This document shows positions 1 to 64,000 of a DNA stretch of 64,000 nucleotides, piece after piece. The position numbers and the translations under genes were made by a program. The stretch's first letter is position 1, and every line of letters starts with the position of its first letter. The notes under the pieces were generated by a model. The model saw nothing but the letters and a program-made list of their open reading frames with translations. It had not been told where the DNA came from and ran no database searches. This stretch comes from Alcanivorax sp. REN37 (lineage in GTDB: Bacteria; Pseudomonadota; Gammaproteobacteria; Pseudomonadales; Alcanivoracaceae): the NCBI RefSeq assembly GCF_041102775.1, contig NZ_JBGCUO010000001.1, positions 682,001-746,000 on the forward strand. The letters are read 5' to 3'.

Positions 1-1
1 G

Positions 2-1087
2 CTGCTGCGCAGCAACGGCCGCACCCACTACGAGGGCGGCTACCAAGAATTCCTCAACCAGACCGCCGGCGTGAAACTGGATGTACCGGTAAATCAGCAC
101 TGGCGCACCAGCGTGCAGCTGTCTGAAGCGCGCGACGATACCGAAGCGGTGGACAACTACCCCGGTTACTTTGATACCCGTACCCGCAGCGCCCGCCTCG
201 ACAACACCGTGCTGCTAGGCGAGCGTCATTACTTGGTAGTCGGTGCGGACTACTTGGAAGACCGCGTCACCAGCCTCAACAGCTACGACGAGCGCAGCCG
301 CGACAACGTCGGCGTGTTCGGCCAGCTGACCCTGGGCTATGGCGATACCACGGTGCAGGCCAACCTGCGTTGGGATGACAACGAAGCGTTCGGCACCAAG
401 GTCACCGGTGGTGTGGCGTTGGGGCTCGACATCGACGGCGTGCACCGTGCCCGCGCCTCCTACGCCACCGCGTTTCGCGCGCCCACCTTCAACGACCTGT
501 ACTACCCCGGCAGCGGCAACCCGGACGTGAACCCGGAAACCTCGGCAACCGTGGAGCTGGGTCTGCGCGCCCAGTACGATCACTGGTTCTGGGATGCGGC
601 GCTGTACCAGATGGACGTGGATGACCTGATTGCCTGGGCACCCAGCGCGCCGGGCAGCCCGGTGTGGGTGCCGATGAACGTTGATAAAGCACGCATCCGT
701 GGCGCCGAGCTGCAGTCCGGTACCGTGCTGGCCGGCTGGCAGCTGCAATTGGCTGCCACCTTTACCGATGCCCGTGACGCCAGAACAGACAACTGGCTGC
801 CGCGCCGTGCCCGCGACGGCATGCGTGTCGATGTGGACCGCCAGTTTGGTGCGTTCGGGGTGGGGGCGTCGGCGCTGGCGCAGTCTCACCGCTTCGAAAA
901 CGCCGCCAACAGCCAGCGTCTGGCCGGCTATGGTCAACTGGACCTGCGCGCCAGTTGGGCCTTCCATCCGCGTTGGACCGCGCGGCTGTCGGTGGAAAAC
1001 CTGTTCGACAAACAGTACGAACTGGCGCGCGGCTATATCAATGCCGGCCGCTATGCGTTCCTGAGCGTGCAGTACCAAAGCCGCTGA
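2..1087 (+). CDS. btuB: TonB-dependent vitamin B12 receptor BtuB, C-terminal part (gene starts before the window)
   Basis: The reading frame is already open at base 2 and ends at 1087, so only the C-terminal roughly 360 residues of an outer-membrane beta-barrel are present. Alternating hydrophobic/polar strands, the RASYATAFRAPTFNDLYYPG segment typical of TonB-dependent barrels and a closing NLFDK motif followed by an aromatic-rich last strand are visible. The plug and TonB box lie outside. Identification as BtuB rests on the barrel plus the neighbours: btuF, btuC, btuD, cobO and cobQ follow on the same strand. BtuB binds cobalamin or cobinamide at the cell surface and passes it to BtuF. Any cobalamin riboswitch would lie upstream, outside the window. 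Confidence 0.85.
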   Translation: MLRSNGRTHYEGGYQEFLNQTAGVKLDVPVNQHWRTSVQLSEARDDTEAVDNYPGYFDTRTRSARLDNTVLLGERHYLVVGADYLEDRVTSLNSYDERSRDNVGVFGQLTLGYGDTTVQANLRWDDNEAFGTKVTGGVALGLDIDGVHRARASYATAFRAPTFNDLYYPGSGNPDVNPETSATVELGLRAQYDHWFWDAALYQMDVDDLIAWAPSAPGSPVWVPMNVDKARIRGAELQSGTVLAGWQLQLAATFTDARDARTDNWLPRRARDGMRVDVDRQFGAFGVGASALAQSHRFENAANSQRLAGYGQLDLRASWAFHPRWTARLSVENLFDKQYELARGYINAGRYAFLSVQYQSR

Positions 1088-1094
1088 GGACAGT

Positions 1095-1118
1095 CCGGGG
1101 CCGCTGCTGCGGCCCCGG
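1095..1118 (+). promoter_or_regulatory. strong intercistronic hairpin between btuB and btuF
   Basis: Ten-base arms CCGGGGCCGC and GCGGCCCCGG flank a TGCT loop just after the btuB stop codon. No T-run follows, so it does not look like an efficient intrinsic terminator. An intercistronic hairpin of this kind can stabilise the 3' end of the upstream message or set the ratio of receptor to transporter expression; that role is inferred. Confidence 0.55.
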
Positions 1119-1138
1119 TTCAATGTGGGAGAGGCTCC

Positions 1139-2029
1139 ATGTTCACAAGCTTGTGGCGCAGTGCGCTGATCGCGTTGTTGGCCACCGCATCGGTGCCAGC
1201 ATGGGCGACGCAGCGCTGCGTGGTGGACGACGATCAGCGCGAGCTGTGCCTGGCGGCGCCGGCGCAACGCATTATCGCGCTGTCGCCGGGCGCCACCGAG
1301 TGGGTCTATGACGCCGGCGCCGGCGAGCGGTTGGTAGGCGCCGTCAGCTTCAGTGACTACCCGCCGCAAGCCAACCAGCTGCCGCGGGTCGGCAGTTACC
1401 AGCGCTTGGACCTGGAAGCGCTGTTGGCGCTGCAACCAGATCTGGTGGTGGCGTGGCGCAGCGGCAATCCGCGCAGTCAGGTGGACACCTTGATCCGCCT
1501 TGGGGTGCCGGTGTACTTCGCCGAGCCGGGCGATTTCGCCGGCATTAGTGCCACGGTGCACCGGCTCGCCACGCTGGCGGGCACTGAAGCCATCGGCCAT
1601 CCGCGCGCCGCGGCGTTTGCCGACGAGGTGGCGGCGCTGCGCGAGCGCTACCGCACCGCGACCCCGGTGACGTTGTTCTATCAGGTCTGGGATGACCCGC
1701 TGATGACCGTCAATGACACCCATTTCATCAGTGAGGCGGTGCGCCTGTGCGGCGGCATCAATCTGTTCGGCGCTCTGCCACGGCTGACACCGAAGCTGGA
1801 TTTGGAAGCCGTGCTGGCCGCCGATCCGCAGGTCATCGTGTCCGGCGGCATGGGCGAAGATGATCACCGCTGGGTGGATGCCTGGCGCCGCTTCCCGTCG
1901 TTGCAGGCGGTGCAGGCGGGGCACCTGTTCTTTGTGGCGCCGTCTACCTTGCAGCGGCCATCGCTGCGGTTGCTGCTCGGCACCCGCGCGCTGTGCGATC
2001 ACCTCGACCAAGTGCGTAGCGATGGTTGA
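1139..2029 (+). CDS. btuF: periplasmic cobalamin-binding protein BtuF
   Basis: A 296-residue protein with a signal peptide (MFTSLWRSALIALLATASVPAWA) followed by a type III periplasmic binding-protein fold. Recognisable family segments are RIIALSPGATEWVYDAGAG near the start of the mature protein, LPRVGSYQRLDLEALLALQPDLVVAW, and a late region ending in GTRALCDHLDQ. It should capture B12 delivered by BtuB and hand it to BtuCD. The start is preceded by GGGAGAGG. Its stop overlaps the btuC start by eight bases, indicating translational coupling. Heme- and siderophore-binding relatives share the fold, but the B12 gene neighbourhood settles the assignment. Confidence 0.88.
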   Translation: MFTSLWRSALIALLATASVPAWATQRCVVDDDQRELCLAAPAQRIIALSPGATEWVYDAGAGERLVGAVSFSDYPPQANQLPRVGSYQRLDLEALLALQPDLVVAWRSGNPRSQVDTLIRLGVPVYFAEPGDFAGISATVHRLATLAGTEAIGHPRAAAFADEVAALRERYRTATPVTLFYQVWDDPLMTVNDTHFISEAVRLCGGINLFGALPRLTPKLDLEAVLAADPQVIVSGGMGEDDHRWVDAWRRFPSLQAVQAGHLFFVAPSTLQRPSLRLLLGTRALCDHLDQVRSDG

Positions 2030-2996
2030 GCGCCGCACGCTGGTGGTGTTGTGCCTACCGGCGCTGGCGCTGGCCTCCCTGGTGGCGGCGGTGACGGTGG
2101 GCAGTGTCGCCATGAGCCCGGCGGAACTCTGGGCTGCGTTGCTGGGCGACGGCCAACCGCTGCATCAAACCCTGGTCTGGGAGTTGCGCTTGCCGCGCGC
2201 GCTGGCGGCGTTTGCCACCGGCGGTTTGCTGGCATTGGCGGGCGCGCTGATGCAAGTGCTGCTGCGCAATCCGTTGGCGGACCCTTATGTGCTGGGACTC
2301 TCCGGCGGCGCAGCGGTGGGTGCCTTGGGCGCGCTGTCGTTGGGGCTGGCGGCCTGGTGGGTGTCCGGTGCGGCATTCATTGGTGCGCTGGTGTCGGCGC
2401 TGCTGGTATTTGGCTTGGCCGGCCTCGCCACCCGTGGCGCCGGTGAGCGTCTGCTGCTGACCGGTGTGGTGCTGGCCGCCGGCTGGAGCGCGCTGGTCAG
2501 CGTGCTGCTGGTGATCGGCCCCACCGAACGGCTGCCGGGCATGTTGTATTGGTTGATGGGCGACCTGAGCCACGCCGGCACACCGTGGCCGGCGCTGCTC
2601 CTGCTCGGCGTGGCGGTGCTGCTGGCATGGCCGGCCGGGCGCACGCTCAATGTGCTGGCCCGCGGCGCCTTGCCGGCAGCGGCATTGGGGGTGGCGGTGC
2701 GACCGGTAGAGCGGCTGTTGTACCTGAGCGCCAGCCTGCTGACCGCGGTGGCGGTGACCACCGCCGGCACCGTCGGTTTTGTCGGGCTGGTGGTACCGCA
2801 CCTGATGCGATTGCTGATCGGCAACGATCAGCGCTGGATTCTGCCCACCGCCGCGGTGGCCGGCGGCACCTTGCTGACCGCCGCCGATACCCTGGCACGT
2901 ACCGTGGTGGCACCGGAGCAGCTGCCGGTAGGCGTGCTCACCGCCTTGATCGGCGTGCCCACCTTCCTGTGGCTGCTAGTGCGGAGGCGCACATGA
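2022..2996 (+). CDS. btuC: vitamin B12 ABC transporter permease BtuC
   Basis: A 324-residue FecCD-family permease that is almost wholly hydrophobic, with about ten membrane helices. Family hallmarks are LRLPRALAAFATGGLLALAGA, LLRNPLADPYVLGLSGGAAVGA and the late GTVGFVGLVVPHLMR segment, the coupling region facing the ATPase. The start at 2022 was chosen because it overlaps the btuF stop and gives the normal family N-terminus; the frame is open further upstream but that part is antisense-like filler. The last four bases overlap the start of btuD (ATGA). It forms the inner-membrane channel of the B12 importer. Confidence 0.9.
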   Translation: MVERRTLVVLCLPALALASLVAAVTVGSVAMSPAELWAALLGDGQPLHQTLVWELRLPRALAAFATGGLLALAGALMQVLLRNPLADPYVLGLSGGAAVGALGALSLGLAAWWVSGAAFIGALVSALLVFGLAGLATRGAGERLLLTGVVLAAGWSALVSVLLVIGPTERLPGMLYWLMGDLSHAGTPWPALLLLGVAVLLAWPAGRTLNVLARGALPAAALGVAVRPVERLLYLSASLLTAVAVTTAGTVGFVGLVVPHLMRLLIGNDQRWILPTAAVAGGTLLTAADTLARTVVAPEQLPVGVLTALIGVPTFLWLLVRRRT

Positions 2997-3814
2997 CGGC
3001 CTTGGTATTACAGCTGGACCGGCTCGACCCGGGCATTCCCGGCCGCACGCTGGCACCGCTGTCGCTGACCATCCAGGCCGGTGAATGCTGGGGCATTCTC
3101 GGCCCCAATGGCGCCGGCAAAACCACCTTGCTGCATACCCTGGCCGGCTTGCGCTCACCCGCAGCCGGGCAGATACGGTTGGACGGCCAGCGGCTGTCGC
3201 AGTGGCCGCGCCAAGCGTTGGCCCAGCGCCGCGCGGTGGTGTTCCAGACTCAGCAGGACAGTTTTCCGACCACGGTACGCGAAGCGGTGCTGCTGGGGCG
3301 CTACCCGTGGCGCGCCGGTTGGCAGGGCGAAACCGACGCCGACCATCACCGGGTGGATCAGGCGTTGGCCGCGCTGTCGCTGACCGCCCTGGCGCAGCGG
3401 CCGTTGGAACAGTTATCCGGCGGCGAGCGCCAACGGGTGGCGCTGGCGGTGGCCGATGCGCTGGCGCCGGCGCTGTGGTTGGTGGATGAACCCACCAACC
3501 ATCTCGACCTGCACCATCAAGTGCAGGTGATGCGGCGCCTCAGCCACCATGCGCAGGCCGGTGCTGCGGTGGTGATGTGCCTACATGATGTGAATCTGGC
3601 GGCGCGCTGGTGCGACCGGGTGCTGCTGCTTGGCACCGATGGCCAACACCAGGCCGGTGACGCCGCCACGCTGCTTACCGAGCAGCGCCTTTCTGCCCTG
3701 TATGGCGAACCGCTCAGCCGCGCGTGGCTGGCCGGGGCGCCGGTTTTTGTACCCACCGCAGTGGCCGGCCTTGATGCCGCCGCTGCCCCCGCCGTGGAGC
3801 CTCCCAATGCGTGA
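2993..3814 (+). CDS. btuD: vitamin B12 ABC transporter ATPase BtuD
   Basis: A 273-residue ABC ATPase starting in an ATGA overlap with btuC. It shows Walker A GPNGAGKTT, Q-loop region VVFQTQQDSFPTTVREAV, the signature LSGGERQRVALA, Walker B LWLVDEPTNHLD and the switch histidine in VVMCLHDVNLAARWCDR. Two copies would power B12 transport through BtuC. The same subfamily includes heme (HmuV) and ferrichrome (FhuC) ATPases, so the substrate is assigned from context. Its 3' end overlaps the start of cobO by eight bases. Confidence 0.9.
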   Translation: MTALVLQLDRLDPGIPGRTLAPLSLTIQAGECWGILGPNGAGKTTLLHTLAGLRSPAAGQIRLDGQRLSQWPRQALAQRRAVVFQTQQDSFPTTVREAVLLGRYPWRAGWQGETDADHHRVDQALAALSLTALAQRPLEQLSGGERQRVALAVADALAPALWLVDEPTNHLDLHHQVQVMRRLSHHAQAGAAVVMCLHDVNLAARWCDRVLLLGTDGQHQAGDAATLLTEQRLSALYGEPLSRAWLAGAPVFVPTAVAGLDAAAAPAVEPPNA

Positions 3815-4418
3815 AGACGCCAAAACCCCCGCCCGCCACGCCCAGCGCATGGCGCGCAAACAAGCCATCATGCAGGCGCGGATTGCCGCGGCGCAGAAAG
3901 AACAGGGTCTGTTGCTGGTGCTCACCGGCCCCGGCAAGGGCAAGAGCAGCTCCGGTTTTGGCATGGCCGCTCGGGCGCTCGGGCACGGCATGAAAGTCGG
4001 CGTGGTGCAGTTCATCAAGGGCCGCATCCCCACCGGTGAAGCCGCGTTCTTCAGTAATCTGCCCGGCGTCACTTATCACATCATGGGCGAGGGCTACACC
4101 TGGGATACCCAAGACCGCGAGCGTGATGTGGCGATGGCCACTGCCGCGTGGGAGCAAGCCGCCGCGATGCTGCGCGATCCCCGCTATGACCTGGTGCTGC
4201 TCGATGAGCTGAATATCGCGCTGCGCTACGACTACCTTGACCACGACCAAGTCTATGACGACCTGCTGCAGCGGCCGCCGATGCAGCACGTGGTAGTGAC
4301 CGGCCGCTATGCGCCGCAACCGCTGATCGAACTGGCCGATACCGTCACCGAAATGAAAGTGGTGAAGCACGCCTTCGCGGATCAGGGCGTGAAGGCGCAG
4401 AAAGGCATCGAACTGTGA
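3807..4418 (+). CDS. cobO: cob(I)yrinic acid a,c-diamide adenosyltransferase
   Basis: A 203-residue CobO/BtuR/CobA-type adenosyltransferase. The P-loop TGPGKGKSSSGFGMAARALGHG binds ATP, whose adenosyl group is moved to the cobalt of the corrinoid; VVQFIKG, GEGYTW and DLVLLDELNIALRYDYL are further family signatures. The start at 3807 inside the end of btuD gives the usual short basic N-terminus. Placement directly behind the importer indicates adenosylation of imported corrinoids. A four-base overlap (GTGA) leads into cobQ. Confidence 0.93.
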   Translation: MREDAKTPARHAQRMARKQAIMQARIAAAQKEQGLLLVLTGPGKGKSSSGFGMAARALGHGMKVGVVQFIKGRIPTGEAAFFSNLPGVTYHIMGEGYTWDTQDRERDVAMATAAWEQAAAMLRDPRYDLVLLDELNIALRYDYLDHDQVYDDLLQRPPMQHVVVTGRYAPQPLIELADTVTEMKVVKHAFADQGVKAQKGIEL

Positions 4419-5845
4419 TCCGCGGTGCCTTGATGATCCAAGGCACCACCTCCGATGCCGGCAAGAGCACGCTGGTGGCGGCGCTGGGGCGTTACTTGGC
4501 GCGCCGTGGCGTGTCGGTGGCGCCGTTCAAGCCGCAGAACATGACCCTCAGCACCAGCCTTACCACTGACGGCGGCGAAATTGCCCGCGTCACTGCCATG
4601 CAGGCGGCGGCGTGTCGGGTGACGCCGCACACCGACATGAACCCGATCTTGCTGAAACCGCGCAGCGACCGCGGCAGCGATGTGATTGTGCGCGGTCACT
4701 TGCAGCGCCACATGGCGGCGCGTGATTACCAGCAGTTCAAACTGCAAGCGCTGGATGCTGCGGTGGCGGCTTGGGAGGCACTACGCCGGCGCCACGACGT
4801 GGTGTTGGTGGAAGGCGCCGGCAGCCCGGCAGAAATCAATCTGCGCGCCGGCGATCTGGCCAACATGGGGTTTGCCGAGCGGGTCGATTGCCCAGTGTGG
4901 TTGGTGGCAGACATTGATCGCGGCGGCGTGTTCGCGCACCTGACCGGTACCTTGGCGCTGCTCAGTGCCAGCGAACAGGCGCGCGTCAGCGGGCTGGTGA
5001 TCAACCGTTTCCGCGGTGATCCGGCGTTGCTGCAATCCGGCGTCGACTGGTTACAGCAGTACAGCGGCAAGCCGGTGACCGGAGTGCTGCCGTATCTGCA
5101 CGGGCTGATACTGGAGCCGGAAGACAGCCTCGGCCACTGTCCGACACCGACTACCGAGCAAGCCGTGCGGGTGGTGGTGCCGTCGCTGCCGCGCATGGCC
5201 CAGCACGCGGATTTGGAACCGCTGCGGCGTCATCCGCAGGTGGCGCTGACGCTGCTGCGGCACGCCGACGCTTGGCCCGGCGCCGACCTGGTGTTGATAC
5301 CGCCCAGCGCCGATCCGCTCGGTGATGCGCGTTGGCTGGCGGACGCCGGTTGGCGCCCGCAGCTGCTGCGCCACCTGCGCTACGGTGGTGTGCTGCTGGG
5401 ATTGGGACAGGGCTTCGCGCTGCTGGGCGAGCAGCTCAGTGATAGCCACGGGCGCACCGAAGCCGGCCTCGGCCTGCTGGCACTGCGCAGTCGGCTGCAG
5501 GCGCCACAGCCGCAACCGGCAGCGGCCTACTGGGGCGGGCAAGCTGTGGCGGCCACCGACTTTGGCGATGTGCAGTGCCAGGGTGCGGCGTTGGCTCGCC
5601 CACTATTGGCGGGCACCAGCGGCGCTGCCGCCGGCGCCATCAGCGACGATGGCCAAGTGTTTGGCAGTGCTCTGCACGGCGTACTCGGTCAGCCCGCAGT
5701 GCTGGCGCAGTTGCTCAGCCGCTGTGGGGTGGCGGCGCAGAGGGTCGATCACGCTGCCCGCCAAGAGACGTCGCTGGAGCGGCTGGCGGATTGGATCGAC
5801 GAGCATCTTGATACCGCTGCGCTGATGCGAACGCTGCGCGGCTGA
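4415..5845 (+). CDS. cobQ: adenosylcobyric acid synthase (glutamine-hydrolysing)
   Basis: A 476-residue CobQ/CbiP that amidates adenosylcobyrinic acid a,c-diamide at four side chains using glutamine and ATP. The N-terminal synthetase domain begins MIQGTTSDAGKST (P-loop) and contains VVLVEGAGSPAEINLR and ADIDRGGVFAHL. The C-terminal part should be the type 1 glutamine amidotransferase, but the usual nucleophile segment is poorly recognisable here: the aligned stretch reads GGVLLGLGQGFALLG, with no cysteine where GICGGYQMLG is expected. A GTG at 4415 overlaps cobO, and an ATG at 4433 is an alternative start. If the nucleophile really is lost, the enzyme would have to use free ammonia. This is the last gene of the B12 operon. 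Confidence 0.88.
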   Translation: MIRGALMIQGTTSDAGKSTLVAALGRYLARRGVSVAPFKPQNMTLSTSLTTDGGEIARVTAMQAAACRVTPHTDMNPILLKPRSDRGSDVIVRGHLQRHMAARDYQQFKLQALDAAVAAWEALRRRHDVVLVEGAGSPAEINLRAGDLANMGFAERVDCPVWLVADIDRGGVFAHLTGTLALLSASEQARVSGLVINRFRGDPALLQSGVDWLQQYSGKPVTGVLPYLHGLILEPEDSLGHCPTPTTEQAVRVVVPSLPRMAQHADLEPLRRHPQVALTLLRHADAWPGADLVLIPPSADPLGDARWLADAGWRPQLLRHLRYGGVLLGLGQGFALLGEQLSDSHGRTEAGLGLLALRSRLQAPQPQPAAAYWGGQAVAATDFGDVQCQGAALARPLLAGTSGAAAGAISDDGQVFGSALHGVLGQPAVLAQLLSRCGVAAQRVDHAARQETSLERLADWIDEHLDTAALMRTLRG

Positions 5846-5848
5846 TCT

Positions 5849-6283
5849 TCAGCGCAGGGCGCGGGTCACCGCTGGTGGCGGTAGGGTGTGGCGCTGCGCC
5901 AGGTGGCGGGTGAGTCGCACCAGTGCCAGATCCAAATAACGCTCCATGCGCAGCGCGCATTCGTCGCTGAGGCTGACGCGCAACTGGCGGCGGTCGGAAC
6001 GGCTCGGCACTTCCAGCAGCAGGCCGAATTCCAGCGCTTGCTGCACATGGCGCGCGGCGGTGCGGGAACTCAACGGCGCCAGCAGTCCATACAGTTCGGT
6101 TTTCTTAAAGGTCCGCTGCGGCGCTGACCACATCTGAGTAAACAAATCGGCGTAGTGGCGCTCCCTGAAACAGGGCTCGTGGAAGACTTCTGCCCACACG
6201 TCGCGTCCGAAGTTGAAGGCCGCAGCCAAATCTTTTCGTTGTTCTGCTCGTTGGCGTATCTGCACTTGTTGATTGATATCCAT
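5849..6283 (-). CDS. winged-helix (MarR-like) transcriptional regulator
   Basis: A 144-residue protein with a helical N-terminus and a central winged-helix segment (TFKKTELYGLLAPLSSRTAARHVQQALEFGLLLEVPSRSDRRQLRVSLS), in which the helix-turn-helix is followed by the wing RSDRR. The architecture resembles MarR/DUF-type small regulators, but no exact family is recognised. It ends four bases after cobQ in convergent orientation, so it is probably not part of the B12 operon. Its target is unknown. Confidence 0.55.
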   Translation of the reverse strand: MDINQQVQIRQRAEQRKDLAAAFNFGRDVWAEVFHEPCFRERHYADLFTQMWSAPQRTFKKTELYGLLAPLSSRTAARHVQQALEFGLLLEVPSRSDRRQLRVSLSDECALRMERYLDLALVRLTRHLAQRHTLPPPAVTRALR

Positions 6284-6530
6284 GTCGATGAGGCGGCAAG
6301 TGTGTTCAAAAAATGACCTTTGTGGCGCGACACATGGTGGTAACCCGCCGACTGGTTCTCAATCTTAAAAAGGGCCGATCAGATGATAGGTAGCAGTAGG
6401 GAGACATGCGCCGCGGTTTGGCGGAGGAACGGTGGGCAGGCTTGCGGCTGACCGGTGCGTCACCGGTGGCGAAGCGGGCTGGCCGCGCCGGAGCACAGCA
6501 GCGCGCTTCGGCGAATCGGCCAGTAATCAC

Positions 6531-7337
6531 TCAATCCCACTGGCGCGGGGCCAACTCGGCGGGGTCGATCAGACGTTCGTTACGGTCGAGTGCGGCGATG
6601 GCTGCCATGTCGTCATCAGTGAGCACGACGCGGGCGGCGGCCAGGTTGTCGCGGATGTGTGTCGCTTGGGTGGATGATGGAATCACCAGTAACCCGCGTT
6701 GCAGCAACCACGCCAAGCTGACCTGGGCGGCGCTGACGCCATGGCGGGCGGCGATCGCTTGCAGCACTGGGTCTTGATTGACCTTGCCGTAGGCCAGCGG
6801 CAGGTAGGCGGTGACGCGGATGCCTTCAGCACGGCAGAAATCCACCAGAGCACGGTTCTGCAAATAGGGATGCACTTCCACCTGGTTGGTGAGCAGGCTG
6901 CCTTCACCGACCAGCTTCAGCGCCTGTTTGAGATCAGCGATGCTGAAATTGGACACGCCCACATGCTGAGTCATGCATTGGCCGCGGGCCTCCAGCAACG
7001 CCGGTAGGTATGCGTCCATCGGCACCGGATTGTCCGGCGCCGGCCAGTGGATCAGCACCAGGTCAACGCTGTCGAGCTGCAACCGGTCGAGGCTTTCTTC
7101 CAGACTCAGCAGCAGCGCATCCGGCTCATAGTGATCGACCCACACCTTGGTGGTGACGAACAGTTCGTCACGCGGCACACCGCTGGCGGCGATGGCGCGG
7201 CCCACTTCCCGCTCGTTGCCGTAAATCTGTGCCGTATCAATGTGGCGGTAGCCAGCGCGCAGCGCCGCGGCCACGGATTGCTGAGCCACATTGCCGGTCA
7301 GCCGATAGGTCCCAAAGCCCAGTGCAGGAATCATCAT
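6531..7337 (-). CDS. dkgB: aldo/keto reductase, 2,5-diketo-D-gluconate reductase B type
   Basis: A 268-residue NADPH-dependent aldo/keto reductase closely resembling DkgB. The (beta/alpha)8 barrel carries the catalytic tetrad Asp and Tyr in HIDTAQIYGNE, Lys in VTTKVW and His in LVLIHWP. QNRALVDFCRAEGIRVTAYLPLAYGK and VIPSSTQATHIRDNLAA form the cofactor-binding end. The ATG at 7337 is preceded by GGAGAGG; the longer open frame to 7376 would add unlike residues. It probably reduces aldehydes such as methylglyoxal or keto-sugars in the cytoplasm. It stands alone, with no operon partner. Confidence 0.88.
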   Translation of the reverse strand: MMIPALGFGTYRLTGNVAQQSVAAALRAGYRHIDTAQIYGNEREVGRAIAASGVPRDELFVTTKVWVDHYEPDALLLSLEESLDRLQLDSVDLVLIHWPAPDNPVPMDAYLPALLEARGQCMTQHVGVSNFSIADLKQALKLVGEGSLLTNQVEVHPYLQNRALVDFCRAEGIRVTAYLPLAYGKVNQDPVLQAIAARHGVSAAQVSLAWLLQRGLLVIPSSTQATHIRDNLAAARVVLTDDDMAAIAALDRNERLIDPAELAPRQWD

Positions 7338-7643
7338 GACGACCTCTCCATCCACCCGTTCGGCACCGCGGTGCAACGGTTGATTACAGTAATCGATTCG
7401 CTCCCGGCTCGGCCAGTCCGGATCCAGATGGCGTCAGCGTGGCGCGGCAGCGTACGCCAGTGCGGCGCGGATGCAAGCGCCAGCCTTTGTCGTGATTTTG
7501 CAAACCAGGTCCCAAATCGCTTCACTCCGCCGTGCGTTGCACGTTTAATGAGCCCCGAACCGCTCCCGCCCGGGAACGGTCGTACCGTCACGATTGATGG
7601 CCGCGCTCGATGGCACGGGTGGCCATAGGTTGGGGAAGGGACC

Positions 7644-8426
7644 ATGTCTGAATGGATGCAGGAGCCGGCGCAGTTAGGTGCTGGTTCGACGCCTTATACC
7701 GCCCGCCGCTGGCAAGCGCCGGTGCACTGCCAAGCGGCGCCACGCCAACCGGCGTTCGGCCCGGTGACGCTGTCGCTGAACCCGCGTTCTGGCCGCTTCC
7801 AGTTGCTCGATGAGCACGGCCGGGTGCTGACCGCCGCCGAAGCGCAGCGGGTACGCCAATATCAAGAAATCCCGCTGCGCTCTGCTCTCGCGCAACTGAT
7901 CAACGAGCATCAGCTGTACGCGCTGCGTTTGACGCAGCTGCCGGCGTTGCCGGCGCCAGAGGCGGTGCACACGGCGCCGACTCAAGCGTTGTTGGCGCAA
8001 TGGTTAGCGCCGTTGGCGTGGCCACAGCCGTTTCGCTTCCTGTTGCAGGACCAGCACCTGCTGATTGAGTTGGCGGCGGCACCCTATTGGCCCGGCGAGC
8101 AGCTGCGGCTGTTCCAGAGCGGTGCCGGTGTCAGTGTGTTGGGACTGGGCCAGGCCGAACGTGCAGCGCAGCAGATGGCGGCGGCCGAGGCGCTAGTGAC
8201 CACGTTGGCGCGCGCGTGCTGGGCACTGGCCCCGCAGTGGCCCGCTGCCAGTTTCTCGGTGTGCCACTCCTTGGTGCGCGGCGATGTCTTCCTCAGCTGC
8301 TTGTGGCAGGCGCAGGGCGATGGTGTCATCGAAGTGGAACGTCGTTGTAGTCAGAACGAAGACGGCAGTTGGGATGCGGTAGCGCCGCTGGATTACCAAG
8401 TGCCAAGCGTAGTGGGATTCCGATGA
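7644..8426 (+). CDS. conserved hypothetical protein coupled to sirB2
   Basis: A 260-residue protein of unknown function, rich in Gln, Leu and Ala, with no signal peptide or membrane helix. A GGGGAAGGGACC stretch provides the ribosome site. Its stop overlaps the sirB2 start (ATGA), so the two are translationally coupled. No domain is recognised. The 306-base gap before it (7338-7643) holds only short out-of-phase frames and no recognised element beyond space for two divergent promoters. Confidence 0.6.
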   Translation: MSEWMQEPAQLGAGSTPYTARRWQAPVHCQAAPRQPAFGPVTLSLNPRSGRFQLLDEHGRVLTAAEAQRVRQYQEIPLRSALAQLINEHQLYALRLTQLPALPAPEAVHTAPTQALLAQWLAPLAWPQPFRFLLQDQHLLIELAAAPYWPGEQLRLFQSGAGVSVLGLGQAERAAQQMAAAEALVTTLARACWALAPQWPAASFSVCHSLVRGDVFLSCLWQAQGDGVIEVERRCSQNEDGSWDAVAPLDYQVPSVVGFR

Positions 8427-8791
8427 GCTATGTGGCGCTGAAGCACCTGCACGTGACGCTTGCGGCCCTGTCCGGGCTGCTGTTCCTGGTGCGTTGGGTG
8501 TGGCTGATGCAGGGCAGTGCCTATCTGGCACAGCGCTGGGTGCGGATCGCACCGCATGTGATTGATACCTTGTTGCTGCTGGCCGGTGTGCTGCTGATGT
8601 TGTGGCTGCGGCTGTCGCCGCTGGACGCATCATGGTTTGGTGCCAAACTGCTGGCGCTGTTGGTTTATATCGGCGCCGGCGTGATTACGCTGCGCGGTCG
8701 CCGTCCGCTGGCGGGTGTGGTGGCGGTATTGGCGTTTGCTTATATGGTCGGCGCCGCCGTGCGTCACAGCCCTTGGTCGTGGCTGGCGTGA
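8423..8791 (+). CDS. SirB2-family membrane protein
   Basis: A 122-residue inner-membrane protein with four predicted hydrophobic helices. The opening YVALKHLHVTLAALSGLLFLVRWVWL and the central PHVIDTLLLLAGVLLML match the SirB family, named after an invasion-gene regulator in Salmonella but of unresolved biochemical role in most bacteria. It starts inside the stop codon of the preceding unknown gene and converges on aroG, which ends 18 bases away on the other strand. Confidence 0.75.
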   Translation: MSYVALKHLHVTLAALSGLLFLVRWVWLMQGSAYLAQRWVRIAPHVIDTLLLLAGVLLMLWLRLSPLDASWFGAKLLALLVYIGAGVITLRGRRPLAGVVAVLAFAYMVGAAVRHSPWSWLA

Positions 8792-8809
8792 CGCACCCCG
8801 GCGGCGGCC

Positions 8810-9868
8810 TCACAGTTGCGCCGCCGCCTCCCGCAGCAATTGTTCGCTGTCTTGCCAGCCAAGGCAGGCATCAGTGACCGACACGCCGTAGCGCATCGTT
8901 TCGCACAGCGGCTGCGCACCTTCTTCCAGATGGCTCTCGATCATCACCGCCCGCAGCGTATGGCGACCGGCGCGACGTTGCGCTAACACATCCTTCAATA
9001 CCTCGATCTGGCGGCGATGGTCTTTCTGGCTGTTGGCGTGGCTGCAATCCACCATCAGTGCCGGCGACACCCCTGCGTTCGCCAAGGCGTTGCTGGCCGC
9101 GTCCAAGGCGTCGGCATGGTAGTTAGGACCGCTGCGACCACCGCGCAGGACCAAATGGGTGTCAGCATTGCCCTCACTCACCAGCACCGCCGGGCGCCCG
9201 TGGCGGTCAACGCCAAAGTGGTGATGCCCGCGCGCTGCCGCCCCCATGGCGTCAATCGCCACCGTGGTGCCGCCATCGGTGCCGTTTTTGAAGCCACAGG
9301 GCAGCGACAGCCCGCTGACCATTTCGCGGTGGATCTGCGATTCAGTGGTGCGCGCGCCCACGGCAGCCCAACTCAGCAGGTCTTCCAAGTAGCCGGCCGC
9401 CATCGGGTGCAGCAATTCGGTGGCCACCGGCAGGCCCAGTGCCACGATGTCGCGCATCAATCGCCGCGCCGTACGCAGGCCCAGCGCCATGTCATGGCTG
9501 CCGTCCAGTGCTGGATCGTAGAGCAGCCCTTTCCAGCCCACCGTGGTGCGGGGCTTTTCCACGTAGACCCGCATCACCAGCAGCAGCTTGTCACCGAGCT
9601 GGTCTGACAGCGCCCGCAGGCGGCGGGCGTAGTCCATGGCGGCGTCCACGTCGTGGATCGAGCACGGACCCACCACCACCAGCAAGCGCGGATCGCGGCC
9701 GGCGAGGATGTTGCGGACCGCTTGGCGGTGGGTCGCCACTTGGGCTGCCAGCGCGGGCGACAGCGGCAGTTCGGCGGCCAGGGCGTCGATGCTGGGCAGC
9801 AACTCCGGCGCGGGGGGGCGGATTGCTGCTGCAGGTGGGTGGGCAGCCAATGTCGCGTTGGTGTTCAT
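8810..9868 (-). CDS. aroG: 3-deoxy-7-phosphoheptulonate (DAHP) synthase, class I
   Basis: A 352-residue type I DAHP synthase condensing phosphoenolpyruvate and erythrose 4-phosphate, the entry step to the shikimate pathway and to Phe, Tyr and Trp. Signature segments are LLVVVGPCSIHDVDAAMDYARRL, VMRVYVEKPRTTVGWKGLLYDP, GARTTESQIHRE, GFKNGTDG and VDCSHANSQK (metal ligands). Which isoform (Phe-, Tyr- or Trp-sensitive) cannot be told from sequence by eye. Upstream lie a leader peptide with clustered aromatic codons and an intrinsic terminator, so expression is very likely controlled by ribosome-mediated attenuation. Confidence 0.93.
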   Translation of the reverse strand: MNTNATLAAHPPAAAIRPPAPELLPSIDALAAELPLSPALAAQVATHRQAVRNILAGRDPRLLVVVGPCSIHDVDAAMDYARRLRALSDQLGDKLLLVMRVYVEKPRTTVGWKGLLYDPALDGSHDMALGLRTARRLMRDIVALGLPVATELLHPMAAGYLEDLLSWAAVGARTTESQIHREMVSGLSLPCGFKNGTDGGTTVAIDAMGAAARGHHHFGVDRHGRPAVLVSEGNADTHLVLRGGRSGPNYHADALDAASNALANAGVSPALMVDCSHANSQKDHRRQIEVLKDVLAQRRAGRHTLRAVMIESHLEEGAQPLCETMRYGVSVTDACLGWQDSEQLLREAAAQL

Positions 9869-9894
9869 CTGATCAATGTCCTTTTTTTGCCATG

Positions 9895-9985
9895 AAAAAA
9901 CCCCGTGGCGGACGCCGACGGGGTTTCATGGATCTGGTGTCAGGCGTCCGTGTTAACGGGCGCCTGCACTGCTCGGATCAGGCGC
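9895..9985 (-). promoter_or_regulatory. transcription attenuator in front of aroG
   Basis: On the minus strand five mutually exclusive segments follow the leader codons. A (9985-9979, GCGCCTG, at the leader stop) pairs with the start of B (9966-9960, CAGGCGC). B (9966-9956) pairs with C (9951-9941) over eleven positions with one mismatch. The core of C (CGGACGCC, 9950-9943) pairs perfectly with D (GGCGTCCG, 9916-9909). D lies inside a terminator with arms CCCCGT and ACGGGG (9923-9901) followed by six T (9900-9895). A stall at the aromatic codons leaves A free, giving A:B, then C:D, and read-through. A ribosome at the stop codon covers A, giving B:C, and the terminator forms. Base pairing is seen; the switching logic is inferred. 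Confidence 0.8.
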
Positions 9986-10094
9986 GCCGCTGGCGAAACC
10001 AATATCCGAAATAAAACGCAGCGCACGGCTGACGACGCTCGGCCAAATGGGCCAGCGTGGAAGACGAAGCAAGGCGTGTTGCGAGCGGTGCCAT
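9978..10094 (-). CDS. aromatic amino acid leader peptide for aroG attenuation
   Basis: A 38-residue open frame too short for routine gene calling starts with ATG at 10094, with a weak AGGACAG ribosome site. Residues 27-33 read FYFGYWF: three Phe, two Tyr and one Trp around one Gly. The C-terminus is RQRRA. Such clustering of codons for all three end products directly before a terminator and a DAHP synthase gene is the hallmark of an attenuation leader. Unlike pheA or trp leaders, which sense one amino acid, this one could sense all three pools. The stop codon overlaps pairing segment A of the attenuator. Confidence 0.82.
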   Translation of the reverse strand: MAPLATRLASSSTLAHLAERRQPCAAFYFGYWFRQRRA

Positions 10095-10178
10095 GGTCTG
10101 TCCTGTCAGTAACCGTGAGAAAAATGAGTTTTCAGGATAGGGAGGCACCCTCCGTTGTGCAACCCGGTCATGAAAAAT

Positions 10179-10529
10179 TCATCTGTGCTGGGATTGTTGC
10201 AGCGCCAGCCCCCAGAGTTGGGTGGAGCGGGCACCGGAGCGGCAGAACGCCAGTACCGGCTGCTCGGCGTTGTCTAGGGCAGAGCGCATCAGTGTCACTT
10301 GCTCGGGCGTGATCTGGCCGCTGATTACCGGAATATGGATGTACTTTAAACCGGCCGCCGCTGCCGCTTTGGCGATGTCTTCGCTGCGCGGCTGACTGTC
10401 ACCACCTTCGGCGTCCGGGCGGTTGTTGATCAGGGTGCGGAACCCCTGTTCGGCAATGGCCGCAACGTCCTCGGCGCGGATCTGTGCGCAGGTGCTGAAC
10501 GACTCAGTGTGGCGAGTGAGGGATTCCAT
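10179..10529 (-). CDS. DUF442/TIGR01244-type sulfurtransferase or phosphatase-like protein
   Basis: A 116-residue protein of the small cysteine-phosphatase-like family often fused to, or placed next to, Blh-type persulfide dioxygenases. TLINNRPDAEGGDSQPRSEDIAKAAAAAGLKYIHIPV is typical, and the active loop FCRSGARS provides the CX5R nucleophile. The role may be sulfur transfer or dephosphorylation; substrates are unknown. It is the only recognisable partner of the sulfur-handling genes found 5 kb downstream but is not in their operon. Confidence 0.75.
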   Translation of the reverse strand: MESLTRHTESFSTCAQIRAEDVAAIAEQGFRTLINNRPDAEGGDSQPRSEDIAKAAAAAGLKYIHIPVISGQITPEQVTLMRSALDNAEQPVLAFCRSGARSTQLWGLALQQSQHR

Positions 10530-10577
10530 AGGTACTCCTTGGCTCGGTCATGGCAGAGCGCCAAGGGTAGCGCGGAT

Positions 10578-10772
10578 TCAGTCGCGCGCCGAGGGCCGAC
10601 CGCGGTAGGAAATCTGCGGTGCTTGGCCGTGGGCTCGTGCCAGAGTATGAGCCGGAGGAGCCTGCTCGGCCTGCTGGCGGCGCTTTTCCAGCAACACCTC
10701 GGCGTCGGCAATGATGTCTTCCAGTTGCTGGATGGAAAGCCGATCCAGCCCGGCGGTTAGATAACGTCTCAT
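10578..10772 (-). CDS. small hypothetical protein, 64 residues
   Basis: An open frame encoding MRRYLTAGLDRLSIQQLEDII..., with a helical acidic N-terminal half and a basic, Gln/Ala-rich C-terminal half; no domain is recognised. No clear ribosome site is seen in front of the ATG, so the call is tentative. It lies 48 bases upstream of the DUF442 gene on the same strand and could be its operon leader. Confidence 0.35.
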   Translation of the reverse strand: MRRYLTAGLDRLSIQQLEDIIADAEVLLEKRRQQAEQAPPAHTLARAHGQAPQISYRGRPSARD

Positions 10773-11469
10773 GGGTTATTCAAATCTAGTCAATGGAGGC
10801 CCGCCGCTGCGCAGCAGTCCGGTCCTGAATCTTCAGGTGGCGTGGTCATCATTCACATTTGCGAAAATGACAAATCGCCGCAATGGGTTATCGGTAAAAA
10901 ATAATGAGCTGGCGACGCATCTGTGCGTCTGTATAACGGGGGGCGGTCCCTGCCGGGCGCCGGCCTGGGTTGTTCTGTTATGGCGTAAGCGCCAAAGGAT
11001 CATAACAGAGGCTGGCGGCCATGGAATATAGCATGGGGTTTTAGCCCAATGCCCGCTAAAACCAGCGGCCGATGTGAAAGGTGTCTCAGATCAGTGGTTT
11101 AGTTAGTTTGCCTGGCGCGCCCTCGAAGGTGCGTATCCATGGCGCAATCGCGCAGAAATGGAGTTTCAGCCAATAGCAATTCTGCCTGTGATGCGGCGGA
11201 CCGGCGCGACGCTGGCCGTGACCAAGGGCGCCAAGCGGGTGAGCGGAGGGAGCCAGAAACGCACCGTCTTGTATACCTGAATTTACAATCCTCGGGCGCC
11301 GGTGAGCGTCCTGTAGTGACTTGGTTATTTTTGGTAACCCCAGGGCCTCGCCCTCTGTGTAGTGCCCCTCCTGAGTCCCTATCATGCGCGGGTTTTGGCA
11401 CGGATGCGCCACCCTCGGCGCGTTTCACCGCTGCGGTGCCGTGCCGTTCCAACGTCCCACCCGGAGCTC
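10773..11469 (+). other. long non-coding stretch before the OmpA-family gene
   Basis: About 700 bases with only short frames that show no protein-like composition. One clear element is a perfect inverted repeat at 11037-11063, with nine-base arms GGTTTTAGC and GCTAAAACC around a nine-base loop, and no T-run after it. The rest probably contains the promoter of the OmpA-like gene, but no convincing -35/-10 pair was picked out. Confidence 0.5.
11037..11063. repeat. perfect 9-bp inverted repeat
   Basis: Arms GGTTTTAGC and GCTAAAACC are separated by CCAATGCCC. The lack of a T-tract argues against a terminator. It could be a protein-binding palindrome or an RNA hairpin in a long leader or small RNA; nothing in the sequence decides between these. 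Confidence 0.5.
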
Positions 11470-12564
11470 ATGATGGCGAACTTTATTGCACGCACTGCGT
11501 TGGCAGTGGCTGTGACGGCCGTGGCCCATGGTGCCGCCGCCGCTGACAGTCAGTACGGCACCGAGACCAAACAATACATCGCTGCCCAGATGTCCTACCT
11601 AGTGGTGGATGAAGATCGCGCTATCTCGCGCAAGGGCTTTGGCGCCAGCCTGATCTACGGCCGCCAACTGACCGACCAACTGTGGTGGGAAAGTGAAGGC
11701 AGCGGCTACCAGCTGGATACCGGCAAGGGTGGCGGCAGTGATTTCTATCAAGCCGCGGTGACCACCGGTTTGGCGTGGGCGTTCGGCGACCGCGAGCGCT
11801 TCACCCCATTCGTGATCGGCCAGGTCGGCGTGCTGCGCAACGACGTGGTGCCGAGCCGTGACGACAAGATTGGCTTCCACGCCAACGTTGGCATCGGTGC
11901 GGTGACCGCGCCGCTGTTCAAGAACGGCCTCAAACTGCGTGCGGACGCCCGCTACATGTACGACAGCTACGACGGCATCCGTGGCACTGTCTCCGAAGAT
12001 CAGGGCGGTTTCTTCGACTGGCGCTTCGGCATCGGCGTGGAACTGCCACTGGGCTTCCGCAAGGAAACCCAAGTCGACAAGTACATCTACGAAACGCTGG
12101 AAGTGGAGCGCTACGTGCGTGAGCCGGACAGCGATGGCGACGGCGTACCGGACTCCCGCGACCTGTGCCCGAACACGCTGGCGGGCGGCAAGGTGGATGC
12201 CAACGGTTGCCTGCTGAAAAACCAGGTGATCGTGTTCCACAACATTGCCTTTGAACTGAACTCCGACCAGATCCTCGCCACCACCATGCCGGCGCTGGAA
12301 AAGATCGCGGTATCGCTCAACGAGCAGACCGACTTCCGTCTGGAAATCGGCGGCCACACCGACAGCAGCGGCTCTCACGAGTACAACCTCGACCTGTCCG
12401 AGCGTCGCGCCGAAGCCGTGCGCCGCGCACTGGTAGAGCTGGGTGTGGCGACTGACCGGCTCAGCAGCCGTGGCTACGGCAAGACCGTGCCGCTGGCCTC
12501 CAACGATTCGCTATCCGGCCGGGCCATGAACCGCCGCGTCGAATTCACCGTGCTTGAAGACTGA
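11470..12564 (+). CDS. OmpA-family outer membrane protein with TSP3-type hinge
   Basis: A 364-residue protein with a signal peptide (ending AVAHGAAAA) and an eight-strand-like beta-barrel in the first ~200 residues. A short calcium-type hinge follows (EPDSDGDGVPDSRDLCPNT), then a C-terminal OmpA peptidoglycan-binding domain (IAFELNSDQILATTMPALEKIA..., GHTDSSGSHEYNLDLSERRAEAVRRALVELGV, SRGYGKTVPLASNDS, NRRVEF). The start at 11470 follows CCCGGAGCTC and gives the natural signal peptide. It likely links the outer membrane to the cell wall. It is followed after 11 bases by a lipoprotein built of the same calcium repeats. Confidence 0.88.
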   Translation: MMANFIARTALAVAVTAVAHGAAAADSQYGTETKQYIAAQMSYLVVDEDRAISRKGFGASLIYGRQLTDQLWWESEGSGYQLDTGKGGGSDFYQAAVTTGLAWAFGDRERFTPFVIGQVGVLRNDVVPSRDDKIGFHANVGIGAVTAPLFKNGLKLRADARYMYDSYDGIRGTVSEDQGGFFDWRFGIGVELPLGFRKETQVDKYIYETLEVERYVREPDSDGDGVPDSRDLCPNTLAGGKVDANGCLLKNQVIVFHNIAFELNSDQILATTMPALEKIAVSLNEQTDFRLEIGGHTDSSGSHEYNLDLSERRAEAVRRALVELGVATDRLSSRGYGKTVPLASNDSLSGRAMNRRVEFTVLED

Positions 12565-12575
12565 GGACACAGGGC

Positions 12576-14003
12576 ATGAATCATTTTAACCGCACCCTTT
12601 TGATTGCCCTGATGGCCGGCACCTTCGGCCTTGGGCTGGCGGCCTGTACCGCCGATGGCGACAGTGACCGCAAACCGACCGTCGATAACATTGATAGCGA
12701 CGGTGATGGCATTCCTGATCACCTCGACAACTGCCCGTCCATGGCCAACGCTGACCAGGCCGATATGGACGGCGATGGCGTCGGTGATGTGTGTGATCCG
12801 GACATCGACGGCGACGGCATTGCCAACCACCTCGATAACTGCCCGCGTATGTACAACCCGGACCAGCTTGATTCCGACGGCGACGGCATTGGTGACGCGT
12901 GCGACACCGACACCGACACCGACGGTGACGGCATTGACGACGGCATCGACAACTGCCCGCTGGTGTTCAACCCGGAGCAGAGTGACGTCGACAACGACGG
13001 TATTGGCGATGCCTGTGACACCGACGCCGATGGCGACGGTGTGGACAACGACCAAGACAATTGCGAGTTCACCGCCAATGCGGATCAGAAAGACACCGAT
13101 GGCAACGGCATTGGCGACGCCTGTGAAGGCGACGTAGACGGCGACGGCGTGCCGGACGATCAGGACAACTGCCCCTACCTGCCGAACATCGACCAGGCTG
13201 ACCAAGACGGTGACGGCGTTGGTGATGTGTGCGACACCGACCGCGATGGTGACGGCGTACCGAACGACACCGACAACTGCCCGTTCGTCGCCAACCCGGG
13301 CCAAGAAGACTGGGACGGTGACGGCGTGGGCGATGCGTGCAGCGGCGGCGCACCGGACATGGGCGACGCCGACGGCGACGGCATTCCCAACTATCTCGAC
13401 AACTGCCCGCTGGTTCCGAACCCTGGCCAGGAAGATTCTGACGGCGACGGCATCGGTGATGCCTGCGACACCAGCTTCACCTGTGACGCCACCACCACCT
13501 ACCGTGCGCTGGATCTGTCCCAGTTCCGCCCGGATACCAAAACTGATGGCGCTTGCATCGGTTGCTCGATCTCAGGCCGTAACTTCCTGGCTGACGGTGA
13601 CAGCGAAACCTATGCCGAACTGCGCATGGGCTTGGCGATCTTCTACGGCTTTGGCTGGTTCAAAGCAGAAGCGCTGGATACCTCAGTGAAGATTACCGAC
13701 AAAGAAGTGGGCTTCGTGATCTCCGATCCGGCGTCTCAGCTGCTCAACCTGGAGCTGCTGGGCGACTTCATCACCGTGCGTTTCTACAACGACGGTAAAG
13801 AGGTGGATTCCAAAGTCGTCGGCGGCACGGGCCTGAACCTGGACCTGCTCGGTCTGGGCTTCAATACCAAGCAGCGCTTCCTGCGGGTGAAGGTGAAAGA
13901 AGATTTGGAATTTGATTCCTTCCGTCTCGACTTTGGTGGTTTCCTCAACGCCAACAAGACCTTCCGCGTGCATGAAATCTGCACCGGGCCGTACAATCTC
14001 TGA
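12576..14003 (+). CDS. lipoprotein with seven thrombospondin type 3 repeats
   Basis: A 475-residue lipoprotein (lipobox LAAC near residue 23). Residues ~38-300 are seven tandem thrombospondin-3 units of the form DxDGDGIxDxxDNCPxxxNPxQxDxDGDGxGDxCD, which in known proteins wrap calcium ions and are stapled by disulfides. Residues ~305-475 form a Cys-containing beta-rich globular domain of unknown type (ACIGCSISGRNFLADGDSETYAELRMGL). The protein is very acidic. It forms a unit with the OmpA-like gene upstream, whose hinge carries the same motif, and ends at a strong terminator. A calcium-dependent surface or cell-envelope spacer role is inferred. Confidence 0.82.
   Translation: MNHFNRTLLIALMAGTFGLGLAACTADGDSDRKPTVDNIDSDGDGIPDHLDNCPSMANADQADMDGDGVGDVCDPDIDGDGIANHLDNCPRMYNPDQLDSDGDGIGDACDTDTDTDGDGIDDGIDNCPLVFNPEQSDVDNDGIGDACDTDADGDGVDNDQDNCEFTANADQKDTDGNGIGDACEGDVDGDGVPDDQDNCPYLPNIDQADQDGDGVGDVCDTDRDGDGVPNDTDNCPFVANPGQEDWDGDGVGDACSGGAPDMGDADGDGIPNYLDNCPLVPNPGQEDSDGDGIGDACDTSFTCDATTTYRALDLSQFRPDTKTDGACIGCSISGRNFLADGDSETYAELRMGLAIFYGFGWFKAEALDTSVKITDKEVGFVISDPASQLLNLELLGDFITVRFYNDGKEVDSKVVGGTGLNLDLLGLGFNTKQRFLRVKVKEDLEFDSFRLDFGGFLNANKTFRVHEICTGPYNL
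12694..13473 (+). repeat. coding tandem repeats (thrombospondin type 3 units)
   Basis: Seven degenerate units of roughly 96-111 bases, each containing GACGGCGACGGC-type Asp-Gly codons and a GACAACTGCCC (DNCP) core. The DNA repeats are similar enough that length change by recombination is plausible. They are protein-coding and are not a CRISPR array. Confidence 0.8.
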
Positions 14004-14016
14004 CGGCTTGAGCAAT

Positions 14017-14049
14017 AAAAAACGGCGCCTGAGTGGCGCCGTTTTTTTT
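14017..14049 (+). terminator. intrinsic terminator after the TSP3 lipoprotein gene
   Basis: Stem arms AACGGCGCC and GGCGCCGTT flank a TGAGT loop, with a run of eight T on the plus strand and an A-run on the other side. It is a strong, potentially bidirectional terminator 14 bases after the stop codon. Confidence 0.9.
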
Positions 14050-14630
14050 GGGGCCTGGCACTGGTTAACGGGAGTGCTGGGGGCGCTTAGGCTGTAGAGG
14101 ATGGTGGTTCCGTCGGAAGCAAGTCAGGCCGAATATGGCGACGGGCAGTCCAAGGACGCATGGACTATTCAAGCGACTGGAATGTTGGTTCTCCGAAATA
14201 GCGAGCCGCGTGCGATGCGGCTTTTTGTCTTGCTCGGGTACAGTGATTGCCAGTACTTGGAGTGATCCAACTTCAATAAATACGGCCCTCTAGGCCGGTT
14301 TTCTGTTGCCACAGCCAACGCACGATGACCCTGCAACTGACCAGGTCCGGTCGGCGTGCCTGGATCTCGAAATGCCTGCTTTCAAAGCCTTTGCTGCCAC
14401 GGCCAAAGCTCTCTTCCGCTGCCCCAATGGCAGTGCCGGTGACGGCGCCAAGATCGAATATCCGGCATCTGATGCGTCTTCCATCTCTCAATTCCCGCTC
14501 TTCAATCAGGCTAGTGTCCACGGCTCGGGTGGAGGCGAGCCTGCCATGCCGTCTGTCGGTTCCAGCGTCCAGGGCGGCAGATCGAGCAATATGCCTCTTG
14601 ACTGCTTGTCGTCTATAAACGAAGTTGGCC
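14050..14630. other. intergenic stretch with an orphan terminator-like hairpin
   Basis: About 580 bases without a convincing gene. At 14204-14226 a hairpin AGCCGC/GCGGCT is followed by TTTT, resembling an intrinsic terminator with no gene in front of it; this could mark a small RNA or a decayed gene. Overlapping frames on both strands across 14273-14644 have no recognisable domain and are probably not real or are eroded. Confidence 0.45.
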
Positions 14631-14960
14631 ATGTTCGATCTTGAGCACTACCTGACGCCCAGTGAGCGGAAGGACCCTTATCTGTACTGGCTGGGGCGGT
14701 TGCGCGACCGGCGCGCCAAGGTGGCGATCATCCGTCGGGTGACGCGGCTCCACCACGGCAACTTCGGTGACCACCGCTACTGCCGTGACGGGGTCTGGGA
14801 ATTGCGAGTGGATATTGGGCCGGGTTACCGCGTGTATTACGCGCTGTCCGGACACCGGCTGGTCTTGCTGCTGTGCGGCGGCAGCAAGCGTACCCAGCGG
14901 GCGGATATCGATGAGGCTGTGCGTTATTGGCAGGACTGGCAACAGAGGGCATACCCATGA
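14631..14960 (+). CDS. HigB-2/RelE-family toxin (addiction module killer protein)
   Basis: A 109-residue RelE-superfamily protein of the TIGR02683 type. Typical segments are RRVTRLHHGNFGDHRYCRDGVWELRVDIGPGYRVYYALSG and LVLLLCGGSKRTQRADIDEAVRYW. These toxins cleave mRNA on the ribosome. ATG at 14631 is the natural start; a TTG two codons earlier is also open. It overlaps the antitoxin start by four bases (ATGA), with the toxin-first order usual for this class. Confidence 0.85.
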   Translation: MFDLEHYLTPSERKDPYLYWLGRLRDRRAKVAIIRRVTRLHHGNFGDHRYCRDGVWELRVDIGPGYRVYYALSGHRLVLLLCGGSKRTQRADIDEAVRYWQDWQQRAYP

Positions 14961-15274
14961 GAAGCAGACCCCACGACGACGCCATGGCGGAGCTGTACCG
15001 CAGCGATCCCGCCCTGGCATCAGAAGTGATCAACGGCATTCTGGCCGACGGCGACCAAGCGGAACTGCTGATCGTCCTGCGCCAACTGGCGCAGGCGTTC
15101 GGTGGTGTCAAAGCGGTGGCAGAGCGCGCCGAACTCAACCCGACGCAGATGTACCGAACTCTGTCAGCTCAGGGCAACCCTTCTCTGAAAACCCTGGTTG
15201 CGATCCTGAAAGTGATGGGTTTCCGGCTGGCGGTGGAAACGGCTGCCACTGACGTGGTCGATGTGCCGGGCTGA
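14957..15274 (+). CDS. HigA-2-family antitoxin (addiction module antidote protein)
   Basis: A 105-residue XRE-fold antitoxin of the TIGR02684 type. The helix-turn-helix lies in AFGGVKAVAERAELNPTQMYRTLSAQGNPSLKTLVAILKVMGFRLAV, and the N-terminal part has the usual toxin-embracing helix (DDAMAELYRSDPALASEVINGILADGD). It neutralises the upstream toxin and probably represses the operon. Start 14957 overlaps the toxin stop. Confidence 0.87.
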   Translation: MRSRPHDDAMAELYRSDPALASEVINGILADGDQAELLIVLRQLAQAFGGVKAVAERAELNPTQMYRTLSAQGNPSLKTLVAILKVMGFRLAVETAATDVVDVPG

Positions 15275-15385
15275 GATGCTGTTGAGCCGTGCGTGAAGGG
15301 AGCCTTGGCGCTTGATCTTGTGCGCCCGCAGGCTCTCCCTGTCTGCGAGGAGTGACTCAACAACGGGCGCGTCAAGAGCAGCCCC

Positions 15386-15805
15386 TCAGGTCCCGCGCCG
15401 CTGCCACAGCTGGTGAATCACCATCCCCGCCAGCATTCCCGGCAGGAAAATCCATGCGGTGCCGGTGCCCGCCCCCAACCCGATCACGATCGGCCCCGGG
15501 CAGTAGCCGGCCAAGCCCCAACCGATGCCGAACAGCACCGCACCGACGATCAGCGGAGCATCAATGTCCTTGCGGGTGGGCACTGCGAACGACTCCGCCA
15601 ACAGCGGCTTACCGCGCCGCAGAATCAGGCCACCGGTCAGGAAGGTAATGGCGACCGCCACCGCCATCACGATCAACAGCGCCGGGTTGAAGTCGCCGAA
15701 CACATCAAGGAATCCAAGCACCACGTCCGGGCTGCTGAGACCCGACAGCGTCAGCCCCGCGCCGAACAAGGCGCCCATCACCAAAGCCACGATCAGTTGT
15801 TTCAT
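15386..15805 (-). CDS. DUF6691/YeeE-type sulfur transport protein, second subunit
   Basis: A 139-residue membrane protein with four helices. GALFGAGLTLSGLSSPDVVLGFLDVFGDFNPALL and GWGLAGYCPGPIVIGLGAG are diagnostic of the small half of split YeeE/YedE importers. The Cys in GYCPGP aligns with the cysteines that relay thiosulfate-type sulfur in YeeE. It follows its partner by four bases and belongs to a two-gene importer operon divergent from an ArsR repressor. Confidence 0.85.
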   Translation of the reverse strand: MKQLIVALVMGALFGAGLTLSGLSSPDVVLGFLDVFGDFNPALLIVMAVAVAITFLTGGLILRRGKPLLAESFAVPTRKDIDAPLIVGAVLFGIGWGLAGYCPGPIVIGLGAGTGTAWIFLPGMLAGMVIHQLWQRRGT

Positions 15806-15809
15806 GGTG

Positions 15810-16229
15810 TCAGCCTCCGGTTGCCGTGCGCAGAATCAGTACGGTTAGAATGGCGGTGCTCATGAAGGTCACCACCGCCACCAGGCTGCGTGCCGAGCGG
15901 CGGCCGAGGCCGCAGACGCCGTGGCCACTGGTGCAGCCGTTGGACAAACTGGTGCCGAGTCCCACCAGCACCCCGGCGATCAGCAATACCGGTACACTGG
16001 CGGGCGATTCGGTGTTGATGCCCAGCATCAGTGCCAGCGGGCTGCCGGCGGCGATCATGCCGAGCAGGAATGCCCAACGCTGGCCGTTGCCGGCCTCGGT
16101 GGGGGTCATGAAAATGCCTTTGAGCATGCCGCTGATGCCCGCCACCCGCCCATTGAGGGCCAGCAGCAGGGTCGCGGACAGGCCAATGAGGGCGCCGCCG
16201 ATCAGCGGATACAGCCACCATGGGTGCAT
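15810..16229 (-). CDS. YeeE/YedE-family sulfur importer, first subunit
   Basis: A 139-residue membrane protein with four helices. IGGALIGLSATLLLALNGRVAGISGMLKG and GLGTSLSNGCTSGHGVCGLGRRS, the latter with the paired Cys motif NGCTSGHGVCG, identify a YeeE-type sulfur-compound channel. Together with the DUF6691 protein it makes a split importer for thiosulfate or a related reduced sulfur species; the exact substrate is not visible. Expression is probably controlled by the divergent ArsR protein through the palindrome at 16274. Confidence 0.85.
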   Translation of the reverse strand: MHPWWLYPLIGGALIGLSATLLLALNGRVAGISGMLKGIFMTPTEAGNGQRWAFLLGMIAAGSPLALMLGINTESPASVPVLLIAGVLVGLGTSLSNGCTSGHGVCGLGRRSARSLVAVVTFMSTAILTVLILRTATGG

Positions 16230-16273
16230 GGACCGACTCCTGTGTGAACGTGCGAGACAGGGCCTCGCTGGTT

Positions 16274-16291
16274 ATTTAGAGATTGCTAAAT
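16274..16291. promoter_or_regulatory. probable operator of the ArsR/BigR-like repressor
   Basis: A perfect palindrome ATTTAG-N6-CTAAAT sits in the AT-rich gap between the divergent importer and repressor genes. Its AT-rich inverted-repeat character and position match operators bound by BigR/SqrR-type sulfide-responsive ArsR proteins. Binding is inferred. Confidence 0.65.
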
Positions 16292-16328
16292 TAGCGTTCC
16301 TTGAATTTTTGTCAATGAGGAAATCGAG

Positions 16329-16646
16329 ATGACGGCGTCGATGCCGGATCTGGCTGCCATGCAGCAACATGCCACCGAAGCCTCCGCGCTGCTCAAGGCG
16401 CTGGCCCATCCCACCCGTTTGATGGTGATGTGCTGGCTGGTGCAGGGCGAGGCCTCGGTGGGTGCTTTGCAGGAACAGGTAGGGCTGTCGATGTCGGCGC
16501 TGTCACAGCATCTGGCGGTGTTGCGCGAGGCGGAGTTGGTCAGCACCCGCAAGGAAGCACAAACCGTGTTTTACTCGGTAAAGCCCGGCCCGGCGCTGGA
16601 GATCATGCGCACCCTGCATGGGGTGTATTGCGGCGGCGATCACTGA
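16329..16646 (+). CDS. ArsR-family repressor, BigR/SqrR-like persulfide sensor
   Basis: A 105-residue winged-helix ArsR protein (ALAHPTRLMVMCWLVQGEASVGALQEQVGLSMSALSQHLAVLREAELVSTRKEAQTVFYSV). Only two cysteines are present, C35 and C101, 66 residues apart. This is the spacing of the two sulfide/persulfide-sensing cysteines known in BigR (C42/C108) and SqrR (C41/C107), and metal-site cysteines of classical ArsR are absent. It lies divergent from a sulfur importer, so derepression by reactive sulfur species is a well-supported inference. Confidence 0.85.
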   Translation: MTASMPDLAAMQQHATEASALLKALAHPTRLMVMCWLVQGEASVGALQEQVGLSMSALSQHLAVLREAELVSTRKEAQTVFYSVKPGPALEIMRTLHGVYCGGDH

Positions 16647-17305
16647 TCTTTGCGCGGCATCGGCTCCCAATGCAGGGTGCCTAGCAACCAGTCTGTCAGT
16701 GGAAACACCAAGTTGAAGTTGCGCGTGGTCATTAGATCGCGGCGGTGGTGCAGCGCATGCAAGTGACGCATGTGAGCGATACCGGGCAGCCGCGTGATCG
16801 GGTGCTGATCGGGCAGGTGCTCGCACAAATGCATCACTTCATACAGCAAGTACCCACCCAGCAGAGTAGCCGACAGCAATGCCGCCACATTGGCATTCCA
16901 GAGTGATAGCAGCGCCCAGATCGCCAGCGCCAACAGGCTAAATAGCACAATCAACCACGCCGGAAACAGCACCACCCGCCAGTCGCGCAATGACTCAAAT
17001 GGCATCCGATCCATGACAAAAAACGAATGGTGATCGCCGGTGTGGCGTTTATAAAACAGCGTGCCCAGCGCGTGTTTCCGGTGGCCCAAACCCCGGTGTA
17101 CGCCGTATTCGCCCAGATTGAACAACACCAGCCCCACGGCAATGGCCAGCCATTCCCAGCTGCGCAGACTGTTCACCTGCGACACAAAAAATCCGATCCA
17201 CGCCGCGCCATAAGCGAGCACAAACACGCCATGCATCAGGCCGTGATAATGGCGAGAAATGCCAGCGCGGTAGCGGACACGAAACCGGTCTGTAGCATCA
17301 GGCAT
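16640..17305 (-). CDS. sterol desaturase / fatty acid hydroxylase family protein
   Basis: A 221-residue integral membrane di-iron enzyme. Histidine clusters HRGLGHRKH, KRHTGDHH and HMRHLHALHH with flanking membrane helices define the superfamily. The natural ATG is at 17305 after AGGAGAG; the frame extends upstream without family similarity. Members hydroxylate or desaturate fatty acids, sterols or carotenoids, and the substrate here is unknown. It converges on the arsR gene with a seven-base overlap. Confidence 0.82.
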   Translation of the reverse strand: MPDATDRFRVRYRAGISRHYHGLMHGVFVLAYGAAWIGFFVSQVNSLRSWEWLAIAVGLVLFNLGEYGVHRGLGHRKHALGTLFYKRHTGDHHSFFVMDRMPFESLRDWRVVLFPAWLIVLFSLLALAIWALLSLWNANVAALLSATLLGGYLLYEVMHLCEHLPDQHPITRLPGIAHMRHLHALHHRRDLMTTRNFNLVFPLTDWLLGTLHWEPMPRKDQ

Positions 17306-17500
17306 GGGCAGCTCTCCTGGCAGCGACAAGGGGTGCCCCAACAATGGCGCAGTGACGCGCGGTTCACCAGTGCTAACCCTGTGCTGCTGACCGGCTGTAT
17401 CAATCAGGGTGCTGCCGGGCGCGGCGTAGCCAAGCTGAGGAAAGCCCGCCACCCGCGCCACCTGGTTTTCTGGGCGCTCACATTTGGCCGCCGCCCCGTG

Positions 17501-18559
17501 TTACCGATAGGAAAATGTCAGCGTGGCCACACCGCTTACCTGGCCGCCTTTGAGTCTGTCGCCGGTGCGTACATAACGAGCGTAGAGCTTGGTGCTCATC
17601 ACGCCGCCTTGACCGGGCGCGGTGCCGACGTACCACGCGCCAGCACGGCCCGCATCGGAGGTGTCAGGCCCGAACAGCAGTGGCGTGCTGCTGCCACGGC
17701 GAAACATTTGCAGGCCCACGCCCGTTGCAGCCATACGGTCTTGCGCCAGCGTCAGCACGTTGCTGGTGTTGGCCGGCGCCAAGCCATCACTGACGCTTGC
17801 CCACACATTGACGCCGCCCTCGCAGCGCACCTCGATATTGAATTCATTCGACGGCTGACCGGCATTGCCGCCGCTGGCAACGCCCTCGAAATCACGGCTC
17901 GACACCAGCGGCAGTTCCAGCGCACCGATCACCGAGCCGCTGTTTACGGCACAGGTGCGGGCAGTAATGTTGAAGGTGGCGTTTACGGTGAACCGCGGGC
18001 TGCCGAGCCGATCTCCCGCCGCCGTGATGCCGAAGAAAGAAGCCAAGTCCTTGTTGGAGAGCCGGTACTGGCCACTGACCAGCCGATCGGTAAACACGAA
18101 GTTCACTTTAAGTTTGTAGCCCAACGTTTTGGCGTTGCCTGGCCCTTGATAAGTGATGGTGGGCTGATCGGCCAACAGCGGTTGATATTCGGTGCCGCGC
18201 CGGTCACTGATGCCCACGGCATAACCGATACCGGGAATGCCGGTGCTGAACACCGCATGTTGCACGCCCGCGTCATCGAATATGACGCCCTGCACGGTCG
18301 GGTTGGACTGAACCGCGCCGGAAGTTTTAAAACCGATGTTGGCGCTAGTGCAATTGAACATTTGGCCTTCCGCCCGGCTTTCTCCGAAGCCCGCGCCGGT
18401 GACATTCTGATCGGCGCCGGCGGCAAAGCTCTTGCTGCCAAAGTCGGCGTGTAGATCGTAGGTTTCGCATTTTGAAGTGTCTGCCCAAGCTGGCAGGCTC
18501 GACAGCAGCCCAACACCGATGACACCGACGCAGGCCAGAATGGAAACGTGATTAGTCAT
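17501..18559 (-). CDS. fimbrial tip adhesin
   Basis: A 352-residue secreted protein (signal peptide ending LPAWA) at the end of the fimbrial operon. It appears two-domain. Residues ~27-200 form a Cys-containing receptor-binding domain without a recognised family. The C-terminal ~150 residues are a pilin-type domain with paired Cys (RTCAVNS...VRCEGGV) and the donor-strand-accepting end VSGVATLTFSYR. Its start overlaps the usher stop by eight bases. The 195-base gap to the hydroxylase gene contains nothing recognised. Confidence 0.8.
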   Translation of the reverse strand: MTNHVSILACVGVIGVGLLSSLPAWADTSKCETYDLHADFGSKSFAAGADQNVTGAGFGESRAEGQMFNCTSANIGFKTSGAVQSNPTVQGVIFDDAGVQHAVFSTGIPGIGYAVGISDRRGTEYQPLLADQPTITYQGPGNAKTLGYKLKVNFVFTDRLVSGQYRLSNKDLASFFGITAAGDRLGSPRFTVNATFNITARTCAVNSGSVIGALELPLVSSRDFEGVASGGNAGQPSNEFNIEVRCEGGVNVWASVSDGLAPANTSNVLTLAQDRMAATGVGLQMFRRGSSTPLLFGPDTSDAGRAGAWYVGTAPGQGGVMSTKLYARYVRTGDRLKGGQVSGVATLTFSYR

Positions 18560-21155
18560 GGCAGGGCTCCTCTTGTCGCTCGCAGGTGCGGCGCGGCGGC
18601 ACCATCATCTGACAGGTCTCGGTCTGGGCACTGAGCATCCCGGGCTCAGACGCCGGTTGTGGCTGGTAATGGATCAAACACTCTTGGCCCCACTGGTTAC
18701 CCCAGCGCACCCACAGCTCTGCGGGCTGGTCGGCACCGCGCAGGAACGCCCGGCCGCCTTGGCCCACCAGCCCCAGGGTGTGCAGGTTGCCGTCTTGCAC
18801 CACCGCACCCAGCGGCACCGCCTCACCATCGGAGCGCAGCACTTCCAGCAGCACTGCGCGCCCGGATTGCACCGCGTATTCCAGCTGCACAATGGCGCCC
18901 GCCGTCGGCGCTACGGCTTTCTCGGTGCCGATGATCTCCACATCCAGGGCGCTGCCCTTAGGGTCCACCGCGACGCGATTCAGGCGATAGGGCAGCAAGT
19001 TGGAGGCCACCGCGTAGCCGCGCTCATCCACCTGGGTGCGGCTGCCTTCCAAGGAGGCGCCGGCGGCACCCGGCACATGCACGATGGCAAAGCTGTCGCC
19101 TTGGTCGCGCGAGAAATGCACGCCGCCGCTGTGCGCCAATATGTTGCCGCTGACGCCCACACTGTTTTGATAGCTGCCGCGCGGGCCGCTGCTGGCTGCT
19201 GCATTCACTTGCGCGTGGCGACCGGCGTACTGCGCCGAGGCACCGCCTGCTTGCTCGCGCTCACTGCCGTCCAGCGCCATGCTGGTGTAGATCTGGTAAC
19301 TCAACTGATCGTGATCGCCGCCGCTGCCCTGCACACTGCTGAGCAGCGTGGAGGTCTGGTCACTGCCGTAACTGATGGCGTTGCTCAGCGTTGCTGCCCG
19401 GCGCCGATTGCCGCCCAGTGGCACGTTGACGCTGGCCATCAAAGCGGTATGAGAGGACGCCATCCACTGCTGAGTGCGGCTGGCGCTGACATTCAGCGAA
19501 CCCCAGTTAAAGGCGGTGGAGTAGCCCGCCTGATAGGTCAGGTCGCGCTGGGCGCCTCTGTCCCAATAGTCTTGCAGCGAACCGCTGGCAAACAGCGTAC
19601 TGCGGTGGCCCAGCGGTTGATTCAGGCTGACCTGCAGCCGATTGCGCTGCGCCGTCCGCAGCGCGTACGGCGCGGCCGCCACATTGCCGTCGGCAAACCA
19701 GGGGAAAGCGCCCCAGGTGCCGCTGTTCAGCCGGGCATAATCAACGAAGTCCAGATAGCCGCGGCTGGAAAACCGGTACGCCGCCAACGCAATGTTGGTG
19801 TTGGAGGGGCGCAGCGTGGTGCTGTATGCCAAGCGCAGGCTGTCACCGTGCCGCCGGTCCTCGCCGTCGAACACGGATCTATCCAGATGACGTGCATCGG
19901 AGTGGGTCAGGTCCAACGACAGCGCACCGACCGGTGTGTTGAAGGCCATGCCACCGATGCCGGCGTAATAGCCTTCGGCCACCAAGGCGCCGGTGTACAG
20001 CGTCATTAGATTGCTGACGCCGACTTGGTAGCTGCCCTGCCCAAAGGCGGGCGTGAAATCACTGTGCTGTTGGTAGTACTGGCCAACGCTAAAGTCGTAA
20101 CGAAACTGGCCGGGGCGCACTAAGCGCGCGATGTTGGCGTAGGGCACAGTGAATCGTTTTTGCTGGCCGTCGGCTTCTTCAATCACCACCTCCAAGTCAC
20201 CGCCGTAGCCGGTGTTGTACAGGTCATCAATAACAAACGGGCCCGGCGCCACACTGAGCTCATGAATCTTGGTGCCGGCCTGGTAAACGCTTACCCGCGC
20301 CTGTGTCTCGGCCAAGCCTTTAACCACTGGCGCAAAACCGTTTTGAGAATCCGGCCGCATACGTTCATCAGAGCCAAGCCGCACGCCGGTAAATTGGAAA
20401 CTGTTGAACAGGTCGCCCGGGGTGTAGGCGCGGCCGGCGGTCAATTGTGAACGCCAACCCACCACATTGCGCTGTGCGTAGAGAGTGGACAGCGTGGAGC
20501 GCCCGCCGGCGGACTCGTCGTGGTTGTACGTGGCGTCGGAACGCAGGCGCCATGCGCCCAGGTTGAGCCCAGCATTGACGCTGCCGAAATAAGAACGCTG
20601 GCTGGCCAAGTCATTAGCGCCAGACTGGAAACTGTTCAGGTTGTAATTAACGAATCCCGCCGAAATGCCTTGGTCCCATTGCGCCGGGCTGACATAACCG
20701 CGCGGCAGCTGGCGCAACCACGCTTGGGGAATAGAAAGCCGCAGGGTTTGGCTGGCGGCATCCACAGTCGCCGCTGCGCCGGGCAGGTGATTCTCAAGCG
20801 CCAAGCACTCCGCGTCGGCGTCCAGTTCCTCAGTGCGCACATGCCACTGCGCCAATTGCGCGGTGCTGAGGCAAGGCACTGTCTGCTGACCGTCCTTGAC
20901 CATCCGCACGCTATGCCGCCCTACCGACTGCTGGTTTATTTCCACGTCCAGCAGATATTCGCCCGGCTCCAACGAACTGCCTTGGGCAAAGCGGGACAGA
21001 TCCATGCCTTGATCTAGCGATGTGCCAAACAGCCGCGCATCGAACTCCGCATAGGGCGCAGCCTGCAGCGGCGCGGTCGGCGCCAGGGCGATCAAGGCCG
21101 GCAGGCAGCGCAACACGGTGGCCGCCGGGCGGTGCAAAAATAGGCGTGGCTGCAT
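18552..21155 (-). CDS. fimbrial outer membrane usher (FimD/PapC family)
   Basis: An 867-residue usher with a signal peptide (ending TAPLQA), N-domain (FDARLFGTSLDQGMDLSRFAQGSSLEPGEYLLDVEIN), 24-strand barrel with plug region (GFAPVVKGLAETQARVSVYQAGTKIHELSVAPGPFVIDDLYNTGYGGDLEV) and C-domains (GRAFLRGADQPAELWVRWG, CLIHYQ). ATG at 21155 with GAGGTGG in front was preferred to the longer frame starting at 21203. It secretes and assembles pilus subunits delivered by the chaperone. Confidence 0.92.
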   Translation of the reverse strand: MQPRLFLHRPAATVLRCLPALIALAPTAPLQAAPYAEFDARLFGTSLDQGMDLSRFAQGSSLEPGEYLLDVEINQQSVGRHSVRMVKDGQQTVPCLSTAQLAQWHVRTEELDADAECLALENHLPGAAATVDAASQTLRLSIPQAWLRQLPRGYVSPAQWDQGISAGFVNYNLNSFQSGANDLASQRSYFGSVNAGLNLGAWRLRSDATYNHDESAGGRSTLSTLYAQRNVVGWRSQLTAGRAYTPGDLFNSFQFTGVRLGSDERMRPDSQNGFAPVVKGLAETQARVSVYQAGTKIHELSVAPGPFVIDDLYNTGYGGDLEVVIEEADGQQKRFTVPYANIARLVRPGQFRYDFSVGQYYQQHSDFTPAFGQGSYQVGVSNLMTLYTGALVAEGYYAGIGGMAFNTPVGALSLDLTHSDARHLDRSVFDGEDRRHGDSLRLAYSTTLRPSNTNIALAAYRFSSRGYLDFVDYARLNSGTWGAFPWFADGNVAAAPYALRTAQRNRLQVSLNQPLGHRSTLFASGSLQDYWDRGAQRDLTYQAGYSTAFNWGSLNVSASRTQQWMASSHTALMASVNVPLGGNRRRAATLSNAISYGSDQTSTLLSSVQGSGGDHDQLSYQIYTSMALDGSEREQAGGASAQYAGRHAQVNAAASSGPRGSYQNSVGVSGNILAHSGGVHFSRDQGDSFAIVHVPGAAGASLEGSRTQVDERGYAVASNLLPYRLNRVAVDPKGSALDVEIIGTEKAVAPTAGAIVQLEYAVQSGRAVLLEVLRSDGEAVPLGAVVQDGNLHTLGLVGQGGRAFLRGADQPAELWVRWGNQWGQECLIHYQPQPASEPGMLSAQTETCQMMVPPRRTCERQEEPCHD

Positions 21156-21216
21156 GGTCCACCTCGTCACAAAGCTGCGGAGGGCGTAGGGGCTGACGGG
21201 CAAGTGCTGAGTGGGC

Positions 21217-21963
21217 TTAGCGCAGTGGCACTACTTCCTGCGCGGTGGCGCCGAAATCATTGATCCACTCGAACTGCACGCTGCCGATGGGCGGCAACAT
21301 GGTCAGGCCGTCCACGTTGTAGCGCTGGGTGGAAAGCGGCGCGGTCATGGCCACGTCGACGTCATAAAAGGTGTCCACCACCTTCACGCGCACGTTGTTG
21401 AACGACACGTGGAAAGCGCTGGGGTTAACAATTTCCATCGCCACGGTGCCGTCTTGCTGCGGGTGCAGCGACCAACGCAGCTGTTTTGCGGCGGCCGCCG
21501 GGCTGCCTGGCAGACCTTTGGGCCGGTAGAACAGCTTCACCCGCGTGCGGTAGGCAAACTGCATGTAGGACGGCTCTACGGCATCGAGCGGCCGCGGCGG
21601 CACATCCAGAATGTTGAAGTAGTAAACGCTTTCCCGGTCCGTCGGCATCGGCACGGTGGAAGGCACCTCCATCACCCGGAACACCTGGGCGCCGCCGGCT
21701 TCGATGCGAATCAGCGGCGGTGTGATCCAAAACGGGGCGCGGCTGCTTTCCGCCCGCTCGGCAGCATCACCGCTGTCGATCCAGACTTGTGCCAGTACCG
21801 GCGTAGTGCTGGGGTTGCGAGCGTTAACGCTGATCTCGCGCTCGGCGCCGTCATAAATCACCCGCGTACCAGACAACACCACATTGGCCTGCGCTGCGGC
21901 AGACAGCAGCGTGGCGCACAGCACTGACGGGACAACCTGCTTAAAGACGCTACTGAACATCAT
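21217..21963 (-). CDS. periplasmic fimbrial chaperone (FimC/PapD family)
   Basis: A 248-residue chaperone with a signal peptide (ending SAAAQA) and two immunoglobulin-like domains. VVLSGTRVIYDGAEREISVNARN, a G1-strand region with basic residues, YFNILDVPPRP and FAYRTRVKLFYRP are diagnostic. It folds pilin subunits by donor-strand complementation. The order pilin, chaperone, usher, adhesin is complete for a chaperone-usher system. Confidence 0.92.
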   Translation of the reverse strand: MMFSSVFKQVVPSVLCATLLSAAAQANVVLSGTRVIYDGAEREISVNARNPSTTPVLAQVWIDSGDAAERAESSRAPFWITPPLIRIEAGGAQVFRVMEVPSTVPMPTDRESVYYFNILDVPPRPLDAVEPSYMQFAYRTRVKLFYRPKGLPGSPAAAAKQLRWSLHPQQDGTVAMEIVNPSAFHVSFNNVRVKVVDTFYDVDVAMTAPLSTQRYNVDGLTMLPPIGSVQFEWINDFGATAQEVVPLR

Positions 21964-22029
21964 GGTTGGCTCCTGTTGGCGAAGGTCGCAAAGCGGGTCG
22001 GTGCACTGGGCCCGACCCGCTCACGGGCT

Positions 22030-22554
22030 TCAGCGATAGGCCATGGACATTTCGATGTAAGAGGTCACATTGCCCGGCTGCGCATCACCTTGCGGTGAGT
22101 AGTACTGGGCATAGAGGGTCACGGTGCCGGTGGCGCCAGACACGGCGTAGCTGGCGGTGTCGGTGTTCAGATTCAGCACCTTGGACTGGCCGTCCAGCAG
22201 CTGCACTTCCACGTTGGCCGCCGGCTCGCTGGTGGCCAAATTGCGCAGTGTTCCGGCCGGGGTCACGTTCACACCGGACGGCTCGAAGTGCACCTCAGCC
22301 ACGGTGGTGTCTTGGCAGCCAGTTACCGCCAGATCCAGTTGCTTGCGGCCTGACGAGGCGCCAGCCGCGTTCAAGCTACTGACGTCCAGCTCCGGCAGGT
22401 TGATGGTGGCCTGTTTGGACGATCCTGCGGTGACCTCACAGGTGCTGCTGGTGAGTTTGCCGTTAACATCGATGCGCACGTCGTAAGCCATGGCGGAGCC
22501 AGCAGTGGTGGCTAAGGCGGCAGCAAACATGGCGTGTTTGAAGTTCAGTTTCAT
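22030..22554 (-). CDS. major fimbrial subunit (spore-coat-U/type 1 pilin-like)
   Basis: A 174-residue pilin with a signal peptide (ending GSAMA), an N-terminal donor strand (YDVRIDVNGKLTSSTCEVTAG), the conserved disulfide between STCEV and TGCQD, and the closing strand YIEMSMAYR. It is the first gene of the operon and presumably the most expressed. Sequence is closer to the alternative CU-type pilins than to E. coli FimA. Confidence 0.82.
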   Translation of the reverse strand: MKLNFKHAMFAAALATTAGSAMAYDVRIDVNGKLTSSTCEVTAGSSKQATINLPELDVSSLNAAGASSGRKQLDLAVTGCQDTTVAEVHFEPSGVNVTPAGTLRNLATSEPAANVEVQLLDGQSKVLNLNTDTASYAVSGATGTVTLYAQYYSPQGDAQPGNVTSYIEMSMAYR

Positions 22555-23041
22555 GGGGTAGCCTCACTCGTGATGGATGGATAGATCCGGAGAGGCGAAC
22601 GAGCCCATTCCAGCGTCGTGAGCACTGTTCACCACCCACGTTTATGCTGCGCCTGAGCCAACCTGTCGGCTTTGGGACGATTCTTATCTGAACCAAAAAA
22701 TATTCACGCGCTGGCTGTGCGGTTGCAGGGAGGTTTGGCGGCGGGGTACGGGCTTGCCCAGAGCCTTGGCCGCTACAGCGTCATCGTCTGAGATGCAGCT
22801 GGTTTGTGTCTGGGCGAAGTCGTTCGATCCGAAAATGGATGGCGCGAAGGGGCAAATAAACTTTCAGAATAATAAAAAGAACAGAAGCAAAGACTTGAAC
22901 AGAAGGGAATTCTATTGAGGGCAGCGCATGCTGTGCAGAAGAGGGGCAGGTGCTCTACAGCGCATTTTATAGCGTATTTGCTGCAGCCGCGCAGCAGCAG
23001 CGCCCCGCGCGGGGCGGGGCGCCGTTGCAGCTGCGTTAAAC
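22555..23041. other. non-coding gap holding the fimbrial operon promoter
   Basis: A 487-base gap between the pilin start and the end of the isochorismatase gene, both on the minus strand. It is AT-rich around 22680-22900, where the fimbrial promoter probably lies, and contains a GC-rich self-complementary stretch near 23000-23025. No phase-variation inverted repeats or short tandem tracts were seen. Confidence 0.5.
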
Positions 23042-23719
23042 TCAGCGCATTGAATCCAGCACTTCGCTGTTTTTCACCACATCTTGCGCCTTGCTATAAC
23101 TTTCCATCAGCAACCGGTAGGCCGGGAAGATATGGGTGTAGGCTTCTGCCCATTCCAGCGCATCCTCACGGTTCCAGGTTTTCTGCAGCTCGGACGCCAC
23201 CGCGGCGGTGTCCATCGGCACCACGCCGGCCTGCAGCATGCGCGCCAAAGTGATTTCTTGCGCCATCTTGCTGTAGGTGCCCGAGGCATCGATTACGGTG
23301 AACACCCGATAACCTTCCGCCACCGCACTGATCGCCGGGAACGCCATGCACACGCTGGTGATGGTGCCGGCAATGATTAGCGTTTTGCGGCCAGTGGCTT
23401 TGATGGCCTCGACAAATTCCGGGTTGTCCCAGGCGTTGATCTCACCTTTGCGGGCCACGTACTGAGCGTGCGGCGCGTTTTGGTGGATCTCTGGAATCAG
23501 CGGGCCGTTGGGCCCCTGCGGCACCGACGCAGTGGTGATCACCGGCAGCTTTGCCAGCGTCGCCACCGTGGCCAGCGCAGCGGCGCGCTCGCGCAGCTCG
23601 GTCATCGGCATGTCGCCGACGGTTTGAAACAGACCGCTCTGGTGGTCGATCAGCACCATCACTGCGTCGTTGGGATCAATCACCGGTGCGTTGCCGTTGA
23701 AGTTAGCGGGTGTGCTCAT
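23042..23719 (-). CDS. isochorismatase-family hydrolase (YcaC-like)
   Basis: A 225-residue cysteine hydrolase. The catalytic triad is visible as D25 in VLIDHQSG, K91 in ARKGEINAW and C124 in TSVCMAF, with the family's cis-peptide just before the Cys. YcaC-like members are octameric hydrolases of uncertain substrate. It lies 72 bases downstream of the pirin gene on the same strand, and the pair is divergent from a LysR gene, an arrangement common for stress-inducible pirin operons. Confidence 0.85.
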
Positions 23720-23791
23720 AACGTGCTCCTTCGGGTTGGAAGGGTGCGTAGCACCCTGAGAACCGGCTGCGGGGGCAGCCGGCGGGTTCGG

Positions 23792-24658
23792 TCAGGCCGG
23801 CATCCGGGCGAAGCGGCCGTTGTTGAAGTCATCGATGGCCTCGACGATTTCCTGGTGGCTGTTCATCACGAAGGGGCCGTGGCCAACGATGGGCTCGTCG
23901 ATCGGCTCGCCGCTCAGCAGCAGCACGCTGGCATCGCTGTTGGCCTCAATGGACAGCTCGCTGCCGGCCGCGTCCAGCACCACCATCTCCGCGTTGCGGG
24001 CCACAGTGTTGCCGTTGATCTGCACCGTGCCGCCCAGCACGACCAGCGCCACCGGCCAACCGTCAGGCAGCGTCAGGGCGCTGTAGCTGCCCTGCGCCAG
24101 GCTCAAATCCCACACCTGCATCGGCGTGAACGTTTGCGCCGGGCCAGCTTGGCCGCCCAACTCACCGGCAATCACCCGCGCCTGCCCGGCGCCGTTTGGC
24201 AGCGGCACCACCGGAATCTGCCCATCGGTGATCGCTTGGTAGCGCGGCGGCGTCATCTTGTCCTTCGCCGGCAGGTTCACCCACAGCTGCACCATTTCCA
24301 GCGTGCCGCCGCTTTCACTGAACGCCGGGGAGTGGAACTCCTCGTGCAGAATGCCGCCGCCGGCGGTCATCCACTGCACATCGCCAGGGCCTATGACGCC
24401 GCCTTCGCCGGTGGAATCGCGGTGGGCCACCTCGCCCTTGTAAACGATGGTCACCGTCTCAAAGCCACGGTGAGGATGCTGGCCGACACCGCGCGGGCGA
24501 TTGGTCGGCAAGAACTCCGCCGGGCCGGCGTAATCCAGCAGCAGGAACGGACTCAACTGCTTGCCATGGCTGTTGTAGGAGAACATCGAGCGCACCGGGA
24601 AACCGTCGCCGACCCAGTGCGGGCGCGGGGCGCTGTAGAGGCCAAGTACGTTTTTCAT
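23792..24658 (-). CDS. pirin family protein
   Basis: A 288-residue bicupin with the metal ligands HPHRGFETVTIV and the family segments GPGDVQWMTAGGGILHEEF and LQLWVNLPAKDK-like (here VQLWVNLPAKDKMTPPRYQ). The C-terminal cupin carries VALVVLGGTVQINGN. ATG at 24658 has GGAGG five bases upstream. Pirins act as quercetinases or redox-sensing regulators; which applies is not visible. It is transcribed away from the LysR gene. Confidence 0.9.
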   Translation of the reverse strand: MKNVLGLYSAPRPHWVGDGFPVRSMFSYNSHGKQLSPFLLLDYAGPAEFLPTNRPRGVGQHPHRGFETVTIVYKGEVAHRDSTGEGGVIGPGDVQWMTAGGGILHEEFHSPAFSESGGTLEMVQLWVNLPAKDKMTPPRYQAITDGQIPVVPLPNGAGQARVIAGELGGQAGPAQTFTPMQVWDLSLAQGSYSALTLPDGWPVALVVLGGTVQINGNTVARNAEMVVLDAAGSELSIEANSDASVLLLSGEPIDEPIVGHGPFVMNSHQEIVEAIDDFNNGRFARMPA

Positions 24659-24776
24659 GGCGTCCTCCAAATCAGGGGTGGGTTAACTGAAGCCCATGCT
24701 ATTGATGGCACGATGGAGTCGGTAGTAGCCTAATTTGCATCTCAGCGTTCCATTTAATGAACAGTGGTGGCATCCG

Positions 24777-25682
24777 ATGCAGGACCTTAATGATCTGTAT
24801 TACTTCGTTCAGGTGGTCGATCACGGCGGTTTTGCGCCCGCAGGGCGTGCCTTGGGGGTGCCCAAGTCCAAGCTCAGCCGGCGCATTGCCAGCCTCGAAG
24901 AGCGCCTGGGCGTGCGGTTGCTTCAACGCACCACCCGCCAGTTCACCGTTACCGAAATTGGCCGCACCTACTACGAGCACTGCAAGGCGATGCTGGTGGA
25001 AGCCGAAGCAGCGCAAGAAGCGATTGATGAGACCCGCGCCGAGCCGCGTGGCGTGATCCGCATGACCTGTCCGGTGGCGCTGCTGCACGCAGTGATGGAC
25101 ACCATGCTGGCCGACTTCATGGCCGCCCACCCTCAGGTGGCCCTGCACTTGGAAGCCACTAACCGCCGAGTGGATCTGGTCGCCGAAGGCGTCGATGTGG
25201 CCATTCGCGTGCGGCCACCGCCGTTGCAAGACAGCGACCTGGTAATGCGGGTGTTGGCGGAGCGCTCCCAGTGTTTAGTGGCCAGCCCGGCGTTCATCGC
25301 CCAGTACCATTACCCGGCGGTGCCGTCAGAATTGAATGGCTTGCCCAGCCTTGGCCTGGGCACGCCGCAGCAGAGTTTTGCTTGGTCGCTGCATGGGCCG
25401 GATGACGCCCACGCCACCGTTCATCATCGCCCCTGTTTCATCACCACCGACATGGTGGCACTCCGCTGTGCGGCCATTTCCGGCGTCGGCATCGTGCAAC
25501 TGCCGGAGCTTATGGTCAGTCCCCAGCTGCAAGACGGCTCGCTGGTGAAGTTGGTGCCCGACTGGGCGCCGCGCCGCGAAATCATTCACGCGGTGTTTCC
25601 CTCCCGGCGTGGGTTGCTGCCGTCGGTTCGGGCACTGGTGGATTTTCTCGCGCAGCGGTTCGAAAAAATGGAGCAGGAATAA
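24777..25682 (+). CDS. LysR-family transcriptional regulator
   Basis: A 301-residue regulator with the N-terminal winged helix (MQDLNDLYYFVQVVDHGGFAPAGRALGVPKSKLSRRIASLEERLGVRLLQRTTRQFTVTEIG) and a periplasmic-binding-like effector domain. It belongs to the DsdC/AaeR-like branch usually found divergent from pirin or isochorismatase genes. The shared promoter region is only 118 bases, so autoregulation with control of the pirin operon is likely. Start 24777 was preferred over the upstream TTG at 24735. Confidence 0.88.
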   Translation: MQDLNDLYYFVQVVDHGGFAPAGRALGVPKSKLSRRIASLEERLGVRLLQRTTRQFTVTEIGRTYYEHCKAMLVEAEAAQEAIDETRAEPRGVIRMTCPVALLHAVMDTMLADFMAAHPQVALHLEATNRRVDLVAEGVDVAIRVRPPPLQDSDLVMRVLAERSQCLVASPAFIAQYHYPAVPSELNGLPSLGLGTPQQSFAWSLHGPDDAHATVHHRPCFITTDMVALRCAAISGVGIVQLPELMVSPQLQDGSLVKLVPDWAPRREIIHAVFPSRRGLLPSVRALVDFLAQRFEKMEQE

Positions 25683-26248
25683 GCACGACGCTGCCGTGGC
25701 GGGTGCTGGATCGCGACAGCGCTGGCTGGCCTTGCTTGTCACTTTTGGTGACACCCAGTCAGGCTGGCACTTCCACACAGAAATTGAACCCGCCAGTCAC
25801 ATTCTGTGCGAGCGTACAAGTGTGACGCCGTTCAAAACCGAACTAAAATCGCCTGCGACAAAGGTTGTCAAAAAATATAAGAAATAAAATAGAAGGTTGC
25901 CGAACAACGTCTGCATTTTTACTAATTCGTAATCGCCTGAAACAGTCTATTGCTCAGTATCTGATGTCACAGTCTGTGCCGTTTTTTAGCGCATAAAAGA
26001 TGAAATAGACGAAATCCAGCCTTTCACCACGTTCTGTTCAATACCCCCAACCCCCCTCCTAACCTAGTTCTACGAGGCTGCGTGCTGGCGTCGTGCATCT
26101 GAAAAGCCGTGCTCCGCAACGGCGGACCATCGAAAGCCAACCTGGTCAGGCGTCGTTCCGTGCGCCTGGCCGGTGCCGTGGTGGGGGCGGCTTTGCTGAC
26201 CTGTTGCCCATAGATAGGGCGCAACAAAATAAGAAAGGAGATCAAACC
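25683..26248 (+). other. AT-rich promoter region of the FadL-like operon
   Basis: A 566-base gap that drops sharply in GC between about 25850 and 26050, consistent with a regulated promoter for the porin operon. A small hairpin GTCAC-TTTTG-GTGAC (25737-25751) lies after the LysR gene without a T-run. The open frame from 26093 runs into the porin gene but lacks family similarity before 26249. Confidence 0.5.
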
Positions 26249-27541
26249 GTGAAACTAAAACCTCTCGCGTGGGCCATGACCTGGGGGCTGGCAGCTGTGC
26301 TGGCACAGCCCGCCGTCGCGTCGCTCGGCAATGCGCCCTCCAGCTATGGCTTGCTGCCCAGCGATGTCGGCTCGGCCCAGTCGCTGTCTATTTTCAACGA
26401 CCGCATCTCCGCGGTGTATTACAACCCCGCCAACTTGGTGCGTGATCGCCGCGGCGAACTCACCGGCGGCGTGTTCCATGCCGACCACGACCTGAAAACC
26501 AACGGCGACCGCATCATGAACACGCCGTCGCAGCAGCTGCAGCTGGGTCTCAAAACCGACCTGTCGAACCTGTCCACCCTCGATCACCCGCTGTACTTCG
26601 GCATGATGGTGGGCGTGGAAAAGTTCGCCAAAGAAATGATGGCGTTCAGCTCTAGCACCAGTAATTCGCCGCAGTATCTGACCTACGGCCGCCAGCCGCT
26701 GTTCCTGACCGCCGGCGTCGGCACCAGCGTGTGGCGCGGTATTGATGTGGGCTTCTCACTGCGCGTCACCCTGCACGCCAGCGCGACCCTGAACACCGAC
26801 ACCACCTTGGCCGGCCACACCTCTAACGAAGAGCTGGATGTGTCCGCCAAGCCGGTATTCCGCCCCATCGTCGGCCTTAATATCCGCTGGGGTGAAACCT
26901 TCTGCGGCAAGTCCGATTGCTGGATGGATAACCTCGAAACCGCCATCGCCTACCGCGCCTATTCCAATGCGCGCACCAAGGTGAATTCCAACGTGTCGGT
27001 GCCGGGCGTTATCGTGCCGCCGGGCCTGAATCTGGCCATCCAAACCTTCGATTCGTTCCAGCCGGAAATCACCACCCTCGGCGTCAAATACGACTTCGGC
27101 CAATTCCGCCTCGGCGTCACTGGTGAGTACCAAGCTTGGGGTCGCCTGCAGCGCGAGCTGCGCGACGACACCATCAAAGACCAGGCCCACGCCAACTTCC
27201 GCGACATCGTCATTCCCCGCGTCGGTGTGGAGTTTGATCTGGGCGATCACCTGACCTTCACCGCCGGCGTGGCCCACGAGCGCAGCCCGCTGGAAAGCAA
27301 GCGCACCGTTGGCGTGAACTACGTCGATGCCGACAAAACCGTATTTGGCCTCGGCCTCACCGCCGTGATTCCGAAGATGCCGATGCTGGCCTACCCCGTC
27401 CGCATGGACCTCGGCTACCAGCACCAGCGCATCGACAAGCGCACCTTTGAAGTGGTCGACGGCAATGGGCTCTATCTGGGCGACGCCAAAACCGAAGGCA
27501 GCGTCAACGTGTTCTCCACGTCCGTAACGCTGCGGTTCTGA
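26249..27541 (+). CDS. FadL/OmpP1-like outer membrane transport protein
   Basis: A 430-residue beta-barrel starting at GTG, eight bases after AAAGGAG. The signal peptide ends AQPAVA. The N-terminal NPANL motif in DRISAVYYNPANLVRDRRG matches the NPA signature of FadL hatch domains, and the last strand ends VTLRF. FadL relatives move long-chain fatty acids or other hydrophobic molecules across the outer membrane. It is followed after 22 bases by a giant lipoprotein and probably works with it. Confidence 0.78.
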   Translation: MKLKPLAWAMTWGLAAVLAQPAVASLGNAPSSYGLLPSDVGSAQSLSIFNDRISAVYYNPANLVRDRRGELTGGVFHADHDLKTNGDRIMNTPSQQLQLGLKTDLSNLSTLDHPLYFGMMVGVEKFAKEMMAFSSSTSNSPQYLTYGRQPLFLTAGVGTSVWRGIDVGFSLRVTLHASATLNTDTTLAGHTSNEELDVSAKPVFRPIVGLNIRWGETFCGKSDCWMDNLETAIAYRAYSNARTKVNSNVSVPGVIVPPGLNLAIQTFDSFQPEITTLGVKYDFGQFRLGVTGEYQAWGRLQRELRDDTIKDQAHANFRDIVIPRVGVEFDLGDHLTFTAGVAHERSPLESKRTVGVNYVDADKTVFGLGLTAVIPKMPMLAYPVRMDLGYQHQRIDKRTFEVVDGNGLYLGDAKTEGSVNVFSTSVTLRF

Positions 27542-27563
27542 TAACAACAAGGAGAGTGGCCTT

Positions 27564-30500
27564 ATGAAACGCCTGTTATTGGCCGCCTGCATTGTCAGCC
27601 TGACCGCCTGTGGCGGCGGCAAAGACGATGTCAAAAGCGGCTACGAAGATAAAATACGCGCATCCGGGCAGAGCCTGGTGTACTCCTTCCCGCTGGCCGA
27701 CCAAGTGGAAGTGCCCACGCCGTCGCCGGTGGTGCTGCGCTTCACCAGCGCCGTAACCGACCCCGCCACCGCCAACGTGCGTTTGCTGGATGCCAATGGC
27801 CAGCCGGTGGCCGCATCAATGACCAGCGTCGACGGCGACCGGGGGTTGATCCTGACGCCGGATACCCCGCTAAACCCGCTGGCTCACTACACTATTGATA
27901 TTCCCGAGCTGGCGCTGGCCGACGGCAAGTCTGCCGCCCGCAGCCTGCACTTCACCACCCGCGGCCTGCACCAAGGCCCGGCGGCCAGCGTCGGGGCCGA
28001 CACCTTTGACGTACTGCGTCGCTTCCCCGATGGCCAAACCTTGCCGGTGGCAGATCTTTCCAGCCTGCGCCTGCAACTGAGCCAGCCGCTGGACCGCAAC
28101 ACCGTCAAATACGGTGACGCTGCCGACAGCACCATCTCCTTGGTGGACGCCAACGGCCAGTTGGTGCCGGCACGGGTGCTGGTGGGCGACAGCTACCTCA
28201 CCATTGACCCCGTTAACGACATGGTCGGCGGCGCCCAGTACACCCTTAAAATCGCCACCGGCAGCACCGGCCTTAAGAGCAGCCGCGGCCTAACCCTGCC
28301 GGCCACCGGCATGGGCGCCAACGCTTGGAGCTGGAGCTTCACCCCGGAAGACACCCGTCCGCCGGCCAGCACCAAGAACCCCAACCGTGATCGCGCACGC
28401 ATGGTGCAGATCATCGACGACACGCCCATGGACAGCCCGCTGACCGGCAAGCGCGTCAACCTGGTGCCCATGTATTCGGTACTGCTGGGTACCGAAGGCT
28501 CCGCTAATCCGGCCACGCCACAAGCGTCCGGCTACTTGGCAGCCGAGCTGGCCCACATCCCCGAGCACGACGAAACCACGCCGCTGCGTATCGACCGTGG
28601 TTCGCTGATCAAAGCCAGCAGCCTGCCGATTTACATTGGCGGCGAAGTGCCGGCCGGGTTTAGCTCTGGGGAGGTGTACATGGAGTTCCTGTCAGACGCC
28701 ACCGGCTACCTGATCGAGAACCCCTACAGCACCAACCCAGAAGCGCCGAAGCTGGTGCGGCTGATGATGGACATGGGCATTTCCGCCGAAGGCGATATTG
28801 CCAACGGCAGCGTCACCCAAACCCTGCTGCACATCGAGCTGGTCGGCACCGCCCTGGTGGAAGACGGCCTGATGACGCTGAACGCCGTGGGCGTGGTGCA
28901 GCCGAACATCCTCGGCACCGAGCGTGCCACCGCCGTGCTGAGCTTCTATATGCAGGGGCTGGATGACCAAGTGAATGCGCCGGTGCCGCCGGTGGATAAC
29001 AGCGCAATGTCACTGGTGAGCATGACCATTGGCTGGGACGATGCGACCCAACTGGACAAAACACCGTTCCTGAAAGCTAACGAACCCATCATCCTGAACT
29101 TCAGCCGCACCATCGACCCAGACAGCATTGATGGCACTGTGAGCTTGGTGAAACAAGAAAACGGTAGTGAGATTCCCGTGCCGGTTACGGTATACGCCGA
29201 CGGTGCCGCATTAGTCATTAAACCGGAGTCACTGCTGGAAAGCCCCACGGAAACCGGAACCCCCTTCAACTACCGCCTGCGTGTACAGGGCGATATTCGT
29301 GGCACCCTGGGCAATGAGTGGGCCGGGGTGGTAGATGAGGTGATTAATTTTAAGGAGTTGGTTAATAAACGCCAAGGATACAAGCTAGGCTTCTTTGGTT
29401 TGCAGCCAAACGGAAATCCAGTAGATGTCCAAAAAAAGTCAGTATATATTTTGGGGATTTATCCCGGATTTCCATGTGCTCTTAATACTGATTCGAGGAA
29501 TCTTCAGCCCGCTCCTGGACAGCAGATGGTCGCTGGTAGGTGCTTAGGAGGAATGCAGCCGCATGCAAATGACGATTTAGGAGCTTTGGCTCCTCTAGAG
29601 GCAGATGACTTGCTTCCAGTGCCTGAGATGCCGTCTAACAGACCTATCGTAGTGGTTTTTTCTAAACAGATTGATGAAGCAAGTTTGTTCGATACGAATG
29701 GAGCCGCTAAGACCTTTTCAGTGTATGAAGTGGACCCAGTCCAACCTGATGTAATGGATGAGCGTGTCGATGGGACCGTCGAGTTGCATGGAGATACACT
29801 GAAATTTTACCCTAATACGCCGTGGTTGGAAGGTAAGCTATACGCATACAAGTTAAGTTCTAATGGTGGTGTCTCCACCCAGACAACCAACTGTGATGCT
29901 AATCAAGCCGGGGCAAGTTTGTGCGACTTAGACGGATTGCCGCTGGCGACGCAGATGCTGGCAGAGGTGTCTACCCATTATAAGAGCAACTTTCAGAATA
30001 ACCTTCCTTCTGTATTTAATGACTATTTCATTTGGGAGGAGAGTGCGCCCTCCTACACTAGTGGTGGTCCGGACTTGATTCAATACTTTAGAGGAGGTGC
30101 GGCTAGTAAGAATGTTTTGCAGCTGCTGAGGCTTTCCAATGTGGTGGATAAAAATAAAAATTTAATGAACGACAGCTCGCCAACCATTATGAGTGGGCTG
30201 GGAGGGGGGGTGTCTTATAATACGGCAATTCTCTACGACTATGCGATGAGCGAGAACTCGGAAGTAGTCTGGGAAAGCGACAGTAGTACATCAGGTCTTA
30301 TGGACTCAGCCTACGGCGATACGGCTATCGATCCTAATGGGCTAAAGCCTCCTGCTAATAGTGCTAAAATTCTCTCCACATTTTATGGGTGGCGCGATCT
30401 TGATGACTTTTCCAATCCCCTCCTTGTAACAACAGGAAGTGGCGGTGCGACAGCTGGGGCAAATGTTGGCTGTGGTTTTGATAGTTATCCAGATTTCTCA

Positions 30501-31133
30501 GTTCAGAGTGGTCCGAACGGAAATTGTGCCGTTGCGGGAGTAGGTGATGGCTTTCCTCTTAAGTGTAGCTGGGCCGTGCCGTCAGAGTGTCCCAAAGATA
30601 AGTTTACATATCTTAGTGGAGCGCTCTTTGCGGAAGTCACTACTGATCTAGCGCCCGATGGATCGCTAAAAGTATTGATACACCCTGGGCACATAGTTAC
30701 CACTTCATTCCAGACCTTCACCAAGGTCCCGACGGCAGGTAGGCACAATATTATAGACTCGGGGTTTCAAGTGATGAGAATGAGGTATGGCAATGATATG
30801 AGTCCTATACCTGCATTCATAAGTGAAAGCCCGTTGGGGCCTGTTCTTAAGACGCGGGTAAACTTGTATCTGGACGCGCCTTGGTTGAAGACGGATGTTG
30901 TAAATAATAAGAAGCTGTTAGCGGTAATGCATCACAATTTTTATAGTTATAAGGTGACGATGGAGTTGTCAGGTGGTGTACAATTTCTAAATGATGGGCG
31001 GATGGTTATTGAGCAGAGAAATGATAATGACATTGCCTTTTCTCTAATGGCAAATGCTCCGCGCACTTTGGTGGAGCTAATGGTGCCGAAGGGAGGCACT
31101 TTTATTCAGTATATATCGGAGTCCATAAAGTAG
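27564..31133 (+). CDS. large lipoprotein with Ig-like (SbsA-type) domains, compositionally chimeric
   Basis: An 1189-residue lipoprotein (lipobox LTAC, Cys16). Several Ig-like modules are suggested by repeated segments such as PSPVVLRFTSAVTDPATANVRLLDANGQPV, LRLQLSQPLDRNTV and PIILNFSRTIDPDSIDGTVSLVKQENGS. Such proteins pair with the FadL-like porin directly upstream. The first ~590 codons have the GC-rich codon use of the host; from about base 29340 to the end the gene becomes AT-rich with different codon choice while the frame stays open. This suggests a recombinational replacement of the 3' half. The ligand is unknown. Confidence 0.75.
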   Translation: MKRLLLAACIVSLTACGGGKDDVKSGYEDKIRASGQSLVYSFPLADQVEVPTPSPVVLRFTSAVTDPATANVRLLDANGQPVAASMTSVDGDRGLILTPDTPLNPLAHYTIDIPELALADGKSAARSLHFTTRGLHQGPAASVGADTFDVLRRFPDGQTLPVADLSSLRLQLSQPLDRNTVKYGDAADSTISLVDANGQLVPARVLVGDSYLTIDPVNDMVGGAQYTLKIATGSTGLKSSRGLTLPATGMGANAWSWSFTPEDTRPPASTKNPNRDRARMVQIIDDTPMDSPLTGKRVNLVPMYSVLLGTEGSANPATPQASGYLAAELAHIPEHDETTPLRIDRGSLIKASSLPIYIGGEVPAGFSSGEVYMEFLSDATGYLIENPYSTNPEAPKLVRLMMDMGISAEGDIANGSVTQTLLHIELVGTALVEDGLMTLNAVGVVQPNILGTERATAVLSFYMQGLDDQVNAPVPPVDNSAMSLVSMTIGWDDATQLDKTPFLKANEPIILNFSRTIDPDSIDGTVSLVKQENGSEIPVPVTVYADGAALVIKPESLLESPTETGTPFNYRLRVQGDIRGTLGNEWAGVVDEVINFKELVNKRQGYKLGFFGLQPNGNPVDVQKKSVYILGIYPGFPCALNTDSRNLQPAPGQQMVAGRCLGGMQPHANDDLGALAPLEADDLLPVPEMPSNRPIVVVFSKQIDEASLFDTNGAAKTFSVYEVDPVQPDVMDERVDGTVELHGDTLKFYPNTPWLEGKLYAYKLSSNGGVSTQTTNCDANQAGASLCDLDGLPLATQMLAEVSTHYKSNFQNNLPSVFNDYFIWEESAPSYTSGGPDLIQYFRGGAASKNVLQLLRLSNVVDKNKNLMNDSSPTIMSGLGGGVSYNTAILYDYAMSENSEVVWESDSSTSGLMDSAYGDTAIDPNGLKPPANSAKILSTFYGWRDLDDFSNPLLVTTGSGGATAGANVGCGFDSYPDFSVQSGPNGNCAVAGVGDGFPLKCSWAVPSECPKDKFTYLSGALFAEVTTDLAPDGSLKVLIHPGHIVTTSFQTFTKVPTAGRHNIIDSGFQVMRMRYGNDMSPIPAFISESPLGPVLKTRVNLYLDAPWLKTDVVNNKKLLAVMHHNFYSYKVTMELSGGVQFLNDGRMVIEQRNDNDIAFSLMANAPRTLVELMVPKGGTFIQYISESIK

Positions 31134-31146
31134 TTTAGTTTGGTCT

Positions 31147-31177
31147 GCGCCAAGGTGCATGGATTGCACCTTGGCGC
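31147..31177. terminator. hairpin between convergent genes
   Basis: Thirteen-base perfect arms GCGCCAAGGTGCA and TGCACCTTGGCGC flank a five-base loop just after the lipoprotein stop. It lacks a proper T-run on either strand, so termination may be partial or Rho-assisted. Confidence 0.55.
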
Positions 31178-31212
31178 TACCCTACAAGGTTAGCTTTTTG
31201 CAGGGATGGCAT

Positions 31213-31986
31213 CTATGGGTACTGGCGATATAAAGTTTCTCCGTGTTTACTGAGGATTCTTATTTCTGCTCTGCCCATTTCTTTATAGGACTCTAGTGCG
31301 AGCAGGTCGTTTGTTGTCTCCCCCAAAAGATATCCGTTTACAGATATTATTATGTCTCCCGGCTCTGCTCCCCATTCTTTCAAAATCTTTGGATAAAATC
31401 GGCTCCCTATTACGTACCCTGATGGGGCATCACTTTGTACTGGTGTCAAATCATGCATTTTTATGAGCGTTTCTCGAGGGGTTTCATGCTGTGATGTTTG
31501 GAGATTTACTGATGGGGGTTCTAGTGGCTCTAAATGTGGTGCGTCTAGGCTGTCTAAGCGTGCCGTGAGCAAGCATCCCGAGCTGAAAATTATAACTTCT
31601 CTAACGCCGATTTTTTTGACTCTGCCCATAGCTAGTATAGTATCGCCCTCCTTAAATCTTAATGTTCCTATATTTGCGAGGTTGATAGCGGCGGATGAGG
31701 ATTTGGAAGCGTTGTCGTGGAATATGGCTGTCACAGTATAGTTTGACGAATCTCTGCTGATGGGGCTGGCGTCCAGGTCGCAGTCGGAGTCATGAAGAGT
31801 GGAGTGATGAGCTGCGACTTCGTTAGATGAAGCAGAGTCGATAGAGATTTCAGCCTTCTTCTGCTGAGGTGAAATTGAGTGAGGCGCAGGTGAGGGAGGA
31901 GCTGAGGGGACTAGCGCGATATAGGCCACTCCCAATGCTACTGTGGCCAGTACTGAAGTGTAAGCTGCCCTGATTAGCGCGATCAT
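31213..31986 (-). CDS. stand-alone GspC-like protein with PDZ domain
   Basis: A 257-residue bitopic protein with one N-terminal membrane helix (AYTSVLATVALGVAYIALV) and a Pro/Ser-rich linker. A homology-region domain follows (YTVTAIFHDNASKSSSAAINLANIGTLRFKEGDTILAMGRVKKIG...IIFSSGCLLTARL), then a C-terminal PDZ-type fold (GYVIGSRFYPKILKEWGAEPGDIIISVNGYLL). This is the layout of type II secretion GspC. No other gsp gene is in the window, and the gene is AT-rich, pointing to an acquired or relocated copy. It may be an adaptor for an alternative substrate. Confidence 0.6.
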   Translation of the reverse strand: MIALIRAAYTSVLATVALGVAYIALVPSAPPSPAPHSISPQQKKAEISIDSASSNEVAAHHSTLHDSDCDLDASPISRDSSNYTVTAIFHDNASKSSSAAINLANIGTLRFKEGDTILAMGRVKKIGVREVIIFSSGCLLTARLDSLDAPHLEPLEPPSVNLQTSQHETPRETLIKMHDLTPVQSDAPSGYVIGSRFYPKILKEWGAEPGDIIISVNGYLLGETTNDLLALESYKEMGRAEIRILSKHGETLYRQYP

Positions 31987-32003
31987 AGTTATTGCTCGGA
32001 CTG

Positions 32004-32035
32004 AAAAGCACCGCCAGAAACAGCGGTGCTTATTT
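32004..32035 (-). terminator. intrinsic terminator of the upstream minus-strand gene
   Basis: Arms AAGCACCGC and GCGGTGCTT enclose an eight-base loop, and the minus strand continues into TTTT. It lies 22 bases after the stop of the secreted protein gene at 32057 and would separate it from the GspC-like gene. Confidence 0.75.
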
Positions 32036-32056
32036 GCCCAGAGGTGCTAGGAAGGG

Positions 32057-32617
32057 TTAGAGGTGTTCGCCGCACGCAATCCGAGAAAGGGCACCGGTGA
32101 ATGTTACTGACCCACCGAAGTTGCCGCTAATTCCGCCGGGGTTGACGTCTACGACTTTCGGCAAAGTGATCGTTTTTCCATCGCAGGCGAAGTTGTCTCC
32201 TGCAGCTGGACTGCCGAATAGCTCCACGACTCCACCCGCGATAGGAGAGATCCCGCTGGGCGTAAAGAGCAGAACGGAGTACGGCATGCTAGTGCCGGTA
32301 TTAATGTTCCCAGTACCACTATTGATGCCACTCAGAGTGCTAGTCCAAGGGAACCCGCCCAAGAAAAGCGCTGCACACGTGCTATCGCCCGGGTTTGCGC
32401 CAGCAGCAGTTATTTCAACGACATTGCCATCGCAGTCAGCCTTCACCGACATGTTGAGCCAGCAGTTCACCGCTGATCCACCAAGGTCTAGAGAGGTCTC
32501 GCCTTTGTATACACATGCTACATACGGCGGAGCCATAGCACTCGCAGTAGACGCTACCCCAGCCAAGGCCACTGCTGCAGCCACCCCAGTCAAACCCGTC
32601 AGAAGTTTCTTTTTCAT
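32057..32617 (-). CDS. secreted protein, possibly PraB-like (alkane oxidation activator family)
   Basis: A 186-residue exported protein with a clear signal peptide (MKKKLLTGLTGVAAAVALAGVASTASA). The mature part is small-residue and Gly/Ser/Thr rich with five Cys; VNCWLNMSVKADCDGNVVEITAAGANPGDSTCAALFLGGFPWTS is the most distinctive stretch. The pattern of N-terminal Cys, a TCxxL...PW block and a Gly-rich beta C-terminus recalls PraB-type secreted proteins that aid growth on alkanes. The match is from memory of the family pattern and is uncertain. The ribosome site GGAGCAACACC is good. Confidence 0.5.
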   Translation of the reverse strand: MKKKLLTGLTGVAAAVALAGVASTASAMAPPYVACVYKGETSLDLGGSAVNCWLNMSVKADCDGNVVEITAAGANPGDSTCAALFLGGFPWTSTLSGINSGTGNINTGTSMPYSVLLFTPSGISPIAGGVVELFGSPAAGDNFACDGKTITLPKVVDVNPGGISGNFGGSVTFTGALSRIACGEHL

Positions 32618-33143
32618 GGTGTTGCTCCTTTCCCATCATGGGAGTTGAAGAACATTTTTTTGAGAGTCAAAGAGCGTTTCGAGCTTCTCTCTGAAGTCGT
32701 GCCACGCTCTCATCGTCGATGCCGACACCTTCCTGGCCTCGACCCTGTCCGGCTTCACTGCCCCAAGCGCCGGACACATTCAGGCTACCCAGCTTGGCGA
32801 CCGGCCAACAAGCGATCTGCTCCCGTAAAACCCGACGATGTTTTTTGAACCTGCCACTACAATCGCTTACGTTGTAGCGACGTCGTTTCGATGTAAGAAA
32901 AAAACTATTGAGCGGTCGACAGGAAATCCTGCTTTTCTCAAAGTTCATGCCGACTTCCCGAAAAAATGTGCCATGATCGAGGACATATATTTATGGTGAT
33001 CAATGTGTTTCAGCCCGTCGTCGCAAACGTCTGGCTCGTATTGCAGCAGTTCGCAGGTGGGGCGGCGAGTAGCCGATGGGAATGATAAGTCAGTCACTTT
33101 TTTACGGCAGAAAAGGCGCCTGTTACCAACCGAAACACTGTAA

Positions 33144-33157
33144 TTGATCTGCATCAA
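33144..33157. promoter_or_regulatory. FNR/Anr-type binding site
   Basis: TTGAT-CTGC-ATCAA is an exact dyad of the FNR/Anr/Dnr consensus. Its position about 105 bases upstream of the RAYT-like start, on the proper side of an AT-rich leader, would allow oxygen- or NO-responsive control. Binding is inferred from the consensus alone. Confidence 0.6.
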
Positions 33158-33221
33158 TTTATGGCTGCAGGACGCAGCCTGAAAATAAAAATAAAGACAC
33201 GACACCTCAAGAGGAGAGCGA

Positions 33222-33241
33222 GACCTGTCCGGGGGCAGGTC
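33222..33241 (+). promoter_or_regulatory. small hairpin just upstream of the RAYT-like start
   Basis: Arms GACCTG and CAGGTC enclose a G-rich eight-base loop (TCCGGGGG), 20 bases before the ATG at 33262. It could be a REP-like hairpin recognised by the RAYT protein itself or a translational control element. Confidence 0.4.
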
Positions 33242-33261
33242 CAGACGAAATGGAGAGCACC

Positions 33262-33852
33262 ATGCCAAGGGAACGACGGCAATTTTCAGCGAGCTATAGC
33301 CACTACATCCACAATGTCAGCCGCCCACACCGGCAGCTGTTCGAAGAAGATATCGACTACCGCGCCTTTCTGCGCACCCTCGGCACCCTGCGCCAGGAAT
33401 ACCGCATCGACCTTTGCGGCTGGTGCTTGCTGCCCACCGAAATGCACCTGGTCATCCAGCTGCCCGATCCCGCGGAACTCAGCGTCATCATGAAGCGCTT
33501 GAGCACCCTTTATACCGGCTACGTCAACCGCAAACGCCGCCAAACCGGCAGCCTCTGGCACGGCCGCTACCGATACCAAAACCTCGACACACCGCTAGAG
33601 CACCTCTACCGCATCGCCGCCATCGAATCCCTCCCGACGCGCCGCGGCCACACCCACGGCCCCCACCAATACATCTGGAGCAGCTACCGCGAACGCACCA
33701 ACCTAGTCATCGGCAAAGCCCTCTGCCGCGACGACGCCTTCTCCGCCATGGCCCCCAGCGCCGAAGAACGCAGAGAACTGTGGCGAAATATGGTGGCGGG
33801 CACGTTGTCGGTGGAGGAGAGGGAGAGGATGGCGGCGAGGGTGGGGCGTTAG
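33262..33852 (+). CDS. REP-associated tyrosine transposase (RAYT)-like protein lacking catalytic residues
   Basis: A 196-residue Y1-transposase-fold protein. The framework is clear: MPRERRQF at the start, CGWCLLPTEMHLVIQL, IMKRLSTLYTGYVNRKRRQTGSLWHGRYRYQNL and QYIWSSYRERT. In active relatives the metal-binding motif is HUH (NHxHLL) and the nucleophile is the Tyr in YIxLNPVRA. Here the first position is E60-M61-H62, and the nucleophile region reads AAIESLPTR with Ala120 in place of Tyr. The protein is therefore probably unable to cut DNA and may have been kept as a DNA/RNA-binding protein. A longer start at 33250 is possible. Confidence 0.72.
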   Translation: MPRERRQFSASYSHYIHNVSRPHRQLFEEDIDYRAFLRTLGTLRQEYRIDLCGWCLLPTEMHLVIQLPDPAELSVIMKRLSTLYTGYVNRKRRQTGSLWHGRYRYQNLDTPLEHLYRIAAIESLPTRRGHTHGPHQYIWSSYRERTNLVIGKALCRDDAFSAMAPSAEERRELWRNMVAGTLSVEERERMAARVGR

Positions 33853-33972
33853 GAGTGCGCGCGGGAGTTAATGATGCACTCCAGAGTTGGTGCCGCTTAG
33901 GTATAGCTCATCGGGCTGATGGGACTGATTTGAATTTGTAGGTGTAAAGAAAATAAATTTTTTGGAGGTATT

Positions 33973-35055
33973 ATGGAAACGGATAAACAGAGCAGTGCCG
34001 TGAAAAGATCATTAGCCGATCTGATATCGGAGAGTTCTGTGATTTTGCCAGGAGTGATGTTTTTTATATCGGCTTTATTTGGAGCAGCCATACTACGTAG
34101 TTATTTTACACTGCTAGGGCAAGGGGATTTATTGGTAAGCTCTTTGAGAAACCCAGCCTTGCTAATCGCTTTAGGGTTGGCAGGGGCACTGGTAATCGTC
34201 TCTTTGCTAGCGTTTACGTTGGCGCTGCCGTTGCTTTTTCGCGCTGCTTTTAATTTTATTCCATCTGATAAGAGAGGCCGGCCTGCTGCAGCTATGGATG
34301 CGGCGGCTATATTTTCATTGATCGTTGTTATAGTGACGTTGGGTCACCAAGGCTTAGAGGTTTTTCTGGGTCTTGCTATTCTTATTTTATCGTTAGTAAT
34401 CATTGCTAGAGAGTTTGTTTGGTTGAAGTCTAGTGTTGGAGGGGGGCTTAGGATTATTTTTATTGTTATTTTTACATTTGCAGCACTTTTATTCGCATAC
34501 CCCTTGTCCCAGTGGCTAATGAGAGCAGGGTTGGTTTGCCATAGCAAGTTTTTATTTGGGCTGGCAATGATTATGCTCGTCTTAATTCCTATAGTTTCAT
34601 CTTTCTTGTACACGATTCGTTTGAATGAAAATGAGGGAAGATCAGCTTTGGGTGTACTCTTTCTTTCTTTTTTCATACCTGCGGTGATGGTTACTACAGG
34701 AGCGCTAGGGCCGCTGCTTCCAGTAACGGTAGCTGGCCTGCTGAAAGTGTCTCCTGGGACAGTGGAGTACTTAGTGAAGGAAAGCGACTATCCCAGAAGT
34801 GTAATGCTGGAAAACGGATTTAGTACGGAGGTGGTTAGCCCGAGTCACTACGTGCTGACAGCCTTCTCACCTTACTGGGTGGCGGATGTCGGTATCCTCT
34901 GTCCGAAAGAGTTCGAGCTCCACAAGCTTAGTGGCGGTGAAGTAGAGCTCGCAGCTTGTCTTAGTGTTGTAGATACGTCCATTTTTAGCCCGGCCAGTAT
35001 GAAAGCAGTGCTCGGTCGGAAGCCTGACCCTGTCCACTCGGATGATAATGGGTAG
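33973..35055 (+). CDS. orphan multi-spanning membrane protein
   Basis: A 360-residue protein with about seven hydrophobic helices between residues 20 and 260 and a ~95-residue C-terminal soluble part with two Cys (ILCPKEFELHK, ELAACLSVVD). ATG 33973 follows TTTGGAGGT. The gene is strongly AT-rich relative to the chromosome, indicating recent acquisition. No family is recognised and it has no operon partner. Confidence 0.6.
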   Translation: METDKQSSAVKRSLADLISESSVILPGVMFFISALFGAAILRSYFTLLGQGDLLVSSLRNPALLIALGLAGALVIVSLLAFTLALPLLFRAAFNFIPSDKRGRPAAAMDAAAIFSLIVVIVTLGHQGLEVFLGLAILILSLVIIAREFVWLKSSVGGGLRIIFIVIFTFAALLFAYPLSQWLMRAGLVCHSKFLFGLAMIMLVLIPIVSSFLYTIRLNENEGRSALGVLFLSFFIPAVMVTTGALGPLLPVTVAGLLKVSPGTVEYLVKESDYPRSVMLENGFSTEVVSPSHYVLTAFSPYWVADVGILCPKEFELHKLSGGEVELAACLSVVDTSIFSPASMKAVLGRKPDPVHSDDNG

Positions 35056-36100
35056 GCTTGGCTGCGTGGCCGCCGCTCTGGTGGATCCTTCAGCATGGTG
35101 GGCACTGCGGAGCCCCCCACTTTGGTTTGATAATTGCCTAATTCGCGTCGATCTTTGCCGTCAATTTAGTAGTTGGCAAACCGGGACATCCCAGTAGCCT
35201 TGGCTTACTTTGCTCCCGCCAGGCCAGTTCGCCCCGCGAGCGTGGCGCTATCTCAGGGCGCTTCCGTACATTCTCTGGATAATGCGCTCAAGTCTCGCAA
35301 GCTGATCAGCTTGGCGCGGGGGAGGGGGAGCCAGAGCGGCGTTCTATATCACCAGCCGGGAAGAGGCCACCTTGGGTTCCACTGTAGACGGGGTCTTCTC
35401 GGATACCCACATGCGTGCTTTGCTTTATCACAAGGGGCCTAAATGATGCACCTGCATCGCGCCAGCTATCTTGGGCGCATGGGCGGGCGCTATCCCGACG
35501 GCATCAAGCGTATCCGCGCGCTCACCGAATTCTACACTTGAAATCACTGGAGCACTCTGGAGCGCTGAAGCTGTCTGTCACTATGTTTATCGTCACCGCC
35601 ACTGTTGCGGCCGGCGAACCATTGGTGTTCGACATGCGGTTGACGGCGGCAACGACTATGACGGTTAAAAACACTTCCGACGTACCGGGCGTGTCAAAAG
35701 GCCATAGAGGAGCTACTTCCTGCTGCGGCAGATGAAGCCGTAGAAGGAGGAGCTTTGGCTACACTCGCTTCGAGAACGCGCTCGTTACCGAGGCTAACAA
35801 AAACAAAATGGTCTTCATTACCTATGCAGGTGAAACCGTCCGAGCCAGTTGGTAATCCCTCGTTCGAGTAAGGAGCGCTCCCCTTCATAAGCGAATGTGC
35901 CCGCTCTTGGCGCCCTGTTTTTTTGTTTCACGATGACTCCAGTGCCGCAATTCTCTGGACTACGCCAAGGCTCGATACAGTATATTTATCAATTGCTTAG
36001 GCGAGTTCAATATATGCCGGTGCTTTCCGAAACTTGACCCGGCTTCCCCTCGCGTGGCTCCCATGCGGCTCTTGGAAACCGGGCTTTCCAAGGAGTCATC
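35056..36100. other. decayed coding DNA in front of the integrase
   Basis: About one kilobase with no intact gene. Short frames with protein-like composition interrupted by stops are visible, for example a plus-strand piece ending DTHMRALLYHKGPK at about 35440, a 32-codon piece YLGRMGGRYPDGIKRIRALTEFYT ending at 35541, and a piece around 35700-35879. None could be assigned. It looks like eroded mobile-element cargo. No tRNA gene or clear attachment site was found next to the integrase. Confidence 0.45.
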
Positions 36101-37299
36101 ATGGCGAAGATCAAGCTCACTAAGTCCGCAGTCGATGCGGCACACCCCAAGACAAGGCCGTCGAACTACGGGATACCGTGGTTCCTGGCTTCCTGTGCAA
36201 GATCACCCCGGCGGGCCGCAAGGTGTTCATGCTCCAGTACCGCACGAACGCCGGCGAGCGCCGCAAGCCCGCCTTGGGTCAGTACCGGGAACTGACGGTC
36301 GATCAGGCACGCACGATGGCGCAGGAGTGGCTGGCCGAGGTGCGCAAGGGGGGCGACCCCAGCGCAGCTAAGAATGCCGCCCGCAAGGCACCGACCATGA
36401 AGGAGCTCTGCCACACCTTCATGGAGGATTACTCGAAGCAGCGCAACAAGCTCAGCACGCAGCGTGGCTATCAGGGCGTGATTGACCGTTGCATCATCCC
36501 GATCATGGGCCGGATGAATGTGCAGGATGTGAAGCGCCCGGACGTGGCGGCGCTGATGAAGAAGCTGGCCTACAAGCAGGCTGAGGCCAACCGCACCTTT
36601 GGCGTGCTGCGCAAGATGTTCAGCCTGGCCGAAGTGTGGGGGCTGCGCCCGGACGGTGCGAATCCGTGCCGTCACGTCCCGATGTACCCGCCCGGCAAGG
36701 AAACCCGGCTCATCGTGGACGATGAGCTGGTGCGGATCTTCCGCCACTTGGAACACTTGGAGGCGGAAGGATTGGAGAACTACGTCATCCCGCTGGCGAT
36801 CCGCCTGCAATTCGAGTTTGCCGCCCGCCGCTCCGAAATCTGCCCACTGGAATGGGGCTGGGTTGATCTGGAAAACCGCCGCGTCGTCTGGCCCGACAGC
36901 AAGACCGGCGGTATCTCCAAGCCCATGAGCGAGGAAGCCTATCGGCTGCTGTCCACAGCGCCGCGCCGGGGCGGCTGCCCCTACGTCCTGCCGTCGCCGA
37001 ACGACCCGACCCGGCACATGACCCACGGCGAGCACTACGGCGGTTGGACGCGCGTGCTCAAGGCCACTGGTGTACCGCACGTCGGCACGCATGGCATCCG
37101 CCACCGAGCGACCACCGATATTGCGAATTCTGGCGTGCCGACCAAGGTGGGCATGAAGCTCACAGGCCACAAGACCGTGGCGATGTTCACGCACTATGTT
37201 CATACCGAGGACAAGCCGGTGCGCGATGCGGCGGAACTGGTGGCGAATCGGCGGCTGGCGATCACCGGGGCATCCCGCTCTATAGAGGTGACAGCATGA
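36101..37299 (+). pseudogene. P4/ICE-type tyrosine recombinase (integrase), N-terminally frameshifted
   Basis: The original start ATGGCGAAGATCAAGCTCAC (36101) begins MAKIKLTKSAVDAAHPK, the usual start of ICE integrases. One base appears to be missing near 36150, after which the frame shifts; the remaining 373 codons are open from GTG 36178 (MVPGFLCKITPAGRKVFMLQYRT). The catalytic domain is intact: Arg in FAARRSEICPLEW, HGIRHRAT, GHKTVAMFTHYVH with the Tyr nucleophile. Activity would need initiation at 36178 and would lack part of the arm-binding domain. Its stop overlaps the yhcG start (ATGA). Confidence 0.8.
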
Positions 37300-38462
37300 C
37301 AAGGAAGACGCCCGTGGCAACGCGGAAACCTGCTGCCTTACCTGCCGGCTATGCCGGCATCCACGGCGGCATCGTGGAGTTGCTGGATGCTGCACGCCAG
37401 GCAGCAGCGCGCAGTGTCAATGCGCTGATGACGGCCAGCTATTGGGAGATTGGCCGCCGGATCGTCGAAGCCGAGCAGAAAGGCAGGCGGCGGGCCGGTT
37501 ACGGCGAGCAGTTGATGGAACGGTTGTCCGCCGATCTGACGGCCCGATTCGGGCGCGGGTTCAGTCCGGACAACCTGGAGAACATGCGGCGCTTCTTCGT
37601 CGCTTACCCCCTTGAGGCAATTTCCGAGACACTGTCTCGGAAATCTGAAGACGGACTGCTCATCGAGAATTCCGAGACAGTGTCTCGGAAATTCGACCTC
37701 GCCGAACTGGCACAGGTCTTCACCCTGCCGTGGTCGGCCTATGTCCGGCTGCTGTCTGTCAAGGATGACCATGCTCGTCAGTTCTACGAGGCAGAGGCAC
37801 TGCGCGGCGGCTGGAGCGTGCGCCAACTCGACCGGCAGATTGGTAGCCAGTTCTACGAACGCACGGCCTTGTCCAAAGACAAGGCGGCGATGCTGGTCAA
37901 GGGTTCAGTGGCCAAGCCCGAGGATGCAGTCACGCCCAATGACGCGATCAAAGACCCGTATGTGCTGGAGTTCCTCGACCTCAAGGACGAGTATTCGGAA
38001 TCCGACCTGGAGGCGACATTGATCCAGCGTCTGGAAGACTTCCTGCTGGAGCTGGGAGAAGGCTTCACCTTCGTCGGGCGGCAGCGGCGCTTGCGCATCG
38101 ACCAGACCTGGTATCGGGTGGATCTGCTGTTCTTCCATCGCAAGCTACGCTGCCTGGTCATCATTGACTTGAAGCTGGGCAGCCTGACCCATGCCGATGT
38201 GGGGCAGATGCACATGTACTGCAACTATGCCAAGGAGCATTGGGCCTACCCGGATGAGAACCCGCCGGTGGGTCTGATCCTGTGCGCTGACAAGGGCCAT
38301 GCCCTGGCGCGTTATGCACTGGATGGCTTGCCGACCAAGGTAATGGCGGCGAACTACCGCACCGTACTGCCAGATGCAGAATTGCTGCAAAAAGAGCTGG
38401 ACAACACGCGGCGTCTGCTCGAATCTCGTGGAACGCTGTCTCTCAAGGACGATAAGCCATAG
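37296..38462 (+). CDS. YhcG/DUF1016 PD-(D/E)XK nuclease-family protein
   Basis: A 388-residue protein. The N-terminal DUF1016_N helical domain (SVNALMTASYWEIGRRIVEAEQKGRRRAGYGEQLMERLSADL) is followed by LPWSAYVRLLSVKDDHARQFYEAEALRGGWSVRQLDRQI. The C-terminal nuclease domain has VDLLFFHRKLRCLVIIDLKLG (Asp and Asp-Leu-Lys of the PD-(D/E)XK core), THADVGQMHMYCNYAKEH and PVGLILCADKG. Such proteins are frequent in defence and mobile-element contexts. Two palindromic insert-like repeats lie in the middle (SETLSRKS and SETVSRKF). It is translationally coupled to the integrase. Confidence 0.85.
   Translation: MTRKTPVATRKPAALPAGYAGIHGGIVELLDAARQAAARSVNALMTASYWEIGRRIVEAEQKGRRRAGYGEQLMERLSADLTARFGRGFSPDNLENMRRFFVAYPLEAISETLSRKSEDGLLIENSETVSRKFDLAELAQVFTLPWSAYVRLLSVKDDHARQFYEAEALRGGWSVRQLDRQIGSQFYERTALSKDKAAMLVKGSVAKPEDAVTPNDAIKDPYVLEFLDLKDEYSESDLEATLIQRLEDFLLELGEGFTFVGRQRRLRIDQTWYRVDLLFFHRKLRCLVIIDLKLGSLTHADVGQMHMYCNYAKEHWAYPDENPPVGLILCADKGHALARYALDGLPTKVMAANYRTVLPDAELLQKELDNTRRLLESRGTLSLKDDKP
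37620..37690. repeat. two near-identical palindromes inside yhcG
   Basis: The first palindrome (37620-37644) has twelve-base arms ending TTCCGAGACA / TGTCTCGGAA with one central base. The second (37670-37690) has the same ten-base arms with a different central base. Centres are 48 bases apart, exactly 16 codons, so the protein repeats SET(L/V)SRK. They look like an in-frame duplicated palindromic element tolerated in a linker. Confidence 0.75.
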
Positions 38463-38636
38463 TCGTTCGTCCCGGCGTACCGCCGTCGGGCTCGCGGGCT
38501 GCGCCCCGTGCTTCCTGCCGAATCACAGCCATTCGGTGCTGATCCCTGACGCCTTCGGCCTGGATCGTTGATCCGGGCCTACGCGTGCTGCGCACTTGCC
38601 AACGGTGGGTGTGTGGCTGAGTGGGGTGTAGGCGGT

Positions 38637-38933
38637 CTTGCTGCTCCCTTCCATGGCACCATCGACAGAGCATCGGTGTATCCGCGCGAGGTGGGCAAGG
38701 AGGCGCTGCGACTCAATACGGCGGCGGTGATCCTCTCGCACAACCATCCGAGCATGAATCCTGAGCCGTCGCAGGCCGATAAGGGATTGACACAGCGGCT
38801 AAAGGAAGCGCTGGGGCTGGTGGAGGTGCGCACGCTGAGTCACACCATTGTGGCTGGTGCCGAAAAAGTGTCGTTTGCCGAGCGTGGGTTATTGTCAGTT
38901 TTGGGGGCTTCGGTCCATTTTCCGATTGCTTGA
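38637..38933 (+). pseudogene. radC, 3' fragment (JAB-domain, DUF2466)
   Basis: From about 38637 the frame reads [84 protein letters not shown]. This is the C-terminal half of the RadC proteins carried by ICEs, with the JAB metal motif HNHPS (the usual following Gly is Met). The N-terminal half is missing; the preceding ~170 bases are ICE-type intergenic DNA. It is a truncated remnant. Confidence 0.78.
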
Positions 38934-39029
38934 AGCGAAGGCTGCTTCCGACCCAAAAAGGTCAGTAAGTTATCTGCTCGAAGACAGTTATCAACGTTCT
39001 ACTCCTGAATAAACAAGGTAATCCACCGG

Positions 39030-39180
39030 CTAAGCCGGCAGATTGGCATTAATGCCATGGGCCTGCGCGATCGCCGCTACCGAGACATGCGGCTGCTTAC
39101 ATTGTGCGACCAATGCCGCCTTGTATTCGTCCGTGTACCGACGCCGACGCCGGCGGCCTGGGCTTTCTTCTGGCATTAAG
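39030..39180 (-). mobile_element. IS66-family tnpA fragment (5' end only)
   Basis: The minus-strand frame reads MPEESPGRRRRRRYTDEYKAALVAQCKQPHVSVAAIAQAHGINANLPA. This is the N-terminal DNA-binding helix-turn-helix of the IS66 accessory protein TnpA, cut off where the normal protein continues NLLRRW. The remainder of the element is absent. Confidence 0.7.
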
Positions 39181-39221
39181 AGCATACGTGTCCACCTATT
39201 TACGTAGGCACGTATGCTCTT
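39178..39221. repeat. 13-bp perfect inverted repeat with nested stem
   Basis: Arms AAGAGCATACGTG and CACGTATGCTCTT flank an 18-base centre that itself contains CCTA/TAGG. It lies at the 5' edge of the IS66 fragment. It could be a transposon end junction, a recombination site or a regulator palindrome. Confidence 0.6.
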
Positions 39222-39580
39222 CGATTCTTGCCGCCTACTCAAGGTGACTTTGCCGGACGGTTACCGTCGAGCGCTAGTCCCCGCTGAAGGCGTTCCTGCT
39301 CGGCCTCCGCATATTGCGGTACGGCCGCTCCAACGGTTTCGCGTACAGCGGCTTTAGCCAGAGTCACAGGTCCGCCCCAAGGTGCTGACTATCTGCGTTG
39401 CGCGTTGATTGACGAGGCGCGCCAGTATGGCGCTTTTCGCAGTCACGCTATTTGCCGGCCCCGGCGGGATTTCGTCAGCTCCAACCGCACCACGAGTTGA
39501 TCGAACTTCGCCTGCGTCAACATTTCCCCAAGAAATTCGATTGCGGCGACGATAGTGGGACGGGGTAAATGGATGGGATT
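39222..39580. other. scrambled mobile-element DNA
   Basis: About 360 bases between the IS66 fragment and the defence island, without an intact gene. A minus-strand piece reading EFLGEMLTQAKFDQLVVRLELTKSRRGRQIA (about 39475-39550) looks like coding remnant of unknown origin, ending in a stop. Confidence 0.4.
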
Positions 39581-40447
39581 TCATTCTTGTCCGGCTCCAT
39601 CTACTTGCGGTGGTTTTACGACATCAAACCCCCCATCGCAAAAACCATTGTGTGCTGCGAGTGCGCGATACAGAATGACTCTCCAGAAGTTGGGCCCATG
39701 CGCTGCCTCGTAGTCATCCGCCTCTGCCTCCAATTCAGCAGCTACACGGGCCGAACCGCCGCCATTTTGGTAAAAGCGAACAAAGCCACCGTGCCGTCCA
39801 CGCAGTTCGACAAGTGAGAGTTTCCGGTAGCGACTTGCTAGATCGAGCTGTTTGAAGTGGGAGCGCAGTTGGAGGTATCGGGCTTGGCTCATCCCCACTG
39901 GCCGGCGAACACGAAACTCCAAAAGCAGTGCATCTTGGCGGAGTCTGACGCGAACAGTCAGGAATGTTTGGTTAGGAATATCGTCAAAATATGGGTGAAG
40001 GAACAATCGGACATCGGTGTCTTCATCGACAATCAACGTACGCTTCCGTGTGTTACATTTTGCGCAGCTTGGAACCAAATTCAAAGAAAAAATTGAGAAC
40101 TCTGGATATAGCTCTTTGGGGAGATAATGATCCAGGGTGCCTGACTCACTGATTCCACAGAATGGGCAACGTGCGGCCATCACGGGCTCGTTGAGCTTCT
40201 CCCGTAGATCCAGCATGGGGGCTGTTTCTACGGAGTATGCGTGATGTAAGGCCTTACGCTGTACGTTTGTTACGGTGGCAGGAACTAGCGACTCAACAGA
40301 GGGAGCGGCATTTTCATACATTCCATATGCGACAACGACACGTCTTCTGGCTGCCTCCAGTCGGCGGCGTGTAGGTTGTCGTTTTGCGGCAGTGATGTTA
40401 TCAAATACGTCTTCGCTGTCCATGTCAGGAGGAGTAATGGAGTGCAT
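39581..40447 (-). CDS. ptuB: HNH endonuclease, PtuB-like (Septu-type defence)
   Basis: A 288-residue protein with a zinc-supported HNH nuclease core. C94-x2-C97 (RCPFCG), the catalytic D106-H107 (GTLDHYLPK), N123 (FSLNLVP) and C128-x2-C131-N132 (SCAKCNTRKR) are all present. The C-terminal ~150 residues are helical and probably contact the ATPase. It starts four bases after the stop of an AAA ATPase on the same strand; ATPase plus HNH is the composition of Septu (PtuA-PtuB) and of the effector pair of some retrons. No reverse transcriptase is nearby. Nuclease action on phage DNA is inferred from family knowledge. Confidence 0.75.
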   Translation of the reverse strand: MHSITPPDMDSEDVFDNITAAKRQPTRRRLEAARRRVVVAYGMYENAAPSVESLVPATVTNVQRKALHHAYSVETAPMLDLREKLNEPVMAARCPFCGISESGTLDHYLPKELYPEFSIFSLNLVPSCAKCNTRKRTLIVDEDTDVRLFLHPYFDDIPNQTFLTVRVRLRQDALLLEFRVRRPVGMSQARYLQLRSHFKQLDLASRYRKLSLVELRGRHGGFVRFYQNGGGSARVAAELEAEADDYEAAHGPNFWRVILYRALAAHNGFCDGGFDVVKPPQVDGAGQE

Positions 40448-40451
40448 GCTT

Positions 40452-42002
40452 TCACAAATCCTCTTTCATGAAGTTTGCCATGTACGATCGCGCCCCGAAT
40501 CCTAGGCGGCGGCCGAACATATCTTCAATCTCTTCGAAATTATGTGATCTGGCTAGGGATTGAAGCGTGTCGTGCCAGTCCGTTGATCCATCATCGAGAT
40601 TGAAAACTTCTTCGGTGATAACGCTGATATTTTCTCCAAAGGTTTCGATTGATGGCGTAACGACCTTTGAGAGTTCACCAATACGCTTCAGTACGAGGAC
40701 GTACTTTGATGGGGTCTCCTGAAGTACGACGGGAGAGTGCGTCGAAATGATGGCATAGCCATCGAAATGGTCGAGACATATACGTATGCTTTTAAGGACA
40801 GTTGCAAGTAACGGAGGGTGCAGATGGGTCTCTGGCTCGTCGATGAGCACTAGCGTTGGATGTGCGTCGTCGAGGTGTGCAGTCAATTCGGTCATCATCT
40901 TGGTGACAATTTTATGGCCGCTACTGAGTCCATGATAAAGATCAAGAAGTGACTCTTCGTTTTTGTCAGCGTATAGAGTGGTCAGACCGATTCGCTGAAA
41001 TGAGGCATCTTGGAGTAGAGGTTTCAATACATCGAGCAATATACTCATACGATCAGAGCTTCGTATTCTCTCTAGCGCGCTGAGAAATTCCTGATCTACC
41101 TCTTCCAAATTTTTAAGCCGATAAGCCTCATCGTCATTTACATCTATTCGTTCGCGCAAGCCGCAGTAGACATAGCCAAAGATTCCACCTTCATTCTCAA
41201 GGCGCCTTTTTTCTATGTTGGTTTTTCCTGGAATTGCGAATGTGTCGAATGCACTGTATGAGACAACTACTACAGACTTGAAAGGTGGTTGAGTTCCGAC
41301 GAAACGGCCCGCGCGCTTCTCTAAGAAGTCCCTTTTCTCGCCATAGCCGTAACCGCTGGCTACTGTCGCTAGATTTGCCAGCATACGTGTCTTTCCGGTT
41401 CCGTTATAACCAATGAGGACGTTGATTCTGTTGGGAAGCGGGCCTTTTCTTCGAAAATCAAAATCAACAATCAAAGAAGTGGCCTGACGTGCAACTTGAG
41501 TCTTGAATCGCATGACAAAGCCACGCCCTCTGCGACGAATAGTTGGGGTTTTACGCATAAATAGACGACTGGCGTCTACGATGGTCCGTTCTGCACCGCT
41601 GAAGCGGAGCAGCGAAACTTTGAATCCCTCATGATCTTCAAACTGAGCCCGGACACTATCGCTGTATGCCACGTCCTGTAGCCCTTCCAAATATCCTTCG
41701 TAGACAGCCACTCCTAGCTTGAAGAGCTTCTCGTAATACTCTAGGTCGGCACCGAGGGAGCAAAATTTCTCGCCTAATACTCGAAATGCTTTTCGCGGGA
41801 CTGGCGTTAGGCCATGAGTTTGATCCTCCTTGAGGATCTTCACGCTACCGAGTTCGACTTCATCGTCTGGTGATAAATGAATGGTGGCGTGAAAGGTCGT
41901 CTTATAGGAGTAGTCGTCCCAATTATCTTGAACCAAAACGGTGTGTGGATATTTGTTAGTGGAGGGTGATTTGCCCTCTCGAAATTTTACGACGAACCAC
42001 AT
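40452..42002 (-). CDS. ptuA: AAA/ABC-type ATPase, PtuA-like (Septu-type defence)
   Basis: A 516-residue ATPase. A ~165-residue N-terminal region without recognised motifs precedes the P-loop GYNGTGKT (198-205), followed by an ABC-type signature LSSGHK, Walker B LVLIDEPETHLHPP and the switch region IISTHSPVVLQETP. It resembles OLD/RecF-like ATPases without a TOPRIM domain. It is directly upstream of the HNH gene (four-base gap), so the two form one defence operon. In characterised Septu the ATPase holds the nuclease in check until infection. The gene is less GC-rich than the chromosome. Confidence 0.75.
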   Translation of the reverse strand: MWFVVKFREGKSPSTNKYPHTVLVQDNWDDYSYKTTFHATIHLSPDDEVELGSVKILKEDQTHGLTPVPRKAFRVLGEKFCSLGADLEYYEKLFKLGVAVYEGYLEGLQDVAYSDSVRAQFEDHEGFKVSLLRFSGAERTIVDASRLFMRKTPTIRRRGRGFVMRFKTQVARQATSLIVDFDFRRKGPLPNRINVLIGYNGTGKTRMLANLATVASGYGYGEKRDFLEKRAGRFVGTQPPFKSVVVVSYSAFDTFAIPGKTNIEKRRLENEGGIFGYVYCGLRERIDVNDDEAYRLKNLEEVDQEFLSALERIRSSDRMSILLDVLKPLLQDASFQRIGLTTLYADKNEESLLDLYHGLSSGHKIVTKMMTELTAHLDDAHPTLVLIDEPETHLHPPLLATVLKSIRICLDHFDGYAIISTHSPVVLQETPSKYVLVLKRIGELSKVVTPSIETFGENISVITEEVFNLDDGSTDWHDTLQSLARSHNFEEIEDMFGRRLGFGARSYMANFMKEDL

Positions 42003-42066
42003 GATTTACCTCTATTCCAAAGATTGTTGATACTCGCGCGCGGAGTTTATCTGTTAACTCTGATGA

Positions 42067-42103
42067 TAAAACTGACCCCGGACGCCGAAGTAAATCTGAC
42101 CCC
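42067..42103. repeat. paired IS-end-like repeats between two defence modules
   Basis: Two 13-base copies, TAAAACTGACCCC at 42067 and TAAATCTGACCCC at 42091, are spaced 24 bases apart. On the other strand they read GGGGTCAG(A/T)TTTA, which resembles the multiple terminal repeats of IS21-type elements. They lie exactly in the junction between the helicase stop and the PtuA-like start region, suggesting that an insertion sequence helped assemble the island. Confidence 0.45.
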
Positions 42104-42121
42104 CTCGGGCAATTCGGTGCT

Positions 42122-43384
42122 TTATGCGAACGGAGGTCGGTTCATATGGGCGGATGCCTGCACAAGAACAACACATCGTTCCTTCGCACGCGTCACTGCG
42201 TTATAGAGCAAACGCCTCTTCTGGTCGTCACTACCAGCAACCGCCGCTGGCCACAGAACAATCACGTTGTCGAACTCTCGGTTCTTCGCGCCATGAACTG
42301 TCATCCCTTTCCATCCACGCACCTCGTTTCTGCGAGATTGGCGGCGCTGGGAAAAGGACTGCTCAATCGACTTCACGACCTCATCCTTTGAGAACTCCAG
42401 CTTCGCCCGGGTCCGACGTTGAGTCTCTAGCCATTCGAACACATCCCTGGTTGTTCTGGCGTCACCAACTGCCGCGAGGACGGCAATGATGGAGGGAGCG
42501 TCGGTCCAGTCCGCAAGTTTGATCGCGGCGAGGTACTCGCTTGCGGCTTTAGCCTCTGACTGCTCCCATGCGACTTCATACGGGCCTGCACCTTTCTTGG
42601 TTTTGTTGGCAGCAGCCCAGGCCAAAGCGCCTTTGGCAAACGTTCCAAGGGTTGGGGTGATAATGGCGACGCTCTTACCTCCGCCATACCAGCTCAAATT
42701 GGAGTTGATCCAGGCACCAGCCAAGGGCGCAGTGGAGGTCTGCGCAACGACGAAGAACTTCCCCGACTTAGGCGCCTCGCCGGCGCGAATTGCTCTGGCT
42801 GCATTGAGTAGCTCGTCAACGTTTGTCCGACGAGGCTGTAAAAGCTCCTCAGGGGCGCATATTTGGGCCAGCCAAGCGCACGCAGGGTTGGGGCGTAGCT
42901 CCTCGCTCAGACACTGAAACTCGTCCGCAGCAACAAAGACCTCCAACCTGTTGGCCAGGCCTGCCACCATGCCTAGGCGGTGCGCTGTCATGTCCTGGGC
43001 TTCGTCCAGGACAAGGACAGGAAACGTCGAAGCCACCCAGCCTTGGACATCTCTGACCTGTGCGAGTGCACTGGCGGCCTCGCATATGCGCTCGTACTCA
43101 CTCGGTTGGATGTTCACAAAACCGAGGGCTGAAGCGAGCGAACGCCAACGTCGGAACAGACGCCATGCGAAGCTGTCGATGGTCGTGCATTCTGTCTTGG
43201 CGCTCAGGTTCTGAAGCATCCCAAGGCGCTCTTCCAAGCGCCTGCGAGATCCATGCATGAAGGTGAGAGCCAGGACTTTCTGCCCGCTTTGGAGAGGAGC
43301 GCCTTCCAGATGCGCTGACAGCGATGCCATGAGCATGTGGGTCTTTCCACAACCAGCACCGCCGGTGAACGCGCGAACCGTCAT
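42122..43384 (-). CDS. gajB: UvrD-like superfamily 1 helicase, GajB-like (Gabija-type defence)
   Basis: A 420-residue SF1 helicase. Motif I is GGAGCGKTHML, motif Ia TFMHGSRRRLEERL, motif II LVLDEAQD, motif III region VFVAADEFQCL, motif V GMTVHGAKNREFDNVIVLWP and motif VI LYNAVTRAKERCVVLVQ. The start at 43384 forms an ATGA overlap with the upstream OLD-type nuclease gene. It is shorter than typical GajB (about 490 residues), with a reduced 2A/2B region. In Gabija the helicase senses nucleotide depletion or DNA ends and joins a GajA complex; here this is inferred from pairing. Confidence 0.78.
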   Translation of the reverse strand: MTVRAFTGGAGCGKTHMLMASLSAHLEGAPLQSGQKVLALTFMHGSRRRLEERLGMLQNLSAKTECTTIDSFAWRLFRRWRSLASALGFVNIQPSEYERICEAASALAQVRDVQGWVASTFPVLVLDEAQDMTAHRLGMVAGLANRLEVFVAADEFQCLSEELRPNPACAWLAQICAPEELLQPRRTNVDELLNAARAIRAGEAPKSGKFFVVAQTSTAPLAGAWINSNLSWYGGGKSVAIITPTLGTFAKGALAWAAANKTKKGAGPYEVAWEQSEAKAASEYLAAIKLADWTDAPSIIAVLAAVGDARTTRDVFEWLETQRRTRAKLEFSKDEVVKSIEQSFSQRRQSRRNEVRGWKGMTVHGAKNREFDNVIVLWPAAVAGSDDQKRRLLYNAVTRAKERCVVLVQASAHMNRPPFA

Positions 43385-45180
43385 GGATGAAACACCCACA
43401 CACCATGGTCTCCGCGAACAAAGCGCTGCGTAGCGTCATCGCCGGCACAGGCACAGGCCAGACCGCTTAAGAGATCTGCGGCCCGCTCCCTGCATGCTGG
43501 CGTCGTAGAAATGGCTTCCGCGAGACTTTCATAGGCGATGACGTCCATCTTCTTTGTCTTCAAATAGGCCACGACATCCGCGCTCGAATTTGGAGGCTGA
43601 GGGGATATCTCCGCGAGCTTGGCAACTACTGCGTCCTCATCCGCATTGAGAATCCACCCGATGACATCTTCGATCATTGCGCCATCGTTCCAGCGGATGA
43701 TCGAGCTGGGCGGCTCGGCCTCCAGCCGCAGTTGATCTGCGTATTCCAGACCTGCGGCATCACCATCGACGAGACAGCACACACGTTTGTGGATGCGCCT
43801 CATCAGCCTGTGGGTCTCGATGACATTTGCGTCTTCCGTTGGAACCACGCCGACTTCGATGCCGAAGGGGCGAGTCATTGTTTCGACCCAGCCTTCAGTC
43901 ATCGTCAACGGCCGGAGGATGCAACGCATCAACTGGAAATCGGCACGGCCTTCTGGAACGAGGAGTGCCGGCTGCATCAGCGCACTCAGTACGTCAATTC
44001 TGCTGTGCTGGAAGAACTTGCGCTTCCAGTTTGGCGTCGCGGCAGTAAGTGGGCTCGCTAGGAACGGTTCGGCTGAAAGTACGCCATCATGCTTCTTCAA
44101 GATCAGCACAGAGGTCGGATCGGCCATGCTGGCAACAAGAGGTGAATGGGTCGTGACGAATGTCTGAGTGGAGAGAGCTTGAACCCTCTGAACCAACCGT
44201 TGCTGCGCAGATGGCGGTAGATGGACTTCGGGCTCCTCCAATGCCATCAGGAATTCACCACCGCTTGCAGCACGAGCACGACCGAGCTCGAGCAGTAGTA
44301 GCAGACCCTGCATGGAAACCAGCCCGCTGCCCTGTCTGCCTGCAGGAATACTGAAGCCATCAGTGCCTGCAAAGTGGGCTGAAACTGCTTCCATCACAGA
44401 CCGACTGTCTGTGTTAGTAAGCCTCAACTGAACTTTTGGAGCATTTGGGAATGAGAGCGCAAGCTCGGTATTCAGGTTCTGAATCAGCGGTTGAATGCCC
44501 GGGTCGGCGTCGATAGGTTGCGCCGGTTCTCGCAGACGGTCCCGCTCGGCCAGCAACGCAGCTGCGGGCTGAGCCGCAGCTGCAAGCACTGTGCGTTTGA
44601 AGAGCTCGTTCCCCCACGAGAAGACTTTGTCCCACGTCCGGCTCGCACGTACCAGATAGAAGCTCAGTTCTTGAATGAGCTTGCCTGGAACGGGGGCCGG
44701 AGCCTCATCAGCAAACGGATCTATAGGTTCATCGTGGTCATAAAAGTAGCGCACAGTCTCCACGGCTAGGGTGTCATGGTCGAAGCGTGCTTGAACCCCG
44801 AGCTGACAGCATAGTTTCCATTCCGGGTTGTTCCGCACGGGATGCACTTGGCCTGACGTCTCGTCAAGCCATTTCACTACTGCTCTTTCATCACGAAACC
44901 ATTGGCTACTCTGTTCTGGGTCGTCGCCGGTAAAACCTGTGACCGTTGCTACGACTTTGATCCTATCGGCTGCTTGTGGATTGGACCCGAAGAAGTCATG
45001 CTCGCTCAGCTCGCGAATAAGACGATCCCTGCCAAGCACGAGAGTCAAAGCTTCGATCAGGGTAGTCTTGCCTGAGTTATTGTCTCCGACAAGAACGGGA
45101 TGTTTTCCAAACTGAAGAAACCCGCTTCTTACACCCCTAAAGTTCTCGATCCTCAAGTTGGCTATTCGCATCTTCATCAT
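43381..45180 (-). CDS. gajA: OLD-family ATPase-TOPRIM nuclease, GajA-like (Gabija-type defence)
   Basis: A 599-residue class 2 OLD protein. The ABC-type ATPase head has Walker A GDNNSGKTT (about 32-40), the signature region RQGSGLVSMQGLLLLL, Walker B FLMALEEPEVHLPPSAQ and the THSPLVASM switch. The C-terminal TOPRIM nuclease shows the metal Glu in LLVPEGRADFQLM and the DxD in CCLVDGDAAGLEYA. Three in-frame ATGs occur at the start; the one at 45171 has the best-placed ribosome site (AAGGA). It overlaps the helicase gene by four bases, the hallmark of GajA-GajB operons. It would nick or degrade phage DNA. Confidence 0.82.
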   Translation of the reverse strand: MMKMRIANLRIENFRGVRSGFLQFGKHPVLVGDNNSGKTTLIEALTLVLGRDRLIRELSEHDFFGSNPQAADRIKVVATVTGFTGDDPEQSSQWFRDERAVVKWLDETSGQVHPVRNNPEWKLCCQLGVQARFDHDTLAVETVRYFYDHDEPIDPFADEAPAPVPGKLIQELSFYLVRASRTWDKVFSWGNELFKRTVLAAAAQPAAALLAERDRLREPAQPIDADPGIQPLIQNLNTELALSFPNAPKVQLRLTNTDSRSVMEAVSAHFAGTDGFSIPAGRQGSGLVSMQGLLLLLELGRARAASGGEFLMALEEPEVHLPPSAQQRLVQRVQALSTQTFVTTHSPLVASMADPTSVLILKKHDGVLSAEPFLASPLTAATPNWKRKFFQHSRIDVLSALMQPALLVPEGRADFQLMRCILRPLTMTEGWVETMTRPFGIEVGVVPTEDANVIETHRLMRRIHKRVCCLVDGDAAGLEYADQLRLEAEPPSSIIRWNDGAMIEDVIGWILNADEDAVVAKLAEISPQPPNSSADVVAYLKTKKMDVIAYESLAEAISTTPACRERAADLLSGLACACAGDDATQRFVRGDHGVWVFHP

Positions 45181-45403
45181 CCTTTTTGTGAGCGCTCAGA
45201 CCAAGAACTCCGCCTGCCAACGCCCCACAGAGGCCGTGAATCTTCGAGATGACAGAACAGCATTTCTATGATTGCACTTTACGTTCAGCGCATGCATTCA
45301 TGAACAGCAGTCCGGATAACGCTGTTGTTAAATAACGTCCACTCTGCGAGATTATTATCCTGGTGTGTATGCACTGCGTCCTGTAAATATAAACATGAGT
45401 GGT

Positions 45404-47167
45404 TCAACTCGGTAGCTTATTCGAAGGTTCTGCAATTGATCCATCGAAGTTAAGCAAAGATCGGCATTCGATGTAATTCGTCTCTTTAAGGATTTTCTGT
45501 TCATCCAGTTCGATCACGTGTGCCGCACGTCTGTAGCTCTTGATTTCGTCACGATCCATGGCGCATAAAATGAGCTGTGCATTTGAAGGTACCGCGCCCA
45601 TCAGGAATTGGAGAATTTTTTCGTAGTTGAAATCGGCTTGTTCCTGCTGATTCGGAGTGTCTATCACAATGGCCGGAAAAGCTTCATTTTCTGCTTTGTG
45701 CGCCTGATGGATAACGGACATGTAGTAAGCCAAGATGCCACGGGTGCTTTCCGCTGCGCCTCCGCTCCCATGGATTTTCTTGTAATCGAGGGGGGATTCG
45801 ACTGGTGCCAGATTAACGCCTTGCGCATTCAGCTCCTGTAAATAAGAAGTCAAGGAGTTTTTGAATGCGGCGTTCAGCTCCTCCCGCTCTTCCTTGGTCA
45901 GTAGTTTTTTCTGTTCGGCCCTCAAATTTCTATTCGTGGACTTGATGGAGCGTATCAAAGCTGTTTTGGTCTCCATCGTCCGCTGTACATGCTTTTGAAC
46001 TGCACGAGATGCGATGCTGTCTAGAAATGATGATTCGGCAGCACTTTCCTGATTTTCAGATGTGCCCGAGGGTTCAAGCGACTTGTATTTTTTGTTTATC
46101 CCATCAATTTCGGCACGCGTACTCTCAAGCTTTTTCTGAGAATTAGACAACTCTTTATTTAGGCGCTCGATCTTTCCGTTGATTTGCATCACCTGTCTTT
46201 CAGCCTCGTCTTTGTCAGCGAGAATGGCGGCCCGACTCGGTGACGAATTGTCGTGTACGGTTCCACACAGCGGGCAAAGAAGAGTCTCGCCTTCAACACA
46301 TTCGACAGAGAAAGTGTAATCCTTATCAAGCTCAGAGGATGCAATCGTTGCCAGATCAAGTTGGCCTTGCAAATAGACGCGTTCCGTTTGGATTTCGGCA
46401 ATCGTCCCAAGTAGATCCTCTTGCTTAGCCTGCAGTTTTGCGATGTCGTCAGAGACCTCTGCGGCGAGGGTGTCGAACTCACCTTTTGATAGGGTGACCA
46501 TTTTGCTGGATTGAGGTACGTACGTTTTTACTACATCAATAGCTGTCTCAATCTTTTTTACTTCGCCTTCTGCGGTTTTTTTCTCAAGGTTCTGAGCAGC
46601 AATCTTCTCTTCGAACGTGAAAAATTCAGGCCGCAAATAGCCTGTGTGATATTCAATGATGGTCTTTTGCCATTTCGCGTATTGCTCAAGATTGGTAAAG
46701 CCGTTCCATGCGTGAGACCAACTGCGCTGCTGATCTACGTAGAAAGGCAGGAAGTAGAAAGCAGGAGGCGGGGTTTCGAGTTTGGTTGAGTCGCTCCTGC
46801 TAGGCAACAGGGCCTCGAAGCCTACGATCTCAGCAAAGGCATCCGAGTATGCGCCTGTGATTTTGGGAAATTTTTCCCATTCGCCATTTGGGCGACGAAG
46901 AAACATGATGTTCCCATATCTCCCCGCCTGATAAGTCTCATTGCCGACACTGAAGTCAACCAGGCAGCGAACATCAAACCCCGCCCATGTAACATCTAAG
47001 ACAGGGTCTCCACCCAGAGCCCAAAACAGCAACTTCGCTAGAGTCGATTTCCCAACGCTATTGTCGTTCGCCGTTATCAAGTTGAAGCGGGGTTTGAACT
47101 CGAACTGATTTCCGGATTTTAGGGTATCGGACGCTACTACTAGTCGTTTGAATACTAAGTTTTCCAT
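45404..47167 (-). CDS. SMC/Rad50-like ATPase with zinc hook, LmuB-like
   Basis: A 587-residue SMC-type protein. The N-terminal head has a divergent P-loop ANDNSVGKST (33-42). Coiled coil covers about 185-275 and 310-360, with a zinc-hook CPLCG (C298, C301) between them. A C-terminal head follows with GGAAESTRGILAYYMSVIHQ (signature region) and Walker B FPAIVIDTPNQQ, where Thr replaces the usual Glu after Asp. The very short coiled coils make a compact Rad50-like clamp. It follows a DUF4297-type nuclease gene by 53 bases on the same strand, matching the LmuA-LmuB order of Lamassu systems. Which Lamassu subtype, if any, cannot be settled by eye. Confidence 0.68.
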   Translation of the reverse strand: MENLVFKRLVVASDTLKSGNQFEFKPRFNLITANDNSVGKSTLAKLLFWALGGDPVLDVTWAGFDVRCLVDFSVGNETYQAGRYGNIMFLRRPNGEWEKFPKITGAYSDAFAEIVGFEALLPSRSDSTKLETPPPAFYFLPFYVDQQRSWSHAWNGFTNLEQYAKWQKTIIEYHTGYLRPEFFTFEEKIAAQNLEKKTAEGEVKKIETAIDVVKTYVPQSSKMVTLSKGEFDTLAAEVSDDIAKLQAKQEDLLGTIAEIQTERVYLQGQLDLATIASSELDKDYTFSVECVEGETLLCPLCGTVHDNSSPSRAAILADKDEAERQVMQINGKIERLNKELSNSQKKLESTRAEIDGINKKYKSLEPSGTSENQESAAESSFLDSIASRAVQKHVQRTMETKTALIRSIKSTNRNLRAEQKKLLTKEEREELNAAFKNSLTSYLQELNAQGVNLAPVESPLDYKKIHGSGGAAESTRGILAYYMSVIHQAHKAENEAFPAIVIDTPNQQEQADFNYEKILQFLMGAVPSNAQLILCAMDRDEIKSYRRAAHVIELDEQKILKETNYIECRSLLNFDGSIAEPSNKLPS

Positions 47168-47220
47168 GCCGCTTTGTCCTGAGATTTCTGATCAGCAGTT
47201 TGAAGTTGTCGATTGTCGGC

Positions 47221-48366
47221 TCATTTTTCATGACACTTGCTCAACAGCTCGTAAATGATCGCGGCATGAATTGATTCCAAGTCCACCAGATTCTTTTTGG
47301 TTGCCTCTGGCAAAACTTCAAGTGCCAGCTTCATAAAATCTATTACGCCTTGCCTTTCGAATACTTCAAAGTTGCGTTCAACCGCATCCTTGACTGCTTG
47401 TTGGTTGTCGATGGCAATCAATGAACGCTCCAGGCGAACGGCGTTGTGATAGCGTTCAAACGCTCTGCGTACCTGAATCCGCTTATTCGATTTCAGTGCA
47501 AGATCCTTGAGGATGTCGTCCAGGTCTTTCTCAAAAACCTCGAACCCCTTCTTCTCTGTATAGGACGAGATAACTCGCTCAACATCGCCGTGAGTGGTTC
47601 CTTTGTTTTTTATAAGATTGCTCCAATCAGTAAAATCAAAGGCCACAGTTCCCTTGCGATGTAAGTCATCAATTAACACTCGATAGATCGTTGATGCGTT
47701 GCACATGGCCCCAGGGGCTTTAACATCGACGAGCTTGGAAATTCGGCCAATAGCTATATCTTGAAAACCGGAGGTAGCTAGATCAGGTGTGATGAACCTC
47801 AAGGTTCTAGGGATAGGGTAGGATCCAAGCTCTTTGTTGATTGCAGCCTGGATATCTTTCAGGCAGTCATCATGAAGATCACCTATTGAAATAATTGAGA
47901 GCTTCAAGCCGTCGGTTTTAGGAGGCAGCTTAAAGCCACAGGTCGCAACCAAATCGAGCGAGTTCAGCTTTTCAAAAAATGGTTTTTTGCGAACCCCTTG
48001 GAGCATTTTTCCGAGAATTGAATTTGTAATTTTTTTGGTGGTTGACTTTGGGATCGAAGTCAATTTCTTCTGATTCCAAGGTGTAGCATTGACATTTTTT
48101 ACCTGATTGAATTCAAACCGTGCGAGGGATTCATCGGTCGAAGTCGCCAGCACCACGTCCTCATGAAGCTCGATAAAGACAACGTAATCATCCGAGTTCT
48201 CGTGAGCACCAAGGATTCGGCAGAGAGCCCAGTGGTACTGGTATTCGTATTTTTCGAATGTTTGCGCACCAGCTCTTTCCCGCTGTGCTGCGGCAAGAGG
48301 ATTTCTACCCGGCGATCCATTTGCTGTATCCAATTGTGCCCCCTGCATCCCTTGACTTTTTATCAT
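47221..48366 (-). CDS. DUF4297/Cap4-type nuclease, LmuA-like effector
   Basis: A 381-residue protein whose first ~95 residues carry the Cap4/DUF4297 nuclease pattern: EKYEYQYHWALCRIL, then a metal-binding acidic strand FIELHEDVVL (E66, D70) and FNQVKN (Q88, K90) as the PD-(D/E)XK core. The rest is helical with no recognised sensor domain. It is the first gene of a two-gene operon with the SMC-like ATPase. Cap4-type nucleases degrade DNA indiscriminately when released, giving abortive infection. The start could also be Met7. The gene is AT-rich relative to the host. Confidence 0.68.
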   Translation of the reverse strand: MIKSQGMQGAQLDTANGSPGRNPLAAAQRERAGAQTFEKYEYQYHWALCRILGAHENSDDYVVFIELHEDVVLATSTDESLARFEFNQVKNVNATPWNQKKLTSIPKSTTKKITNSILGKMLQGVRKKPFFEKLNSLDLVATCGFKLPPKTDGLKLSIISIGDLHDDCLKDIQAAINKELGSYPIPRTLRFITPDLATSGFQDIAIGRISKLVDVKAPGAMCNASTIYRVLIDDLHRKGTVAFDFTDWSNLIKNKGTTHGDVERVISSYTEKKGFEVFEKDLDDILKDLALKSNKRIQVRRAFERYHNAVRLERSLIAIDNQQAVKDAVERNFEVFERQGVIDFMKLALEVLPEATKKNLVDLESIHAAIIYELLSKCHEK

Positions 48367-49072
48367 CCTGTTGGTTCAAGCTGCTTTTCTTGACTCAATA
48401 ACATCCTGTTCCACTTGCCAGCCTGATCCTGACCAGAAACGGAGGCAGCTTTGGTCGATGTGCTGACCTGACCAATTTGGCAGCTTCCACGAACAAAGCT
48501 GTTTTTCGCCATTCGGCTTGCTGGCGCGGAAGAGTTACTGCTTATGGCCGAAATAAGCCGATAGCACAAATAGATAATAAACGAAACACATGCTTTCGTC
48601 CCCACTTCGCGGATCGCGCTGCTCCAGGTTCGCTATTCGCTCATCCCTGAAGGGACTGGCATTCGCCAGCCTTCCACATCCCTGACGCCTACGGCCCGGC
48701 CTCCAACTTCGGGCCTGCGCGCTTCGCTTGCGTGCGGTCTGCACATCATGGCGGCTGTTGCCATGTCCAGCCGTCTCTCCTGACTCCATCACCTTGCTCG
48801 CGACTGTAGCCCGTGGCCGCGTGCCATCAAGGCGCGCCAGGCCGTGTCCTCGGCTGCGCCTGCGGGCCGCACCATCCTGTCGCTTTGCTCCTTGACGGCC
48901 CACGTCCGTGGGCTCCTGACCGTCGCGGGCGATGAACTCAGGAAAGACGGTGGCAACAGGGCCAACCGGGTTCCTCGTGCCAACCGCACCGAACAGCCGA
49001 AAGGCTGGGCTCCGGATCTAGGAATCCGGTGTGCGGTTTGAACAGCAAACCCTTTTCGTCAGGAGAAAGACC
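48367..49072. other. ICE-type non-coding DNA flanking the defence island
   Basis: About 700 bases with only composition-driven frames. The stretch from about 48600 resembles the conserved non-coding segment that precedes DUF932 genes in clc/PAGI-type ICEs. A 22-base segment starting ATCCCTGACGCC at 48678 is 20/22 identical to one at 38542 near the radC fragment, so both island flanks derive from the same kind of element. Confidence 0.5.
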
Positions 49073-49362
49073 ATGCAACTCGCATCCCGTTTCGCTTCCC
49101 GCTCCCCGGTACTGCGCAACGACTCCCCGTTGTCCGATGACCAGATTCACCGCGTGGCTCCGTCCATCTTTGCGGAAGCGCCCCACGAAGGCCGTTCCCA
49201 GCGGTACGCCTAATCCCCACCGCCACGGTGCTGACCGAACTGCGCAAGGAAGGGTTTCAGCCCTTCATGGTGACGCAGACCCGCACCCGCCACGAAGACC
49301 GGCGCGACTACACCAAGCACATGATCCGGCTGCGTCATGCCAGCCAGATCAACGCCCGAGAA
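49073..49362 (+). pseudogene. ICE DUF932-family gene, frameshifted and truncated
   Basis: ATG 49073, after AGGAGA, starts MQLASRFASRSPVLRNDSPLSDDQIHRVAPSIFAEAPHEGRSQRYA. The frame is then broken near 49212, where one base is missing from a TACATCCCC-type codon pair. The other frame continues IPTATVLTELRKEGFQPFMVTQTRTRHEDRRDYTKHMIRLRHASQINA. This is the start of the DUF932 protein common in ICEs and plasmids. The 3' two-thirds are absent: the sequence passes directly into an AbiEii fragment. Confidence 0.75.
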
Positions 49363-49363
49363 T

Positions 49364-49642
49364 ATGGTCTCATTGGCGGAGCGCCATTCAGGCAAGCTCT
49401 GTGCTGCGTTTGATCGTCAGCATCCTCACGATTTCTACGATGTGTGGTCGTTGTTGGAAAGCCGAGGCTTTACCGAGGAAATACGGCGTGCGCTCGTGGT
49501 CTACCTAGGTTGTCATAGCCGTTTTACGGAAGAGCTGCTCAGCCCGAGATGGAAGCATATCAGCCACCACGTTGCGAGCGAGTTCATGGGCATGGCCAAC
49601 GAAAACATAACGCCTGAGCTCCTGCAAAGCGCGCCCCAATAA
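49364..49642 (+). pseudogene. AbiEii/AbiGii-type nucleotidyltransferase toxin, C-terminal fragment
   Basis: The frame reads MVSLAERHSGKLCAAFDRQHPHDFYDVWSLLESRGFTEEIRRALVVYLGCHSRFTEELLSPRW, the C-terminal helical part of AbiEii toxins (normally GKLCAALDRQHPRDLFDV...). The N-terminal nucleotidyltransferase half with the GSxxxD-type catalytic motif is missing. The junction with the DUF932 remnant at about 49360 is abrupt, so an illegitimate recombination or excised element joined them. It is probably non-functional. Confidence 0.72.
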
Positions 49643-49666
49643 GCTTTGAGAACGATTATTCAGACG

Positions 49667-49861
49667 ATGACTGCCGAGGAGCGTGGTTTTTTGTGCAGTC
49701 TGTACGGGCCGGGGCCCGACTGGGATGTCCTTGAGATAGAAGGTTTAGCTAGACTGCCGGCGCTACGCTGTAAGGTCGGTAATATCAATAAGATGGGCTC
49801 CGAAAAGAAAGCGGCTGCCTTGGAGGTGCTGGACTCTCTGTTAGAAAAAGGGCGTGTGTAA
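49667..49861 (+). CDS. small hypothetical protein, 64 residues
   Basis: An open frame MTAEERGFLCSLYGPGPDWDVLEIEGLARLPALRCKVGNINKMGSEKKAAALEVLDSLLEKGRV has protein-like composition and ends with a helical segment. A weak ribosome site precedes it. No family is recognised. It sits between two decayed fragments and may itself be a remnant. Confidence 0.35.
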   Translation: MTAEERGFLCSLYGPGPDWDVLEIEGLARLPALRCKVGNINKMGSEKKAAALEVLDSLLEKGRV

Positions 49862-49931
49862 AGGATTTTTTGATTTCTTTGATTCCGGCCGATGCCGAGT
49901 ATGGATACCGCCCTGCTGCCTACTTAGTATA

Positions 49932-50094
49932 CGCCCGCGTTCGACGGCAGCGCCTCGGTGCTAACCCTCTGGGGCGACCGGGTGGACTGCGAGTCTCGTT
50001 TTGCCCGGCACGCCGCGAGAGCAAATGAATAAGGCTCGACACAGCTGGCCCAGCCCAATTGACAGTTGCTGGACTGCTTCACCCGCACCCGCTA
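49932..50094 (+). pseudogene. decayed duplicate of part of the metallophosphatase lipoprotein gene
   Basis: This stretch is clearly homologous to 52113-52280 of the intact gene downstream, sharing blocks such as CGCCCGCGTT, GCGCCTCGGTGCT, GGGCGACCGGGTGGA, GGCCCAGCCC and CAGTTGCTGGAC. It contains indels and an in-frame stop. It is an eroded paralogue or a relic of a duplication flanking the accessory region. Confidence 0.8.
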
Positions 50095-50282
50095 CCTCGG
50101 TCAGTCTCAGCCTGACGCGGTAAATGATGTAAATGGAGTTTCTGCAAATCGTTTTAGGCGAGGCCCGCGGGCTCGCTCGTTAAGGCGGTTAGTCCGCGCC
50201 TGTTCCCAGCAGTATGTGACTATGCTGCCCGCCGCTGCCCCGCCCTCAGGCCGGGTGCCAACCCCTATATATCCGCCTACTC

Positions 50283-50765
50283 ATGCGCCAATCAACTAGC
50301 CCAACAGGTTCTCTCTCTTCTTCCTCGGCATGCAATATCTGGCGCGTCCCGGTTGATGGCGCGCAAAGATGGCTGGTGGCACTTAGTGACAGTCCGGTCG
50401 CTACCACTAATCGTCCACCCAGTGCGCAAAGTGGGCAAAGTGGGCAAAGTGCGCCTTTCTTGGCGTATTTACAAAACGTTAAATCTGTTTGCTGCACCCA
50501 GCGAGAGAATTACCGCCTTTACGTCGACGACGGCGGCCATTTCGCTGACGGTTGGCAACGCATGCGGGCGGGCACCTCTGGCAACTACATGGAGTACCAA
50601 ATCCTGAAGCCAGACAGCTCGGTGTGGAACCGCAACAACGCCTTCAGCCGGGTGAGCACGGGGTTGACCGACGTCCAGAGTTGCCAAGTGAGAGTGAACC
50701 CGGATCAGGCGGCACGCCCGGCCGAAATTTATAAAGATACCGTGACGGTGATCGTGGAGTATTGA
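50283..50765 (+). pseudogene. spore-coat-protein-U-domain (SCPU) pilin-like C-terminal fragment
   Basis: The last ~85 codons (NYRLYVDDGGHFADGWQRMRAGTSGNYMEYQILKPDSSVWN...PAEIYKDTVTVIVEY) match the second half of SCPU-type secreted pilins, ending in the typical DTVTVxVxY strand. The first ~75 codons do not resemble the family, lack a signal peptide and contain a 9-bp tandem repeat (50421-50456). The N-terminal half has probably been lost or replaced. Confidence 0.5.
50421..50456 (+). repeat. short tandem repeat, four 9-bp units
   Basis: Four units of AGTG(C/G)GC(A/C)(A/T) run in frame, encoding SAQSGQSGQSAP. It is a small, possibly slippage-prone tract inside the SCPU-like frame. Confidence 0.6.
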
Positions 50766-51181
50766 GGGAGGGGCGGATGGGCCCCTGTTTCAACTAGGTC
50801 TTCCAGCTTGGGCTTTCCAACATCCGTGGAAAAGGCGTGTTTTTCGCCGAACCCGATACTTCTGGCTGATTGGAAAAGCCTACTTGAGCGACCAGCGCTG
50901 ACGCTCCGTAAACAACCTGGCGCCTAGGCTTGCGCGTTTATTGCTTTATCAGGAAACAGAAACAGAAAATCTAAAGACAGAGCGGAATCTGAGAGGTCTT
51001 AGCGTTGCGCTCAGGACCAACGCAAACACTCTTTTTGCCTCTGAGTTGACCTACCTAAGACACCCCACTGCCACATGACACCCGCATGATACGCCCGTCC
51101 TGCTGTGGGTGTTCTAAGGGCTTCGCTGCCCGCAGCTACCTGCCGGCTTGGTCCGGCCTATTCATGCTGTGGGGAAGAGCA
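50766..51181. other. gap before the metallophosphatase gene
   Basis: About 415 bases without a gene. GC rises back toward the chromosomal level across this gap, marking the right edge of the AT-rich accessory region. A purine-rich leader lies close to the start codon at 51182. No promoter pair was assigned with confidence. Confidence 0.4.
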
Positions 51182-53128
51182 ATGAGTTTCGTGAAAAAGA
51201 GCCTTTTGGTGACAATGGTCGGCAGCGTCTTAGCTGCCTGTGGCGGCGGTTCGAGTACCAGCCCCAGCACCTCACCGGAAACACCGGTCACGCCAACACC
51301 AGTCAGCACACTAAAAATTGGCTTGCTGCCAGATACCCAGGGCGGCGGTGACAACGTGTCGATGCACCCTATGCGCGCGGTGCTGGAAAAAGAGCGTGAA
51401 CTTGGGGTCGATATCGTGATTCCGGTGGGAGACCTGACGGACCAGGGCACGGCAAAAGAGTTTGAGCAGTGGACCTCCGTTGCAGAGGCTTATCGAGATG
51501 CGGGCATTGAATTCCTGCCACTGATGGGCAACCACGAAGACAGCTTTGCCTATTCGGTGCAATGGATTGAGACCATGAAGGACTACATCCCTAAAGATGC
51601 GGTGCACATGGTCGGTGCCCAGTACCTGAATTACTACGTGGTGCGGGACAACGTGCTGATCGTGCTGCTCAAATACTACAACTTGCCGATCGCGTTTGAG
51701 TGGATCAAAGACGTCGTCATGCAGCACGAGGGCAAGGTCGATCACATCGTCATCGCCAGCCACGATGGCTTGGTGGGCGCCAAGTACGGCGAGACCCGTG
51801 AAATGATCGTGGAAGGCGTTCGCGGCGATAACCTGCTAATGAATCAGTGGGATGAAATCCGTGCGTTCTTCGCCAAGCACGATGTGATTTGGGTGCAGGG
51901 GCATGAACACATGTATCAGCGCTCGGTGATTCAAGCGCCTATTCATGTTGATCCGGGCTCTTGGACCACTGCGGACGGCAACTACCGTTTGCCGCAGTAC
52001 ACGCAAATCATGTCCGGCAACGCGTCCTATAAAGGCTATGAGTTCCGCTACGGCGAGCGCGAGCTGGTGCAGCGCATCATCCAGCAAAAAATGAACACCA
52101 TGAGCAATGGCTCGCCCGCGTTTGACGCCAACGCCTCGGTGCTGACTTTCCAGGGCGACCGGGTGGATTACGAGTCTTGGTTTACCCCGCACACTGTGAC
52201 CGCAAACGAGCAGGGCCCGAAAGAATTGGCCCAGCCCGATTGGCAGTTGCTGGACCGTTTCTCGCGCACCAGCAACCGCTGCGAGCGCATTGTGTTTCCG
52301 AACTCCATTCCCGCCAACACGCGGCCGGTGATGTATTTCGATGCCAGCTTTGTGGGCAATGATTGCACCGCCCCGGATGGCACTGTGGCCAAGCTGGTGG
52401 GAGGCACCAACAACACCTTTAACCGCGTCGACAGTCGCGCGCGTTCGATGGAAGTCACGCCCGGCTTCAGTCGTGCCGAAGACGGCGTGGATCTGCTGCG
52501 CTTGGCTTATCAGTATCTTTATCAGTATCACCAGCCGTGGACGCCGAACTTGAACGGCGCAGAGCGCCTGGTCCTTAACGGCGGCAACCTCAACGCCGTG
52601 GATATTCCCGCTACCACCACCGACCTGAAAAAACACGTGATGCTCAGCTGGCAGGCAGGCACTGCCGACACCCTGTCAGACGTGCTGATTGTCAGTGGTA
52701 TTCAACAACACACTGGCATCTACGCCAGCGAATACGGCGCGATCAAAGACCTCGAACAAGACACCGGCTTGCCCGGCAGCCAGCCGGACGGTTCTGCCAA
52801 GCAGCCGCACACGCTGCCCAGCGGCGCGAGCAAGGAATGGGACCTGCGCAATAGCCTGTCAGACCGTTACGCCATTGCACTGACCGCGCCCGCAGCGGTG
52901 GCCGCTGACGCGGCGCTGGGTTGGAAAACGGAAAACGGTTGGGAGCCGTTGGTGAGTGAGGCCTGCGTGCTCAATATGCCGTTCGACGAGTCTTTGTTGG
53001 CGGGCACCCCAGCGCGGGCGCCGGAATGTAACGATTCGCCTGTGGTCGGTGTCGACCTATCAGGGGACTCGGCGCGCTGGTGGGCTATTTTGCAGCAGGA
53101 TGCTGAGCTGGCAATGCTGAGCAAATAA
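51182..53128 (+). CDS. calcineurin-like metallophosphoesterase lipoprotein
   Basis: A 648-residue lipoprotein (lipobox LAAC followed by GGGSS and a Pro/Thr linker). The metallophosphoesterase core shows LLPDTQGGG (first metal Asp), IPVGDLTDQG (GD motif), LPLMGNHED (GNHE), VIASHDG and WVQGHEHMYQRS (GHxH). The C-terminal ~300 residues form a Cys-containing beta-rich domain of unknown type with a PDGTVAKLVGGTNNTFNRVDSRA segment. The start at 51182 gives a proper lipoprotein signal; the upstream open frame does not. It probably hydrolyses phosphate esters at the cell surface. A fragment of a sister copy lies at 49932. Confidence 0.85.
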   Translation: MSFVKKSLLVTMVGSVLAACGGGSSTSPSTSPETPVTPTPVSTLKIGLLPDTQGGGDNVSMHPMRAVLEKERELGVDIVIPVGDLTDQGTAKEFEQWTSVAEAYRDAGIEFLPLMGNHEDSFAYSVQWIETMKDYIPKDAVHMVGAQYLNYYVVRDNVLIVLLKYYNLPIAFEWIKDVVMQHEGKVDHIVIASHDGLVGAKYGETREMIVEGVRGDNLLMNQWDEIRAFFAKHDVIWVQGHEHMYQRSVIQAPIHVDPGSWTTADGNYRLPQYTQIMSGNASYKGYEFRYGERELVQRIIQQKMNTMSNGSPAFDANASVLTFQGDRVDYESWFTPHTVTANEQGPKELAQPDWQLLDRFSRTSNRCERIVFPNSIPANTRPVMYFDASFVGNDCTAPDGTVAKLVGGTNNTFNRVDSRARSMEVTPGFSRAEDGVDLLRLAYQYLYQYHQPWTPNLNGAERLVLNGGNLNAVDIPATTTDLKKHVMLSWQAGTADTLSDVLIVSGIQQHTGIYASEYGAIKDLEQDTGLPGSQPDGSAKQPHTLPSGASKEWDLRNSLSDRYAIALTAPAAVAADAALGWKTENGWEPLVSEACVLNMPFDESLLAGTPARAPECNDSPVVGVDLSGDSARWWAILQQDAELAMLSK

Positions 53129-53150
53129 CATGCTATAAGCTGTGCCTAAG

Positions 53151-53198
53151 CGCCGAAGCCGCTCAACCAATAAAGTGTTGAGCGGCTTCGGCGTTTTT
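53151..53198 (+). terminator. strong intrinsic terminator
   Basis: Seventeen-base perfect arms (53151-53167 and 53177-53193) flank a nine-base loop and are followed by TTTTT. It closes the metallophosphatase gene. Confidence 0.92.
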
Positions 53199-53363
53199 AT
53201 TCGATTTCTAATATGTCGATGCTGTTGCTGCTGCACGCGAGGAGCGCGTCCGATCAAGGGGCAGCCTACTGCTTGCCGGAAAACCTGGCGTCCAATATCT
53301 GGCCGCCAGTTCCCTCGCCCATTTTCCTGGGGCTTATTAGCACTTAGCCATCAGTGAGTCCGC

Positions 53364-54086
53364 TTACAGCGCAGATCCGACCAACATGACGCCCACCACG
53401 GCTAACACCGCATAAATCACTTTCTTAAATCGCTGCTCATCCACCTTGCCGTGCCAGTGGTTGCCCAGCATCACGGCGACCGGCAGACACAGCAGCAGAA
53501 GCGCCACCGTCGGTAGCTGCGGCGCGAGTCGCCCATCCAGCCAAAATGCCACGGTCAGGCACAGGTTCAGTGTCCACCACACGCTGATCAGCGTCGCTCG
53601 CAGCGCCGCTTTCGACAGCGCGCTGCCGGTCAGCGCAATCATCAGCAGCGGCCCGCCGGACGCGAACAGACCGTGAGTCACGCCGGCACCGAGCATCACC
53701 ACCGGCGCCGCCGCCGACGGCAGTGGGCGCCAGCGTTGCCGGTGCAGCTGCCACAATTCGCGACTGGAAAAACCGATCAGCAGCAGGCCGAACAGCTTCT
53801 TCAGCAGCGTGGGCTCCACCAGCGGCAGCAGCAGATAGCCACTCACGGTGCCGAGCGCCATCAGCGGCAGAATGCGGCCCAGCAGCAGGCGCCACTGAAT
53901 GTGCCGGTATTCGCGCGCTAGGATCACGCTGCTCATCACCACGTTCAGCGGCACCACCGCCGGCACCACTTGATCCAGCGGCAGCACCAATGACGCCAGC
54001 GACACCGCAATCACCACGCTGCCGAAGCCGGTCATGGCTTCGAGGGTGAACGCGATCAGCACGCACAGCGCCAGCAGCGGCACCAT
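53364..54086 (-). CDS. TauE/SafE-family membrane transporter
   Basis: A 240-residue membrane protein with seven to eight helices. The internal repeat starts LEAMTGFGSVVIAVSLASLVLPLDQVVPAVVPLNVV and GAGVTHGLFASGGPLLMIALTGSAL are typical of TauE/SafE exporters of sulfonates or other organic anions. Its ATG (54086) shares one base with the stop of the SDR gene (TGATG), indicating coupling, so it is the last gene of the monooxygenase operon. The substrate is unknown. Confidence 0.8.
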   Translation of the reverse strand: MVPLLALCVLIAFTLEAMTGFGSVVIAVSLASLVLPLDQVVPAVVPLNVVMSSVILAREYRHIQWRLLLGRILPLMALGTVSGYLLLPLVEPTLLKKLFGLLLIGFSSRELWQLHRQRWRPLPSAAAPVVMLGAGVTHGLFASGGPLLMIALTGSALSKAALRATLISVWWTLNLCLTVAFWLDGRLAPQLPTVALLLLCLPVAVMLGNHWHGKVDEQRFKKVIYAVLAVVGVMLVGSAL

Positions 54087-54871
54087 CAAGGTTGGATGTC
54101 CTCGGGGAAGCGGCGTCGTACCTGCCGCAAGTAGAGTTTCGGCCACACCCGCCACAGTAAACTGGCCAAGCGCGACAGCCGGTCGGGAAATAGCCGCATC
54201 CGCTGGCGGCGGTCAGAGTGCAGAATTCTAGCGGCCATCCAGTCCGCCGAGCGTACAGAGCCCAAGGTACTGCGTGCATGGTTGGCCTGCGCGCCGTCGG
54301 CCCCCAAGGCATTGCGCTCGATAGCGGTGTCGAGAAAGCTCGGATACACCATCAGCAAACCGATGCCCAATTGATCCAATTCCAGGCGCCATACTTCAAA
54401 GAATTGGGTCAGCGCAGCTTTGGCGGCGCAGTAGGCAGCGCGCCCCGGCACCGGCATCCAACCGGCCATGGAACCGATGCAAATGACCTTGCCGCCGTGG
54501 CGCAGCTGCGGCAGCAGCAGTTGGGTCAACGACACGGTGCCAAGCCAATCCACCTGCATCACCCGCGCGAACACCTCCGGGCGCGTGCTGCTGGCGGCCG
54601 AGCGATGGGTGATGCCGGCGTTGTTGATCAGTACATCAAGCATGCTGGTGTACGCTGTCAGTTGCGCGGCGGCGGCATGGATACTGTCGTCGTCGCACAG
54701 GTCACAAACGATGGTATGCACGCGGCTGGCGTCGCCGAAACGGCCAGCCAAGTCGTTGAGCGCGTCGGCGTTCACGTCCATCAGCACCAGACTGTGGCCG
54801 GCATCCCAGTAACGCAGCGCCAGCGCACGGCCCAGGCCACCGGTGGCACCGGTGATCAACACGGTTCTCAT
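54086..54871 (-). CDS. short-chain dehydrogenase/reductase (SDR)
   Basis: A 261-residue classical SDR with the cofactor motif TGATGGLG, NNAG, catalytic Ser in CIGSMAGW and YxxxK in AAYCAAKAA. The C-terminus has a basic hydrophobic tail (RLSRLASLLWRVWPKLYLRQVRRR) that may bind the membrane, as in lipid-acting SDRs. Its start overlaps the epimerase stop by one base (TAATG). Confidence 0.87.
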   Translation of the reverse strand: MRTVLITGATGGLGRALALRYWDAGHSLVLMDVNADALNDLAGRFGDASRVHTIVCDLCDDDSIHAAAAQLTAYTSMLDVLINNAGITHRSAASSTRPEVFARVMQVDWLGTVSLTQLLLPQLRHGGKVICIGSMAGWMPVPGRAAYCAAKAALTQFFEVWRLELDQLGIGLLMVYPSFLDTAIERNALGADGAQANHARSTLGSVRSADWMAARILHSDRRQRMRLFPDRLSRLASLLWRVWPKLYLRQVRRRFPEDIQP

Positions 54872-55806
54872 TACTGCTCCCGATGGTGGTCGCGCCACAG
54901 CCGGAATACCTGCGCCGAGGTCAGCTGTGGGGTGTAACCGAATATGGTTTTCAGGCGCTGGTTGTCCAGCACCGGGCGGTAGCGCAGGAAATCCAACTGC
55001 GCCGGGCCGTAGCGGGTCAGGCCCAAGCGTTGGCCAATTTGCAGCAGCAACCGCACCAGCGTCGGCGGCAGCACCAGGCACGGTTTGCCGAGCAGGTGCG
55101 CCAGTTCGCGCAGCGGCAGCGCACCGTCGCCAGCCAGGTTGTAGGCGCCAGTGGCGCCACTTTCGACCCCGCGCACAATGATGCGCACCACGTCCTGATC
55201 CCAGATAAACACGAACGGCGACACCGCGCCGCGCAGCGCCAGCATCACTTTTTTCTCGAACAAATTGGTGATCAAGTTGCGGGTGCCGGCGCCGAGCACA
55301 GTGCCGGGCCGCAGGATCAATTGTGCCAGCTGCGGGTGTTGCTGGCGGCGCTCGGCAAGCATTTCTTCCACCAGTCGCTTGTGGCGAGAGTAGGGATAGC
55401 TGTCATTGCCGCGCAGCGGATCGGTTTCGCTGATCCAAGGTGGATTGTCCGCGTGATAGCCGTAAGCGGCGCCGGAACTGGTCACCGTCAGATGGCGCAC
55501 GCCGGCGGCGATGCAGGCATCCACCACATTGGTGCTGCCGTTGACGTCGATATCGTAATCACGCTGCGGGTCGCCGCTGTCGCCCAGCACCGCCGCCAGG
55601 TGCACCACATGGGTGATGCGCTGCGCGCGCAGTAGGGTCTCCAGCTGCGGGTCGCGCACGTCCATTTGCACCAGCTCGCAGGGCAGTTCCGCCGGCCGAA
55701 TGTCGGTGCCGATCACCCAGTTTTCGGCGGCTAGCGCCGCGCACACTTGGCGGCCGATGTAGCCGGCAGCGCCGGTGACTAGAATGCGCTTGTCACTGTA
55801 GATCAT
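54871..55806 (-). CDS. NAD-dependent epimerase/dehydratase family protein
   Basis: A 311-residue extended SDR with the nucleotide motif VTGAAGYIGRQV, VVHLAAVLGDSGDPQ, VTSSGAAYGYH and catalytic YPYSRHK (YxxxK). It resembles the epimerases and hydroxysteroid-type dehydrogenases found in lipid-modifying operons. It overlaps the upstream symporter gene by 14 bases. Confidence 0.87.
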   Translation of the reverse strand: MIYSDKRILVTGAAGYIGRQVCAALAAENWVIGTDIRPAELPCELVQMDVRDPQLETLLRAQRITHVVHLAAVLGDSGDPQRDYDIDVNGSTNVVDACIAAGVRHLTVTSSGAAYGYHADNPPWISETDPLRGNDSYPYSRHKRLVEEMLAERRQQHPQLAQLILRPGTVLGAGTRNLITNLFEKKVMLALRGAVSPFVFIWDQDVVRIIVRGVESGATGAYNLAGDGALPLRELAHLLGKPCLVLPPTLVRLLLQIGQRLGLTRYGPAQLDFLRYRPVLDNQRLKTIFGYTPQLTSAQVFRLWRDHHREQ

Positions 55807-56689
55807 GGCGGTGCCTCCAACCCCAGAACTGTGCCAGCGACAGACCAGACACCAAGTGCCACAGCCCCCACATGGCCGCCACCAGCACCATGCCGCCGGC
55901 TTGCGGATAGAAGGTGAACAGGATCAGCAGCGCCAACCCGGAATTTTGAATGCCGATTTCCAGCGTGACGGCGCGGGTTTCCGCGCCGTCCAGCCGCAAC
56001 ATCCGCGCCAGGCTGTAGCCGGTCAGCAGTGCCACGCCGTTGTGCAGCACCACCAGACTCAGTACCGCAGGCGCGACTTCTAGGAACAGCGACAAGTTAC
56101 GGCTCAGCGCGACGCTGATGAACATTAAGAACGCCAGCAGCGAACCATTGCGAAACCATGGCTCGGAGCGCTGTGCAAAGCGCGGAAACCGCTTGCCGGC
56201 CAACATGCCCAGAGCCAGCGGCAGCGCCAGCACCAAGGCAATCAGCGCCAGCAGGCTGAGCGGATCCAGGCTGATGCGCGTCATCAACTCGCGGGTGGCC
56301 GGGTTTAGGCTGCTGTAGAGCGCAAAGTTGAGCGGCGTTAGCACTGTCGCCAGCGTGCTGGAGGCGGCAGTCATGGTGATCGATACCGGCAGGCTGCCGC
56401 GTGCGATCCAGGTCAGGATGTTGGAAAAGGCGCCGCCGGGGCAGGCCGCCACCAGCATCATGCCGAGCTTGTACTCGGCGTCGATTGGCAGCACCAGCGT
56501 CAGTAGGAAGGTCGCCAGCGGCAGCAGCAGAAATTGCGCCACCATGCCGGCCAGTGGTGCTTTCGGCTGGGTCAGCAAGCGGCGAAAGTCAGCGCCGGTC
56601 AATTGCAATGATGCGCCGAACATCATCGCGGCGATGGCGATGTTCATCACCACCAGATCGCCGCTACCGAAATCAAAGCCGTGGGTCAT
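55793..56689 (-). CDS. bile acid:sodium symporter (BASS) family protein
   Basis: A 298-residue membrane protein with nine to ten helices. QFLLLPLATFLLTL, GMMLVAACPGGAFSNILTWIARG and LEIGIQNSGLALLIL are the conserved BASS stretches around the sodium sites. ATG 56689 is preceded by GAGG. BASS proteins import organic anions such as bile acids or keto acids. In this operon the substrate may be the molecule that the monooxygenase, epimerase and SDR process. Confidence 0.83.
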   Translation of the reverse strand: MTHGFDFGSGDLVVMNIAIAAMMFGASLQLTGADFRRLLTQPKAPLAGMVAQFLLLPLATFLLTLVLPIDAEYKLGMMLVAACPGGAFSNILTWIARGSLPVSITMTAASSTLATVLTPLNFALYSSLNPATRELMTRISLDPLSLLALIALVLALPLALGMLAGKRFPRFAQRSEPWFRNGSLLAFLMFISVALSRNLSLFLEVAPAVLSLVVLHNGVALLTGYSLARMLRLDGAETRAVTLEIGIQNSGLALLILFTFYPQAGGMVLVAAMWGLWHLVSGLSLAQFWGWRHRHDLQ

Positions 56690-56778
56690 CGCAGGCCTCG
56701 CAGAGCGTGTGCACCGGCCAGTGACGCGGTGCATCGATTATTGTTGTGGGCGCCACCATGCCAGCGTCGCGCGCTGGG

Positions 56779-58068
56779 TCACAGTGCCAGTTGTCGGGAG
56801 TGGTGTGCCAACGCGGACAAATACGCCTGTTTGCTGACGTAATAGGCCATTCGCTCTAGTGGCAAATAGTCATAGCCGCCATCGAGCCGGCGACCGGCAC
56901 GTGCACCTTTGGTGCGGTTGAACGCTTGGTAGGCGGCGCTGTTGCGCTGCTGATGCACCAGATAACGCGCCACCAGCTGGGCTTGCTGATTGCGGCCTTC
57001 CCAGCCGAGTCCGGCGGCTTCCACCATGCCCAGTACCAGTAGGTTGTCACGCTGCGCGGGGAACACGTTGAGGAACAGCTGGGGCGCGCCGTGGCCGTCC
57101 CAGTCCAGCAGGCCCGGCGTCAGGAACGGATAGTTGAGCCGGTAACCGGTGGCGGTGAGGATCAGGTCGTAGTCGGCGCGCTCGCCGTTGGCAAACGTCA
57201 GCGTGCGGCCGTCAACGGCGGTCAGCGCCGGGCGTACCCGCACATCGCCATGACCCAGATGGTGCAACAGCAGAGAGTTGATCACCGGGTGGGATTCGTA
57301 CAGGCGATAGTCCGGATCCGGCAGGCCGTAGTCGGACGGCTTACCCACCGCCGCGCGGATCAGCCAGCTATCCAGCGTCTGTTTCCAGCGGCGCGGCAAC
57401 GGCAGCGCACCGCCTAATGTGTCGATTGGGCGGCCGAACAGGAACTTGGGCAGGAAGTAGTAACCGCGTCGCACCAGGATATCCACCGATGCGGCGTGGT
57501 GAACCGCCTCCACCGCAATGTCGGCGCCAGAGTTACCGCAGCCGATCACCAGCACCCGCTTGTCACGGAAAATATCCGGGTGCTTGTAATCAGCGGAGTG
57601 CAGCAGCTCGCCGTCAAACGGCGCGGGCAGCGTGATGCGGTTGGGGCAGTGCAAGGTGCCGTTGGCGATCAGTACACCGCGAAAGCGGCGCGTTTGCGGA
57701 GCCTCATCTTGGTGCTGGGTGGTCACCAGGTAATCAGCGCCGTCTTCCACTACCAACAACACCTCAGTGGAAAACTCATAGTGCCGGTACAAATCGAACT
57801 CCCGCGCGTAGTCGCGGAAGTAGTCGCGCATGGCGCGGTGGCTTGGATAGAGCGCGGTGCCGGCGGGCATCGGAAACTCGGCAAACTCAGTTTTGCTGCG
57901 TGAAGAAATCAGATGCGCGGAGTGGTACATGGTGCTGGTGGGGCTGTCGATGTCCCACAATCCGCCGACATCGCTGTGAATCTCGAAGCCAATGAAGGGC
58001 ACACCGGCTTTGCTCAGGTTGCGGGCCATGGCCAGCCCCATCGGGCCGGCGCCGATCAGCGCGTACAT
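56779..58068 (-). CDS. flavin-containing monooxygenase (class B)
   Basis: A 429-residue FMO/Baeyer-Villiger-like enzyme. FAD motif GAGPMGLAMARNL, the fingerprint FDGELLHSADYK (FxGxxxHxxxY) and the NADPH motif VIGCGNSGADIAVEA are in the right order, followed by LILTATGYRLNYPFL. It oxygenates heteroatoms or ketones using NADPH and O2. As first gene of the five-gene operon and divergent from an AraC regulator, it is the likely defining enzyme of a catabolic or lipid-modifying pathway. Confidence 0.9.
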   Translation of the reverse strand: MYALIGAGPMGLAMARNLSKAGVPFIGFEIHSDVGGLWDIDSPTSTMYHSAHLISSRSKTEFAEFPMPAGTALYPSHRAMRDYFRDYAREFDLYRHYEFSTEVLLVVEDGADYLVTTQHQDEAPQTRRFRGVLIANGTLHCPNRITLPAPFDGELLHSADYKHPDIFRDKRVLVIGCGNSGADIAVEAVHHAASVDILVRRGYYFLPKFLFGRPIDTLGGALPLPRRWKQTLDSWLIRAAVGKPSDYGLPDPDYRLYESHPVINSLLLHHLGHGDVRVRPALTAVDGRTLTFANGERADYDLILTATGYRLNYPFLTPGLLDWDGHGAPQLFLNVFPAQRDNLLVLGMVEAAGLGWEGRNQQAQLVARYLVHQQRNSAAYQAFNRTKGARAGRRLDGGYDYLPLERMAYYVSKQAYLSALAHHSRQLAL

Positions 58069-58173
58069 AGGCGTCCTCGTTGTTGTGGTTATGCGGGGCG
58101 TCAGCAGTAGATTAAAACGCCCGTCGGCACCGTACCCGGCTGCAACGGGACCGGGTTTCGGTTAAAACAGGAC

Positions 58174-59148
58174 ATGGCCACTTTTCTTACTTGCTCCGGT
58201 ACCACCGTAACCCTGCGCTTTGCCCAAGCGCTGGCGGACGCGGCCGCGCGTCTGGGCATGGCGGTGCCGCCGTGGCCGACCGCTGGCGAGCGGGTAGCGA
58301 TGGCGGAGCTGGATCGCTTCTGGGATCAGCTTTGCCACAGCGCCGATCCACTGATCGGCCTGCGGCTGGGGTTGGCGCTGCAGGTGGGGCATCTGGACAT
58401 CACCGGGCTGCTGCTAATGAGCTGCAGCAACTATGCCGAAAGTATGGCGGCGCTGGTGGAGTACGCGCCTTTGATCGGCGGCGTTGGCTTCCAGCTGCAC
58501 AGTGAGGGCGAACGGCAGCAATTGCAGGTGCAGTCGGCGTTTCGCACCCGCCCGGCGCAGCGGGTAGAGGCGGTGCTGACGATGATCCTGCAGCTCAGCC
58601 GCAGCAATACCGGCGGCCGCTTTGAACCGACGCGACTGCTGTTGCGGCACGCACCGTTGGCGGCCGCGGCGGATTATTCCAAGTTGCTCGGTTGCCCGGT
58701 CATGTTCGGCGCTGCCATCGACGCGCTGGAGTTTTCCAGCGCACAACTGGCGCTGCCGCTGGAGCAAGCCAATCCCGGTGTGCGCGATCATCTCGTGCAG
58801 TTGGCTGATGTCGGGCTGGCGCAGGTGGCCGCGCAAAGCACTCGCCAACGGGTAACGGCCCTGCTGCGCGTGCATCCGCAGTGGAACAAAGATCAGGTTG
58901 CCGCTCGGCTGCATCTCAGTGGACGCCATCTTGCCCGTAAACTGGCTGACGAAGGTGTCAGCTTCCGCCAATTGCAGGATCAACAGCGTTTTGCATTGGC
59001 GCAGCGCCTACTGCGCACCGATGGCCGTATCCAAGAGATTGCCGAACAACTCGGTTTTAGCGACGAAAGTGCGTTTGCCAAGGCGTTTCGGCGCTGGAGC
59101 GGCATGTCCCCAAGTCAGTTCCGCAACGCCCTCGACCCCCCCCACTAG
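58174..59148 (+). CDS. AraC-family transcriptional regulator
   Basis: A 324-residue regulator. An N-terminal arabinose-binding-like domain (LDRFWDQLCHSADPLIGLRLGLALQVGHLDITGLLLMSC) precedes a C-terminal double helix-turn-helix (VAARLHLSGRHLARKLADEGVSFRQLQDQQRFALAQRLL and IQEIAEQLGFSDESAFAKAFRRWSGMSPSQFR). It is divergent from the monooxygenase gene across 105 bases and probably activates that operon in response to the pathway substrate. Confidence 0.9.
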   Translation: MATFLTCSGTTVTLRFAQALADAAARLGMAVPPWPTAGERVAMAELDRFWDQLCHSADPLIGLRLGLALQVGHLDITGLLLMSCSNYAESMAALVEYAPLIGGVGFQLHSEGERQQLQVQSAFRTRPAQRVEAVLTMILQLSRSNTGGRFEPTRLLLRHAPLAAAADYSKLLGCPVMFGAAIDALEFSSAQLALPLEQANPGVRDHLVQLADVGLAQVAAQSTRQRVTALLRVHPQWNKDQVAARLHLSGRHLARKLADEGVSFRQLQDQQRFALAQRLLRTDGRIQEIAEQLGFSDESAFAKAFRRWSGMSPSQFRNALDPPH

Positions 59149-59249
59149 CCTAATGGTTTTGTGAAATAGTTGGTGCTGGCTGGATCGCGTTGGCCATGGC
59201 GTGTAAAACCACCCGTTCAGTACCCTTTGTTGGTGGGAGAAACCTTTTC

Positions 59250-60881
59250 ATGGCGCTTTCATCGTGGGCCCGTTTTTCGGTCTGGGCACTTTGTATCCTT
59301 GTGGCGGCGGTCAGTGTCGTTGCGCTGTTGGCGGGCGCACGCTCGGCTTGGTGGGTGCTGCTGGCGCTGGTGTTCTCGGCGTTGGCACTGCGTGGGCTGG
59401 CGGACGTGTTGCAGACCCGCCACGCCATCCGCAGAAACTATCCGGTGGTGGGAAACATCCGCTACATTTTCGAGAACTTCAGGCCGGAGTTGCGCCAGTA
59501 CCTGTTCGAGTCTGATAACGACCAAGTGCCGTTTTCCCGCGCCCAACGATCACTGATTTATCAGCGTGCGAAAAACGAAAATGCCGACCGGCCGTTTGGC
59601 ACCTTGTTGGACGTTTACGCCAACGGCTATGAGTTCGTCGGCCACTCCATGCAGCCGGCGCTGCCGGCCGATCCGGCCACCTTCCGCGTGACTGTCGGCG
59701 GGCCGCAATGTCGCCAGCCGTATTCGCTGTCGCTGTTCAATATTTCTGCCATGAGTTTCGGCGCGCTCAGTGCGCAGGCGATCCGCGCCCTCAACGCTGG
59801 CGCACGCAAAGGCAGCTTCGCTCACGACACCGGCGAAGGCAGCATCAGCCCCTACCATCTGGAGCATGGCGGCGACCTGATCTGGGAAATCGGCAGTGGC
59901 TATTTCGGCTGCCGCGATCATTACGGCCGCTTTGATCCCGAGCGTTTTCGCGAACAGGCCCAGCGTGACGCGGTGAAGATGATTGAAATCAAGCTCAGCC
60001 AGGGCGCCAAGCCGGGGCATGGCGGCATCCTTCCGGCGCACAAGGTGAGCGAGGAAATCGCCGCCACCCGTGGCGTGCCGATGGGTCAAGACTGCGTGTC
60101 GCCGGCGCGTCACTCGGCGTTTTCCACGCCGTTGGAGTTGCTGGAGTTCATCCAGCAATTGCGGGAGCTGAGTGACGGCAAGCCGGTGGGCTTCAAGCTC
60201 TGCCTGGGGCACCCGTGGGAGTTCATGGCCATCGTCAAAGCGATGCTGAAAACCGGTATTTATCCGGATTTCATTGTGGTCGATGGCAACGAAGGCGGTA
60301 CCGGTGCCGCGCCGCTGGAGCTGGCCAACCATGTCGGCGTGCCGATGCGCGAAGGCTTGCTGTTGGTGCATAACACCTTGGTGGGCGCCGGGCTGCGTGA
60401 GCACATTCGTATTGGCGTGGCAGGCAAAATTGTCAGTGCCTTTGATGTGGCGGCAGCGCTGGCAATCGGTGCTGATTGGACCAACTCGGCGCGCGGTTTC
60501 ATGTTTGCGTTGGGCTGTATTCAGTCGCTCAGCTGCCATACCAACCGTTGCCCGGTCGGCGTAGCCACTCAGGATCCGGTCCGCCAACAGGCGCTGTCAG
60601 TGCCGGATAAGGCCGAGCGGGTGTACCAGTTCCACCGCAACACGCTGCTGGCGCTGTCAGAGATGGTGGCCGCTGGCGGTATCGATCATCCCTCGCACCT
60701 GCGGCCCCATCATCTGGCATGCCGGGTGTCATCCACCGAGATTCAGTTGTTTAGCAAGCTGTATCCGTATCTGGAGCCAGGAGCGCTGCTGCAAGGCGAG
60801 GTCGACAATGACTTTTACCGCCGCATGTGGCCGCTGGCGCGGGCGGAGCAGTTCTCGCCAGCTCATCTGACCCGGCAGTAA
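59250..60881 (+). CDS. FMN-binding glutamate-synthase-domain protein
   Basis: A 543-residue protein with two N-terminal membrane helices (SVWALCILVAAVSVVALLAGARSAWWVLLALVFSALAL) and a GltB-like FMN barrel. The barrel shows NISAMSFGALSAQAIRALNAGARKGSFAHDTGEGSIS, KLSQGAKPGHGG, VVDGNEGGTGAAPLELANHVG and the iron-sulfur type CHTNRCPVGVATQDP. No amidotransferase domain is present, so it is not a full glutamate synthase; the physiological reaction of these stand-alone proteins is not established. Start 59250 follows GGGAGA; the frame is open 20 codons further up. Confidence 0.83.
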   Translation: MALSSWARFSVWALCILVAAVSVVALLAGARSAWWVLLALVFSALALRGLADVLQTRHAIRRNYPVVGNIRYIFENFRPELRQYLFESDNDQVPFSRAQRSLIYQRAKNENADRPFGTLLDVYANGYEFVGHSMQPALPADPATFRVTVGGPQCRQPYSLSLFNISAMSFGALSAQAIRALNAGARKGSFAHDTGEGSISPYHLEHGGDLIWEIGSGYFGCRDHYGRFDPERFREQAQRDAVKMIEIKLSQGAKPGHGGILPAHKVSEEIAATRGVPMGQDCVSPARHSAFSTPLELLEFIQQLRELSDGKPVGFKLCLGHPWEFMAIVKAMLKTGIYPDFIVVDGNEGGTGAAPLELANHVGVPMREGLLLVHNTLVGAGLREHIRIGVAGKIVSAFDVAAALAIGADWTNSARGFMFALGCIQSLSCHTNRCPVGVATQDPVRQQALSVPDKAERVYQFHRNTLLALSEMVAAGGIDHPSHLRPHHLACRVSSTEIQLFSKLYPYLEPGALLQGEVDNDFYRRMWPLARAEQFSPAHLTRQ

Positions 60882-60885
60882 CCGC

Positions 60886-61635
60886 TCAGGCTGGGTGCGG
60901 CAGCTCGCCGTCCACCAGGAAGTCGCGGGCGGCGAAGTGGATCAGTTGGTCTGCTTGCAGGGCTTTGAAGGTCACCTGCTCGGCGGTCACTTCACAGAAC
61001 CAGCGGGCGCTGTTGCGTGGGCGTTTCTGCAGGAATGGCGACGGACTGAACAGCGCGACGCACAGCCCGCCCGCCGGTGCGCGTGCCGAGCGGTACTCGA
61101 ACAACTCCACCGCACTGGCGCGCATGGCCGCGCCCAGTTGTTGGCAAGCGTGATAGTGGCTGCGGTGGCGCAGCAGTGCCTCATGGGCGGCAAACGGCGG
61201 TTGGTGCAGCGCCACCGCGCGGCCACTGCGGTAGCCGACACTGAACAGCGTGTGCTGGGTGCGCAGTTGTGTTTTCGGGGCGGGGGCGACCATGGAATGC
61301 CAAAACAGCAGCCGGTAATAAGCGGTTTCCGCCAGCGCGGTGGGGGTGTCCAAGGCCCCGTAAAACAGGCTTGGTTCGTGCACGCTGCCGAAGCGTGAGC
61401 CCCACGGTAGCGGCGGGTAGCGAAACGGCGTCCGCAGCAGATAGTGCAGGCCGCTGGCATCCAGCGGTGACGGCGGCTTCACGTCTTCCAGCATTTGTTC
61501 CAGCAGTGCTTGCTCGGCGAGATTGTCGACGTAACCGAGCGTGGCCACCTGCTCTTGGCTTTCCACCAACCTGAACAGCGTGCCTTGCAGGGTTTGCAGA
61601 TGCTGTTCGCCCTGGCACTGCTGCCACAGGTTCAT
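60886..61635 (-). CDS. RES-domain toxin of a RES-Xre toxin-antitoxin module
   Basis: A 249-residue RES protein. The conserved Arg (LFRLVESQ), the Glu in SLFYGALDTPTALAETAYYR and a late Ser are in place. RES toxins destroy or modify NAD+ (NAD phosphorylase or ADP-ribosyltransferase activity in studied members). ATG 61635 overlaps the antitoxin stop (ATGA). The antitoxin-first order is usual for this class. Confidence 0.85.
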   Translation of the reverse strand: MNLWQQCQGEQHLQTLQGTLFRLVESQEQVATLGYVDNLAEQALLEQMLEDVKPPSPLDASGLHYLLRTPFRYPPLPWGSRFGSVHEPSLFYGALDTPTALAETAYYRLLFWHSMVAPAPKTQLRTQHTLFSVGYRSGRAVALHQPPFAAHEALLRHRSHYHACQQLGAAMRASAVELFEYRSARAPAGGLCVALFSPSPFLQKRPRNSARWFCEVTAEQVTFKALQADQLIHFAARDFLVDGELPHPA

Positions 61636-62003
61636 ATTTTGCCCCGCAGCGCATCGACGGTTTGCAGCACCGTCACCAGTCCTTGGATGCTTTGCAGCTG
61701 CTCTGCCGGCACTGCGCCGGTAAGACGGTTGGGGGTGCGCAAGAAGTGACGCATCCACTCCTCGTCGCCGCCGGTCAGGGCAAACAGTGCGCGCGCCACC
61801 CGGATCAGTAGCAGCGCCAGCTCACCGGCTTTGGAGTGCGGGTCGAGTGCCGGATTTTGCTTCAGCCGGCTGACAGCGGTGCGGTGGATGCCGAGCACCG
61901 CCGCCAGCTCAGCCTGGCGCAGCCCCAACTGCTCGGCGGCGCGCAGCACCGCTTTGGCGAGTACGGCGTCGGCTTCAGGTTGCTGGTGCGGGACGCTGCC
62001 CAT
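61632..62003 (-). CDS. Xre/MbcA/ParS-type antitoxin of the RES module
   Basis: A 123-residue antitoxin with an Xre helix-turn-helix (LRQAELAAVLGIHRTAVSRLKQNPAL) and the C-terminal toxin-binding ParS domain (ELALLLIRVARALFALTGGDEEWMRHFLRTPNRLTGAVPAEQLQ). ATG 62003 has GGAGA in front. It masks the RES active site and should autoregulate through the two dyads upstream. Confidence 0.86.
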   Translation of the reverse strand: MGSVPHQQPEADAVLAKAVLRAAEQLGLRQAELAAVLGIHRTAVSRLKQNPALDPHSKAGELALLLIRVARALFALTGGDEEWMRHFLRTPNRLTGAVPAEQLQSIQGLVTVLQTVDALRGKI

Positions 62004-62016
62004 GGCGATCTCCAAA

Positions 62017-62060
62017 TGTGCAATGTGCACATCTTATCGCCAGATTGTGCTATTTGCACA
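62017..62060 (-). promoter_or_regulatory. tandem operator dyads of the RES-Xre operon
   Basis: Two related dyads precede the antitoxin gene: TGTGCA-N3-TGCACA at 62017-62031 and TGTGC-N5-GCACA at 62046-62060. Centres are 29 bases apart, roughly three helical turns, so both face the same side of DNA. The sites would overlap the operon promoter (a GATAAGAT -10-like box lies between them on the minus strand). Confidence 0.7.
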
Positions 62061-62084
62061 TTTTTTGCGCAGCGCGAGCCGGGT

Positions 62085-62759
62085 TTAGGACGGCAGGTCG
62101 CAGCGACCGTCCGCGCATTGCTCGCCAGCGGTGTCTGGACTGCGCTGTGATTGCAGCACGTCGACAAAATCAGCGACTTCACGGGCGCCGGATACCGCCA
62201 CCTGGCCGTTGATGAGGAAGTAAGGCACGCCCCGAATGCCCAGTTCTTGGGCGCGGCGTTGGTCAGCGCGGACGTCTTGGGTGTACTCCCTGCCTTGTAG
62301 CACTGACGCCACGGTGTCGGCGGCTAAACCGGCTTCCTCTGCCAACTGTTGCAGCACAGCGGCATCACCGATGCGAGCGCCCTCGGAGAAGTAAGCGCGC
62401 ATGAAACGCTCTTGCACCGCGTCTGCTAGCCCTTGGCTGGCGGCCAGTTTCAGCAGGCGGTGGGCGTGGAAGGTGCTGCCGGGCTGGGCGGCCTGCCAGT
62501 CGAACGCCAATCCCATGCGCTGCGCTTCCCGCTCTTCATGATGCAGCAGGCCCAGTGCCTGTTCCTGCGACATGCCGTAATGGCCGGTGAACAGCTCCAG
62601 CAGGCCGATACCGTAGGACGGCGGCGCCATCGGGTTGAGCTCGAAGCTGCGCCAGTGCAGCGTGGCGCTGATGCCAGTTTGCTCCAGAGCGACTTCGAGT
62701 TTGCGTTTGCCGATATAGCAAAATGGGCAGATCACGTCGGACCAGACTTCGATTTCCAT
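62085..62759 (-). CDS. DsbA-family oxidoreductase, FrnE-like
   Basis: A 224-residue cytoplasmic DsbA-like protein with the redox motif CPFC (C11, C14) in WSDVICPFCYIGKRKLE and the cis-Pro loop IRGVPYFLING. FrnE-type proteins isomerise disulfides or conjugate small thiols. ATG 62759 is preceded by AAGGAG; the frame upstream overlaps prpE and is not family-like. It ends in a CADGRC motif of unknown use. Confidence 0.87.
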   Translation of the reverse strand: MEIEVWSDVICPFCYIGKRKLEVALEQTGISATLHWRSFELNPMAPPSYGIGLLELFTGHYGMSQEQALGLLHHEEREAQRMGLAFDWQAAQPGSTFHAHRLLKLAASQGLADAVQERFMRAYFSEGARIGDAAVLQQLAEEAGLAADTVASVLQGREYTQDVRADQRRAQELGIRGVPYFLINGQVAVSGAREVADFVDVLQSQRSPDTAGEQCADGRCDLPS

Positions 62760-62838
62760 CACGGAGCTCCTTGCTTGGGCGGTGAAGGCCGGGCCGCGAG
62801 CGACCCGGAGCAGGGCGCCATGATATACCCCGCGGCGC

Positions 62839-64000
62839 TCAGCCGGGACGTAGCAGTGGCGCCAGCTCTTCCAGCGTACGCGGGTCATCGATGGTGGCCG
62901 GCACTTGGTAGGGCTGGCCGTCGGCAATGGCGCGCAGGGTGGCGCGTAGCACTTTGCCGGAACGGGTTTTCGGCAGCCGCTCTACCACCAGCACCGATTT
63001 CAGCGACGCCACCGCGCCGATCTGGTTGCGCACCTGCGCCACCACTTCAGCGCAGATATCAGCGGGCGACCGCTGCACGCCGGCTTTCAGCACCACCAGC
63101 CCCAGTGGCAGCTGGCCTTTGAGCGCATCCGCCACGCCGATCACCGCGCATTCCGCCACATCGCTGTGACCGGCCACCACTTCCTCCATGGCGCCGGTGG
63201 ACAGTCGGTGGCCGGCCACGTTGATGATGTCGTCGATACGCGACATCACCCAGGCGTAGCCGTCTGCGTCCACATAGCCGGCGTCGCCGGTCTGGTAGTA
63301 GCCGGGGAAGCGTTCCAAATAGCCGCTGCGGTAGCCGTCCTCGTTATGCCACAGCGTGCTGAGGGTGCCCGGCGGCAGCGGCAGTTTCAGCGCCAGTTGA
63401 CCGATTTCGCCGGGCGGGAGCGGCTGGCCGTCCTGATCCAGCACCGCCAGCTGGAAGCCCGGCACCGGCACGCTGGATGAACCGGCTTTCACCGGCAGCG
63501 GTGCCAAGCCCTGGCAGTTGGCAATCGCTGGCCAACCGAGTTCGGTCTGCCACCAGTGATCCACCACCGGCACCTGCAACAGTTGCTCGGCCCAGTGCAC
63601 GGTATCGGCGTCGGAACGCTCGCCAGCCAGGTAGAGGGCGCGCAGGCTGGACAGGTCATGGTGGCGGGCAAGCGCACCGTCTGGGTCTTCTTTTTTGATC
63701 GCCCGCAGGGCGGTGGGCGCAGTAAAGAACGTATTCACCCGATGCTCAGCAATCACACGCCAGAATGCGGCGGCATCCGGCGTGCCCACCGGCTTGCCCT
63801 CGTACAGCAGCGTGGTGCAACCGCGCAGCAGCGGCGCGTAGACAATGTAGGAATGCCCCACCACCCAGCCCACATCCGACGCCGCCCAGAACACCTCGCC
63901 GGGAGCGGTGTTGTAGACCGTTTCCATGGAGTAGTGCAGCGCCACCGCGTGGCCGCCGTGATCGCGCACCACGCCTTTCGGCTTGCCGGTGGTGCCGGAG
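62839..64000 (-). CDS. prpE: propionyl-CoA synthetase (AMP-forming), C-terminal part (gene continues past the window)
   Basis: Only the last ~385 codons are present. The window ends in the AMP-binding P-loop region (SGTTGKPKGVV on the minus strand). YGWxxG-type segments follow (here YYQTGDAGYVDADGYAWVMSRIDDIINVAGHRLSTGAMEE), and the catalytic Lys lies in KTRSGKVLRATLRAIADG. FTAPTALRAIKKEDPDG and WWQTELGWP are typical of PrpE, distinguishing it from acetyl-CoA synthetase with moderate certainty. It activates propionate (and acetate) to the CoA thioester. Confidence 0.85.
   Translation of the reverse strand, partial: SGTTGKPKGVVRDHGGHAVALHYSMETVYNTAPGEVFWAASDVGWVVGHSYIVYAPLLRGCTTLLYEGKPVGTPDAAAFWRVIAEHRVNTFFTAPTALRAIKKEDPDGALARHHDLSSLRALYLAGERSDADTVHWAEQLLQVPVVDHWWQTELGWPAIANCQGLAPLPVKAGSSSVPVPGFQLAVLDQDGQPLPPGEIGQLALKLPLPPGTLSTLWHNEDGYRSGYLERFPGYYQTGDAGYVDADGYAWVMSRIDDIINVAGHRLSTGAMEEVVAGHSDVAECAVIGVADALKGQLPLGLVVLKAGVQRSPADICAEVVAQVRNQIGAVASLKSVLVVERLPKTRSGKVLRATLRAIADGQPYQVPATIDDPRTLEELAPLLRPG

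Follow-up and report, generated by a model that had tools for sequence, protein, structure and literature searches.

A candidate ribosome-mediated attenuator with Phe, Tyr and Trp codons before a DAHP synthase gene of Alcanivorax, and its relation to the Pseudomonas small RNA P15

The window analysed here, a stretch of 64,000 nucleotides from Alcanivorax sp. REN37, encodes on its minus strand a type I DAHP synthase of the AroF/G/H type (8810-9868, 352 aa), recognised by TIGR00034 (452.9 bits, cut-off 173.2), NF009395 (500.1 bits) and PF00793. On the same strand, upstream of this gene, lies a leader peptide gene (9978-10094) of 38 codons plus TGA, which reads MAPLATRLASSSTLAHLAERRQPCAAFYFGYWFRQRRA, has FYFGYWFRQRRA as its 3' end, and is preceded by a putative Shine-Dalgarno sequence AGGA (10101-10104), read from the sequence 6 nt 5' of the ATG. 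The tail of the peptide, FYFGYWF-RQRRA, begins with the presumed regulatory codons FYFGYWF (codons 27-33, 9996-10016, minus strand), six of the seven being aromatic. An earlier note on this DNA had described this frame and its aromatic run before a DAHP synthase, and the sequence bears it out: there is a short translatable leader in which codons for the end products of the pathway are clustered, as in ribosome-mediated attenuators. Neither Pfam nor NCBIfam has a model that matches the peptide, whose gene is conserved in its 3' half before the DAHP synthases of relatives. With the window and its shuffles as reference, such a run is rare: runs with at least six aromatic residues in seven and all three types present occur only twice in the six frames of the window, FYFGYWF being one. 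The other, at +48233, lies inside a frame of 49 codons between stops, and dinucleotide-shuffled window sequence has none in 3.8 Mb.

Transcription of the leader may start near 10127, as read from a candidate -35 element TTGCAC (10157-10162) located 17 nt 5' of a candidate -10 element TATCCT (10134-10139), both on the minus strand. TTGCAC-N17-TATCCT is a weak promoter match, and a generic sigma-70 scan found no site upstream of the leader; the pattern TTGnnn-N16-18-TAnn[CA]T is nevertheless present upstream of the leaders in 19 of 38 relatives, versus 0.65 expected. Further upstream, the neighbourhood includes a TIGR01244-family sulfur transferase gene (BLH phosphatase-like; 10179-10529, minus strand), 84 nt upstream of the leader ATG, and two adjoining frames on the plus strand, the first of which (11362-12564) resembles by eye an OmpA-type outer-membrane protein, while the second (12576-14003) carries many Asp-rich repeats of the DSDGDGIGDACD kind.

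The RNA between the aromatic run and the DAHP synthase gene contains, all on the minus strand, segment A (GCGCCTG, 9979-9985), which overlaps the leader stop codon, segment B (CAGGCGC, 9960-9966), which can pair with A or C, segment C (CGGACGCC, 9943-9950), which can pair with B or D, and segment D (GGCGTCCG, 9909-9916), located in the loop of an intrinsic terminator hairpin (9901-9923; arms 9923-9918 and 9906-9901, 6 bp) that is conserved in relatives and followed by a T6 run (9895-9900). The A:B helix has 7 bp, the B:C helix 11 positions with one mismatch, and the C:D helix, the antiterminator, 8 bp. Helices that exclude one another thus lead to an intrinsic terminator ahead of a structural gene, which is a further mark of ribosome-mediated attenuators. 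The pairings of 7, 11, 8 and 6 bases and the six T lie where they had been placed earlier, and the five segments then proposed are all present, but that layout was incomplete: a sixth segment, s1 (CGGAT, 10004-10008, minus strand), lies inside the Gly-Tyr codons of the run and pairs with s1' (ATCCG, 9974-9978, minus strand), just past the leader stop. The leader region has a folding z-score of -4.3, none of 200 shuffles being equally stable. A simple terminator scan makes no call at 9901-9923, because the loop limit of that scan is 8 nt.

The polarity of the system was assessed by placing a ribosome at each codon of the leader and folding the RNA downstream of it to the 3' arm of the terminator. 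The model uses equilibrium energies and sets the edge of the ribosome at a constant 11-14 nt beyond the A-site codon. In the window copy, the predicted probability of C:D is 0.96-0.98 with the ribosome at any of codons 27-33, the single Trp codon included, and drops to 0.44 at codon 34, to at most 0.01 at codons 35-38 and to 0.04 at the stop codon, where B:C reaches 0.95. The aromatic run thus coincides with the stretch where a stalled ribosome leaves A free. Over 58 sequences, the pairs trapping the 5' arm and loop of the terminator fall by a mean of 3.59 bp once the ribosome is past the run, the on-off difference being positive in 53 and negative in none, versus 0.10 +/- 0.29 with a shuffled spacer; five relatives (L021, L181, L182, L183 and L184) show little change. 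Judged by folding only, therefore, a ribosome in the run favours the antiterminator and its further progress favours the terminator, which is the polarity that the earlier note had claimed. The note had also made this polarity depend on the overlap of A with the leader stop; the overlap is real in the window, but it is not essential, for family f38 has segment A some 20 nt 5' of its stop codon. The requirement is that a ribosome moving off the run masks A at once.

With the ribosome upstream of the run, many copies from Pseudomonas and Alcanivorax likewise show a weaker trap, which is what the holding of A by s1:s1' would produce. The window RNA without a ribosome is predicted to prefer A:B, with a C:D probability of 0.97. 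In these equilibrium models the s1 protector therefore seems to work in many relatives but to be weak in the window copy, and the order of folding could alter the ribosome-free state of the latter.

The same leader layout precedes orthologous DAHP synthases in at least five families of the order, including those of Alcanivorax, Pseudomonas and Halotalea, and both the aromatic run and the stems, the features by which the earlier note proposed to check its claim in relatives, are present there. As scanned, 29 of the 30 closest orthologues have a leader with an aromatic cluster upstream of the DAHP synthase, and the sole exception (L012) shows the leader in the alignment. When a DNA pattern for the leader end was run over 84,980 species genomes, at least 119 stretches were returned; among the matches listed, nearly all belong to Pseudomonas, Stutzerimonas, Halopseudomonas, Alcanivorax and Halotalea, most have a DAHP synthase 124-418 nt downstream, and those with no visible DAHP synthase are mostly ended by the stored flank. 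Two of the listed matches, in Bacteroides and Desulfocapsa, look like chance. A covariance model (R1) has strong matches in families f1, f21 and f38, the matches used being those above about 35 bits or adjoining a DAHP synthase, with scores of 28-34 bits, many of them in the order, treated as noise.

Families f38, f20, f40 and f7 have divergent leaders, each of which contains Phe, Tyr and Trp; examples from other families are FGYGYWFSNGVP, FFWWFGYGFYFSQ and VYWYFAEYFFGYYFSQ, the second of which is the tail found before the DAHP synthase in family f20 (L197-L204), with nine aromatic codons per stretch of eleven. Codons for all three amino acids are present in every one of the 58 leaders compared, and the exact peptide differs among families. 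In a class-wide draw, 26 of 29 DAHP synthase loci had no aromatic frame upstream. From the same draw, the Trp/Arg-rich frame of L221 looks incidental, and at L227, with RFWFDWFVW, a terminator is not evident. The third locus of that draw with an aromatic frame, L236, is plausible: belonging to another order of the class, it has a leader MQSRNFFAFYFWFSVPGGREARL with FFAFYFWF, followed by a short terminator and a DAHP synthase, apparently a simpler triple-aromatic leader outside the order.

The conservation of the run has a marked RNA component. At the three positions before the Gly codon, Phe and Tyr swap freely and the residue is almost always aromatic. From Gly to Ser, by comparison, even the synonymous sites are fixed, with GGG in 50 of 55 sequences, TAT in 53/55, TTT for the last Phe in 53/56 and AGC in 53/54. 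In the downstream gene the corresponding figures are 211/1694 for GGG (12%), 59/318 for TAT (19%) and 19/181 for TTT (10%), and codons fixed contrary to the habit of that gene point to a constraint at the RNA level. The fixed nucleotides include pairing ones, GGGTA with TACCC just past the stop codon, and this s1:s1' helix has changed on both sides, being GGAT/ATCC in the window and GGATA/TATCC in L005 versus GGGTA/TACCC. The Gly of the run is accordingly invariant because its codon pairs. In the first leaders, the hexamer TTTAGC (Phe-Ser) hardly varies across nearly all families, an observation that the tested pairings explain only in part.

The helices were tested by comparing the pairing of each sequence's own segments with that of segments from other lineages in 5000 permutations. 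When each lineage was represented by one sequence, permuted partners were as good in 1 of 5000 for A:B and in none for B:C or C:D. In a separate comparison of s1:s1', self pairing was better than in all 5000 permutations. Segments C and D, for example, read CGGACGCC and GGCGTCCG in the window, CGTGCTGCC and GGCAGCACG in L021, and GACTGCC and GGCAGTC in L208. RNAalifold reported little covariation in an alignment of 38 sequences, because most of these sequences are close and s1' shifts in the alignment.

Rfam already contains the Pseudomonas form of this element, a link absent from the earlier note. The family RF00627, 'Pseudomonas sRNA P15', matches the window at 9901-10020 on the minus strand (44.3 bits, E 1.1e-7) over model positions 1-119 of 119, with the DAHP synthase start at 9868 downstream; this is the only RF00627 match of the genome. 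Its score lies below the gathering score of 70, and at Rfam gathering scores the window has no match. The copy of a genus mate reaches 94.5 bits, and the full model is matched in L033 (Pseudomonas) with 125.6 bits and in L023 (Stutzerimonas-type) with 104.7 bits. P15 has reportedly been verified by northern blot and lies upstream of a DAHP synthase, and we know of no function assigned to it. P15 is most likely the terminated leader of DAHP synthase in Pseudomonas.

We propose that the element controls DAHP synthase by ribosome-mediated transcription attenuation and monitors the charging of Phe, Tyr and Trp tRNAs together, and we give this reading a probability of roughly 0.86. The codon run, the helices, the compensatory change and the polarity on which it is based are computed; the transcription start, the co-transcriptional timing and the response to Phe, Tyr and Trp individually are inferred. 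During transcription, a ribosome would follow the RNA polymerase along the leader gene. A shortage of charged Phe-, Tyr- or Trp-tRNA would stop the ribosome within codons 27-33, where its leading edge would leave A free to form A:B; C, thus released, would pair with D in the loop of the terminator, and transcription would proceed into the DAHP synthase gene. When all three are plentiful, the ribosome would move on and mask A, so that B:C forms and D is left free, the terminator folds and a short RNA is released, which in Pseudomonas would be the catalogued sRNA P15. With no ribosome on the run, s1:s1' could hold A. The attenuation of DAHP synthase through a Phe/Tyr/Trp leader, as the earlier note had it, is supported by the relatives, the compensatory change and the folding sweep. 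The one leader does contain codons for the three amino acids that the note has it sense, and all three may act in the cell; its statement that the leader opens the whole pathway goes too far. Another DAHP synthase of the genome (G000:C1:1525205-1526194, L215), 51% identical to the first, has no aromatic leader upstream, and the attenuator would therefore govern one isoenzyme.

The most serious alternative is a genuine attenuator that responds to just one or two of the three amino acids, with the remaining aromatic codons as passengers or placed where stalling changes nothing. It has a precedent in Corynebacterium glutamicum, where the leader peptide AroR, with Phe-Tyr-Phe, attenuates aroF in response to Phe limitation, while Tyr limitation has no effect despite the Tyr codon (PMC11802643, PMC4046766). 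Against it, each codon of the run, the lone Trp codon included, gives the antiterminator in the sweep, and the three kinds are kept in all 58 leaders, across families with different peptides. We consider this narrower sensing possible, though well short of an even chance.

Two other explanations are improbable, and to a similar degree. The element could be a trans-acting small RNA with targets of its own, the small frame being incidental. Rfam indeed types RF00627 as 'Gene', that is, as an RNA gene and not a leader, and P15 is among the small RNAs that Livny et al. (2006) detected in P. aeruginosa, as cited in PMC2375449. An independent small RNA would not, however, be expected to stay before DAHP synthase across families, to keep a frame with aromatic codons despite large sequence change, and to have segments that form mutually exclusive helices with the terminator among them, although the leader RNA may have a role in trans as a by-product. 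Alternatively, the nascent peptide could bind a free aromatic amino acid and stall the ribosome in the manner of TnaC or ErmL, with no need for uncharged tRNA, as the nearly invariant tail GYWFSxxRA in Pseudomonas and Alcanivorax might suggest. However, synonymous sites are invariant as well, the invariant stretch falls on the pairing segments, and the other families retain aromatic content rather than sequence; moreover, arrest at the run on an abundant amino acid would presumably switch the gene on when it is unneeded. A plain constitutive terminator preceded by a chance aromatic frame is contradicted by the conservation, the compensatory change and the position of the codons, and can practically be dismissed.

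The tRNA-sensing attenuator that we favour is not without precedent, given the AroR-aroF system and the Pseudomonas form already in Rfam. It shares with C. glutamicum aroR-aroF an aromatic-codon leader peptide before a DAHP synthase and control by transcription attenuation, and differs in that the latter belongs to an actinobacterium and has no Trp codon reported; the comparison covers the leader peptide, its gene and the mode of control. In E. coli, the entry step of the aromatic pathway is controlled by TyrR and TrpR. The E. coli attenuators pheL-pheA, pheM-pheST and trpL-trpEDCBA similarly use stalling at aromatic codons to control an aromatic pathway gene, but each has a different target gene, one regulatory amino acid and four segments. 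Leaders that sense several amino acids are known from E. coli ilvGMEDA and thr, although these respond to branched-chain amino acids or to Thr and Ile.

The closest architecture is that of enterobacterial hisL, which has six segments, with B:C and D:E formed in the on state and C:D and E:F in the off state. The leader described here corresponds to it if s1 is taken as the first segment, A:B and C:D being opposed to B:C and D:E, and it has the two on-state helices, the two off-state helices and the protector of the his type, with the protector predicted to be weak in the window. It differs from hisL in its amino acids and gene, and in that s1 pairs just beyond A and not with A. The architecture with s1 thus matches the logic of the his operon and is not a new parity. 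The Rfam His_leader family RF00514 reaches at best 27.4 bits, in L197 only, below its gathering score of 49. A search of open-licence papers, a set outside which many journals fall, found none describing this leader in Pseudomonas or relatives. What is new is that these features come together: a single run with codons for Phe, Tyr and Trp, DAHP synthase as the target, a broad occurrence within the order and the connection with P15.

A second small conserved frame, rich in Tyr and with the motif WRF[ST] (TGGCGATTTAGC), lies some 25-85 nt past the terminator and before the DAHP synthase in Pseudomonas-type and f38 genomes (L033, L009, L023, L185, L189 and others). Many copies run on as ..RS.Q.A.S(D/G)R...GG, and the hexamer TTTAGC recurs in this frame. 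None was found in the window or in the genus mates examined, and no T-run follows it; by eye there are competing short hairpins, and it may act on translation. A broader picture, for which we see the odds as about even, is that RF00627/P15 is not an sRNA gene but a leader family extending far beyond what the Rfam threshold reveals. The position of a single ribosome would then combine the states of the three aromatic tRNA pools and switch DAHP synthase when any one of them is short, and the second frame would make it a two-stage leader in Pseudomonas and f38.

In the reading that we prefer, an orphan small RNA of Pseudomonas gains a concrete, testable function, and illustrates that among the bacterial sRNAs in catalogues some are terminated leaders. 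The leader would respond to all three end products of a pathway at the step where that pathway begins, and this bears on how aromatic production in Pseudomonas is understood and engineered.

Follow-up and report, generated by a model that had tools for sequence, protein, structure and literature searches.

What could a transposase-like gene do for its host after losing the residues of catalysis? This question is raised by an ORF of Alcanivorax sp. REN37 in the window, i.e., the whole stretch of 64,000 nucleotides that was analysed. The ORF (33250-33852, forward strand) has 200 codons from its first ATG (33250) and 196 from an alternative ATG at 33262; a GGAG lies shortly 5′ of the latter, whose position agrees with the starts of relatives, upholding the good start claimed by the sequence-only reading. 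Based on the Y1_Tnp match, the fold, alignments, and GC content by codon position, we annotate 33262-33852 (+, 196 codons) as a gene for an HUH-dead RAYT/TnpAREP-like protein. The codons at 33439-33447 (+) put E60-M61-H62 in place of H-U-H, the codon at 33619-33621 (+) puts A120 where the nucleophilic Tyr aligns, and the Tyr+4 Asn column holds Leu (the same residues are E64/M65/H66 and A124 when numbered from the first ATG at 33250). Both motifs are lost, as the sequence-only reading had claimed: where a functional RAYT has HUH and Y---NP (Tyr, then Asn-Pro), the window gene has E-M-H and A---LP. The residue at Tyr+4 is known from work on IS608 to be a metal ligand.

The Y1 framework had also been described as well kept, and this is true of the fold. 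The predicted model is confident (pLDDT 91.6, pTM 0.85), has the Y1 transposase fold of functional RAYTs, and finds its best structural match in the PDB in 4er8, the complex of TnpAREP with a REP hairpin (E 2e-7; Z 16.8, 154 residues at 14% identity). It is less true of the sequence, which matches Pfam Y1_Tnp barely above the cut-off (24.9 bits vs. 23) and NCBIfam REP_Tyr_transpos far below it (41.4 vs. 80); a sequence search of the PDB with the window protein returned no match. Thg1 polymerases match the fold too (Z 8–9), which we read as a common arrangement only. The C-terminal domain past the core that characterizes subclass 2.1 is missing from the 196-aa protein, its usual tail being gone; a frameshifted tail was considered and rejected, with no RGRP-like tail in any frame past the stop. 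Flanking repeats as in functional RAYTs are likewise missing, with no AAAAGGGGACA near the gene at up to one mismatch, and a scan for promoters and terminators found none. The GC content at the three codon positions (0.61, 0.46, and 0.81 vs. 0.60, 0.44, and 0.82 in aupA) is native, and searches of the 3.02 Mb genome found no Y1 protein besides the gene product. With no second copy in the genome and a GC3 resembling that of aupA, a recent insertion was rejected.

The nearest relative of the window protein, from the sister genus g3, is 36% identical to it. Searches for close orthologues gave only one 20-residue match in genome contigs (Rahnella, L031), none among viral contigs, and at most 31.5% identity on plasmids. 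The bacterial family holds 64 RAYT-like places, of which, by alignment, 50 lack the first His and 14 are intact, one place (G033:C2:2531937) being left unread. HUH-dead members were found by searches and alignments in 13 of 13 genomes of g3 and in 4 of 7 of the window's own genus, g1; none was seen in the other 26 family genomes, whose matches, apart from that unread place, are of the NHYH type. The alignment, which retains near-copies, has 99 rows, 37 with HUH and 62 without it, and Asn occupies Tyr+4 in 35 of the 35 HUH rows with a letter there vs. 0 of the 62 dead rows. The sequence-only reading had raised the question of whether the Glu and Ala substitutions are conserved in the family, and they are not: in the 48 same-family rows without a full HUH, the position of the first His is taken by E, R, Q, A, G, or S, and most relatives retain the Tyr.

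In a first tree, from which fragmentary or frameshifted ORFs had been excluded beforehand, the window gene grouped with four long NHYH rows, themselves intact and on long branches, a placement that we judged to be long-branch attraction. A second tree was built from the 68 rows left after dropping these four and 27 near-duplicates, with the trait columns removed. Here 34 dead rows of the family, the window gene included, are split from all other rows by a branch (support 92/99, not starred) that was recovered in 91% of bootstrap trees, and a further dead group, of 10 rows, stands apart (support 100/99). The window gene has the longest branch, flagged as long in both trees, and it shares with its clade the loss of the first His and of the Tyr+4 Asn and a location beside aup genes. 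An RGxGRP-type tail occurs in most dead relatives and several intact ones and is absent from the window protein. One dead paralogue (L068 1375-2058) looks frameshifted.

The alkane-uptake neighbourhood is an addition of the present analysis, absent from the sequence-only reading. At 26243-27541 (+), the window encodes an AupA-like FadL-family outer-membrane protein (alkane uptake; NF041571, 503.6 bits, E 4e-151, under the equivalog cut-off of 840), and at 27564-31133 (+) a 1189-aa Ig-like (Big_5) protein, called AupB-like from its position beside aupA. A weakly GspC-like protein (31213-31986, −; 23.9 bits, cut-off 150) and a secreted, very weakly PraA/PraB-like protein (32057-32617, −; 22.4 bits, cut-off 150) follow, the latter encoded divergently from the RAYT gene. 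The order aupA-aupB-(GspC-like)-(pra-like)-RAYT is recurrent; in several g3 loci, RAYT lies upstream of the pra-like gene on the same strand, whereas the window has them in divergent orientation. Among the AupB-like matches listed, an AupB-like gene shares the contig with 40 of 50 dead genes and 3 of 14 intact ones, and lies within 10 kb of 37 of the 40 testable dead genes (as it does of the window gene) and of none of the 14 intact ones, the distances being upper bounds because they come from the best 50 AupB-like matches, and the counts of paralogues and orthologues not being independent, since the clusters duplicate and descend. Intact NHYH RAYT-like genes do occur inside two aup/pra clusters (L055 9101-10102 and L074 4981-6108), the intact RAYT gene of L064 has an aupA fragment at a distance of 1.2 kb, and in the subgroup L056/L065/L067 no aup gene was found in the stretch read. 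The intact proteins of L055 and L074 are 330–380 aa long and resemble subclass 2.3. Elsewhere in the window, positions 18552-22554 hold what reads from the sequences as a chaperone-usher fimbrial-like cluster (usher, chaperone, pilin), and positions 36178-48366 hold an integrase gene followed by defence-like genes, namely a DUF1016/YhcG nuclease, a PtuA/PDC-M01-like pair, GajA-like and GajB-like genes, and a clear LmuA-LmuB (Lamassu) pair.

Across nine groups of dead orthologues, pairwise dN/dS (NG86) ranges from 0.013 to 0.365 and is mostly below 0.2, compared with 0.121–0.148 in intact control groups; these orthologous sets of relatives are under purifying selection. Group D, in which both His are lost, gives 0.013–0.037, group A, in which Gly replaces Tyr, 0.084–0.141, and group F the highest values, 0.27–0.37, its frames being taken from stop to stop, so that upstream non-coding codons are included. 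Given the clade-wide loss of the metal site, the purifying selection, and the recurrent aup location, it is well supported that the family is catalytically dead and domesticated. The earlier proposal of a protein retained without chemistry thus stands at the family level; for the window copy itself, selection cannot be measured, because its nearest relative is so distant.

A second, independent clade of dead RAYT-like genes (L141-L149, L151, L152, and L160; families f16, f39, and f8) is located at type VI secretion system (T6SS) loci. Members of f16 have x-[VI]-Q at the HUH position and keep the Tyr, and at all loci whose flanks were read (7/7) the dead gene is the first of a T6SS operon. In f39, the dead gene has a PP2C gene on one side and an Hcp gene on the other (4/4 loci), and in the single f8 locus Hcp is downstream. 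A Pfam check on L143 and L148 only identified VipB, T6SS FHA, VasE/TssK, DotU, Hcp, VgrG-like, and PP2C. One unsaturated pair of this clade has a dN/dS of 0.015, and an intact NHVH paralogue in G331 (L150) has no neighbour in common with the T6SS-linked dead genes. A near-conserved TAATGTTAACTTG occurs before the RAYT start in f16 (L141-L145, L152, and L160), at about 60–110 bases in most, and a TTTGC/ATAAT promoter-like stretch also precedes the T6SS-linked f16 gene.

Upstream of the window gene, the exact FNR box reported by the sequence-only reading, TTGATCTGCATCAA, was confirmed at 33144-33157, 104 bases before ATG 33262; shuffles give 0.01 such sites expected per window. An Fnr protein is encoded in the genome (280.7 bits, cut-off 228), whose 3.02 Mb contain four exact sites, with none of a reversed control pattern, the other three lying just before fnr and near rlmKL and uvrC. 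An exact box together with an Fnr protein, as expected of an FNR regulon, is thus present in this genome. However, none of 38 other dead genes (33 of the same family and 5 of the T6SS clade) has a box with up to one mismatch in a 300-base window, which was shifted somewhat for the 11 genes whose assigned start lay off the start codon. The box is private to the window gene, and we rejected it as a family trait; redox control of the gene, as suggested earlier, is weakly supported. The box may place the window copy under oxygen control, although we give less than even odds to its being functional. The hairpin noted earlier at 33222-33241 (+), before the ribosome-binding site, does exist, with eight pairs, one of them G-U, but the stretches folded do not exceed shuffled sequences in stability (z −1.29 and 0.10; of 200 shuffles, 25 and 95 did as well), and a REP-like or hairpin target at 33222 was rejected on this account. 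A 6-bp hairpin, GGCTGC-AGGAC-GCAGCC, lies directly past the FNR box (33163-33179), and an imperfect 19-nt palindrome lies further upstream (32866-32897).

Candidate binding sites come from g3. An intact relative, L154, carries AAAAAGGGGACAGATTTATTTT at both gene ends, resembling the TIRYT repeats in the available part of PMC6006769. The core AAAAGGGGAC[AG] occurs at 155 sites in the 13 g3 genomes (reversed pattern, 51) and at 4 sites in the g1 genomes (reversed pattern, 15). Within 600 bp upstream of dead RAYTs are 36 of the 155 g3 sites, covering 22 of 46 such genes, and within 600 bp upstream of aupA are 16, in 13 of 43 copies (those listed or seen at contig edges), with 0.07 sites expected. 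All 16 point opposite to aupA from about 190–470 bp away, and their flanks differ between paralogous aupA promoters and are alike among orthologues. Examples upstream of paralogous aupA genes are found at G019:C1:294078, 2814964, 2869445, and 2891926. In other genera, 0 of 32 motif sites have one of the 77 aupA copies nearby. The window locus has no AAAAGGGGAC[AG] site, and its genome has only one; an element common to the pra-RAYT intergenic region and the upstream regions of aupA in this genome was also sought and rejected, only A+T-rich runs and words of chance length being shared.

Our preferred reading, to which we assign a probability of about 0.6, is that the window gene is a domesticated, non-catalytic RAYT/TnpAREP descendant of a clade kept beside aupAB and pra-like genes in one bacterial family, most likely regulating these neighbours. 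The residues lost and the genes alongside suggest recruitment for the binding of DNA or RNA, possibly in a regulatory role, and regulation of aup/pra genes by the dead clade is plausible. In such a mechanism, the Y1 domain would remain able to grip a structured strand or hairpin without being able to cut it, so that its effect, most likely on the regulation of neighbouring genes, would come from occupancy; in g3, AAAAGGGGAC[AG] upstream of dead genes and aupA would supply the candidate sites, and the motif pattern there fits an operator or a relic.

The same pattern might arise if aup loci merely gather Y1 transposases and their end repeats, with the dead proteins having a role unrelated to aup and pra. 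The resemblance of the motif to the ends of intact relatives, the two intact NHYH genes in aup clusters (L055 and L074), and the many motif sites at neither a dead RAYT nor aupA all speak for such a hotspot, whereas the low dN/dS of the dead genes and the single orientation and limited distance range of the aupA sites, despite differing paralogue flanks, speak against it, although shared descent could yield the same arrangement; we consider it somewhat unlikely. The presence of motif sites upstream of the dead genes would also suit a repressor of transposition, in which mobile relatives are silenced by dead proteins that sit on end repeats or associate with intact transposases. This is highly unlikely, as the window genome has one motif site and no other Y1 protein to silence.

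It is also conceivable that the family is domesticated but the window copy was recently released from selection and is decaying. Its very long branch, the lost Tyr and RGxGRP tail, and the missing close orthologue (36% identity at best) make relaxation possible, and of the 59 columns conserved at ≥0.7 the protein deviates in 24, among them Y124 and W117. On the other hand, it keeps 16 of the 24 columns conserved at ≥0.9 vs. 16 of 97 variable ones, its fold is confident, and the ORF is intact with native GC3. In neutral simulations of drift to 60, 50, and 38% identity, only 2.7, 1.3, and 1.7% of 300 runs each kept a stop-free ORF, so that most of the branch was probably under selection, though maybe not its last part; we consider decay of this copy unlikely. 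Least credible is that the protein is still an enzyme, using Y120, one helix turn before the Ala, as the nucleophile and E64 and H66 as metal holders (first-ATG numbering). These three residues are present, and several relatives have Glu in the first-His column, but R, A, G, S, and Q also occur there, the Tyr+4 Asn is Leu, and aligned relatives have no Tyr in the Y120 column.

Among known systems, the preferred reading of a domesticated, non-catalytic protein comes closest to TnpAREP/RAYT subclass 2.1 (Bertels group 1, TIRYT; Quentin et al., 2018, PMC6006769). As far as the available part of that source describes it, the Y1 fold and length range are alike, most dead relatives have an RGxGRP-type tail, and g3 has GGGGACA end repeats; unlike subclass 2.1, the window protein has no HUH, Tyr, Tyr+4 Asn, or tail. 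In the same portion of PMC6006769, RAYT proteins without HuH or Y are left out of the family-wide survey as probably non-functional. E. coli TnpAREP (4er8; PMC8266576, in the part available) is the best fold match, although at 14% identity, and the window protein lacks the catalytic residues and no REP array was found. The aupA-aupB adjacency is like that of the aupAB operon, multi-copy in Alcanivorax, in PMC5989066, whose available text describes no RAYT link and does not contain the word "transposase". Literature searches, over the portions of text accessible, found no description of aup-linked or T6SS-linked HUH-dead RAYT groups.

Two separate lineages have lost the metal site and the Tyr+4 Asn, yet their testable members keep low dN/dS and recurrent locations. 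The long-standing question of a host role of RAYTs can thus be tested, in alkane uptake and T6SS, with proteins that should not transpose. A parallel from the same type of element is TldR, which is nuclease-dead in origin. Like the dead RAYTs, the exapted TnpB-like, RNA-guided TldR regulators (as presented in the available part of PMC13418256) offer, by analogy, an IS200/IS605-type protein turned into a non-cutting factor located beside host genes; in contrast, dead RAYTs derive from TnpA rather than TnpB, and no guide RNA was seen. Speculatively, and with the balance leaning against it, they might form a dead TnpA regulatory branch parallel to TldR that arose at least twice and reuses transposon-end-like sequences or hairpins to control adjacent aup and T6SS operons, with the window gene as its extreme member, lacking nucleophile and tail and having an oxygen-responsive promoter.
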